A stretch of 34,276 nt of DNA from the NCBI GenBank assembly GCA_018825145.1, contig JAHJFD010000029.1, forward strand, positions 1 to 34,276, written 5' to 3'. Source of the DNA: Patescibacteria group bacterium (GTDB lineage: Bacteria; Patescibacteriota; Gracilibacteria; UM-FILTER-43-11). Each line of letters starts with the position of its first letter. The first letter of the stretch is position 1. Under the pieces are notes generated by a model. The model did no database searches and was not told where the DNA came from. It worked only from the letters and a program-made list of their open reading frames with translations. Positions 1 through 34,276 of this stretch are shown piece after piece. The position numbers and the translations under genes are program-made.

Positions 1-1032
1 GGATTCGATCTCCGTCGGGGAGACATTCTTTTGGATGGCCCTTTTTCTTTTTTCAATTTCTTCTTTGAGTTTTCTGACTTCAGTGTAAACCTTGAGCATT
101 CCAGGGGCCAGAAGCGCAGTATAAAGCCCGCGCATGAAATTATTCAGGAAGGTTCTGAACTTTACGGAAAAGCTGAAGCGTTTGTCAAAATTCTTTTCCA
201 GGGTGATCAGATGTCCTTTAAGTGAGTCTGCTTTTGCCCATAAGTCTTTTTGGTGATGCGCTTTTAGCTTTGCCAGGTGACCTTTTCCTTTTTCGCCCAC
301 CTGACGGTCGTGGTAAACTTTCACGTCTTTAGCCAGGTAGCAGGGAAAGCCCGCCCAACTTAGCCTGTAAGCCAGATCGACGTCGCCTTTATAGTGCATG
401 TTTTCGTCGAAATACTCAGTTTTGCCCTTATCGGTTTTGTATGCGATGGCTTCAAGCGCATCTTTGTGGTAAACAGCTAAAGCTCCCGAAGGGCCGAGCA
501 TTTTTGTGGGAATTTCCACGTCTTTTTCGTCTTTTCCCTGGCCGATGTCGTAAAAATGGTGGCCTTTGGTGATGCCGATGCCGTAACTGTCGACAATGCC
601 TGTTTTAGAGCCTTCAATATCGCCGGTGAGCATCTTTTTGTAATCCCATTGCATGAGTTTAGAGGTGGCCACGTAATGTCTGGGTTCAGAACCTTCCATG
701 CCGCGGATGATATGACTGACGAAATCACTGGGGTAAAGCATATCGTTGCTGGCGCAGATGTAATACTCACTGCCGTTTTTCATCATTTCGCGGATTATGG
801 CGTTATGGCCGCCACAGTGCATTAAGTTCTTGGCCCGCTTGATTTTTGCCTTATGAAAAAACTCAGGGTGGGCATGAAGCAGGTAGTCATATACTTCGCC
901 ATTCGGGCTCTGGTCGCGGAAAATATATTCAATGCTCTCGTAGTCCTGATCCAGCAGGCTGGACAGGCTGTGGGCCAGGTACTTTTCGTCTTTGTATAGT
1001 AGCACGCCGATGGTGACTTTGGGTGTTGTCAT
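1..1032 (-). CDS. family 2 glycosyltransferase, rhamnosyltransferase-like (C-terminus beyond window)
   Basis: The reading frame is open from an ATG at 1032 to the window edge (344 residues, no stop), so its C-terminus is missing. The N-terminus has a GT-A fold start (VTIGVLLYKDEKYL, residues 6-19), and SND at 95-97 stands where the metal-binding DXD lies. GPSGALAVYHKDAL (180-193) and YFDENMHYKGDVDLAYRLSW (207-226) match the acceptor-side motifs of WbbL-type rhamnosyltransferases (COG1216). The usual DDGS near residue 40 reads RDQSPNG. The last 60 residues carry a hydrophobic stretch (about 299-312) and a charged helix. It probably transfers a sugar from a nucleotide donor onto a surface polysaccharide or lipid-linked glycan at the inner membrane face; donor and acceptor cannot be told. 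The fold call is secure, the substrate unknown. Confidence 0.85.
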   Translation of the reverse strand, partial: MTTPKVTIGVLLYKDEKYLAHSLSSLLDQDYESIEYIFRDQSPNGEVYDYLLHAHPEFFHKAKIKRAKNLMHCGGHNAIIREMMKNGSEYYICASNDMLYPSDFVSHIIRGMEGSEPRHYVATSKLMQWDYKKMLTGDIEGSKTGIVDSYGIGITKGHHFYDIGQGKDEKDVEIPTKMLGPSGALAVYHKDALEAIAYKTDKGKTEYFDENMHYKGDVDLAYRLSWAGFPCYLAKDVKVYHDRQVGEKGKGHLAKLKAHHQKDLWAKADSLKGHLITLEKNFDKRFSFSVKFRTFLNNFMRGLYTALLAPGMLKVYTEVRKLKEEIEKRKRAIQKNVSPTEIES

Positions 1033-1038
1033 GTTGTT

Positions 1039-1044
1039 ATTATA
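1039..1044 (-). promoter_or_regulatory. -10 box of the glycosyltransferase gene, possibly leaderless
   Basis: On the minus strand a perfect TATAAT is followed by six bases (AACAAC) and then the ATG at 1032. At normal -10 to start spacing, transcription would begin at the A of the start codon, giving a leaderless mRNA. No good -35 hexamer is seen at 16-18 bases, so the call rests on the -10 box alone. Confidence 0.4.
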
Positions 1045-1194
1045 ATCAATAGAATTGTCCGGGTACATACCTGGAAGTATATAGCAAATTTTACCCATAG
1101 CGGTAGTAGTGACTATACATTGTATGGTGCAGTTTTGTGTAAGATTTGCTATATGTGTCAGGGAGAGGTAGGGGGTATATTGTATTATGACATT

Positions 1195-2355
1195 ATGAAT
1201 CAAGAAAAATTAGAACAAATGAGGACCGGAAAGGCAAAATGCCCCTTTTTTGGTCGGTGCGGAGGTTGCGCCACGCAATATCTTCCTTACGAAATACAAC
1301 TGGAAAACAAGAAGAAACGGCTGGTTTCCGAAATCGGTTACGCCGATGTGCGGGTCTTTTACGGCGCGGAATGGGATTACCGAAACCGCATGGATATGAC
1401 TTTTACGCCTGATGGTTTAGGTTTTCGCGAAAAGGGGAAATGGTGGAAACCACTGGCCATTGACTACTGCTATATTTCAACGCCCAGGCTCAATGAGCTT
1501 AAAAAAGAAGTGGAAGAGTTTTTTGGGCCGGACCTGCCTACCGGCAGGCAGGCTTACGATGCCTTTCACCTGAAATCGCATGATGGTACTTACAAGTATA
1601 CAGTTATTCGCACACCACAGAACGATTCCTCGGTTTCTATTGTCCTTAATAACAATTCGCTTCGTTACGATCAGGCGGTGAAGAAGGTGAATGAGTATGC
1701 AAAGGTTTCAACGGCCAATAATGTCTTAATCACCAACATAAAAGCCAAAAGTTCACAGAGTATCGGTGAAGACTATGAAGTGGTGAAGGGGACTGATACT
1801 TTAGAGGAAAAAATCAAGGGCAAGACCTTTCGTTACAGTGCGCAGGGCTTTTTTCAGAATAATTCGGTCATGGCCGAAAAGATGCACGAGTACGTGCATG
1901 ATCTTCTGAAGAAATACGATACCTCAGGCGCTCATCTGCTGGATTTGTATGGCGGGGTGGGGGCTTTTGGCATAGTAAATGCTGATCTTTTTAAGGGAGT
2001 GACCAGTGTTGAGAGTTTTGAGGGTTGTACACTGGCGGCCAAAGAAAATATTAAACTAAACGGACTCAAAAATGTTGATGCAATTTGTATGGATGCCAAA
2101 CGCCTCAAGCAAGTTAAGCTTCCGTCCGGTGACCTTTACGTCATTACGGATCCGCCCCGTTCCGGCATGGACGAGGAAACAGTGATTCAGCTAAAAAAGC
2201 TCCGGCCTGCGGTGATGATTTATATTTCCTGTAACGTGGAACAGTTAGGCAGGGATTTACCTAAATTCAAAGACTATAAAATCAAGTCCGTAGCTCTTTT
2301 TGACCTGTTTCCGCAAACAAATCATATGGAATCGGTGGTGGAGTTGGTTCGTTAA
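1195..2355 (+). CDS. 23S rRNA/tRNA m5U methyltransferase, RlmD/TrmA family (COG2265), Fe-S type
   Basis: SAM-dependent uracil-C5 methyltransferase of 386 residues. Cys16, 22, 25 and 92 have the spacing of the [4Fe-4S] ligands of RumA/RlmD. The Rossmann SAM motif is DLYGGVGAFG (250-259), followed by DPPRSGMD (319-326) and YISCNVEQLGRD with the catalytic nucleophile Cys346; the C-terminal HMESVVEL holds the general-base Glu379. SAQGFFQNN at 215-223 is also typical. The start at 1195 puts the first cluster cysteine at residue 16. An upstream in-frame ATG at 1120 would add 25 residues that do not resemble the family. The TRAM domain of full-length RlmD is absent. Residues 114-120 (LPTGRQA) are encoded by a dispersed palindrome. 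Whether it modifies rRNA or tRNA cannot be decided. The suf operon in this window could supply its cluster. Confidence 0.9.
   Translation: MNQEKLEQMRTGKAKCPFFGRCGGCATQYLPYEIQLENKKKRLVSEIGYADVRVFYGAEWDYRNRMDMTFTPDGLGFREKGKWWKPLAIDYCYISTPRLNELKKEVEEFFGPDLPTGRQAYDAFHLKSHDGTYKYTVIRTPQNDSSVSIVLNNNSLRYDQAVKKVNEYAKVSTANNVLITNIKAKSSQSIGEDYEVVKGTDTLEEKIKGKTFRYSAQGFFQNNSVMAEKMHEYVHDLLKKYDTSGAHLLDLYGGVGAFGIVNADLFKGVTSVESFEGCTLAAKENIKLNGLKNVDAICMDAKRLKQVKLPSGDLYVITDPPRSGMDEETVIQLKKLRPAVMIYISCNVEQLGRDLPKFKDYKIKSVALFDLFPQTNHMESVVELVR
1533..1552. repeat. palindromic repeat inside the methyltransferase gene
   Basis: CCTGCCT (1533-1539) and AGGCAGG (1546-1552) form a 7-bp inverted repeat around ACCGGC. It encodes LPTGRQA in frame and lies between two conserved parts of the protein, where family members usually have a loop. 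The same core occurs in the rpsB leader at 2489-2504. Confidence 0.7.
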
Positions 2356-2364
2356 AAATAGACT

Positions 2365-2393
2365 TTGCTTTTACTGCTCAGCTCTGATAGACT
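2365..2393 (+). promoter_or_regulatory. putative sigma70-type promoter of rpsB
   Basis: TTGCTT (2365-2370), 17 bases, TAGACT (2388-2393). It lies just after the methyltransferase stop and would give rpsB a leader of about 120 bases. Confidence 0.4.
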
Positions 2394-2488
2394 TTTTGGG
2401 CTTAATTAAATTAGCTTGGTTTCCGATTGGCTCATCCTGCCCCTCGAATGGGGGACTTACGAGTTGAAGTGACGAAATCAGGTGCCCG

Positions 2489-2504
2489 CCTGCCGGCCGG
2501 CAGG
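2489..2504. repeat. palindromic repeat in the rpsB leader
   Basis: CCTGCCGGCCGGCAGG is a perfect 16-base palindrome ending 15 bases before the rpsB start. A smaller hairpin (CCCC-TCGAAT-GGGG) lies upstream near 2440-2453. In RNA the palindrome would form a strong stem next to the ribosome landing site. The sequence belongs to the same family as the repeat at 1533-1552. Confidence 0.7.
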
Positions 2505-2519
2505 TTAACCCCAAGGATT

Positions 2520-3197
2520 ATGAGTGATGTTTCGTTAAAAGACATGGCCGCCAATGCCGTGCACTTTGGTCATCCGACCAGCCGATGGAACCCTAAGATG
2601 AAGCCCTATATTTATGGCGCACGTCACGGGATCCATATTTTTGATCTTAAAAAGACCGCTGATAAGCTTGTTTTTGCTCTGGAATTTCTTTCCCGAATGG
2701 CCAAAGATAAGAAAGAAGTCCTATTTGTGGGTACCAAACAGCAGTGCCGTAAGTTTCTTTATCAGATAAAGGAAGAAACCGGTATGCCTATTGTGACTGA
2801 CAAATGGATTCCAGGGCTTCTTACCAACTGGAAAACCATTAAGGAGCGCATCGATTACTTTAAACAGCTCAAGGATGATGATGCACATGGGAAGCTTTCC
2901 AAATATACTAAAAAAGAGCAGAATAAGCTTCGAAAGAAAATTCAGGACCTTTCAGTTTCACTTTCCGGTGTGGAAAACATGAAAGGAAAGCCTGATGTTC
3001 TTTTTGTTACTGATATTGTCCGTGATCATATTGCCGTTAAAGAGGCGCGTACACTGGGAATTCCTGTGGTGGGTATTGTTGACAGCAATGCTGATCCCGA
3101 TCAGGTTGATTATCCGATTCCGGCGAATGATGATGCCATAAAGTCTCTGGAATATATTCTTGGATTGGCCAGAGAGGCGGTGAAGGTTAATAAATAG
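2520..3197 (+). CDS. rpsB: 30S ribosomal protein S2
   Basis: S2, 225 residues. The N-terminal block AANAVHFGHPTSRWNPKMKP followed by YIYGARHGIHIFDL is the S2 signature. VLFVGTKQQCRKF, WIPGLLTNW, PDVLFVTD and GIPVVGIVDSNADPDQVDYP follow in the usual order. I start it at 2520 (MSDVSLKDM), with AAGGA two bases upstream, which is closer than usual. An ATG at 2427 is also in frame, but the 31 residues it adds are encoded by the leader and its palindrome and look nothing like S2. S2 binds the back of the small subunit between head and body. The gene is first in an rpsB - membrane protein - tsf cluster. In E. coli S2 represses its own operon through the leader; this leader is structured but not recognisably the same. 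Confidence 0.96.
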   Translation: MSDVSLKDMAANAVHFGHPTSRWNPKMKPYIYGARHGIHIFDLKKTADKLVFALEFLSRMAKDKKEVLFVGTKQQCRKFLYQIKEETGMPIVTDKWIPGLLTNWKTIKERIDYFKQLKDDDAHGKLSKYTKKEQNKLRKKIQDLSVSLSGVENMKGKPDVLFVTDIVRDHIAVKEARTLGIPVVGIVDSNADPDQVDYPIPANDDAIKSLEYILGLAREAVKVNK

Positions 3198-3221
3198 GGA
3201 CTAAAAATTAAGAACAAGAAT

Positions 3222-3740
3222 ATGATTGATGAAGTAAAAAATGAGGCAACCGGAGAACAAGAAGGGGTGACGGAAGAAGCTCAGACTAATGCTGAACAGC
3301 AAAAAGAGGAAAAACCTGAGAAGAAAAAGCCTGAGACTGAGCGTCAGGAAATGACCACGCTGCATGAAAGGACTATCGCGGCCATGAGTTATTTCGGCTT
3401 TCTGGCTATTGTCCCGTTTTACCTTAAAAAAGACAGCGAATTTTGCCGTTTTCATGGCAAGCAGGGGCTTTTGCTGGCAATTGTCTTTTTTATGTCCAAG
3501 CTTTTTACGGTCATCGATTTACTGATGGACATTGTTCTGATTCTGCAGATTGCCATAATGTTCAGAATGGGGTTTGCGGCGCTTTCCGGTCGATGGAAGA
3601 AAGTGGCGTTTATCTATGACTGGTCATGTCAGCTTGAGGAAGCTTTGACACTTAAGACCAAAGAGCAGGAACTTGATGAAGTCGCCCTTAAGCCAAATGA
3701 GATCAAAGACGAGAAAAAGGAAGAGGAATCTAAGAAATAG
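3222..3740 (+). CDS. small membrane protein of DUF4870/Tic20-like type
   Basis: 172 residues. Residues 1-45 and 140-172 are Lys/Glu-rich and probably disordered. In between are three hydrophobic segments at about 52-67, 80-100 and 101-119. The stretch MSYFGFLAIVPFYLKKDSEF (55-74) followed by CRFHGKQGLLL resembles the DUF4870/Tic20-like pattern (Y-x-G-x(4)-P, conserved H-x-x-Q-G). That family is common and of unknown function. The gene starts 24 bases after rpsB and ends 32 bases before tsf, so the three are probably co-transcribed. No Shine-Dalgarno sequence precedes the ATG. The family match rests on one motif block, so it is moderate; a membrane protein with charged tails is certain. Confidence 0.75.
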   Translation: MIDEVKNEATGEQEGVTEEAQTNAEQQKEEKPEKKKPETERQEMTTLHERTIAAMSYFGFLAIVPFYLKKDSEFCRFHGKQGLLLAIVFFMSKLFTVIDLLMDIVLILQIAIMFRMGFAALSGRWKKVAFIYDWSCQLEEALTLKTKEQELDEVALKPNEIKDEKKEEESKK

Positions 3741-3772
3741 TACACTTTTTACTACCTAAACTCTTTTTAATT

Positions 3773-4540
3773 ATGGCAATTACAGCACAACAGGTGAACG
3801 AACTACGTCAGCGAACGGGTATTCCTATGATGGCTTGCAAGAAAGCTTTGGAAGAGGCTGGCGGAGATGAAGAAAAGGCAATTGAGATTCTTCGTAAGAA
3901 AGGTGCAACTAAGGCCGCTGAAAAAGCGGATCGCGCAATGCGTGAAGGAATTATTGTTACTAAAACCAAGAATGATACGGCAGTCATCGTGAAGTTTTCC
4001 TGTGAAACAGATTTTGTAGCCAAGAATGAAGAGTTTACGGCCATTGCCAACAAAGCCGCTGAAACGGCCTTAAAAAGTGGTGTGGACGTGGCCAAAAGCG
4101 AAGCTGAACCTTCGATTAAAGCCCTTTTTGCCAGGCTTGGTGAAAACATGAGTATTGAGGTCGACGTGATTGAAGGCGGGGGGATTGGTGAGTATCTTCA
4201 CACGAACAGTAAGGTGGGGGCCATTGTGAATCTGAAGTCAAAAGATGCCGAAAAAGCCCGCGACATTGCCATGCACATAACTGCGATGAATCCCGAAGTC
4301 ATCAGCCCCGAAGATTTGCCCGAGGATGTTGTAATAAAGGAGCGTGAGATTTGGGCAGATCAACTCAAAAGCGAGGGAAAACCTGCCGAGATCATGGATA
4401 GGATTATGCAGGGAAAGGAAAAAAAGTTTCGTGAAGAAGCGGCTCTTATCAAACAGACTTTTGTAAAAGACGGTGAAAAGACGGTTGAGCAGTATCTGGA
4501 AAGTAATTCCGTTACGAGTTTTGTAAGGAAGGCCGTGTAG
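3773..4540 (+). CDS. tsf: translation elongation factor Ts
   Basis: EF-Ts, 255 residues, recycles EF-Tu by expelling GDP. The N-terminal UBA-like domain (1-45: ITAQQVNELRQRTGIPMMAC, then KKALEEAGGDEEKAIE) and the TDFVAKN motif (79-85), which contacts the EF-Tu G domain, are intact. MHITAMNPE and a C-terminal FVREAV-like end (FVRKAV) are also present. The length is near that of compact EF-Ts proteins, shorter than the 283 residues of E. coli. It is third in the rpsB cluster. Its stop lies only six bases from the stop of the convergent pnp gene, leaving no room for a separate terminator. The ATG follows a T-rich stretch with no Shine-Dalgarno sequence. Confidence 0.97.
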   Translation: MAITAQQVNELRQRTGIPMMACKKALEEAGGDEEKAIEILRKKGATKAAEKADRAMREGIIVTKTKNDTAVIVKFSCETDFVAKNEEFTAIANKAAETALKSGVDVAKSEAEPSIKALFARLGENMSIEVDVIEGGGIGEYLHTNSKVGAIVNLKSKDAEKARDIAMHITAMNPEVISPEDLPEDVVIKEREIWADQLKSEGKPAEIMDRIMQGKEKKFREEAALIKQTFVKDGEKTVEQYLESNSVTSFVRKAV

Positions 4541-4546
4541 CTTATT

Positions 4547-6658
4547 TTAAGCCTTTGGCTGAGGGATGCCCTTCATAGTCAGCTTAAAGCGGCCCTGGGC
4601 CACGTCGATGGCCAGCAGTTTCACGTTGACGATCTGGCCCTCTTTGATGACGGACGCGACGTCCTTCACAAAGGAATCAGTTATTTCCGAAACGTGAACC
4701 ATACCTTCTTTGCCTGGCATAAATTCAACGATGGCGCCGAATTCAAGAACTTTGGTTACCTTGCTGTTTTCGTAAATTTTGCCTACTTCCGGATCAGCGG
4801 TTAACTGCTTGACCCATTCTTCAGCCTTTTTGGCGGATTCACCGTTTACCGAGGTAATTACTACAGAACCGTCATCTTCGATATCAATGGACTGTACACC
4901 GGTTTCTGCAATGATACGGTTGATCATTTCTCCGCCGGGGCCAATAATAAATCGGATCTTTTCGGGATTGACCTGCATAGAAAGCAGTCTTGGCGCGAAA
5001 GGGGACAGCTCCGGGCGGGGGGCTGAAATGACCTTATCCATAGCGTCCAGAATGTGCAGGCGACCTTTTCTGGCTGATTCCAGTGCTTCTTCGAAGATAT
5101 GATGAGGCAGGCCCTTCAGTTTAATATCCATCTGAATGGCTGTGATGCCGTCCCGGGTGCCGGTGACCTTAAAATCCATGTCACCGCCCATGTCTTCTTC
5201 GTCCTGAAGATCGGTCAGAATACGGTATTTTTCAGGGTTTTCGTGATCGGTCATCAGACCCATAGCCACGCCGCCTACTGCTTTCTTAATGGGCACGCCG
5301 GCGTCCATCAGAGCCAGTGAACTGCCGCATGTTGCTGCCATGGAACTACTGCCGTTTGAAGCCAGAATTTCGGTAACGGTGCGAATGGTATAAGGAAAAT
5401 CTTCTTTTTTGGGAAGAACAGGCATCAGAGCTCTTTCGGCTAGGCTTCCGTGTCCGACTTCACGGTTACCCGTGAAAAGTCGGTTGCTTGTTTCACCTAC
5501 GGAAAAAGGCGGGAAGTTGTAATGGTGAAAATAGCTTTTTTTACTCTCTCCTTCAATCCCATCAATTATCTGGGCATCACCGGGAGCTCCGAGAGTGCAA
5601 GTGGTCAGCCCTTGTGTCTCGCCACGATTGAACAAGGCAGAGCCATGAGTTCGTGGTAGAAAACCGGCTTCGACGCTGAGTGGCCTGATTTCGTCCATTT
5701 TACGTCCACCAATACGCTTATCGTTTTCCAGAATGTTCTTGCGAACTGTATCTTTGACAAGTTTATCGACTACTTCACCAATCTGCTTCAGTTCATTCTC
5801 GTCTAATTGGTCTTCCAGAGCCTCTTTGACCTCCTTGGCTATTTCACGGAAGTAATTGTAACGATCCAGCTTACCTGTTTTATGAAAAAGGGCATCCAGA
5901 ACTTTGTCTGCGTATTTACTGACATGATCCACGATAATTGGATTCTTCTCAGGAGTCGTGAATTCCAGTTTTTCAATTCCAACTTCCTTTTGTATATCCT
6001 GAATGAAGCGGACTATTTTTTGACCCCATTTTTTCCCAAAATCAATCGCTTCCAGCATTTTTTCTTCCGTTACTTCGTTGGCTCCGGCTTCAATCATAAT
6101 GACATGATTGGTATCGCTGGAAACAATCAAATCAAGATCCGATTTAGTTCGGGCTTCGGCTGTTGGATTGAGGACCAATTCGCCTTCAATCAATCCTACA
6201 CGGACTGTGGCGGTTGGCCCTTCAAATGGGATATCGGAAATGCTCAGGGCTACAGAGCCGGCAATTGTGGCTATCATATCGTGCTCGTTTTCGCGGTCGT
6301 AAGACAGGGTGGTAAGCATGACCTGAATATCGCGATGAAATCCTTTTGGAAAAAGTGGGCGATAGGTTCGGTCTGCCACGCGGGCCATCAGAATTTTGTC
6401 ATCACTTGGTCGGGTTTCGCGTTTAATAAAGCGGCTGGATTTAATGACGCCGCTGGCGTACATTTTTTCCTGATAATTGACCATGAGCGGCAGGAAGTTC
6501 ACGCCTTCACGGGCTTCATTGCTCATGGTGGCTGTTGCAAGAATAACCGTGTCGCCATAGCGCACAGTACAGCTTCCGTTAGCCAGTTGAGCCATTTTGC
6601 CTACTTCAACAACAAACTCCTTGTTTCCCAGGGGTAAAGTAAAAGTTTTAGGTTCCAT
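4547..6658 (-). CDS. pnp: polyribonucleotide nucleotidyltransferase (PNPase)
   Basis: PNPase, 703 residues: phosphorolytic 3'-5' exoribonuclease that forms a trimeric ring in the cytoplasm. Two RNase PH domains are separated by the helical linker (about residues 240-320). The second core has FNRGETQGL, LASNGSSSMAATCGSSLALM and the acidic DLQDEEDMGGDMDFKVTGT stretch around the catalytic metal site. A KH domain follows (about 564-624, GPGG loop in IRFIIGPGGEMINRI). The S1 domain fills the last 78 residues (VTKVLEFGAIVEFMPGKEGM). The domain order and length are standard. It follows rpsO as in E. coli, separated by a long hairpin at 6699-6778 that may set up autoregulation. It ends tail to tail with tsf. 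Confidence 0.98.
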   Translation of the reverse strand: MEPKTFTLPLGNKEFVVEVGKMAQLANGSCTVRYGDTVILATATMSNEAREGVNFLPLMVNYQEKMYASGVIKSSRFIKRETRPSDDKILMARVADRTYRPLFPKGFHRDIQVMLTTLSYDRENEHDMIATIAGSVALSISDIPFEGPTATVRVGLIEGELVLNPTAEARTKSDLDLIVSSDTNHVIMIEAGANEVTEEKMLEAIDFGKKWGQKIVRFIQDIQKEVGIEKLEFTTPEKNPIIVDHVSKYADKVLDALFHKTGKLDRYNYFREIAKEVKEALEDQLDENELKQIGEVVDKLVKDTVRKNILENDKRIGGRKMDEIRPLSVEAGFLPRTHGSALFNRGETQGLTTCTLGAPGDAQIIDGIEGESKKSYFHHYNFPPFSVGETSNRLFTGNREVGHGSLAERALMPVLPKKEDFPYTIRTVTEILASNGSSSMAATCGSSLALMDAGVPIKKAVGGVAMGLMTDHENPEKYRILTDLQDEEDMGGDMDFKVTGTRDGITAIQMDIKLKGLPHHIFEEALESARKGRLHILDAMDKVISAPRPELSPFAPRLLSMQVNPEKIRFIIGPGGEMINRIIAETGVQSIDIEDDGSVVITSVNGESAKKAEEWVKQLTADPEVGKIYENSKVTKVLEFGAIVEFMPGKEGMVHVSEITDSFVKDVASVIKEGQIVNVKLLAIDVAQGRFKLTMKGIPQPKA

Positions 6659-6698
6659 AACATAGTAAAATTATGTAGATAAGAGATTTTATATGTGT

Positions 6699-6778
6699 CC
6701 GGAACCTATGAAAGTTTCAAGTGGCTGTCTCTTTTGATCGCAGAGGCAATCATTTGAAACTTTCTTTCATGATTCCGG
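6699..6778 (-). promoter_or_regulatory. long imperfect hairpin in the rpsO-pnp intergenic region
   Basis: In the minus-strand transcript CCGGAA at one end pairs with TTCCGG at the other. ATGAAAG plus TTTCAA then pair with TTGAAACTTTCAT, leaving a four-base AAAG bulge, and CTCT/AGAG closes the top. This makes an 80-nt stem-loop with about 23 base pairs, 40 bases before the pnp start. No T-run follows, so it is not a classic terminator. In E. coli RNase III cuts such a stem between rpsO and pnp, and PNPase then destabilises its own mRNA. The position here matches; the mechanism is inferred. Confidence 0.7.
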
Positions 6779-6787
6779 CGCGGGTGT

Positions 6788-7081
6788 TTATTTGCGTAGT
6801 TCCAGTCCCTTGATGACTTCCTCGTAAACTTCGGGCTTGGAGTTCTTCAGATAATTCAGGAGTTTTCGTCTTTTGCCTACCATCAAAAGAAGGCCGCGAC
6901 GGGAATGGTTATCTTTTTTATGTTCCTTCAGATGATCGGTCAGTTCGTTGATGCGCCTGGTAAGAATAGCAATTTGTACCTGCGCGGATCCGGTATCTTT
7001 ATCGTGTTTGGCATAGGCGGAAATAACTTTCTTTTTTTGTTCGTGTTTGGTGGCGGTCGCTTTCTTTTGCACGGTTTTCAT
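6788..7081 (-). CDS. rpsO: 30S ribosomal protein S15
   Basis: S15, 97 residues, about eight longer than E. coli S15 because of a Lys-rich N-terminus ([20 protein letters not shown]). The conserved [40 protein letters not shown] and [10 protein letters not shown] blocks are all present. S15 is a primary binder of the 16S rRNA central domain. It is first in the rpsO-pnp pair, with its own promoter at 7121-7149. The 34-base leader has no Shine-Dalgarno sequence. An alternative start inside the Lys-rich stretch is not available as an ATG, so the long form is most likely real. Confidence 0.96.
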
Positions 7082-7120
7082 ATAGGTTGGAGGGAATGAT
7101 TTGGTAAAGATAACAGAGTA

Positions 7121-7149
7121 AGTGTATCAGATATAGTTTTTTTCTGCAA
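7121..7149 (-). promoter_or_regulatory. rpsO promoter
   Basis: On the minus strand TTGCAG, 17 bases, TACACT, with TGA directly before the -10 box making an extended -10 (TGATACACT). The start would lie near 7114, 33 bases before the rpsO ATG. The box sits between the corA stop and rpsO, where a promoter is expected. Confidence 0.6.
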
Positions 7150-7160
7150 GTTTAACTGTG

Positions 7161-8087
7161 TTAAAGCCAATTTTTCCACTTAAAAGTGGTAAACAGGACT
7201 ATGCCGACGATTCCCATTATGATTATGATGGTCCAAAAATGTTCGACATGAAGGTGCGCGTCAGTAAATGGTAATTGTACGTTCATACCGAACAAACCCG
7301 TTAGAAAGGTAAGGGGCAGCATGATAGCCGAAAAAACTGTAAGCGTGCGCATTGTCAGGTTGATGTTGTGAGAGAGCAAGGATTCATTCGTGTCTTCAAG
7401 CGATTCTATGATTTCTTTTTGCGTTCCCAGAATGTTCCACAGGCTTTCGATCTGGTCCACAATGTCGTCGAAATAAATCACCAGATCCTCCGGAAGAAAG
7501 CGTTTCTGTTTGTGTTCCAGGGTGGCAACGACCGACCTTTGGGGCAGAAGAATCTTGCGAAGGGTTATCACGTTCTTCTTCAGGATCATGATGTTGAAAA
7601 GCTCATCTTTGGCGCGTTTGGATTCAAAAATCTCATCTTCAATCTTCTTCAGCGATGCCTGTATTTTGTCGGTGACAGGAAAAATGGCGTCAAAAAGCAC
7701 ACTAATTATCTCGTAAAGAAGATAGCCGGTACCCGGCTTCTCACCAAAGAGCAGTCTTCGTGACTTCAGAGACTGCTGACAGGCGTCTGCCATTTCATTA
7801 AGTGCCTTAAGTTCACCATTGTGGATCGTGATCAGGTAATCCTGACCGATAAACATATTCAGTTGTTCCGTATCGAAGCGAAGATATTTGCTGCTATAAA
7901 CGGGAAACTGAAGAATTATGAATAGGTATTTGTCATATTCATCTATTTTTGGTCTTTCGGTTTTCTGAAGGCAGTCTTCCAGGTCCAGTTCGTGAAAGCG
8001 GTATTTTTTTGCCAGTTTTGCCAAATCTTCACTGCATGGCTGAACTAAATTAATCCACCTGCTCTTTTTGAACTTGATTTCCTGCAT
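7161..8087 (-). CDS. corA: CorA-family magnesium/divalent metal transporter
   Basis: 308 residues with the 2-TM-GxN layout: a large cytoplasmic alpha/beta and helical funnel domain, then two membrane helices at the C-terminus. TM1 ends in the FGMN signature (Gly267-Met-Asn269), the selectivity loop of CorA channels. TM2 is WTIIIIMGIVGIVLFTTFKW (286-305) followed by the usual basic tail KNWL. Family members form homopentamers that pass Mg2+ (or Co2+/Ni2+) down the membrane potential, gated by cytoplasmic Mg2+. The variable YGMN is FGMN here. It is the last gene of the long minus-strand envelope run, 11 bases after the 134-residue membrane protein. Confidence 0.93.
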   Translation of the reverse strand: MQEIKFKKSRWINLVQPCSEDLAKLAKKYRFHELDLEDCLQKTERPKIDEYDKYLFIILQFPVYSSKYLRFDTEQLNMFIGQDYLITIHNGELKALNEMADACQQSLKSRRLLFGEKPGTGYLLYEIISVLFDAIFPVTDKIQASLKKIEDEIFESKRAKDELFNIMILKKNVITLRKILLPQRSVVATLEHKQKRFLPEDLVIYFDDIVDQIESLWNILGTQKEIIESLEDTNESLLSHNINLTMRTLTVFSAIMLPLTFLTGLFGMNVQLPFTDAHLHVEHFWTIIIIMGIVGIVLFTTFKWKNWL

Positions 8088-8098
8088 CGGCGAATCGG

Positions 8099-8503
8099 TT
8101 AACGCTTCTTTTTGGGAAGATATTTGTGTCTGCTGATATTTTTCTTTACCCTCTCCTTTCGCCTGGAATATTCTTTTTTGTAACTAAAGGCTAATTTAAG
8201 AAAGCTGTACAGGAACATGATCAGAATAACAAACCACCATAACCGCATGGAAAGATAGGGGATGCCCTGTTCCCTGAAAATCAACAGGAGCAAAACGAGG
8301 AATCCGAAGAGACGCAGTCTTCCGGGGTAAATCTTAAGAATTTTTCTGGCAATCGGATCTTTCAGATATTTTTTTCGGTAGATTCCAAGCGCGATACCTG
8401 CAAGAATCATAAGAAGTCCAATCAAAATCGTCAGTTTAGTAAACTGAAAATTCGGATCAGGCAATGGAATGAAATAATACTTTAAGTGTAGAAAACGATC
8501 CAT
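8099..8503 (-). CDS. small three-helix membrane protein, unrecognised
   Basis: 134 residues. Hydrophobic segments lie at about 22-42 (FTKLTILIGLLMILAGIALG), 64-80 and 88-108. The last 26 residues are strongly basic (KEYSRRKERVKKNISRHKY, then LPKKKR). The basic end should stay in the cytoplasm. I do not recognise a family. It lies 13 bases after the zinc-ribbon membrane protein and 11 bases before corA, so it is surely co-transcribed with them. The frame has membrane-protein composition throughout and tight spacing, which makes it a real gene. Confidence 0.75.
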   Translation of the reverse strand: MDRFLHLKYYFIPLPDPNFQFTKLTILIGLLMILAGIALGIYRKKYLKDPIARKILKIYPGRLRLFGFLVLLLLIFREQGIPYLSMRLWWFVILIMFLYSFLKLAFSYKKEYSRRKERVKKNISRHKYLPKKKR

Positions 8504-8516
8504 AATCTAAAATTAT

Positions 8517-9014
8517 TTAATTGGTTTTTTTCCGTGCAACTTTTTTATGTTTTTCTTTATCTGCATATTCATTACCACAAAATGGGCAAATACTCCAAAC
8601 ATTTGGGAAAGATTTTTTGCATTCGGTACACGTTCTTTTTAGACTCTCTCCGCAATTCGGGCAAAAACTGTAATCCTTATCGGCTGGTGTCAGGCATTTG
8701 CCGCAGGCGTTCTGTTCGTTTTGATTGTCACCTTCCAGCATATTCCGCTCGAGTTCTTCGTAATAGCGCTCAAGACGCGTTTTTCCGGGTCTGATAATCA
8801 GATAAAGAAGCACTCCTAAAATGGGTACGACTATGTTAAGCAAAATAGAAAAGGCCTGGAAGAAAATACTGTTGCTTCTTTGGAGGGCGTCTTTTGTCAC
8901 CCATATGATGATGGCCAGCCACAGTAACGCAAAGTAAGCCAGAAAGGCGATTTTGACTGTGCCAAATGTGTCCGATGGAAGCAGATTGAAAATGTCAGTG
9001 ATAAAAGAAGGCAT
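8517..9014 (-). CDS. membrane protein with C-terminal double zinc ribbon
   Basis: 165 residues. Two membrane helices (about 20-40 and 52-74) form an N-terminal part that resembles the short PLDc_N-type helical hairpin (VVPILGVLLYLIIRPGKTRL). A charged linker follows. Then come two zinc ribbons with CxxC pairs: Cys104/107 and 118/121, then Cys129/132 and 143/146, a DZANK-type double ribbon. The ribbons should face the cytoplasm and probably bind protein or nucleic acid. The tail is Lys-rich. It sits between the Lgt-like gene (9 bases) and the small membrane protein (13 bases). The zinc-ribbon call is firm; the role is unknown. Confidence 0.8.
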   Translation of the reverse strand: MPSFITDIFNLLPSDTFGTVKIAFLAYFALLWLAIIIWVTKDALQRSNSIFFQAFSILLNIVVPILGVLLYLIIRPGKTRLERYYEELERNMLEGDNQNEQNACGKCLTPADKDYSFCPNCGESLKRTCTECKKSFPNVWSICPFCGNEYADKEKHKKVARKKTN

Positions 9015-9023
9015 GGTTGAAAG

Positions 9024-9764
9024 TTAAGTGATAATATGAGTTTTATGTGAGCAATGAATATAGCCGATAAAAGCCAGGGCGGCCACTATTCCGTAGGCGA
9101 TTTTAAGGTAGCCGGAAGGTGATCCGTGCATAAAATCGATACCAAACATTCCCAGACTGTAAATCATAAGAGCCCTTGTTCCTACCACACCTGAAAGATG
9201 AATCCGTTTGCTGGCCTTCACACTGTAAATTAGCAAAAGCATGGTTAAAAGTGCCGCGTAAAGCTGTGTTGGATGAATTGGGGACACAAAGGGTATGTGC
9301 TTTACATCAAGGGCGATACCCCACGGCAAATTGGTTGGGAGGCCATATTCCTTTCCCGCAAAAAAATATCCGACATGCACAAATATTAGCATGGCCATTG
9401 AAGACAGAAACAGAGCATCGGACCAGGACCAGAAATCCTCCCTGTTTTTACGCGAGGCCAGAAAAACTGCAAGAAGGGCGCCTGCCAGCATGCCAAAAAA
9501 ACTGAATTTCAGGTCCCATACATAAATCAGTGAAATCCAGTAATTCTGAAACTCGGAAATGTTGCTGAGGACATAAGCCGCTCTGCCTCCGAAAAGCGCG
9601 GCCAGAAGAACATAGGGGAAATATTCCGTGACAAAGGCAGTATTCATTTTATGCCGATTGACGTACCGTAGAAGAAAAGTACCTGTAAACAGGAAACCCA
9701 GAGCTAGCAGAATATTTAGTGAGCGAACAGTGATGAGAGAATTTTGGAACAGAACTTCGAGCAT
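9024..9764 (-). CDS. Lgt-like polytopic membrane protein, catalytic residues changed
   Basis: 246 residues with about seven membrane helices, as in prolipoprotein diacylglyceryl transferase. Family marks remain: GGRAAYVL (59-66), GKEYGLPTNLPWGI (137-150) and HPTQLYAALL (164-173). In true Lgt the catalytic core is FHGGLxG and GRxGNFxNG. Here these read FFGMLAG (89-95) and HVGYFFAGK (130-138), so by this alignment E. coli His103 becomes Phe90, Arg143 becomes His130 and Asn146 becomes Tyr133. The C-terminal arginine-containing EFFR-like motif is GIDFMHG. It therefore descends from Lgt but probably does not transfer diacylglycerol by the known mechanism. It lies between the large secreted protein and the zinc-ribbon gene. 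Confidence 0.75.
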   Translation of the reverse strand: MLEVLFQNSLITVRSLNILLALGFLFTGTFLLRYVNRHKMNTAFVTEYFPYVLLAALFGGRAAYVLSNISEFQNYWISLIYVWDLKFSFFGMLAGALLAVFLASRKNREDFWSWSDALFLSSMAMLIFVHVGYFFAGKEYGLPTNLPWGIALDVKHIPFVSPIHPTQLYAALLTMLLLIYSVKASKRIHLSGVVGTRALMIYSLGMFGIDFMHGSPSGYLKIAYGIVAALAFIGYIHCSHKTHIIT

Positions 9765-9782
9765 AGGGCATTTAAAAAAATC

Positions 9783-12700
9783 TTATCGGATTTCCTGAGA
9801 GCTGGTGAGACCGCCGCTGGAACTGAAACCCGGCGGGACGGGGCGATTATCTCTTTCTATGAAGAAAGTGTCGAGGGATTTTGAATTGGCCGTGTCAATG
9901 GCCAAACCTGTGGTCAGACTAACAGTGGTGGGCAAAGATCCAAGGGAGCAATTGGGGTTTGGGGCAGTTGCCTCACAGGAACCGCCGCCGCTGAACAGGT
10001 AACCTGCAGGAGCAAAGACAACGCCCGTATCGTTAATGGTGGCAAAACGCCTGATGAAATCCAGGTCGTAAGCCTGACTGCAGTTGGCGACATCGTTGCC
10101 CCAGGCTATGCAGCTAACGTTTTGCGGAACCACCTTATTCGGACCGCCGCCAATGGTGTTGTACGAGGCAATGCTGCCCTGCCAGTAAAGCTGGTTTTTA
10201 AGATCGTTGGCATTTCCTCCGGCACCGTAGTAGAACTGCCCGGCAGTATTACGGCTGAGCAGGCTTCCCTCGGCGTAAAGCAGGCCGACGATATTGGTCG
10301 GGGCGGGATCAATATAAACGTTACCGCCGCTACCATTGGCATCCTGCATCACGATCATACCCAGAGAGTTGCCGGTGAAGGCTCCATAGCTGATATTGCT
10401 TCTGATATTAAGGTCGGCGCCGTCAAGTAAGATGATCGTGTACCGGTAATCGGGAATGGAAATAATGAGGCCGGTGCCAAGGTCAATCGTACCCGGGCCG
10501 GAATAAACAGCGACAACAGTTTTATTGTTATCATTCACTGCGATGCAGCCTCCGTGAGTTGTGGTAAGGCTGGTCAGGGACTGCGGAGCGGGGCAGGGGG
10601 AAATGGTTCTTGTAAGGGAGGCCACATTTTTACGGATTTCGCGCCGCAGATCGGCTGATGATGTGGTTGAAACAATATCAAGGTCGCGGCCGCCGACCGT
10701 TTCGTAGACCTGTCCTCCGCCAACCGTTCCGCTTGTGCCAAGGCCTATGGACTTCACTTCGATGCCGTCTATATAAGCGTTGGCGGGGTAAATGGCGAAC
10801 TGGGGGAAAGTGCTTGACGGGGCGTGGTAGGCCATGTACTGAGTAATACCGAATTCCACCTGGGCGCTGAGGGCCTGGCCAAGGAATTGTGAAGGGGTGA
10901 AGCCGAAAGTGTAACTGTTGGTGCTGCCGGAGGCCAGATCAGAGCCAAGAAAGTCGCTGCGGTCGATACTGACTGACGGGCAGGAAGAAGTCTGGCGACA
11001 TGGGTCGTCAGGACTGACGTAATAGGTGCCGTCGACCTGATAAATGCCGCTTGTATTGGTGTTTGAGTTGAAATTGTAGATCGGCGGGTGATAGTTCCGG
11101 CTCGCACTGTGGAACTGATTGATTCCCTGGTCGTTAAGGGAGCCACGGAGCAGACCGTAGCGGGTTTCGGCGCTGTCGGGATCGGTGCGGCCGGCGGTGT
11201 CAGATGTACCGTTCAGGTTAATGCTGTTGATTTCCAGAACTTCTTTGCCTATTCCGCCGCTGATATTGGTGTAGTTCAGAATGTGGTCGAAGCTGTATTC
11301 ACCAAGATCGTCACTGCTGTTGTTTATGATATTAAAAGCGGCTTCAACCGGTTGGCCCAGCACAATAAAATCCGCGTTCAGATTACCGCCTGTGACTTCG
11401 AGGGCGGGAATAAAGTTATAGGAATAGGGAAGGGGATTGGCGGGAAGGGCGACGCTTGAATTGTCTACCAGATTGGCCGAGCTGGTGTCTATGGCCGGCA
11501 AAACCGGGGAAAGCGCCGGCAGTGTGGCATCCACCGTGTTTATAGTGATGTCGTTCAGCTCAAGGATATTTCCGACCGAAGCCGTGGGGGCGAACCCGAC
11601 TGTGCCCAGCAGGTAGTCTCCGGCACTATGAGGCAGGCTGGCGGCAACTCCGGTAAACGGGTACGTGATCGAGTCGGTGTAAGAATATGTTTGGCTTTCG
11701 ATATCAATTGGGGCCGGGGTACCAAGATTGCGGGTGGGGTCGATCCGGTCGAAGCCAAAATCGCTGTTGTCGCTGAGGTCATACAGAATTTCCACATCGC
11801 GGACCCAGCTAGCCTGCACAGGTTCCGGAAGCACTCCCGGAATCAGGGCGGATTTGACGGCAATAATGGGATTGCCTCCGATGTCCCGCGGACTGAAAGT
11901 AATATCGATGATGTCATTTCCGTCGGCCACAGCTCCGGCGCCGTTTGGAATGAGAGATGAGGCGGACAGATCAAGATCGCCGGCTCTTACGTATAAGGTT
12001 ACCGGGTTAGGGGCATAAGTGCTTGGAGCAGGACTTAAAATATTCACTCCGTCTGCTGCGGCGGCGGCGGCGCCCTCGGGGCCAAAATAATAACCAAAGC
12101 CCGAACCATTGTAGATTACGCCTCCCATCATATATTTACAAAAACCATGTGGGGGTGCTCCGATCAGGCCGATTTCGGGAAAACTCAGATTTACAGCGCC
12201 GTCCCCGCCCTGACTGATGATCATGTCGCCGTTCTGGTATGGGCCGCCAACCACTGACGGACAGCCGGCAAAGTCGGCTCCGGTATCGGTATTTACTGTA
12301 ATGAAACTGTTAGCGGTATCGATGGATGAATCGTTTTCGTCGGCAAACTCGGGCCAGCTGATGGTTCCCGTCGCACTGCTGTTCGGAATCCAGGCGTTGT
12401 CGGTATTCAGGGCTTTCAGGACTGGGGGTGTTAAATCCGGAAACCATTTGGTGAAAGCGCCGGTAAATTCCGTGTCTCCGGCTTCGGGGCCGAATTTGAT
12501 CCACCCCAGATACTGGCTCCAGGCATAACCGCGCAGCGGCTGGCCGTTCGGGTTGGCAACTGAATCAAATACGCAAACACCGTCACCGGCGTCCCAGTTA
12601 CAATATGGGTTTGAATCCGCGGATTCGCAGGCAGGCTGGGTCGTTTTTAATGGGCAGAAGTCTATGTACGCGCCCCAGTTGTTCGCGTCCTGCGCGCTGA

Positions 12701-13175
12701 CTTCGGGTACACGGACGGATTTATCAACCTCACAATAACTGCCGGTCCAGTTGCAGTATGTTGCGGTACAGGCGGCAATGCCCAGGCCGTCGCAGGCCGA
12801 CAGGCTGACCCAGCCGAATTTTTCACCCCATATATAGCCGCCCAGGTTTCCGTTGTACATTGCTTTGGCGATGTACGCGTTCGGGAATACACCTGCTCCC
12901 AGCTGGCTCTGAAGCCCTTTTCCGTCCCAATACGTCCATCCGGTTTTATCCGCCCAGGAAAAGCCCTTAATAAAGCAGGTCTGCATTGTGTTATCGCAGT
13001 CTTCACCGAAATTAATATCGTCTATGGTGACGCCATAGGGGATTCCCGCATCTTTCATTGTTATTGTTGCGATCACCTCTCCGTAGATTTCACCGGTCAC
13101 GTCGGTCGCGGCGTTCGCGGAACCAATGGCCCCAAGCATGATCAGAAAAGCGATGATGACTGTTTTAAACTTCAT
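9783..13175 (-). CDS. large secreted surface protein with GYxW-GW motifs
   Basis: 1130 residues starting with a Sec signal peptide (TVIIAFLIMLGAIGSANA, likely cut after residue 22). Near the N-terminus three short motifs of the form G-[FY]-x-W-x(4)-GW occur: GFSWADKTGW (71-80), GYIWGEKFGW (113-122) and GYAWSQYLGWIKFGP (216-230). Two CNW-containing cysteine clusters lie between them (about 135-149 and 182-203). The rest is rich in Asn, Ser, Thr, Gly and Pro, as in beta-rich extracellular proteins. Residues 880-1040 are Gly/Asn-rich, with a VGLLYAEGSL segment recalling the C-terminal parts of pilus-associated or adhesin-like proteins. No C-terminal anchor or LPXTG is visible. It follows the cysteine-repeat membrane protein by 12 bases, which suggests joint export or assembly at the surface. 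Confidence 0.8.
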   Translation of the reverse strand: MKFKTVIIAFLIMLGAIGSANAATDVTGEIYGEVIATITMKDAGIPYGVTIDDINFGEDCDNTMQTCFIKGFSWADKTGWTYWDGKGLQSQLGAGVFPNAYIAKAMYNGNLGGYIWGEKFGWVSLSACDGLGIAACTATYCNWTGSYCEVDKSVRVPEVSAQDANNWGAYIDFCPLKTTQPACESADSNPYCNWDAGDGVCVFDSVANPNGQPLRGYAWSQYLGWIKFGPEAGDTEFTGAFTKWFPDLTPPVLKALNTDNAWIPNSSATGTISWPEFADENDSSIDTANSFITVNTDTGADFAGCPSVVGGPYQNGDMIISQGGDGAVNLSFPEIGLIGAPPHGFCKYMMGGVIYNGSGFGYYFGPEGAAAAAADGVNILSPAPSTYAPNPVTLYVRAGDLDLSASSLIPNGAGAVADGNDIIDITFSPRDIGGNPIIAVKSALIPGVLPEPVQASWVRDVEILYDLSDNSDFGFDRIDPTRNLGTPAPIDIESQTYSYTDSITYPFTGVAASLPHSAGDYLLGTVGFAPTASVGNILELNDITINTVDATLPALSPVLPAIDTSSANLVDNSSVALPANPLPYSYNFIPALEVTGGNLNADFIVLGQPVEAAFNIINNSSDDLGEYSFDHILNYTNISGGIGKEVLEINSINLNGTSDTAGRTDPDSAETRYGLLRGSLNDQGINQFHSASRNYHPPIYNFNSNTNTSGIYQVDGTYYVSPDDPCRQTSSCPSVSIDRSDFLGSDLASGSTNSYTFGFTPSQFLGQALSAQVEFGITQYMAYHAPSSTFPQFAIYPANAYIDGIEVKSIGLGTSGTVGGGQVYETVGGRDLDIVSTTSSADLRREIRKNVASLTRTISPCPAPQSLTSLTTTHGGCIAVNDNNKTVVAVYSGPGTIDLGTGLIISIPDYRYTIILLDGADLNIRSNISYGAFTGNSLGMIVMQDANGSGGNVYIDPAPTNIVGLLYAEGSLLSRNTAGQFYYGAGGNANDLKNQLYWQGSIASYNTIGGGPNKVVPQNVSCIAWGNDVANCSQAYDLDFIRRFATINDTGVVFAPAGYLFSGGGSCEATAPNPNCSLGSLPTTVSLTTGLAIDTANSKSLDTFFIERDNRPVPPGFSSSGGLTSSQEIR

Positions 13176-13187
13176 GAAAATGCTGCT

Positions 13188-14180
13188 TTAAGAGCTCTGA
13201 CAAAGCTGTTTCAATTCCTCATCCAGAATTTTGTCGCAGAGCGATTTGTTGTTGGAAGCAAGGGATTGCCTTAAATAATAGGTATTGAGCTTTTCGCCCT
13301 GTTCGCGGCGACACTCGGCAATTCCTGATTCATCACTGATCTTATCGCAATAACTCAGGTCTTTTTCGTCAAAGGCCAGTTGAGGATAAACGGCGTTCTT
13401 GCAGGTAATCGCTTTAGCATCTGAAAGACTGTCGCAGAGCTCCAAAATCTCCTGAAGGGTTTTAGGTGTTGCGGCATTTTTGGCGGCTATTTCGCTTTGG
13501 CGTTTGACTTCGATATTTTTGGTGACCGTCTGCCTGCACTGACTGGCCAGGCTGCCGTCCGAAATGTTATTGCAGCCTTCGGCGTCCAGTTTTTTCGCGC
13601 TGCTGTGCATGTAAAAATTGTCCTCGCATTGCCGCCTGAGTGAAGCGGATGCGATGACCGAGCAGTCATCGGCGGTTTTAGCGTAACGACTCAGAATCAT
13701 TTGCACCTGATCAAGGCACATCAGCTTCAGGGTTTCATCTTTGATCAAGTCGCAGATGGAAGGATCCTTCTTATCAACGGCGGTAGTCATGTAGATTTTG
13801 TCGTAACATTGCCGTTTGAGCACCTGGCTATTAAGCCTATCACACTGTGATGCATCGCCGCTTTTGAGTATGGAGGCATAATTCAGATTGTCTTCACATT
13901 GTTTTTTGAGTTCCCCGCTCCAGGTAATTTTGTCACAATCCGAAATATCACCAGAATTAAGGGCTTCCACCATAGCTTCCGAATCGTCTTTTATCTTTTC
14001 CTGAGGGCCGGGTTCCGGTGGTTTGGCGAATCCTTTTGGTTTGGCCGCGGGTTCCGTCACCTGAACAGTCGTCGGGATTCTTACCGCTTCTTCCGGTAAT
14101 TTTCCCCTTAAATAAACAAGCCCTCCAAGAGCGATGATTACAACGATTCCGGAGATGAGCCAGATTCTGAACCTGTTCAT
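13188..14180 (-). CDS. membrane-anchored protein with eight CX11-12C repeats
   Basis: 330 residues. An N-terminal membrane helix (WLISGIVVIIALGGLVYL, 7-24) is followed by a Pro-rich linker (about 36-60). Then come eight cysteine pairs: 82/95, 113/125, 143/155, 173/185, 203/215, 249/260, 278/290 and 315/327. The pairs recur with a period of about 30 residues over the first five. The unit reads roughly [ED]xxxCDxIxDxxLxxxCxDxxxxxxA and is alpha-helical, so each pair could staple a helical hairpin by a disulfide outside the membrane. All 16 cysteines of the protein are in these pairs. I do not recognise a named family; the layout recalls Sel1- or TPR-like arrays. It lies 12 bases before the large secreted protein. 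Confidence 0.85.
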   Translation of the reverse strand: MNRFRIWLISGIVVIIALGGLVYLRGKLPEEAVRIPTTVQVTEPAAKPKGFAKPPEPGPQEKIKDDSEAMVEALNSGDISDCDKITWSGELKKQCEDNLNYASILKSGDASQCDRLNSQVLKRQCYDKIYMTTAVDKKDPSICDLIKDETLKLMCLDQVQMILSRYAKTADDCSVIASASLRRQCEDNFYMHSSAKKLDAEGCNNISDGSLASQCRQTVTKNIEVKRQSEIAAKNAATPKTLQEILELCDSLSDAKAITCKNAVYPQLAFDEKDLSYCDKISDESGIAECRREQGEKLNTYYLRQSLASNNKSLCDKILDEELKQLCQSS

Positions 14181-14258
14181 GATTTTTGTTTTCTAAAAAA
14201 CGAAGTCAATCATTCCTTTGAATAGTATCAAAGGCCGTATCCAAAATGAATTGACAGT

Positions 14259-14292
14259 AGAGGCATAGGTTGCCTCTTTAATAAAGAAAGGC
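14259..14292 (-). promoter_or_regulatory. two mutually exclusive hairpins between envelope genes
   Basis: In the minus-strand RNA GCCTTT can pair with AAAGAGGC (14272-14292), or AGAGGC with GCCTCT (14259-14277). The AGAGGC segment is shared, so only one can form. They start four bases after the stop of the 488-residue gene. No T-run follows. They could tune read-through or mRNA processing before the cysteine-repeat gene; this is a guess from structure. Confidence 0.35.
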
Positions 14293-14295
14293 TCT

Positions 14296-15762
14296 TCAGA
14301 AATTCACGATGACAAGGGAGTAAATCCCGAAACAGAAAAAGAACAGAAAAAGCGAGCCGAGAAAATTGGACCGAAACAGGCGTAGTTTAAGCGTAAAAGT
14401 AAGGTGAGCTACCACCAGAAATATGCTGATATTGACAATGAGCGGCGAAGTAAGAGTTTTTACAACCAGTTCCTTGGGCAGTCCCACATTTCTTTCGATT
14501 GCGAAGCCGGCAAGAAAAAAGTAAGCCAGATAAAAAAACAAAAGCCATCCGACGAAGCTGTCAAGTTCCATAAACAGGGCTGAGAAATCCCTTTTGGCTT
14601 TAATTTTTGATGTTTCGCTGACGGCTGGGCGAGCTACCGCTTCTTTTTTCAGTGTTTTTGCCCGCACCCGTGCCGCTTTCCATGCGCGAAAAGCCTTGGT
14701 CATATCCTGTTTTCTGACACGGCGAAGGATGGCGTTCGGAGCGCTCACGAAGCCGAAAAATTTGTACATCATTGATTTGACGCCGGGGTGCTCTTTTCCT
14801 GTTTTCTCTTTGAGACTCCGCGTAAGCTGGGACAGCCAGCGTGACCGATGTCCTTTAATTTTTGCGGCAACCGCCTGATCAATTTCATCTGCCTTCTTGC
14901 GATTGAGGGTCTTTCGGACTTTAGCCAGAGTGGTCTGAACTTTTTCAAAACGGGTCGTTTTTTTCTGAAGATTATGCAGTTCCAGGAACTTAAAGGGGTT
15001 TGATATAAAACCGCTTTCCTCCAGTCTGGATACGGTTTTCTGATATTCATCCTCCGCGGTCTGATCCGCCTGTTCCTCTATCGAATCAGGATTCGAAATC
15101 AGTTCATACAGATTGTTACATACCTTTGTGATGTGCTTCAGATTGTTGCTGGCCCGTATCCTTTCGAGTTCATTCAATGTTTTTTCGATTTCTTTCAGAA
15201 AAGCTTCGGAGTACTGACCGCGATGCTCATTCAGAACCTTTTTTGTGTTGATTATGAAATGGTCTATCTCGGTGATGATCGCTTCGCTCATTTTTTCATC
15301 TTCTTCTTCCAGCTCCCCCCTGGTTCCGGCCATCGGTTTGTGGGACAAATCTATTCCTTCCTCTTCCATCTGCCTTTTCCATTCTTCAAACTGCGACTTA
15401 AGACTGGCGCTTGCCGGATCAGCCGCGTTTTGTGGGTACAGATCAAGCACGTCAAATCGGTATTCGGCCATCAGTCGCCGGTAGGCGGAATTGGCATCCT
15501 TTGAATCAATCGTGCCGTTGACTTCCTTGCCGTGGACATCTTTAGCTATAAAATAATATGTGACGATGCCTTCCTGTGTTTTTGCGGCAACGGCTTCTTT
15601 ACTTTCAACAGCAGCCGCTTCCCCGGCCGAAACTTCGCTGATGGCAACGATGGACATCCCCATCTTGTGAAGTTCTTCGCGGGCTGCGTCAATAGACCCG
15701 GCATCCAATACTCCTTCGAGCTTTTGATTATTCGTTCCGAGCGCAGTATACTTAAACTTCAT
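14296..15762 (-). CDS. membrane protein with two GspF/PilC-N-like domains and coiled coil
   Basis: 488 residues. Residues 1-43 (KFKYTALGTNNQKLEGVLDA, then AxxAREELHKMGMSIVAI) resemble the start of type II secretion/type IV pilus GspF/PilC proteins, where the pattern is F-x-Y-x-A ... G-x(3)-A-x(5)-A-x(3)-L-x(3)-G. A second copy lies at about 67-109 (YYFIAKDVHGKEVNGTIDSK). The middle (about 118-330) is charged and helical. Three membrane helices close the protein (about 403-420, 440-460, 467-487). The polytopic GspF core domains are absent, so this is not PilC itself. It heads the minus-strand envelope run, with a promoter at 15785-15814, and ends in TGA. It may be a platform or scaffold for the secreted proteins downstream; that is inferred only from position. 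Confidence 0.7.
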   Translation of the reverse strand: MKFKYTALGTNNQKLEGVLDAGSIDAAREELHKMGMSIVAISEVSAGEAAAVESKEAVAAKTQEGIVTYYFIAKDVHGKEVNGTIDSKDANSAYRRLMAEYRFDVLDLYPQNAADPASASLKSQFEEWKRQMEEEGIDLSHKPMAGTRGELEEEDEKMSEAIITEIDHFIINTKKVLNEHRGQYSEAFLKEIEKTLNELERIRASNNLKHITKVCNNLYELISNPDSIEEQADQTAEDEYQKTVSRLEESGFISNPFKFLELHNLQKKTTRFEKVQTTLAKVRKTLNRKKADEIDQAVAAKIKGHRSRWLSQLTRSLKEKTGKEHPGVKSMMYKFFGFVSAPNAILRRVRKQDMTKAFRAWKAARVRAKTLKKEAVARPAVSETSKIKAKRDFSALFMELDSFVGWLLFFYLAYFFLAGFAIERNVGLPKELVVKTLTSPLIVNISIFLVVAHLTFTLKLRLFRSNFLGSLFLFFFCFGIYSLVIVNF

Positions 15763-15784
15763 TTTTTGTATTTTTGTTTAATTT

Positions 15785-15814
15785 ATCCTACCATAAGTTC
15801 ACTGAAGGAATCAA
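15785..15814 (-). promoter_or_regulatory. promoter of the envelope gene run
   Basis: On the minus strand TTGATT, 18 bases, TAGGAT, with transcription starting near 15778 and a leader of about 16 bases. It lies in the 89-base gap between the divergent priA and 488-residue genes. The gap is AT-rich and must also hold the priA promoter, for which I see no clear boxes. Confidence 0.45.
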
Positions 15815-15851
15815 TTTTTGAAATTTTATGTTTTTTAAACATCAGTTCTGA

Positions 15852-17855
15852 ATGCGTTTTGTATCGGTTAGCATCTTAAAAAAACCGGGTGAATTTGATC
15901 AGCCGCTCAGTTACAGAGTTCCTGCTTCAATGAATGCTGAATGCAGCGCGGGTCAGGGAGTTGTGGTGGAGCTGCGCGGAAAGAAGACGAGGGGTATTGT
16001 GGTCGCACTGGAATCCCGGTTTCCTGAGTCCGTAAAAGTAATGTGCGATGTACAGGAGGTGCTGCCGGATTTGCGGCTGGAGCCTGAAATCGTGGAGCTG
16101 GCCCGGAGGATTTCTGATTACTACCGGTGTTCACTTCTCAGGGCCCTGAAGCTTTTTGTTCCCAAAGCCCTTTGGCAGGGTACCGGAAAACGCATTTTGG
16201 CCCAGATTGAGAAGGCGGATTATATAAGGACGGATCCACGGAAGTTTCCGCTGGTTCCTTTTGAACATCAGCTTACAGGGGAACAGGCGCTGGCCTTAAG
16301 CGCCATTCAGTCGGAAGCTAAGCCTGTTTTGTTGCAGGGTGTAACCGGGTCCGGCAAAACCGAGGTTTACCTGCGCGTTATTTTAGAAGCGGTAAAAAAA
16401 GGGCGGCAGGCTATTTTGCTGGTCCCCGAAATCGCCATTACCCCCCAGATGATTACTTATTTTGAGCGGTATTTCGGACCCCATATAGCCCTTTTCCATT
16501 CCAGGCTTTCCGACGGTCAGCGGCTGCATGAGTGGTTCAAGGTAAAAAACGGTTACGCGCCGCTTATAATCGGTTCGCGCTCGGCCATCTTCGCGCCCGT
16601 AAAAGATTTGGGAGTACTGATTGTGGATGAGGAGCATGAGTGGACCTATAAACAGGAAAGTTCGCCCTATTACGAAACCCATCGGGTGGCGGAAATGATA
16701 AGGGAACGGACTGGGTGCCGTCTGATATTCGGCACGGCGACGCCGCGTCTGGAAACTTTGTATAAAGCCCGTCAGGGGGAGTACGCGCATGTGAGACTTT
16801 TTGACCGTATTAATTCCTTTTCCCTGCCCAAAATAAATGTGGTGGATTTGCGTGAAGAGTTCAGGCGCAAAAATTACAGTATTTTTTCTCAGGCGCTGTT
16901 TTCCGGAATTCAGGATCGTCTGAAAAAAAAGGAGCAAATCATCCTTTTTGTTAATCAGCGGGGCATGGCACGGGCGGTGATTTGCCGGGATTGCGGAGAA
17001 GCGCTTAGGTGCCCGGAATGCGAAGTCAGTCTGAAACTGCATGGAGGTTCTTACGGAACTCAGCAGTATCTGCTCTGCCATTATTGTTCTTATAGAACCG
17101 AGCCAAAACTAAAGTGTCCGAAGTGCGGTTCCACCAGCATCCGGCACGCAGGTCTTGGAACGGAGAAGGTAGAAGAGGAAATATTCAGGACTTTTCCTCA
17201 GGCGCGTGTGGTCCGGGCCGATAAAGATACCACTTCGGACAAATCCGGGTTTGAACCGATTTACGAAGCGTTCAAAGAAAGGCGGTACGATATTTTAGTG
17301 GGCACGCAAATGGTGGCCAAGGGCCTCGACTTTCCGCATGTGACGCTGATCGGCATCATGCTGGCGGACATCGGCCTGCATGTGCCGGATTTTCGCAGCC
17401 ACGAAAGGCTTTTTCAGCTGATCACGCAGGTTTCCGGAAGAGCCGGACGGGGGGAGACGGAAGGCGAAGTGGTGCTTCAGACCTACCAGCCTGAGCACCA
17501 CGCAATTCGTATGGCGGCTGATTACGCGTATGATGAGTTTGCCGACCGGGAACTTAAATTCAGGGAACGCCTGAAATATCCGCCTTTTTCACATCTGCTT
17601 AAGTTTATTGTGTCCGGGGCCGATCAAACGAAACTTGAAAAGCATGTGCGGCAGGAGAGTGAAATTTTAGAGGACATATTTAAAGTTAACCGGCTCCCGG
17701 TGACCATTACGGCGGCGCCGGCCATGATTCCCAAAATCGGCAAAAACTATTATTACCATGTACTTTTAAGAAGCGCTGATCCGCATCTGATCTTCAGACA
17801 CTGGAAAGTTCCCAAAGGATGGCGAGTAGATATTGATCCTGTACACACTACCTAG
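15852..17855 (+). CDS. priA: primosomal protein N' (replication restart helicase PriA)
   Basis: PriA, 667 residues, a superfamily 2 DNA helicase that recognises collapsed forks and reloads the replisome. Order: 3' DNA-binding domain (about 1-105), Walker A GVTGSGKTEVY (163-173), DEEH box (259-262), then a zinc domain with eight cysteines (378, 381, 387, 390, 409, 412, 422, 425) binding two zinc ions. GLGTEKVEEE, QMVAKGLDFPHVTLIGIMLA and QVSGRAGRG are the C-terminal helicase motifs. All catalytic parts are intact and the length is typical. The gene diverges from the envelope run and overlaps the 1404-residue gene by eight bases at their 3' ends, with the two TAG stops on either side of the palindrome CCTAGG. 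Confidence 0.98.
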   Translation: MRFVSVSILKKPGEFDQPLSYRVPASMNAECSAGQGVVVELRGKKTRGIVVALESRFPESVKVMCDVQEVLPDLRLEPEIVELARRISDYYRCSLLRALKLFVPKALWQGTGKRILAQIEKADYIRTDPRKFPLVPFEHQLTGEQALALSAIQSEAKPVLLQGVTGSGKTEVYLRVILEAVKKGRQAILLVPEIAITPQMITYFERYFGPHIALFHSRLSDGQRLHEWFKVKNGYAPLIIGSRSAIFAPVKDLGVLIVDEEHEWTYKQESSPYYETHRVAEMIRERTGCRLIFGTATPRLETLYKARQGEYAHVRLFDRINSFSLPKINVVDLREEFRRKNYSIFSQALFSGIQDRLKKKEQIILFVNQRGMARAVICRDCGEALRCPECEVSLKLHGGSYGTQQYLLCHYCSYRTEPKLKCPKCGSTSIRHAGLGTEKVEEEIFRTFPQARVVRADKDTTSDKSGFEPIYEAFKERRYDILVGTQMVAKGLDFPHVTLIGIMLADIGLHVPDFRSHERLFQLITQVSGRAGRGETEGEVVLQTYQPEHHAIRMAADYAYDEFADRELKFRERLKYPPFSHLLKFIVSGADQTKLEKHVRQESEILEDIFKVNRLPVTITAAPAMIPKIGKNYYYHVLLRSADPHLIFRHWKVPKGWRVDIDPVHTT

Positions 17856-20800
17856 GCACGGTGCCGGCAATAGAGGCCAGAATAGCCCTAAACTGGGCAT
17901 CACTCATTTGATCGAAGATGGTACCGATTATCAGGTCTATTCGGTCATAGATTTGATCAATATTTTCTACATCGGCAAGCCGTGGCGCCAGACCAGGGTA
18001 GCGTTGCATAAGGTAGTCCCTGGCCCCAGTGCCCATTTCGGCTTTTACTTCTTTACTCATGGCTTCACGTCCGGTGATCATGCCGAAAAACTTGGGATCA
18101 ATCGCCAACAGAAAGGCTTTTACGATGTTACGGTGCTGTCCGAGGCTGACTCCATTGTGACGACCTACGCCGGATTCACGTGGAATGTCCTGGTTCATGG
18201 CTTCATTGGCGCGGGTAGTTATATCCTTACTGGATTCGCGGTAAGCGCTTCCGTCGAGCATACCTTCTGACATAGTAATCCAGCCGGCGATGCGGGCGAA
18301 GTTTCCCTTTTTTGCGAACCGCGGATTTATGGAGTTTTCTTCCAGCCACTGAACGGCGCCCACGTAAGCGTTGCCCACGGCGGTGACTTTGGTTTCTTGT
18401 TGACCACTGCGGCCGGACAGAAATCTTTTGGCGGTGTCCGCGTCTCCCATACAGGCCATACTGCGGCACCAGTCATGATCCCAACTGCGCTCGCTCACTG
18501 ATTTTTTCACGCGCTGCACCACTTTTTCGTCATTTTGCACGGTGGTCCAGTAAAAGTTTTTGAATTCACTGCCGAATCCCGAAGCATCAATGCTTCCCCG
18601 CATGTAGTCGCTTGGGAAGTACTGCATGGCCATTCGCCTGAAGTCCTCCTGGCTCATGGGTGGCTGCAGAGAAGTGAACCAGTCGATAGCCGGCCAGGCA
18701 TTTAGGTGATCCCCTAAAGCCAGACCACGGTCGGGAGCCAGCAGACCTGTTGCCATGCCGGCAATCAGATGGAACATTATGTTCTCCGCGTAGGACTTTC
18801 CTTTTAAGATGCAGTATTCCATAATTGACTCGTACAGAATAGGATCAACCTGTTCGCCGGCCCTGTGCTGACTCAGAAGCTCATCGAGGCGGTCAGTCAG
18901 TTTGTCCTGCATTCGGCTGTGCAGGGTGTCATATTTGCTTTTGGAGCTTTTATAATTGCCTTCATTAGTCCGTTCCAGGGTATCAAATTCATCGTAATCG
19001 TAGATTTCACCCATAGCTGTGCGAAGTCTTTGGCGAAGTAGCACCGGATTGTGCAGCAGTAATTGGTCACCTGGCTTAAGTACAGCGGTTGACTGCAGTT
19101 TGTTGAGCGCTTTCCATATGTTCTCATTACGCCAGTTGATTCTGCCTTTGTCCGCCAGTATGCGCAGAATAGCCTTGAGCTGGTCCTGATTCGGAAGCAA
19201 GCTATTCGCGATTCCCCTGATTTCGTCCATAAGCTGCCATGCATCCATGTTTTCATAACGGCTCTTCCATTCATTGACTTCCTCAGATTCCGCTTTCTGC
19301 TGTCTGGCGCGAGCTTCGCGGCCCAGATCGGTGCCGCTGAACAGCGCCATGCCAAGTCGGGCGGCGTGGTCAGCCGTTTTTCGTTTATGCCTACGCTGAA
19401 GAAATTCGTAGACATCAGTACCCGCCTGCACAAAATCATGTATTGATAGGAAAGTGGTGTTGATCCAGAGTTTGCGTAGCAGGCTTATTTCGGTATTAGG
19501 CGCCTTTCGGGCGGCTTTGCCTACCTTATCTTCAACGTCCGTTAAATCCTTTGATACCTTGTTGATTCTGCTTGTGATGGCTACATCAAGGATTCCGCTT
19601 TCAGGGTCATTCTTCAGATCTTCATTCAGGCTATCAGTGCCATCATTGTAATCAATCATAGCGTTCACAAGTTCGCCGGCACCGGAAACATTGCCAATGT
19701 ATTCATATTTACCGAGTGTCTGCAATCTCTCCCGAAGGGAGTTGATTTTTACTTTGTTTCCTTCGTAGGCCGCTGTTTCTCTGCTGAGGGCTTGCGTGAT
19801 AGCGAGTTTACCCGTGTCTTCAGGTCTTCCGCCTTCCTCAACACCTTCTTCATAACCGCGCTTTTTTATGTCTTCAGCGGTTTCCTTGGCACCTGCTTCA
19901 TAACCACGCGTTTTTTCAGCGATATCTCCGATGGCCGCCGCCGCTCCCATGCCCGTTAACAGATTATTGAGCTTATCGGTGGAAGACTTGCCTTTGGACC
20001 ATGTGCGGCCCATTTCATTCTGCATGGCGTAAAGCTCGCTGAGGATGTCTTCGTCTTCCCATTGGTCTCCATGAGGCGGCTGTTTCTTTTTTTCTTTGGC
20101 CATGGCAATGAAGGCCTCCCGGATATGTTTCCATTTTTTAGGGTCTTTTTCGATCAGTGTCTGGTGCACCTGCTGTCTGACGCGGCTGCTTTTCTCGAAT
20201 TCAAGGTGAAGCAGTTCGTGGGTCAGCTGTTTTTTGAGTACTTCGAGGTTTCTTTCCACTTTGAAAACACTTTCGTCAATGATGATCTTCCACTGGCCGC
20301 CTTCTTCCTGGAAGACCATATGGCCTTTTTTGGTGAACTGACGGTAATCTTTTTCAAAATCGCTGTGGGAAACGAAATTTAGATGACCGGCAAGATTGGT
20401 TTCAAGGATCAGCCGGATATCGTCGGGATTCTGAGCTCGTTCAAGTTCTTTGATAGTCTTGTGGGCCAGTTTGGCATCGGCGTTTTCCACGCTCAGTGCT
20501 TCATCCAGATTGCCATCCAGGTTCTCCAGGAATTCCAGTTTTGGCCTGAAAGCTGCCAAATCCTGCTGAATGGCCATCACTTCCTCGATGTCCATTTCCG
20601 AGATGTTCTCAAGTCGCCGTGCAAATTCCTTCATTTGAGCATGAAGCGGACTTTGCGGGTCACTGAGCTGAGTGAGGGCATTGAGAGCCTTGTTGTAGAT
20701 CGCTTCATCTTTTGGCAGTTTTTCCGCTTTAAGCTGGGCTCTGTATTCCTGCGTGATCTTACGGATTTTTTCGGGTGTGAAGTTGGCCAGCAGCGCCTGG

Positions 20801-22062
20801 AACCTTTTAAAATCCGAGGTTGCTTCTGTTTCCAGCTGAGGTCTGTTTTCTTTTGCCTTTTTTACTTCGGCTTTGCTGGCGGCAAGACTGGTTCTCGCGC
20901 TTCTGAAATTGTCGGCAATCCGTCTGAGTTTTTTCGGATCATTGATGCGCTGCCCGACAATAATACTTCTGGCTTCCATTAATCCATTTTCAATCGATTC
21001 GATGGTTTTGTCGCTGAAGACACCGTCTTTTTTTACTTTCTCTAGCTGTTGTTCCAGCTTATTCATTTCTTCAGCCAGGTAGTCCTGCGCTCTTTCGGCA
21101 CGGATTGATTGTGCTTCTGTCAGTAGCTGTTTGAGTCTGTCCAGGGTTTCGGGCTGTACGCTTTCCAGAACGCTTCTGGAAGCGGCTGCAGCCTCTTCTA
21201 TTGTTCTTTGTCGATGAGTCCATTCAGCACGGGCGCTTTCGATCTGTTCGCGGAATTTATTGATTGTACCGTCGATCTCTTTTAGACGGCGCCTGTACCG
21301 CTCTCTTTCGGCTACGGAGGCATTTTTTATTTGTGAATTTATCGCGGCTTTCTCTTCTTCCAGTTCCTGAATGCCCTTTTCCACATTGGCTTTGTGCTCA
21401 AGCCATTTCTGGTCCGCCTCTTCAAAAACATGCTCCGATGTTCTGCCAAGCGCAGACTGCACGTTGTCGTTGGTAAACATTTGTCCGAAAGCGATATTAA
21501 TCGCCCCCTCAAACCGGTGGTCGACAAAGGGCATCATGCCGGAGTTCAGGAAGAGATGTAGGTCGACTTCGTCGAGTTTACCTTTTTCCAGGGCATCCAG
21601 CAGTCGCTGGTCACTTTCGATCTGGTCTACTGCATAATTCAGCTCATCAATACTTGTCACGGGCGCCTGACGGGTCGAGAGGGCATTGATACAATTCAGT
21701 CTTTTGGCTTCCAAAGCTTCCCGTTTCTTGATGTCCTTTTCACTCTCAAGAGCTGTATCGATATCATCGATGTTGTTCTGAAGGCCATTAAGAAGGAAGG
21801 TGTTGAGGGGCGCTGAAACGACTTCAAGGGTTTTTAGCTGTTCCTGAATTTTTTCTATTTCTTCCTCAAGTTTCCAGCGCTCTTCAAGAACTTGTTCGCT
21901 TTCCAATCTTATCTGCAGGGCCTCCAGGTCTCTTCGAAGAGCGGCGCGGGAACTTTCCACATCTTCATCAAGCTTAAAGCATACAAAATTTGAGCCCAAA
22001 AGTGGATTATTAGAATAAATCCCTCTGAACTGGTGGCCGATGTTTCTTTTTAAGAAACCCAT
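17848..22062 (-). CDS. giant coiled-coil protein with HELLH zinc-peptidase motif
   Basis: 1404 residues without a signal peptide or membrane helix, so probably cytoplasmic. Residues about 30-480 are almost all charged heptad-like helix (long Glu/Lys/Arg/Leu runs), typical of coiled coil. HELLHLEFE begins at His615. HExxH is the zinc site of metallopeptidases, and SELYAMQNEMG, some 60 residues on, could offer the third ligand (Glu676), as in gluzincins. The part before it (VFQEEGGQWKIIIDESVFKV) looks like the short beta segment that often precedes a zincin helix. Residues about 700-1404 are helical with no motif I recognise. It has its own strong promoter at 22235-22262 and a leader of about 165 bases. 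The peptidase activity is inferred from one motif. Confidence 0.8.
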   Translation of the reverse strand: MGFLKRNIGHQFRGIYSNNPLLGSNFVCFKLDEDVESSRAALRRDLEALQIRLESEQVLEERWKLEEEIEKIQEQLKTLEVVSAPLNTFLLNGLQNNIDDIDTALESEKDIKKREALEAKRLNCINALSTRQAPVTSIDELNYAVDQIESDQRLLDALEKGKLDEVDLHLFLNSGMMPFVDHRFEGAINIAFGQMFTNDNVQSALGRTSEHVFEEADQKWLEHKANVEKGIQELEEEKAAINSQIKNASVAERERYRRRLKEIDGTINKFREQIESARAEWTHRQRTIEEAAAASRSVLESVQPETLDRLKQLLTEAQSIRAERAQDYLAEEMNKLEQQLEKVKKDGVFSDKTIESIENGLMEARSIIVGQRINDPKKLRRIADNFRSARTSLAASKAEVKKAKENRPQLETEATSDFKRFQALLANFTPEKIRKITQEYRAQLKAEKLPKDEAIYNKALNALTQLSDPQSPLHAQMKEFARRLENISEMDIEEVMAIQQDLAAFRPKLEFLENLDGNLDEALSVENADAKLAHKTIKELERAQNPDDIRLILETNLAGHLNFVSHSDFEKDYRQFTKKGHMVFQEEGGQWKIIIDESVFKVERNLEVLKKQLTHELLHLEFEKSSRVRQQVHQTLIEKDPKKWKHIREAFIAMAKEKKKQPPHGDQWEDEDILSELYAMQNEMGRTWSKGKSSTDKLNNLLTGMGAAAAIGDIAEKTRGYEAGAKETAEDIKKRGYEEGVEEGGRPEDTGKLAITQALSRETAAYEGNKVKINSLRERLQTLGKYEYIGNVSGAGELVNAMIDYNDGTDSLNEDLKNDPESGILDVAITSRINKVSKDLTDVEDKVGKAARKAPNTEISLLRKLWINTTFLSIHDFVQAGTDVYEFLQRRHKRKTADHAARLGMALFSGTDLGREARARQQKAESEEVNEWKSRYENMDAWQLMDEIRGIANSLLPNQDQLKAILRILADKGRINWRNENIWKALNKLQSTAVLKPGDQLLLHNPVLLRQRLRTAMGEIYDYDEFDTLERTNEGNYKSSKSKYDTLHSRMQDKLTDRLDELLSQHRAGEQVDPILYESIMEYCILKGKSYAENIMFHLIAGMATGLLAPDRGLALGDHLNAWPAIDWFTSLQPPMSQEDFRRMAMQYFPSDYMRGSIDASGFGSEFKNFYWTTVQNDEKVVQRVKKSVSERSWDHDWCRSMACMGDADTAKRFLSGRSGQQETKVTAVGNAYVGAVQWLEENSINPRFAKKGNFARIAGWITMSEGMLDGSAYRESSKDITTRANEAMNQDIPRESGVGRHNGVSLGQHRNIVKAFLLAIDPKFFGMITGREAMSKEVKAEMGTGARDYLMQRYPGLAPRLADVENIDQIYDRIDLIIGTIFDQMSDAQFRAILASIAGTVPR

Positions 22063-22121
22063 GGAGATATAAAATTATCTATATATTATACATCAAATCG
22101 GGCCGGTTTTCAAGGGGGATT

Positions 22122-22159
22122 TGGCTTTCTGAAGCTAAAATTTTATACAAAGAAAGCCA
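22122..22159 (-). promoter_or_regulatory. hairpin in the leader of the giant coiled-coil gene
   Basis: TGGCTTTCT (22122-22130) and AGAAAGCCA (22151-22159) form a perfect 9-bp stem around a 20-base AT-rich loop, 60 bases before the ATG. No T-run follows on the minus strand. It may stabilise the leader or mark a small RNA; I see no known riboswitch. Confidence 0.45.
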
Positions 22160-22234
22160 GCCTTGTAGGACTGGACAGTGATGATGGACGGCCGAGGCGC
22201 AGAATTGTTGCGTTACTAGCTCACAGCCATAGTG

Positions 22235-22262
22235 AGTATATCACCCTATGATTATTTGTCAA
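22235..22262 (-). promoter_or_regulatory. strong promoter of the giant coiled-coil gene
   Basis: Minus-strand TTGACA (perfect), 16 bases, TATACT, with TG one base before the -10 box (TGATATACT). Transcription would start near 22228. The same extended -10 sequence recurs in front of the tRNA operon at 29953. Confidence 0.7.
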
Positions 22263-22315
22263 GTTTTTTGAGAGAGATACCTATATCTATTTTTTCACAT
22301 AATTTGAAAGGAGCT

Positions 22316-22687
22316 TCAGTGACGCGATTCATCAATTAGGGCATTTTGAAGTGCCAGCAGACTGAGCAGGGCGCATTTACTACGGCGCACGCTGATTTCT
22401 ATTCCGAGCATCTTGTAGATTTCTTCTTTGGTCAGTTTCAGGATTTCTTTTTTGGTCAATCCAGTGGCCAGGTCGCCGAGCATGTCGGCGGAGGCCATGC
22501 TTATGGCACAGCCGTTACCTGAAAAAGAGTAGGCAGTCACCTTATCGCCCTGCATCTGCAGATCCACTTCGACCACGTCGCCGCAGGAATGGTTGGCTTC
22601 TTTGTGGCGGATGCTGGCATCGAGTTTTTTGTCCTTATAAAAGGGCTTTTTATAGCGGTCGAGGATGTTCTGGGCGTAGATATCCAT
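22316..22687 (-). CDS. sufU: SufU/IscU-type Fe-S assembly scaffold or sulfur-transfer protein
   Basis: 123 residues. The three conserved cysteines and the aspartate are present: NHSCGD (Cys35, Asp37), GNGCAIS (Cys60) and RRSKCALL (Cys105). The lysine before the last cysteine, where IscU has histidine, points to SufU. The spacing Cys60-Cys105 is 45 residues, close to IscU; B. subtilis SufU has some 19 more, so the SufU-specific insertion is missing. In Gram-positives SufU is a zinc protein that accepts sulfur from SufS and passes it to SufBCD. The start codon overlaps the sufS stop by one base, so the two are coupled. It closes the suf operon and ends in TGA. Confidence 0.92.
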   Translation of the reverse strand: MDIYAQNILDRYKKPFYKDKKLDASIRHKEANHSCGDVVEVDLQMQGDKVTAYSFSGNGCAISMASADMLGDLATGLTKKEILKLTKEEIYKMLGIEISVRRSKCALLSLLALQNALIDESRH

Positions 22688-23883
22688 TAGTGAAAATACT
22701 TGTAAACCTCCTCCAAAGCATGCACTGCTTGTTCGATGTCATCTTTGGTGTTGTAGAAGGCAAGGCTGATGCGGGCGGTGGCGGGAAGACCCCAGGTGTC
22801 CATCAGAATTTGGCCGCAATGGTGCCCGGCGCGAATGCAGATGTTTTTTTGGGACAGACCCTCGGCAATATCGTGAGGGTGTATGCCTTCCATGGCAAAA
22901 GAGATAACGGAACTCCGGTTATCGGTCGTTTTTGGGCCGATAAGCTTGAGGTAGGGGAGTGCGCTTAACTTGTTTAGGGTATATTCAGTCAGTTCCTGTT
23001 CTATACTTCGGATTTTATCAAAACCGATTTTACCGATGTAGTCGATAGCGGCTTTAAATGTGACGACACCCGAGATGTTGGGAGTGCCTGCCTCGAATTT
23101 TTGAGGAATGTCGTTTGGGGTGAAGCGATCCTCAAAGACTTCCTGAATCATTTCGCCGCCGCCCAGGAATGGAGGCATTTTTTTAAGCAGTTCTTCTTTT
23201 CCGTAAAGCACGCCAACGCCGGTGGGTCCGTACATTTTATGGGCGGAAAAGACCAGAAAGTCGGCATCCAGTTCCTGTACATTGATAGGGGAGTGGACCG
23301 CCAGTTGGCAGGCGTCGATCAGTATCTTGGCGCCCTTTGCGTGGGCGGCGGCAATGATCGGTTTTAGGTCAGGGATTGAGCCCAGAATATTCGACATGCC
23401 CGTGAGCGACACGAACTTGGTTTTACTGGTGATTTGTGAGCTGTCAAAAACAAACTGCCCGTTTTCATCAATATCCAAATATCGGACGTTCACGCCCTTT
23501 CTTTCTTTAAGCTGAAGCCAGGGGACTATGTTGCTGTGATGTTCCATTTTGCTCAGCAGGACTTCATCACTTTCTTGTAGGCAAGCGTCTCCATAACTTC
23601 GGGCCACCAGATTGATGCCTTCGGTGGCATTACGGGTAAAAACGATTTCATGTTTTTTTTCGGTGCCAATAAAGTCAGCGACTGTTTGCCTCGTCTCTTC
23701 GTAAGCAATAGTGGCTTCTTCCGCCAAAAAGTGAGCACTGCGGTGAATATTGCTGTTCAGCCGTTCGTAGTAATCTTTTTCCGCATCCAAAACTACCAGT
23801 GGCTTTTGGCTGGTTGCCGCGTTATCGAGGTAAATCAGTTGGGGCCGATGCTGAAAGATAGGGAAATCCTTTTTGAAGTCCAT
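22687..23883 (-). CDS. sufS: cysteine desulfurase SufS
   Basis: 398 residues, PLP-dependent group II cysteine desulfurase that takes sulfur from L-cysteine as a persulfide and feeds SufU/SufBCD. YLDNAATSQKP (18-28) is the N-terminal family mark. Lys216 in FSAHKMYGPTGVGVLYG binds PLP, and the nucleophile Cys356 lies in RAGHHCGQ. HHSNIVPW and AGTPNI are also present. The usual DGAQ at the PLP pocket is DACQ (190-193), a small change. It lies nine bases after sufD and overlaps sufU by one base. Confidence 0.97.
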   Translation of the reverse strand: MDFKKDFPIFQHRPQLIYLDNAATSQKPLVVLDAEKDYYERLNSNIHRSAHFLAEEATIAYEETRQTVADFIGTEKKHEIVFTRNATEGINLVARSYGDACLQESDEVLLSKMEHHSNIVPWLQLKERKGVNVRYLDIDENGQFVFDSSQITSKTKFVSLTGMSNILGSIPDLKPIIAAAHAKGAKILIDACQLAVHSPINVQELDADFLVFSAHKMYGPTGVGVLYGKEELLKKMPPFLGGGEMIQEVFEDRFTPNDIPQKFEAGTPNISGVVTFKAAIDYIGKIGFDKIRSIEQELTEYTLNKLSALPYLKLIGPKTTDNRSSVISFAMEGIHPHDIAEGLSQKNICIRAGHHCGQILMDTWGLPATARISLAFYNTKDDIEQAVHALEEVYKYFH

Positions 23884-23892
23884 GCCGGCTGA

Positions 23893-24798
23893 TTATATCA
23901 GTTTCTTTATGCTTTCATAAGCGGTTTTGTGTGCTTCGATTTTCTTCAGTTCTTTTCCCAGGAAGCCAGTGATCAGTAGCTTTTTTGCCATCTCTTTTTC
24001 TATTCCGCGGGCGCCAAAATAATAAAGGTCTTCGTCGCTTAGGTTTCGCACGGCGGCGCTGTGGCCGGCTTTGACATCATTGGTATCTATTTTTAGGCCA
24101 GGCATGGCCATGACTGTGGTATCGGGGCTGAGGTTTAATGTTTCCTGTTTCAGATACCCTGTAGATCCACTGCCGGTTTTCCTTATGTTGACCAGGCCGT
24201 CGAAACTCAGTATCGCCTTGCCTTGGGCGATACCCTTCATACCGATTTCGCCGGAACCCATTTTTTCGGCATAATCATGTTCACAGTTAAAACTTAAATC
24301 CTGATCGGCGGACGATTTGGCGATGATATCGGTGTTGATTTCAGCGCCTTTTCCGTAGGCGGTTTGAGTAAGTCGGCTATCAAGTTTTTTACTGCCAAAA
24401 TGATAGGTGTAAACATGGCATTTGGCGTCACTGGCTACGTCCGAGCTTCGCTTTTCTGTCATTTTGGTTTCCTGTGAACTGCAGTTCAGGACGACGTATT
24501 TAAGATTTGAGTTAGCATGGCACTTGATTTGCTGCCCGAAGCGAATAGTGGGGGACTTAACTTCCGCACACCAGTCTTCGATTATGGTGGCGGAGGAACC
24601 TTTACCAAGTTCAATGATAAGATTCAGATTAAGGTCATTTGTGGTAGGCTTGAACTTAATGTAAATGGCTTTTTCAAGCTGTTTTCCGGCGGGAATAGTG
24701 AGCTTGTAGCATTCCTGTTTTTCCTCATAGCACTTGGCCAGGACAAAGTCCCTTTTGTTGGGATGCTCGATGATGAAAGGTAGTGAAAAATCAGTCAT
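23893..24798 (-). CDS. sufD: Fe-S cluster assembly protein SufD
   Basis: 301 residues, shorter than the roughly 420 of E. coli SufD. The C-terminal beta-helix half is well kept: GKGAEINTDIIAKSSADQDL, IGMKGIAQGKAILSFDGLV and PGLKIDTNDVKAGHSAAVRN, with LSDEDLYYFGARGIEKEMA. The final helical segment is normal. The N-terminal helical part of classic SufD is reduced. SufD pairs with SufB in the SufBC2D scaffold, where the conserved His of AGHSA sits near the cluster-building interface. The start ATG overlaps the sufB stop (TAATG), so translation is probably coupled. Confidence 0.94.
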   Translation of the reverse strand: MTDFSLPFIIEHPNKRDFVLAKCYEEKQECYKLTIPAGKQLEKAIYIKFKPTTNDLNLNLIIELGKGSSATIIEDWCAEVKSPTIRFGQQIKCHANSNLKYVVLNCSSQETKMTEKRSSDVASDAKCHVYTYHFGSKKLDSRLTQTAYGKGAEINTDIIAKSSADQDLSFNCEHDYAEKMGSGEIGMKGIAQGKAILSFDGLVNIRKTGSGSTGYLKQETLNLSPDTTVMAMPGLKIDTNDVKAGHSAAVRNLSDEDLYYFGARGIEKEMAKKLLITGFLGKELKKIEAHKTAYESIKKLI

Positions 24799-26261
24799 TA
24801 TCCAATTGAGTTTTCCATTTCGAGTTCAATCAGGCGGTTCATTTCTACGGCGTATTCCAGAGGTAGCTCACGGACGATGGGACTTATAAAGCCGTTCACA
24901 ATCATGGCCTCGGCCTGAGCTTTTTCAATGCCTCTGGAGGTCAGATAAAAAATATCTTCTTCATTTAGCCGGCCCACGCGTGCTTCGTGGCTTACCGTGG
25001 CGGAGTTGTTATCGACCTTAATGTTTGGGAAGGTGTCAGAGACCGAGATCGGATCGAGGATGAGCGCGTCACATTCTATCTGACTGATGGCATTTTTGGC
25101 TGTTTTGGCAATGCGAATGTCACTGCGGTAAATCGAGTGTCCGCCCCCCTTGCTGATAGACTTCATGGTGATTTTGGAACCGGTGTTTTCGCCCAGATGC
25201 AGAACCCTGGCACCGGTGTCCTGAATCTGCCCGGCATTGGCAAAAGCGATACCCAGATGATCGGCGCGGGCGTTTCGTCCTTTTAGAATACTGCAGGGGT
25301 AGAGCATGGTTACGCCGCTGCCCATATTACCGCCCACCCATTCCATGGTTCCACCTTCTTCGATGATGGCGCGCTTGGTATTTAGGTTGTAGGTGTCTTT
25401 ACTCCAATTTTCGACCGACGAATAACGGAATTTAGCTCCTTTACTTACGAATACTTCCACGCAACCCGCGTGCAAAGCATTACTGCCGTACTTGGGCGCG
25501 CTGCAACCTTCGATGTAATGAGCTTCCGCGCCTTCTTCGACAATAATCAGCGTATGTTCGAACTGACCCATATTCATGGCGTTCATGCGGAAGTATGCCT
25601 GAAGCGGTTTTTTAACTTTTACGCCACTTGGCACGTACAAAAAGGTTCCACCTGACCAAACCGCCCCGTGAAGTGCGGAAAATTTGTGATCAGTGGCCGG
25701 AACACATTTCATAAAGTACTTCTGTACCAGATCATGGTGCTTTTGCAGGGCTAAATCCATATCCAGGAACAGCACGCCTTGCTCTTTCAATTCATTTTCA
25801 AGAGAATGATAAATCACCTCTGATTCGTATTGGGCACCTACGCCTGCCAGCACTTTTTTTTCCGCTTCCGGAATGCCCAGGCGGTCGAAGGTGTTTTTGA
25901 TGTAGGCGGGAACTTTGTCCCAGCTTTCGTAACCACCCTTTTTATCAGCCGCCTTGGCAAAAAAGCAGATTTCATCAAAATTCAGCGCCTCCAAGTTTGG
26001 CCCCCAGTTTGGCAGGGGAATGCGGGTAAAGTTTTCGTAAGCCTTCATTCGTTGATGCAACATCCACTCGGGTTCCTCTTTATCTTTCGAAATATGGGCC
26101 ACTAACTGCGGAGAAATACCCTTTTTGAACTTCTCCATGTAATCCGATGGGTCGGAATGATCTAAGGTATCACGATTCAGTCTGGCAAAAATGCCCTTTT
26201 CGCTTTTTGTTCCCGCCTCTGATTTTACAGTGGGGTCTATCATATCTGTTTTTAGTAACAT
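24798..26261 (-). CDS. sufB: Fe-S cluster assembly scaffold SufB
   Basis: 487 residues, the usual SufB length. VYHSLENELKEQGVLFLDMD-like sequence, YVPSGVKVKKPLQAYFRMNA, EGAEAHYIEGCSAP (with the Cys of the sulfur entry path), MEWVGGNMGSGVTMLYPC and ATVSHEARVGRLNEEDIFYL are diagnostic. SufB forms the scaffold with SufD and SufC and receives sulfur and iron for cluster building in the cytoplasm. The ATG at 26261 (MLLKTD) and one at 26243 (MIDPTV) are both possible; neither has a Shine-Dalgarno sequence. A repeat-containing hairpin lies in the short gap from sufC. Confidence 0.97.
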   Translation of the reverse strand: MLLKTDMIDPTVKSEAGTKSEKGIFARLNRDTLDHSDPSDYMEKFKKGISPQLVAHISKDKEEPEWMLHQRMKAYENFTRIPLPNWGPNLEALNFDEICFFAKAADKKGGYESWDKVPAYIKNTFDRLGIPEAEKKVLAGVGAQYESEVIYHSLENELKEQGVLFLDMDLALQKHHDLVQKYFMKCVPATDHKFSALHGAVWSGGTFLYVPSGVKVKKPLQAYFRMNAMNMGQFEHTLIIVEEGAEAHYIEGCSAPKYGSNALHAGCVEVFVSKGAKFRYSSVENWSKDTYNLNTKRAIIEEGGTMEWVGGNMGSGVTMLYPCSILKGRNARADHLGIAFANAGQIQDTGARVLHLGENTGSKITMKSISKGGGHSIYRSDIRIAKTAKNAISQIECDALILDPISVSDTFPNIKVDNNSATVSHEARVGRLNEEDIFYLTSRGIEKAQAEAMIVNGFISPIVRELPLEYAVEMNRLIELEMENSIG

Positions 26262-26264
26262 TGA

Positions 26265-26315
26265 TTGGGCAATGGTGGATCAATGCTACATCAATGGTGG
26301 ATCAATGTTGCCCAA
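26265..26315 (-). repeat. hairpin with tandem repeat between sufC and sufB
   Basis: TTGGGCAA (26265-26272) and TTGCCCAA (26308-26315) form an 8-bp stem. Inside lie two exact copies of CAATGGTGGATCAATG (26270-26285 and 26292-26307), 22 bases apart. The structure fills the sufC-sufB gap and ends three bases before the sufB ATG, so it could adjust sufB translation or protect an mRNA end. Confidence 0.6.
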
Positions 26316-26320
26316 AAGAA

Positions 26321-27076
26321 CTATAAATGCTCGTATCCTTTTTCTTCGAGTTCATGCGCTAGTTCCGGTCCGCCGGATTTGATGATGCGGCCATTTTTCA
26401 TAACATGAACGTAGTCTGGTTCCAGGTGCTTCAAAATACGCTGATAATGCGTGACCAGAAGAACACCTGTCTTTTCGCGCTTGCGCATGACTTTGTCGAT
26501 GTTGGCTGTGATGGTTTTAAGGGCGTCCACATCCAGGCCGGAATCAGTTTCATCCATGATGGCCAGTGTTGGCTGGAGAACGGCCATTTGCAGGGCTTCG
26601 GCCTTCTTCTTTTCACCGCCGGAGAAACCGTGATTCAAAAAGCGCTCGGCAAAATCTTCAGGCATTTTAAATTCCGCCATTACTTCCCGGAGCATCTTTT
26701 TAAAACGAAAGACTAAAATGGGTGGTTTGTCCGGGTCTGTATGGGCTTGTTTTGCCCGATAAGCGGCTAGTAAGAATTCTTCGAGAGTTACGCCGGTAAT
26801 TTCTTTGGGGTACTGAAAAGCCAGGAAGATTCCGATTAATGCTCTTTCATGGGGTTCCATTTTAAGAATGTTTTTTCCTTTATAAAGAATATCGCCGGAA
26901 GTTACCTGATACTTGGGGTGCCCCATAATTACGTTTGAAAGCGTGCTTTTTCCGGAGCCATTTGGGCCCATTAGCGTATGAACTTCACCCTCTTTAATGG
27001 TCAGATTTACGCCCTTAAGAATGGTCTTGTTGTCGATGGCTACCTCGAGATCTTTTATCTCTAGTAATTGAGTCAT
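26321..27076 (-). CDS. sufC: Fe-S assembly ATPase SufC
   Basis: 251 residues, an ABC-type ATPase that drives conformational change of SufB-SufD. Walker A is GPNGSGKST (37-45). The signature helix reads NHGFSGGEKKKAEALQMAVL, typical of SufC, where GEKKR-like follows SGG. Walker B and D-loop are LAIMDETDSGLDVDAL, and the switch histidine is in LLVTHYQRIL. KMPEDFAERFLN is the SufC-specific helix. It is the first gene of the operon, with a promoter at 27102-27129. Confidence 0.97.
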   Translation of the reverse strand: MTQLLEIKDLEVAIDNKTILKGVNLTIKEGEVHTLMGPNGSGKSTLSNVIMGHPKYQVTSGDILYKGKNILKMEPHERALIGIFLAFQYPKEITGVTLEEFLLAAYRAKQAHTDPDKPPILVFRFKKMLREVMAEFKMPEDFAERFLNHGFSGGEKKKAEALQMAVLQPTLAIMDETDSGLDVDALKTITANIDKVMRKREKTGVLLVTHYQRILKHLEPDYVHVMKNGRIIKSGGPELAHELEEKGYEHL

Positions 27077-27101
27077 AATTTTCAGCTATTAGGTACCAAA
27101 G

Positions 27102-27129
27102 AGTATAACAAAAAACCGCTGAAGGCAAA
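27102..27129 (-). promoter_or_regulatory. suf operon promoter
   Basis: On the minus strand TTTGCC (27124-27129), 16 bases, TATACT (27102-27107). It lies 25 bases upstream of sufC and just downstream of the tRNA-Thr(CGT) 3' fragment, so suf may also receive read-through from the two tRNA genes. No operator for an iron or redox regulator is recognisable. Confidence 0.5.
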
Positions 27130-27133
27130 GAAA

Positions 27134-27180
27134 AGTGGAGCCACCTGTCCCGCCTTGGCGGGACGACCTACGCGTTACGA
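27134..27180 (-). repeat. 3' fragment of tRNA-Thr(CGT) with T-arm replaced by a palindrome
   Basis: This 47-base unit copies the 46 bases at 27181-27226, from the anticodon loop to just past the encoded CCA. It differs only by one base in the anticodon stem and in the T-arm: GTCCCGCC-TT-GGCGGGAC (27147-27164) stands where the T-stem and loop should be. It lies directly downstream of its parent tRNA gene. Confidence 0.85.
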
Positions 27181-27182
27181 AG

Positions 27183-27258
27183 TGGAGCCACCTGCCGGGA
27201 TTGAACCGGCGACCTACACGTTACGAATGTGTCGCTCTACCAACTGAGCTAAGGTGGC
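27183..27258 (-). tRNA. tRNA-Thr(CGT)
   Basis: 76 bases with encoded CCA. The acceptor GCCACCT pairs with AGGTGGC, the D-arm is GCTC..GAGC, the anticodon loop TTCGTAA gives anticodon CGT (codon ACG), and the T-arm is GCCGG-TTCAATC-CCGGC. The anticodon stem has one A-C mismatch next to the loop. Confidence 0.95.
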
Positions 27259-27330
27259 TCGTCGTCGCTTTGTTTCAACTTACGCATTTAGCTTCTGCTA
27301 CATGCTCCAGTTTGCACAAGCTCCTCCTCT

Positions 27331-27379
27331 CCCTGCAAAATCCTTCTCGGTCTTCGACCTGCGATTGAATTTTGCAGGG
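27331..27379. other. nested inverted repeat between tRNA genes
   Basis: CCCTGCAAAAT (27331-27341) and ATTTTGCAGGG (27369-27379) are perfect 11-base arms. The loop holds a second hairpin, GGTC-TTC-GACC (27349-27359). On the plus strand a T-run (near 27384-27391) follows the right arm, so it could end plus-strand transcripts, but no plus-strand gene precedes it. The rest of the 27259-27394 gap shows nothing I recognise. Confidence 0.55.
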
Positions 27380-27394
27380 GGCCATTTTTTATTA

Positions 27395-27436
27395 TGGTCG
27401 GGGTGATCCCGCCTTGGCGGGACGACCTCACGCACC
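27395..27436 (-). repeat. 3' fragment of tRNA-Pro(GGG) with T-arm replaced by a palindrome
   Basis: The flanks TGGTCGGGGTGA and GACCTCACGCACC are identical to the parent tRNA (27454-27530). In place of its T-arm stands TCCCGCC-TT-GGCGGGA (27407-27422). The fragment keeps the CCA end and lies 17 bases downstream of the parent. Confidence 0.85.
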
Positions 27437-27453
27437 ACGTTTATTTTTTTAGC

Positions 27454-27530
27454 TGGTCGGGGTGACAGGACTTGAACCTGCGACCTCACGCACCCCATGC
27501 GTACGCGCTAGCCAACTGCGCTACACCCCG
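27454..27530 (-). tRNA. tRNA-Pro(GGG)
   Basis: 77 bases with encoded CCA. Acceptor CGGGGTG/CACCCCG starts with C1, as is usual for bacterial Pro tRNA. The anticodon loop ATGGGGT gives GGG (codon CCC), and the T-arm is GCAGG-TTCAAGT-CCTGT. Confidence 0.95.
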
Positions 27531-27588
27531 ACACAAACAGTATGGTAATAAATTTGCATGATTTAGTAAATGAAATTAAGCTAAAGCT

Positions 27589-28119
27589 ATGATCAGAGAC
27601 TACAAATCAATTGTGGGTGCCAAGGTCCTGGAATTTGATTCCGGTGATCTGCTGGCTATGGTCAGCGGAATTATTGTTGATCCGGATACCGGTATGGTGG
27701 AGGCCTTTTGGGTAAAGCCCGCAACGCTGCCTGTGGGTAATGCGATCCTGAGAATTTCAGACATTCTTGAATTTAAAAAGAATCTTTATATCAAATCAGA
27801 CAAGTTGCTGGCCCAGGCGGAAGATGTGATAAGGATCAGTGAAATCCTGGAAGACGGTCGCGCTTTTTTGGGGAACGCGGTTCAGAATGAAGCAGGGCAT
27901 TCCTATGGTACTTGCGTTAATCTGGCTTTTGATACCAAGACTTTTGCTTTAAAACAGATCTATAGCAGGCGATCAATTTTAGGTCTGATCACTCTGGATG
28001 AGCGGATTTTTTCTTACAACAATATTATAAAAATACTTCCGGAGATGATTCTGGTTAATGACGACGCAACTAAGAAAGAGGTTATAATGGCTACCATGCC
28101 AGAAGCGGCAACCAGTTAG
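27589..28119 (+). CDS. PRC-barrel domain protein
   Basis: 176 residues. The N-terminal half (SIVGAKVLEFDSGDLLAMVS, then GIIVDPDTGMVEAFWV) has the PRC-barrel pattern: a G-x-x-V start, strands, then D-P-x-T-G. A second, weaker copy begins near residue 93 (FLGNAVQNEAGHSYGTCVNL). PRC-barrels occur in RimM and in photosynthetic reaction-centre H subunits, and often bind RNA, proteins or membranes. No membrane helix is seen. The gene stands alone on the plus strand between tRNA-Pro(GGG) and the pilin gene and shares a bidirectional terminator with the latter. Its precise role is unknown. Confidence 0.75.
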   Translation: MIRDYKSIVGAKVLEFDSGDLLAMVSGIIVDPDTGMVEAFWVKPATLPVGNAILRISDILEFKKNLYIKSDKLLAQAEDVIRISEILEDGRAFLGNAVQNEAGHSYGTCVNLAFDTKTFALKQIYSRRSILGLITLDERIFSYNNIIKILPEMILVNDDATKKEVIMATMPEAATS

Positions 28120-28135
28120 GAAAAAGTGCCTGCAC

Positions 28136-28174
28136 AAAAAAACCCGCCGTCTTATAAGACTGACACGGGTTTTT
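28136..28174. terminator. bidirectional intrinsic terminator
   Basis: AAACCCG and CGGGTTT form the outer stem and GTCTTA/TAAGAC the inner one, with a T-run on each side when read in the matching direction. It lies between the convergent PRC-barrel gene (stop 28119) and pilin gene (stop 28195) and can serve both. Confidence 0.85.
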
Positions 28175-28194
28175 AAAAGTTTAACTAAAACTTC

Positions 28195-28581
28195 TTATCC
28201 AAGAGCACTTGCCACGAAGGTGACGATGGTCCAGGAGAGAAGGATGATCACGATACCAATGACGGCGTAAGTAATAACCTTGCGGGCTTTTCCGATTTGT
28301 TCATCGTTACCTCCAGCGGTGACCATGAGGACACCTGCGTAAATTAGGAAAGCTACAGCGATCAGGCCGAGAATTCCCAGGAAGTAGTTAATAATTAGAG
28401 TGACGTTCTGCCCCAGTGTTCCCTGAGCGGCGGCAGAAGGAGCGGCACCACCTTGTGGATTATCAAAAAATGAGGCACTCTGGGCGAAAGCGTTTGTAGC
28501 GTAGGCCCCGAAAGTTGCCAACATTGCAGAGGTTTTTAAGGCGAGATTTTTCATTTTTGTCTTATTAATATGTAATTTCAT
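28195..28581 (-). CDS. VirB2/TrbC-like pilin (CPR type IV secretion pilin type)
   Basis: 128 residues. A signal peptide (TSAMLATFGAYATNAFAQ) is probably cut after AFA. A short Gly/Ala/Ser-rich stretch follows, then two membrane helices (about 61-86 and 103-126) around the polar loop TAGGNDEQIGKARKVI. That layout is typical of VirB2/TrbC-like pilins. No VirB4, VirB6 or coupling ATPase is present here, so the apparatus must be encoded elsewhere or the protein has another role. The start is open: 28581 lies five bases after a perfect TATAAT and would be leaderless, while ATG at 28554 (MKNLALK) gives a shorter signal peptide. It has its own promoter and terminator, as expected for an abundant subunit. 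Confidence 0.85.
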   Translation of the reverse strand: MKLHINKTKMKNLALKTSAMLATFGAYATNAFAQSASFFDNPQGGAAPSAAAQGTLGQNVTLIINYFLGILGLIAVAFLIYAGVLMVTAGGNDEQIGKARKVITYAVIGIVIILLSWTIVTFVASALG

Positions 28582-28586
28582 ATTTT

Positions 28587-28616
28587 ATTATAACAAATAG
28601 CTTTAAAACCCGTCAA
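28587..28616 (-). promoter_or_regulatory. strong pilin promoter
   Basis: Minus-strand TTGACG (28611-28616), 18 bases, TATAAT (28587-28592). It is the closest to consensus in the window. The start point falls at or next to the ATG at 28581. Confidence 0.75.
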
Positions 28617-28680
28617 TAATGTTCAAGGTCTTAAATTTAGTTTCTGATTGACAGAACAATTTTGTAGTTTTTAATTTCTT

Positions 28681-28992
28681 CTAATCAATAATCATTGTTT
28701 TGGGGGCTTTTGCGACTGCTTCAGTGGGAATTCCAAGTGGTCTGCCGTCATCCAGAAGCGCGGCTAAGGCGCGCCTGCGTGCTTCCTGAGAAGCGTTCAT
28801 TTGTTCAAAACAAAGCTGAAAGTGGGCCTCCAGGACTTCCTGGCGTTTGATGATTGCAAGCGCCAATTCACCAAGAAATACGATTTCTTCCAGCACTTCG
28901 TCCGATACATGGCCTGTGAGTCTATTACTCAAGGCCGATATTCTTTGGGCGATATTTTGGGGCTCTGCGGTGGATCTGATCTTCTCACTCAT
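28681..28992 (-). CDS. small helical protein, unrecognised
   Basis: 103 residues, no signal peptide or membrane helix. Most of it is predicted helical and rich in Ala, Glu and Leu (SDEVLEEIVFLGELALAIIK; LEAHFQLCFEQMNASQEARR). It ends in a short segment, TEAVAKAPKTMIID. I do not recognise a family. It starts 42 bases after the 3' end of tRNA-Pro(CGG) and could be transcribed with the tRNA operon. A second possibility is a weak local promoter (TATATT near the start). It is followed by a 100-base AT-rich gap before the pilin promoter. Confidence 0.6.
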   Translation of the reverse strand: MSEKIRSTAEPQNIAQRISALSNRLTGHVSDEVLEEIVFLGELALAIIKRQEVLEAHFQLCFEQMNASQEARRRALAALLDDGRPLGIPTEAVAKAPKTMIID

Positions 28993-29034
28993 ATAATATA
29001 GCGCGAATTATTATTCAGGTAATATTTTTTGCCT

Positions 29035-29112
29035 TGGTCGGGCTGGCGGGACTTGAACCCACGACCTCCGCGACCCGAACGCGGCGCGCTAAGCCAACTG
29101 CGCTACAGCCCG
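29035..29112 (-). tRNA. tRNA-Pro(CGG)
   Basis: 78 bases with CCA. Acceptor CGGGCTG/CAGCCCG, anticodon stem CCGCG/CGCGG around TTCGGGT (anticodon CGG, codon CCG), T-arm GTGGG-TTCAAGT-CCCGC. It has no 3' fragment beside it. Confidence 0.95.
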
Positions 29113-29128
29113 AAGCCCGATTTTTTAA

Positions 29129-29215
29129 TGGTGCAGGCGGAGAGAGTCGAACTCTCACGGAATAACTTCCACACGGCCCTGAACCGTGCGCGTCTACCAG
29201 TTCCGCCACGCCTGC
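29129..29215 (-). tRNA. tRNA-Leu(CAG)
   Basis: 87 bases with CCA and a long variable arm. Acceptor GCAGGCG/CGCCTGC, anticodon loop TTCAGGG (anticodon CAG, codon CTG), T-arm GAGAG-TTCGACT-CTCTC. It lies between tRNA-Pro(CGG) and the tandem tRNA-Pro(TGG) fragments. Confidence 0.95.
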
Positions 29216-29218
29216 ACA

Positions 29219-29308
29219 ATGGTCGGGGAGATCCCGCCTCGGCGGGACGACATCATGACCCAAATGGTCGGGGAGATCCCGCCTCGGCGGGACGACATCA
29301 TGACCCAA
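29219..29308 (-). repeat. two tandem 3' fragments of tRNA-Pro(TGG) with T-arm replaced
   Basis: Two identical 45-base units (29219-29263, 29264-29308) abut the 3' end of tRNA-Pro(TGG). Each has the parent's acceptor strand with CCA (ATGGTCGGGGAGA), then TCCCGCC-TC-GGCGGGA (29232-29247 and 29277-29292) in place of the T-arm, then GACATCA as in the parent. The last eight bases differ from the parent's anticodon stem. The two copies are exact, so the second arose recently or is kept identical. Confidence 0.9.
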
Positions 29309-29309
29309 A

Positions 29310-29386
29310 TGGTCGGGGAGACAGGACTCGAACCTGCGACATCACGCTCCCAAAGCGTGCACTCTAGCCAACTGAGCTACTCCCCG
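29310..29386 (-). tRNA. tRNA-Pro(TGG)
   Basis: 77 bases with CCA. Acceptor CGGGGAG/CTCCCCG, anticodon stem CACGC/GCGTG around TTTGGGA (anticodon TGG, codon CCA), T-arm GCAGG-TTCGAGT-CCTGT. Its 3' end is followed at once by two T-arm-replaced copies of its own 3' part. Confidence 0.95.
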
Positions 29387-29387
29387 A

Positions 29388-29425
29388 TGGTGGGCAGGGA
29401 GGGATACTCTTCCGCCTGTGGCGGA
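29388..29425 (-). repeat. 3' fragment of tRNA-Tyr with T-arm broken by a palindrome
   Basis: TGGTGGGCAGGGAGGGAT (29388-29405) equals the CCA, acceptor and outer T-stem of tRNA-Tyr at 29547-29564. The match stops in the T-arm, where TCCGCC-TGT-GGCGGA (29411-29425) follows. The parent lies 120 bases away, the longest distance among these fragments. Confidence 0.7.
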
Positions 29426-29443
29426 TCGAGGACTCAATTAGTC

Positions 29444-29460
29444 GGTCGCCTAAGGCGACC
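29444..29460. repeat. palindrome between the tRNA-Tyr fragment and tRNA-Tyr
   Basis: GGTCGCCT-A-AGGCGACC, an 8-bp inverted repeat. It differs from the GTCCCGCC element but has the same form (GC-rich, GCC-T..A-GGC core). The rest of 29461-29546 holds only a weak hairpin (ATCC..GGAT). Confidence 0.55.
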
Positions 29461-29546
29461 TCCTTTTTCGTCTCGTACCCCTTTGCCCTTCGAATCCCTT
29501 ACAGGAATCCATTATCCTGGATCAGAGATTCGGTTCCATAGTTTTG

Positions 29547-29631
29547 TGGTGGGCAGGGAGGGATTCGAACCCCCGAAGGCAGAGCCAACTGGTTTACAGC
29601 CAGTCCCGTTTGACCGCTTCGGTACCTACCC
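29547..29631 (-). tRNA. tRNA-Tyr(GTA)
   Basis: 85 bases with CCA. Acceptor GGGTAGG/CCTGCCC, anticodon stem ACTGG/CCAGT around CTGTAAA (anticodon GTA), long variable arm, T-arm GGGGG-TTCGAAT-CCCTC. Confidence 0.95.
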
Positions 29632-29644
29632 ACGTTTCGATTGC

Positions 29645-29685
29645 TGGAGCCACCTGTCCCGCCTTGGCGGGACGACAATCCGCTT
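29645..29685 (-). repeat. 3' fragment of tRNA-Thr(TGT) with T-arm replaced by a palindrome
   Basis: TGGAGCCACCTG and GACAATCCGCTT equal the parent tRNA at 29701-29776, and GTCCCGCC-TT-GGCGGGAC (29656-29673) stands in the T-arm position. A further perfect hairpin, GCTTCTC-ACT-GAGAAGC (29682-29698), overlaps its end and links it to the parent. Confidence 0.85.
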
Positions 29686-29700
29686 CTCACTGAGAAGCTA

Positions 29701-29776
29701 TGGAGCCACCTGCCGGAATCGAACCGGCGACAATCCGCTTACAAGGCGGGCGCTCTACCAACTGAGCTAAGGTGGC
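29701..29776 (-). tRNA. tRNA-Thr(TGT)
   Basis: 76 bases with CCA. Acceptor GCCACCT/AGGTGGC, anticodon loop CTTGTAA (anticodon TGT, codon ACA), T-arm GCCGG-TTCGATT-CCGGC. The outer pair of the anticodon stem is C-A. Confidence 0.95.
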
Positions 29777-29817
29777 ATGATTCTTGTCTGCAGGGTATGT
29801 GCCCTGTAACTGTGTGA

Positions 29818-29891
29818 AGCCACCTGTCCCGCCAAGGCGGGACGACAATCCGCTTACAAGGCGGGCGCTCTACCAACTGAGCTAAGGTGGC
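29818..29891 (-). pseudogene. full-length tRNA-Thr(TGT) copy with T-arm replaced by a palindrome, no CCA
   Basis: Acceptor, D-arm and anticodon arm are identical to tRNA-Thr(TGT) at 29701-29776. The 17-base T-arm is replaced by the 18-base palindrome GTCCCGCC-TT-GGCGGGAC (minus-strand reading), so the T-loop is gone. The 3' end reads TTCA, not TCCA. It is the first gene after the tRNA operon promoter. The start of the tRNA (GCCACCTTAGC) is repeated 20 bases upstream (29901-29911). A canonical tRNA needs the T-loop for its elbow, so I call it a pseudogene; a non-canonical RNA is possible. Confidence 0.75.
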
Positions 29892-29952
29892 TGATTTCGC
29901 GCTAAGGTGGCGCGCCATTTAAGTTAATTGAATTTGCTCACAGCTGTCAATG

Positions 29953-29958
29953 AGTATA
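29953..29958 (-). promoter_or_regulatory. extended -10 box of the main tRNA operon
   Basis: Minus-strand TGATATACT is an extended -10 (TG-A-TATACT), identical to the one of the giant coiled-coil gene. No strong -35 stands at 17 bases. It would start a transcript at about 29946 through all tRNA genes down to tRNA-Pro(CGG). Confidence 0.5.
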
Positions 29959-29967
29959 TCAGTTTAT

Positions 29968-29997
29968 CTGGCAAAATTTTAGCAAATATGTTATAAC
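29968..29997 (+). promoter_or_regulatory. rnpB promoter
   Basis: CTGGCA (29968-29973), 18 bases, TATAAC (29992-29997), with the start near 30004, about 12 bases before the first RNase P helix. It overlaps the region of the divergent tRNA operon promoter. Confidence 0.5.
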
Positions 29998-30015
29998 CTT
30001 AGCGCTATTTGAATC

Positions 30016-30369
30016 TTTTAAACCGTAGTAGTCGCTCCGACGTAAAGTCGGAGAGGAAAGTCCGAGCACCCAAGAGCATGGTGGTCGCTAACGGCGACCG
30101 GTCCGCTGGTAACAGCTGGCAAGGGAAAGTGCCACAGAAACTATGTCTCTCCGCTTAGCGGGGTAAGAGTGAAAAGTCCGCGATAATCAGCGCGGTTTCC
30201 GCATCAGTGATGGTGCGGGATGGCAAACCCCACCTGGTGCAAGGCATGCATGGGGGAATGGAATATGTGATGGCTCGTTACACCATTTCTGCTGCCGCTT
30301 AGATAGATGACTACTTCTTCTTCGCTCTCACGAGCCTAGAAGAACAGAACTCGGCTTATGAGTTTAAAA
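30016..30369 (+). ncRNA. rnpB: RNase P RNA
   Basis: Bacterial RNase P RNA, the catalytic part of the enzyme that trims tRNA 5' leaders. Diagnostic conserved stretches are GAGGAAAGTCCG near the 5' end, CCACAGAAA, GGCAAACCCCACC with GGTGCAAGG, AGATAGATGACTAC and ACAGAACTCGGCTTATGA at the 3' end. TTTTAAAC (30016-30023) pairs with GTTTAAAA (30362-30369) as the P1 helix, which sets the ends. The gene diverges from a tRNA operon and is followed 24 bases later by the sugar transferase gene, with only a weak stem before a T-run at that start. Confidence 0.95.
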
Positions 30370-30393
30370 TTTTCAGGGCAATGACCTTTTTTT

Positions 30394-31815
30394 ATGAAGA
30401 AATCAAAGCTCTTCTTTGAAATTCTGCGTCTTCCTGTTGATTTTCTGGCCACTGTCGCGGCCTTTTTGGTCGCTTACCGTATCAGACCTATCACGGATCT
30501 TATTCCCGGGGTACAGTATGACTTTTTTCCGGAACAGCTTCCGCCATTTGATGAGTTTATGAAGTTTACAATGGTGGCAACGATTTTTCTTATTATTCTT
30601 TTTATTTTTAATGGACTTTATTCTATTAAGTCAGTGGAGAGATTTGGAAAAACCTTTCTGCGCATTGTCTTTTTGGTGTCGGCCTGGCTGATGTTTATTA
30701 TTGCTTACTACTTTCTGATCGTTCATGAGCTTTTTTTCTCGCGTATTGCCTTAGCGCACATTTGGCTTTTTGCGATTGTTCTTGTAACCCTTGGACGTGT
30801 AGTTATTATGTTCATTCAGGAACTGATGTACCGTTTTGACATTGGAAGGACCAAGGTACTCTTTATTGGCGTAAACAATTTTGCGGATCGCTGTTACAGA
30901 GTTCTTTCGCAAGATAAAAAATATAAGGTAATCGGATCGCTTGCGGAGGAGCATATTTCACGAAAGATGGGAACTCTGAAGATTATTGGCACTGTTGATC
31001 AGCTTGAATCTGTTGTACTTAAGTACGGAGTGGATGAGATCATTCAGGCTGAGCCGAATTTCGACAGTATCTCTAATGCCGATATTTTGTCCTTCTGCCG
31101 TTCTCAGCAGATTTACTATTATTTTATTCCCGAGGTTTTAAGGCTGCAAAGCGTGAACATCGAAATGGAGATGATCGATGACGTGCCAGTCATCAGTCTT
31201 AAACAGACGCCATTGGAAGGCTGGGGGCACGTTTATAAGAGAGTTTTTGATATTGTATTCAGTTTGATTCTGATTCAGGTGCTGATTCCGGTCTGGATCA
31301 TTGCGCCTATTCTGATCAAACTGGATTCGCCGGGGCCCGCTTTTTACCGCAGTAAGCGCAAGTATAAGAATAAAGTGTTCGATATCTTTAAATTCCGTTC
31401 CATGGTGCCGGATGCCGACAGGAAAAAGGCAAAGCTTCTTGATCAGAATGAACGGGAGGGTCCACTTTTTAAGATTAAAGATGATCCGCGTGTAACCGGA
31501 ATCGGCCGTTTTCTGCGTAAGACAAGTATCGATGAGCTTCCTCAGCTCTTTAATGTGCTTTTGGGAACCATCAGTTTAGTTGGGCCACGGCCCCATCTGC
31601 CTGAAGAAGTGGATCAGTACAAACAGGATGACCGCAAAGTTTTTGCGATCAAGCCCGGCATTACCGGTCTGGCTCAGATCAGCGGGCGCTCCAATCTGGA
31701 TTTTGAAGATGAGGTCAAACTGGATTTCTATTATATCGAAAACTGGTCCATGCTTTTGGATCTGAAGATAATTCTAAAAAGCATCGGCGTAGTATTCCGG
31801 GCCGACGGCCACTAG
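30394..31815 (+). CDS. polyprenyl-phosphate sugar-1-phosphate transferase (WbaP/WcaJ type)
   Basis: 473 residues. Four N-terminal membrane helices (about 12-29, 56-76, 88-110, 117-141), a Rossmann-like CoA-binding-type middle domain (about 152-250), a re-entrant or membrane helix (about 284-306), then the bacterial sugar transferase domain: SPGPAFYRSKR, IFKFRSM (331-337), KTSIDELPQLFNVLLG, LVGPRPHLPEEV and KPGITGLAQISGRS. It moves a sugar-1-phosphate from a UDP-sugar to undecaprenyl phosphate at the cytoplasmic face, the first step of exopolysaccharide or surface glycan making. Sugar identity cannot be read. The glycosyltransferase at the window start could work in the same pathway. Its stop overlaps that of rpmG in a shared CTAG. 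Confidence 0.95.
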   Translation: MKKSKLFFEILRLPVDFLATVAAFLVAYRIRPITDLIPGVQYDFFPEQLPPFDEFMKFTMVATIFLIILFIFNGLYSIKSVERFGKTFLRIVFLVSAWLMFIIAYYFLIVHELFFSRIALAHIWLFAIVLVTLGRVVIMFIQELMYRFDIGRTKVLFIGVNNFADRCYRVLSQDKKYKVIGSLAEEHISRKMGTLKIIGTVDQLESVVLKYGVDEIIQAEPNFDSISNADILSFCRSQQIYYYFIPEVLRLQSVNIEMEMIDDVPVISLKQTPLEGWGHVYKRVFDIVFSLILIQVLIPVWIIAPILIKLDSPGPAFYRSKRKYKNKVFDIFKFRSMVPDADRKKAKLLDQNEREGPLFKIKDDPRVTGIGRFLRKTSIDELPQLFNVLLGTISLVGPRPHLPEEVDQYKQDDRKVFAIKPGITGLAQISGRSNLDFEDEVKLDFYYIENWSMLLDLKIILKSIGVVFRADGH

Positions 31816-31991
31816 GAACTATGCTTGATTTCACTGCCGCTGGCGTGCATGGTGGATTTTTTGCATTTACTGCAATATTTATTGTGTTCTAATTTACCCG
31901 TAATCGTCTTCTTGTTGATGCGGGTCTTGTAGTTCTGCATTTTGCATTCCTTACAGGAGAGGTAAACATTGGTGTTTTTTCCGCGTGGCAT
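31812..31991 (-). CDS. rpmG: 50S ribosomal protein L33
   Basis: 59 residues (MPRGKNTNVYLSCKECKMQN and onward). Two CxxC pairs, CKEC (13-16) and CSKC (40-43), form the L33 zinc ribbon. NYKTRINKKT, a LEHNKYC stretch and KKSTMHASGSEIK follow the L33 pattern (NY-x-T-x-x-N, KKFC, H-x-E). The C-terminal four residues exceed the usual end. Promoter TTGACA/TAAACT lies at 32027-32055; the leader of about 29 bases has no Shine-Dalgarno sequence. It is transcribed against the sugar transferase gene and shares the CTAG stop overlap with it. Confidence 0.92.
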   Translation of the reverse strand: MPRGKNTNVYLSCKECKMQNYKTRINKKTITGKLEHNKYCSKCKKSTMHASGSEIKHSS

Positions 31992-32026
31992 GTGAAATTG
32001 TGTTATTAACTGAAATTTGCCCGCTC

Positions 32027-32055
32027 AGTTTAACGATGGTCGGCCTTTTTGTCAA
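32027..32055 (-). promoter_or_regulatory. rpmG promoter
   Basis: Minus-strand TTGACA (perfect), 17 bases, TAAACT; start near 32020. An inverted repeat, TCAAAAGGA/TCCTTTGA, lies at 32052-32077 and overlaps the -35 box, so a protein-binding site is possible. Confidence 0.7.
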
Positions 32056-32198
32056 AAGGAATTAGAAGTCCTTTGAAAGATCCTGGTTGCGTACTGCGTG
32101 GTGGTCGATGACTTCATATGATTTTAGTTAGGGATTTTTGTGGTAACTTTAAGGGTACAGGGTACATCAAAAAACTTTTGAAGTGCAAATCCAAAAAG

Positions 32199-32274
32199 TG
32201 GAGCCGTTACCCGGGATTGAACCGGGGACCTCATCCTTACCATGGATGCGCTCTACCAGCTGAGCTATAACGGC
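32199..32274 (-). tRNA. tRNA-Thr(GGT)
   Basis: 76 bases with CCA. Acceptor GCCGTTA/TAACGGC, anticodon stem CATCC/GGATG around ATGGTAA (anticodon GGT, codon ACC), T-arm CCCGG-TTCAATC-CCGGG. Unlike the two other Thr tRNAs it has no 3' fragment. Confidence 0.96.
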
Positions 32275-32284
32275 TTGCCGCATT

Positions 32285-32314
32285 AAATTACATGAAAGCG
32301 ACTTTTTTAGTCAA
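32285..32314 (-). promoter_or_regulatory. tRNA-Thr(GGT) promoter
   Basis: Minus-strand TTGACT (32309-32314), 18 bases, TAATTT (32285-32290), starting near 32278, a few bases before the mature tRNA. Confidence 0.5.
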
Positions 32315-32410
32315 GAGCTAAGCGGTTTTTTTTCTGTCAACGGCAAATTCTTGAAACATGAACACAAATTTGATTCAATGATTTCAGAAAATAAAAATAA
32401 AAACTCGAGT

Positions 32411-32480
32411 CTGAACGCTTAGCTCTGTGCATTAACTCGTTCAGCTTGCATAAGGGATATGGTTTTACACTCGGTATCCC
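32411..32480. other. two-hairpin intergenic region, possible small RNA
   Basis: CTGAACG/CGTTCAG (32411-32417, 32438-32444) and GGGATA/TATCCC (32454-32459, 32475-32480) lie side by side in a 282-base gap that has no open frame of note. I see no match to tmRNA, SRP RNA or 6S RNA. Confidence 0.35.
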
Positions 32481-32556
32481 CGGGTCGGCCTCTCCCACTT
32501 AAAAGCAAGGATTAAATAGCGCGGAGTGAATGTCAGTATTGGGGTTTTTGTTTTGC

Positions 32557-33102
32557 TTAGCTTAAAAAGTTCCTCAAGCCGTAAAAAAGCCAGATCAAAA
32601 ATATTATAAGCGCAATTCTTTTAATTGTTTGTCCAAGTTCGTAAGATCGTGGTGAGTGCGTTTGCTCCGGACCAATGTTTCGCGGACTGCTGATGGAAGC
32701 AGGGGCGGATGCTGGTGGCTTGGAAGGCAGTTCTTTGTTCTGGCCGTTTTTATCTGTGAACTGCTTTAAGGCTTCCGGAATCTGAGTTATGTTATCCACC
32801 TGAATTTCCTGCGGCATATTGCTTCCTGTTTTTCTTTTCAGGGTGATTCTTTTGGTTACCGGGTCTGACTTAATTTCCCATTCCCGCATCAGTTTCTGCC
32901 AATCCATGCCAGTTGGAAGCTTTTTGGCGATTTCGCGTAACTGACTAAGGTTGGTTCCGGCAGGAAATTTGCCGCTAATTCCTTTTATGATAGAGCGAAT
33001 AATGATTATTGGAATCAGAAAAAAAATTACAATACTTAAAATAGAAATTCCCGGAATCAGAATCGTGAATAACTTTGAATCAATGAAAGTTTGTGTTTCC
33101 AT
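32557..33102 (-). CDS. membrane protein with two helices, unrecognised
   Basis: 181 residues from METQTFIDSKL. An N-terminal membrane helix (about 9-35, ILIPGISILSIVIFFLIPII) and one at the C-terminus (about 162-178, IALIIFLIWLFYGL) flank a soluble part of about 120 residues. That part has a mixed alpha/beta stretch (WEIKSDPVTKRITLKRKTGS) and then a Pro/Ser-rich linker. The ATG at 33201 would add 33 residues that only translate tRNA-Ser(CGA), so I reject it. The start lies 15 bases after the tRNA 3' end, so the two are probably one transcript. No family recognised. Confidence 0.65.
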   Translation of the reverse strand: METQTFIDSKLFTILIPGISILSIVIFFLIPIIIIRSIIKGISGKFPAGTNLSQLREIAKKLPTGMDWQKLMREWEIKSDPVTKRITLKRKTGSNMPQEIQVDNITQIPEALKQFTDKNGQNKELPSKPPASAPASISSPRNIGPEQTHSPRSYELGQTIKRIALIIFLIWLFYGLRNFLS

Positions 33103-33116
33103 GTTTGAATTTTTTA

Positions 33117-33207
33117 TGGCGGAGAAAGAGGGATTCGAACCCTCGGTCCCGCTAGGCGGGACAGCGCTTTTCGAGAGCGCCCCGTTCGACCACTCCGGCA
33201 TTTCTCC
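33117..33207 (-). tRNA. tRNA-Ser(CGA) with palindromic variable arm
   Basis: 91 bases with encoded CCA. Acceptor GGAGAAA/TTTCTCC, anticodon loop CTCGAAA (anticodon CGA, codon TCG), T-arm GAGGG-TTCGAAT-CCCTC. The long variable arm is GTCCCGC-CTA-GCGGGAC (33146-33162 on the plus strand), almost the same sequence as the dispersed palindrome found in the tRNA fragments. Confidence 0.95.
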
Positions 33208-33221
33208 CTGATATTCGGATT

Positions 33222-33773
33222 CTACAGAATTTTCCCTTCTTCTCGCAATCGAATCATCAGGGCTTCGAGGTCAATTTGAGATTCTTCATCATCACGGTTA
33301 TCAGCCGGAGCGGCAACGGATTCCTCCTGGCAGTGTGTTTTAACAAAAGCGGCTTCTTCATTACTGAATACCTGTCCCAGGTCTGTGACATTGGCTCTGC
33401 TGGTCAGCTCCTGTAACAGCCGTACGGCAATTTCTCCTATTTTATTTTGATGTACTTTGGGTGCTGTCGCAATGAGAGCTTTCAGATCAAAACGTACGTG
33501 CGCGATGTGGAGCCGCAAATCACTTTGGCTTATTTCCGCCTCTTTCACTTCCTCCGGAGACGGGGCAGTGCCTTGCCCGGCCTGGAAGATGCCAAGAAGA
33601 TGTTTGTTATTCCGAACGGATTCATGAAGTGCTTTAATGGCCCATTCGTAATCCTGCCTGATCATTCCGAAGTCACTCGGTTGTATGTCCAGCGCCGCAT
33701 CCTCGAGCTGACCTTCCGTTCTGTAAATCCGGGTCATTTCCTCCAGAATTTTCATGTATTTTGAAAGTTTCAT
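33222..33773 (-). CDS. helical soluble protein, unrecognised
   Basis: 183 residues without a signal peptide or membrane helix. It is mostly helical: YMKILEEMTRIYRTEGQLED near the N-terminus, then a central helix around IAHVRFDLKALIATAPK, and a C-terminal helix IDLEALMIRLREEGKIL after an acidic linker (DNRDDEESQ). No catalytic motif is visible. It lies between the two tRNA-Ser genes on the same strand and probably shares their transcripts: it ends 14 bases before tRNA-Ser(CGA). No family recognised. Confidence 0.65.
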   Translation of the reverse strand: MKLSKYMKILEEMTRIYRTEGQLEDAALDIQPSDFGMIRQDYEWAIKALHESVRNNKHLLGIFQAGQGTAPSPEEVKEAEISQSDLRLHIAHVRFDLKALIATAPKVHQNKIGEIAVRLLQELTSRANVTDLGQVFSNEEAAFVKTHCQEESVAAPADNRDDEESQIDLEALMIRLREEGKIL

Positions 33774-33858
33774 AGGATTGAAGATTATTTGCTAAGTATT
33801 TTACTGTACCACAAATAGCTGCACGAGTTTAGTACAGACTTAGCTTTAACCATATTGC

Positions 33859-33948
33859 TGGCGGAGAGAGGGGGATTCGAACCCCCGATAGAGTTACCCC
33901 TATACTCGCCTTCCAAGCGAGCCCATTCGACCACTCTGGCATCTCTCC
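33859..33948 (-). tRNA. tRNA-Ser(GGA)
   Basis: 90 bases with encoded CCA. Acceptor GGAGAGA/TCTCTCC, anticodon stem CTCGC/GCGAG around TTGGAAG (anticodon GGA, codon TCC), variable arm with a TAG/CTA stem, T-arm GGGGG-TTCGAAT-CCCCC. Its variable arm is ordinary, unlike that of tRNA-Ser(CGA). Confidence 0.95.
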
Positions 33949-33960
33949 GGATAATTGAAA

Positions 33961-33978
33961 GCCCCGCCAGGGCGGGGC
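33961..33978 (-). terminator. GC-rich hairpin after rpmB, weak terminator or palindrome
   Basis: GCCCCGCC-AG-GGCGGGGC is an 8-bp inverted repeat. In the minus-strand transcript it lies 26 bases after the rpmB stop and is followed by TTTCAATTA, a poor T-run. It also fits the palindrome family seen in the tRNA fragments. It may do both jobs, or end rpmB before tRNA-Ser(GGA). Confidence 0.5.
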
Positions 33979-34004
33979 CGATTCTTGAATGATGAAGCCC
34001 GCCG

Positions 34005-34193
34005 TTAGGCCTTGGCGGATGTTTTCAGGCACTTCATGCAAAGCTTCTTTTTTTCCATAGTACCTGTCTTGTTGTTGTAAACCTTCTTTACGGTAAGATT
34101 GGGCAGAAAACGGCGTTTGGTACGGCGAACCGAATGGCTGACGTTGTGACCTGTTGTAGGCCCTTTGGAGCAAACTTGGCAAACTTTGGACAT
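34005..34193 (-). CDS. rpmB: 50S ribosomal protein L28
   Basis: 62 residues from [24 protein letters not shown] (5-8) and CMKC (54-57) are the zinc-binding pairs of the C+ type L28. [15 protein letters not shown] is the conserved RNA-binding segment. An in-frame ATG at 34238 would add 15 hydrophobic residues and lies upstream of the likely transcription start (near 34223), so the start at 34193 is preferred. L28 sits near the exit-site end of the large subunit. The gene has its own promoter at 34230-34258. Confidence 0.95.
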
Positions 34194-34229
34194 GAGCAGT
34201 AAATTGAGTATAGTAAGAAAGCTCATGAA

Positions 34230-34258
34230 AGGTATCATTTGAGCAAAGGCTTGTCAAT
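34230..34258 (-). promoter_or_regulatory. rpmB promoter
   Basis: Minus-strand TTGACA (perfect), 17 bases, TACCTT, with TGA before it forming an extended -10. Start near 34223. A second -10-like TATACT lies downstream at about 34208-34213. Confidence 0.65.
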
Positions 34259-34276
34259 TTTATTTCATGGATATCA

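What the first reader, a model, noticed from the sequence alone, without database searches (positions are those of the whole stretch)
13188..14180. Eight cysteine-pair helical repeats outside the membrane
Sixteen cysteines form eight CX10-12C pairs with a period near 30 residues, behind an N-terminal membrane anchor. No other cysteine is present. This looks like a solenoid stapled by one disulfide per repeat, a fold I cannot assign. It would need an oxidising machinery outside the membrane.
Basis: partly seen in the sequence, partly recalled or inferred. Interest (0 to 1): 0.7.

Follow-up and report, generated by a model that had tools for sequence, protein, structure and literature searches.

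The report
Disulfide-stapled helical repeat surface protein
A small, host-dependent type of bacterium carries a membrane-anchored protein built of eight helical repeats, each apparently pinned by its own pair of cysteines, and across its class the gene often sits right next to one for a giant secreted surface protein, which suggests that the two work together.

Summary
In detail: 330 aa on the minus strand, 16 cysteines in eight CX10-12C pairs, no other cysteine, one N-terminal membrane helix. Random placement of 16 cysteines never gave more than six such pairs in 200,000 trials. The window is from a Peregrinibacteria/Gracilibacteria genome (relatives named). Orthologues occur in 15 of 18 genomes of the family, with all 16 cysteines invariant in 15 aligned sequences. 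A family profile matches 86 of 288 genomes of the class. AlphaFold2 gives a regular helical array (mean pLDDT 81.7) with the cysteines at the same places in nearly every repeat. No Pfam, NCBIfam or PDB family matches. DsbA-like enzymes are encoded; DsbB and VKOR were not found in this genome. Best reading: a disulfide-stapled extracytoplasmic solenoid acting as dedicated anchor or assembly factor for its neighbour exoprotein. The stapling is well supported but not measured; the partnership is inferred from gene linkage.

The parts
13188..14180 (-). Gene of the cysteine-paired helical repeat protein (330 aa)
14109..14165 (-). N-terminal membrane helix (residues 6-24)
   Evidence: hydropathy; helix 4-26
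13896..13937 (-). Cys pair 1 (C82/C95)
   Evidence: invariant
13806..13844 (-). Cys pair 2 (C113/C125)
   Evidence: invariant
13716..13754 (-). Cys pair 3 (C143/C155)
   Evidence: invariant
13626..13664 (-). Cys pair 4 (C173/C185)
   Evidence: invariant
13536..13574 (-). Cys pair 5 (C203/C215)
   Evidence: invariant
13401..13436 (-). Cys pair 6 (C249/C260), shortened to CX4C in four relatives
   Evidence: invariant
13311..13349 (-). Cys pair 7 (C278/C290)
   Evidence: invariant
13200..13238 (-). Cys pair 8 (C315/C327)
   Evidence: invariant
9783..13175 (-). Partner exoprotein (1130 aa, signal-peptide-like N terminus, 20 Cys), starts 12 bases after the repeat gene ends
9786..10568 (-). Conserved C-terminal region of the exoprotein used for profile A4
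14296..15762 (-). Upstream neighbour, 488 aa, starts with a GspF-like N-terminal domain; next to the repeat gene within the family, not shown to be so outside it
9024..9764 (-). Downstream neighbour, prolipoprotein diacylglyceryl transferase-like (Lgt)
   Evidence: gene order

Best explanation
The protein is an extracytoplasmic helical solenoid held to the membrane by one N-terminal helix. Each of its eight repeats is a short helix (about 6 residues), a tight turn and a long helix (about 18 residues), and one disulfide joins the short helix to the first turns of the long one. DsbA-like enzymes oxidise it after export. The rigid rod then serves as the dedicated anchor or assembly factor of the large exoprotein encoded directly downstream, holding or guiding it at the cell surface. 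Shown: the cysteine pattern, its conservation, the predicted helical repeats, the gene linkage. Inferred: the disulfides themselves, physical contact with the exoprotein, and its role. My split: disulfide-stapled extracytoplasmic solenoid about 0.85; dedicated partner of the exoprotein, given that, about 0.6.
For: Cysteine pattern far beyond chance. All 16 Cys invariant in 15 orthologues down to 27% identity. Of 40 sequences examined by script, 36 have six or more pairs; 29 of these 36 have no unpaired Cys beyond residue 45, and four more have pair 6 shortened to CX4C with both Cys kept (one of them, L085, also has a lone Cys). In model m856d31a553de the second Cys is residue 7 of its long helix in 8 of 8 repeats and the first Cys is residue 4 of the short helix in 7 of 8 (my reading of the element list). 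Extracytoplasmic side: 8 of 40 sequences match a lipobox pattern, 7 of them credible (L109's lies inside a membrane helix), the other 32 have a membrane-like helix. DsbA-like proteins in the same genome. Linkage: 12 of 12 family loci whose downstream gene is on the fetched DNA (14 loci tabulated, 2 at contig ends) have the exoprotein next, same strand, gap -25 to 84 bases; 11 of 26 other tabulated loci have a downstream protein matched by the family exoprotein profile at E 2.4e-7 or better; of 67 solenoid hits given to the script, 28 have the exoprotein C-terminal domain downstream on the same strand within 6 kb. Genomes: both 77, solenoid only 9, exoprotein domain only 79, neither 123 of 288.
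Against: No structure, disulfide or interaction was measured. The structure tool returned no coordinates, so Cys-Cys distance is untested; pTM is only 0.44, so the overall shape is unsure. DsbB and VKOR are absent from this genome and from most of the 29 genomes searched (DsbB in 3, VKOR in 9), so the route of reoxidation is open. The exoprotein C-terminal domain occurs without a detected solenoid in 79 of 288 genomes, so it does not always need this partner. Class counts are of related genomes and the Fisher test treats them as independent. 14 of the 28 linked loci supplied rows of the profile that found them; the other 14 did not.
Confidence: 0.52

Rival explanations
1. A stapled extracytoplasmic solenoid of unrelated function (for example binding peptides or cell-wall material), merely co-transcribed with the exoprotein.
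For: Outside the family many loci lack an adjacent exoprotein (15 of 26 had no downstream profile match, some because contigs end). Short homologues with 3-6 pairs stand beside other genes.
Against: Same order and strand kept across distant families with different genetic codes.
Confidence: 0.3
2. A metal-binding or metal-storing protein (for example copper held by exported Cys-rich helices).
For: 16 Cys in an all-helical exported protein.
Against: Pairs are 10-12 residues apart across a helix-turn-helix; only one His in residues 60-330; no Pfam family at all for the window protein at E up to 10.
Confidence: 0.07
3. A saposin-like lipid-binding protein.
For: Weak profile match to saposin A (E 0.12).
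Against: Saposin domains are about 80 residues long with six Cys (recalled); here the unit is about 30 residues with two Cys; the E-value is not significant.
Confidence: 0.02
4. A diverged member of the Sel1/TPR family (like Helicobacter Hcp proteins).
For: TPR-like proteins lead the fold comparison (best Foldseek E 0.038, VIA Z 7.0 with rmsd 10.2 over 175 residues to BamD).
Against: No Sel1 or TPR Pfam match; unit 30 not 34-36 residues, with a 6-residue short helix; scores are in the range the tool calls common for helical repeats.
Confidence: 0.12

Closest known systems
Helicobacter cysteine-rich proteins HcpB/HcpC (Sel1-like repeats)
   Same: Exported helical repeat proteins with a disulfide for each repeat (passages of PMC2581425 and PMC3851747)
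   Different: 36-residue repeats of two helices; in Hcp the bridge ties the end of one repeat to the start of the next as SMART defines them; no membrane helix or exoprotein partner recalled; no Sel1 match here
CagY repeat region of Helicobacter pylori, Pfam CagY_M (PF07337)
   Same: Tandem helical repeats with regularly placed Cys, outside the cell, where Cys matter for folding and assembly (abstract and passages of PMC2581425)
   Different: CagY motif A is 38-39 residues; no PF07337 match in the window protein, and the genome's only hit is below cut-off elsewhere; CagY repeats expand and contract, here the number eight is mostly kept
TPR solenoids such as BamD and LapB
   Same: Helical arrays, some tethered at the membrane as assembly factors (recalled)
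   Different: Weak fold match only; no sequence match; no per-repeat Cys pair (recalled)

Membership tests
Sel1-like repeat / Hcp family | Sel1 sequence profile | tested here: not met
   No Sel1 family among Pfam matches at E up to 1 for 15 members or up to 10 for six members
Sel1-like repeat / Hcp family | 36-residue helix-turn-helix unit | tested here: not met
   Unit 29-31 residues in 5 of 7 steps, helices about 6 and 18 residues
Sel1-like repeat / Hcp family | Sel1/TPR fold | tested here: inconclusive
   TPR-like rows lead but with weak scores
Sel1-like repeat / Hcp family | One disulfide per repeat | not testable with these tools
   Pattern fits; no coordinates or chemistry available
CagY_M (PF07337) | Profile above curated cut-off | tested here: not met
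Known zinc or copper families | Profile match | tested here: not met
   No family at all in Pfam or NCBIfam for the window protein
Saposin | Six-Cys domain of about 80 residues (recalled) | tested here: not met
   Two Cys per about 30 residues; best match E 0.12
DsbA-dependent exported protein | DsbA-like enzyme in the genome | tested here: met
   Three Thioredoxin_4 proteins, two also DSBA
DsbA-dependent exported protein | DsbB or VKOR partner in the genome | tested here: not met
   Not found in G000; genome 93% complete

The most novel reading that the evidence does not exclude
A hitherto undescribed exoprotein assembly module of Gracilibacteria: a new disulfide-stapled solenoid fold, mostly of exactly eight repeats, that acts as the dedicated anchor or export partner of a giant surface protein, possibly used by these host-dependent bacteria to hold on to other cells, and working with a GspF-like inner-membrane protein in the Peregrinibacteria.
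Probability: 0.3. Interest if true: 0.78.

Novelty: new variant of a known kind. Interest (0 to 1): 0.55.

Why it matters
The large surface proteins of these uncultivated bacteria are suspected to mediate contact with hosts (PMC8080830, passages), yet how they are held and assembled is not described in the passages I read. A conserved partner gene gives a concrete, testable handle. The repeat is also a compact helical unit apparently pinned by a disulfide, and its even, conserved cysteines point to an active disulfide-forming pathway whose reoxidation partner has not been identified in this genome.

Tried and rejected
Zinc or other known family: no Pfam, NCBIfam or PDB sequence match for the window protein; its family profile gave only saposin at E 0.12 and 0.18 in the PDB, and single members gave scattered sub-threshold Pfam rows; two PHROGs families each matched one of 17 members weakly and were set aside. 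Mobile or viral origin: no relative in IMG/VR by two scans, nor in plasmid or phage records. Viral fold library: nothing better than E 0.08. VKOR or DsbB as the electron acceptor: not found in this genome. Hcp did not appear in the fold listings, which excludes nothing. Joint absence of solenoid and exoprotein in three family members (G004, G014, G017) looked like strong support, but I rejected it: in G004 the upstream GspF-like gene lies at a contig end, and the other two also lack that gene, so assembly gaps explain it. I recall similar Cys-pair repeats in DPANN archaea; no call tested this. Paper searches for a description of the repeat: 'Gracilibacteria + cysteine-rich + disulfide' gave 0 papers, 'CagY + DC-EC + repeat' gave 0, and 'alpha-helical repeat + disulfide + solenoid + one disulfide per repeat' (at least three terms) gave three, unrelated by title; these cover open-licence PMC papers only.

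Full report
What is there. The ORF at 13188-14180 on the minus strand encodes 330 residues. It has one hydrophobic helix at residues 6-24 and nothing comparable later, a low-confidence linker, and from residue 59 a run of helices. Its 16 cysteines fall into eight pairs with inner spacing 10-12 and no cysteine is left over; start-to-start steps are 31, 30, 30, 30, 46, 29 and 37. Random placement of 16 cysteines gave six such pairs in 21 of 200,000 trials and never more.

Where it comes from. The assembly is 1.16 Mb in 67 contigs, 93% complete. The five relatives found in the named genome collection are labelled Patescibacteria, Candidatus Peregrinibacteria or Candidatus Gracilibacteria. Many genomes of the same class carry in-frame TGA codons in the matched genes, and their ORFs lengthen greatly under code 25, in line with the repurposed TGA of Gracilibacteria (PMC6851277, passages).

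Conservation. In the family, 15 of 18 genomes including this one have an orthologue. In 15 aligned orthologues, down to 27% identity, all 16 cysteines are invariant; besides them only four residues are (W7, I85, I146, L268). A profile of these matches 86 of 288 genomes of the class at E 1e-6. A wider alignment of 17, with members at 18-25% identity, still has 14 invariant columns, all cysteine; in the distant members the remaining pair is not aligned in that column but pairs lie elsewhere. In 40 sequences examined by script (the window and 39 loci; one further locus, L099, gave none by my rule), 36 have six or more pairs; 29 of these 36 have no unpaired cysteine beyond residue 45. The seven others are four with pair 6 shortened to CX4C (one of which has a further lone cysteine) and L097, L098 and L123. 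Most have exactly eight pairs, some six, seven or nine. In the wider phylum 29 of 379 genomes match, 13 of them outside the class; the four of these 13 that I looked at have three to six pairs.

Structure. Folded alone the protein gave mean pLDDT 70.5; with five relatives from the search for related loci 81.7, pTM 0.44. The repeat is a helix of about 6 residues, a turn, and a helix of about 18. Reading the element list against the cysteine positions, the second cysteine is residue 7 of its helix in 8 of 8 repeats and the first is residue 4 of the short helix in 7 of 8 (in repeat 6 it is the last residue of an 8-residue helix). So the repeats put their two cysteines in the same places on a helix-turn-helix, as one disulfide per repeat would need. 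The tool gives no coordinates, so the distance itself was not read. Foldseek found no PDB match below E 0.001 (best 0.038, a TPR domain), and VIA-align's best was Z 7.0 to BamD with rmsd 10.2 over 175 residues, which the tool calls common for helical repeats. I conclude a TPR-like solenoid at most, not a shown member of a known family.

Which side of the membrane. Of 40 sequences, 8 match a lipobox pattern, 7 credibly, and the rest have a membrane-like helix. Lipoproteins place the following domain outside, so the repeats are extracytoplasmic. Three Thioredoxin_4 proteins occur in the genome, two also matching DSBA, with CPFC, CPAC and CRAC sequences read. Next to one lies a 408-residue membrane protein with a CGHC motif and a GFNPC membrane segment; it has no Pfam match, and my comparison with DsbD is from recall. 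VKOR was found in 9 of 29 genomes (8 over cut-off) and DsbB in 3 of 29, neither in this genome.

The neighbour. Twelve bases after the repeat gene a 1130-residue protein begins with a signal-peptide-like N terminus. In the family the order is GspF-like protein, repeat protein, exoprotein, Lgt-like protein and further genes (in G010, L088, a 586-aa gene lies between the first two). The downstream gene is the exoprotein in 12 of 12 family loci where it can be seen; two of the 14 tabulated end at the contig edge. A profile of the family exoproteins also matches the downstream protein in 11 of 26 other tabulated loci, E 2.4e-7 or better. A profile of the C-terminal region from 14 exoproteins matches 156 of 288 class genomes. 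Both genes occur in 77, the solenoid alone in 9, the domain alone in 79, neither in 123; Fisher odds ratio 13, p 1.7e-16, treating related genomes as independent. Of 67 solenoid hits given to the script, 30 have a domain hit within 6 kb and 28 of these lie downstream on the same strand; 14 of the 28 are rows of the profile, 14 are not. The exoprotein itself matches no family above cut-off (relatives; C-terminal profile in the PDB). The GspF-like gene is next to the repeat gene only inside the family as far as seen; in other genomes it lies on other contigs or, in G031, several kilobases away.

How it probably works. After export the repeats are oxidised by DsbA-like enzymes into a stiff rod at the membrane. 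Close linkage with one large exoprotein, conserved over long distances, suggests that the rod holds, guides or helps to assemble that protein. A paper on the related Vampirococcus describes a fibrous surface and giant proteins thought to serve contact with the host (PMC8080830, passages). The link to that is my inference.

Compared with what is known. Disulfide-bridged helical repeats are known from the Hcp proteins and suspected in CagY of Helicobacter pylori (PMC2581425 abstract and passages, PMC3851747 passages). The principle is therefore not new. The 30-residue unit with CX11C, the mostly fixed count, the membrane tether and the exoprotein partner are not shared with them as far as I tested, and the sequence tests of membership were not met. 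I call it a new variant of a known kind.

Noticed in passing
window 9783-13175 (-): Exoprotein has GW motifs (IWGEKFGWV, AWSQYLGWI) and a conserved C-terminal domain ending in PPGF that occurs, often in several copies per genome, in 156 of 288 class genomes.
   Followed up: partly
window 14296-15762 (-): 488-aa membrane protein with a GspF-like N-terminal domain, apparently twice by eye, without the GspF core; conserved in the family.
   Followed up: partly
window 9024-9764 (-): Lgt-like protein well below NCBIfam cut-offs: diverged, or the genome's own Lgt.
   Followed up: no
window 17848-22062 (-): 1404-aa ORF without a family above cut-off; long ORFs stand in the same place in several family members.
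   Followed up: no
L125 1808-3034 (-), genome contig C43: 408-aa membrane protein with a CGHC motif beside a DsbA-like gene, conserved in G002 (L126), no Pfam match; possible missing redox partner.
   Followed up: partly
L098 1682-10233 (-): Three secreted proteins of 900-972 aa in a row after the repeat gene, the first not detected by the exoprotein profile.
   Followed up: no
L123 6156-7061 (+), genome G011: Second, lipoprotein-type Cys-repeat gene with 22 Cys in a family member.
   Followed up: no
window 22687-27076 (-): SUF iron-sulfur cluster genes: aminotransferase, two SufBD-type proteins, ABC ATPase.
   Followed up: no
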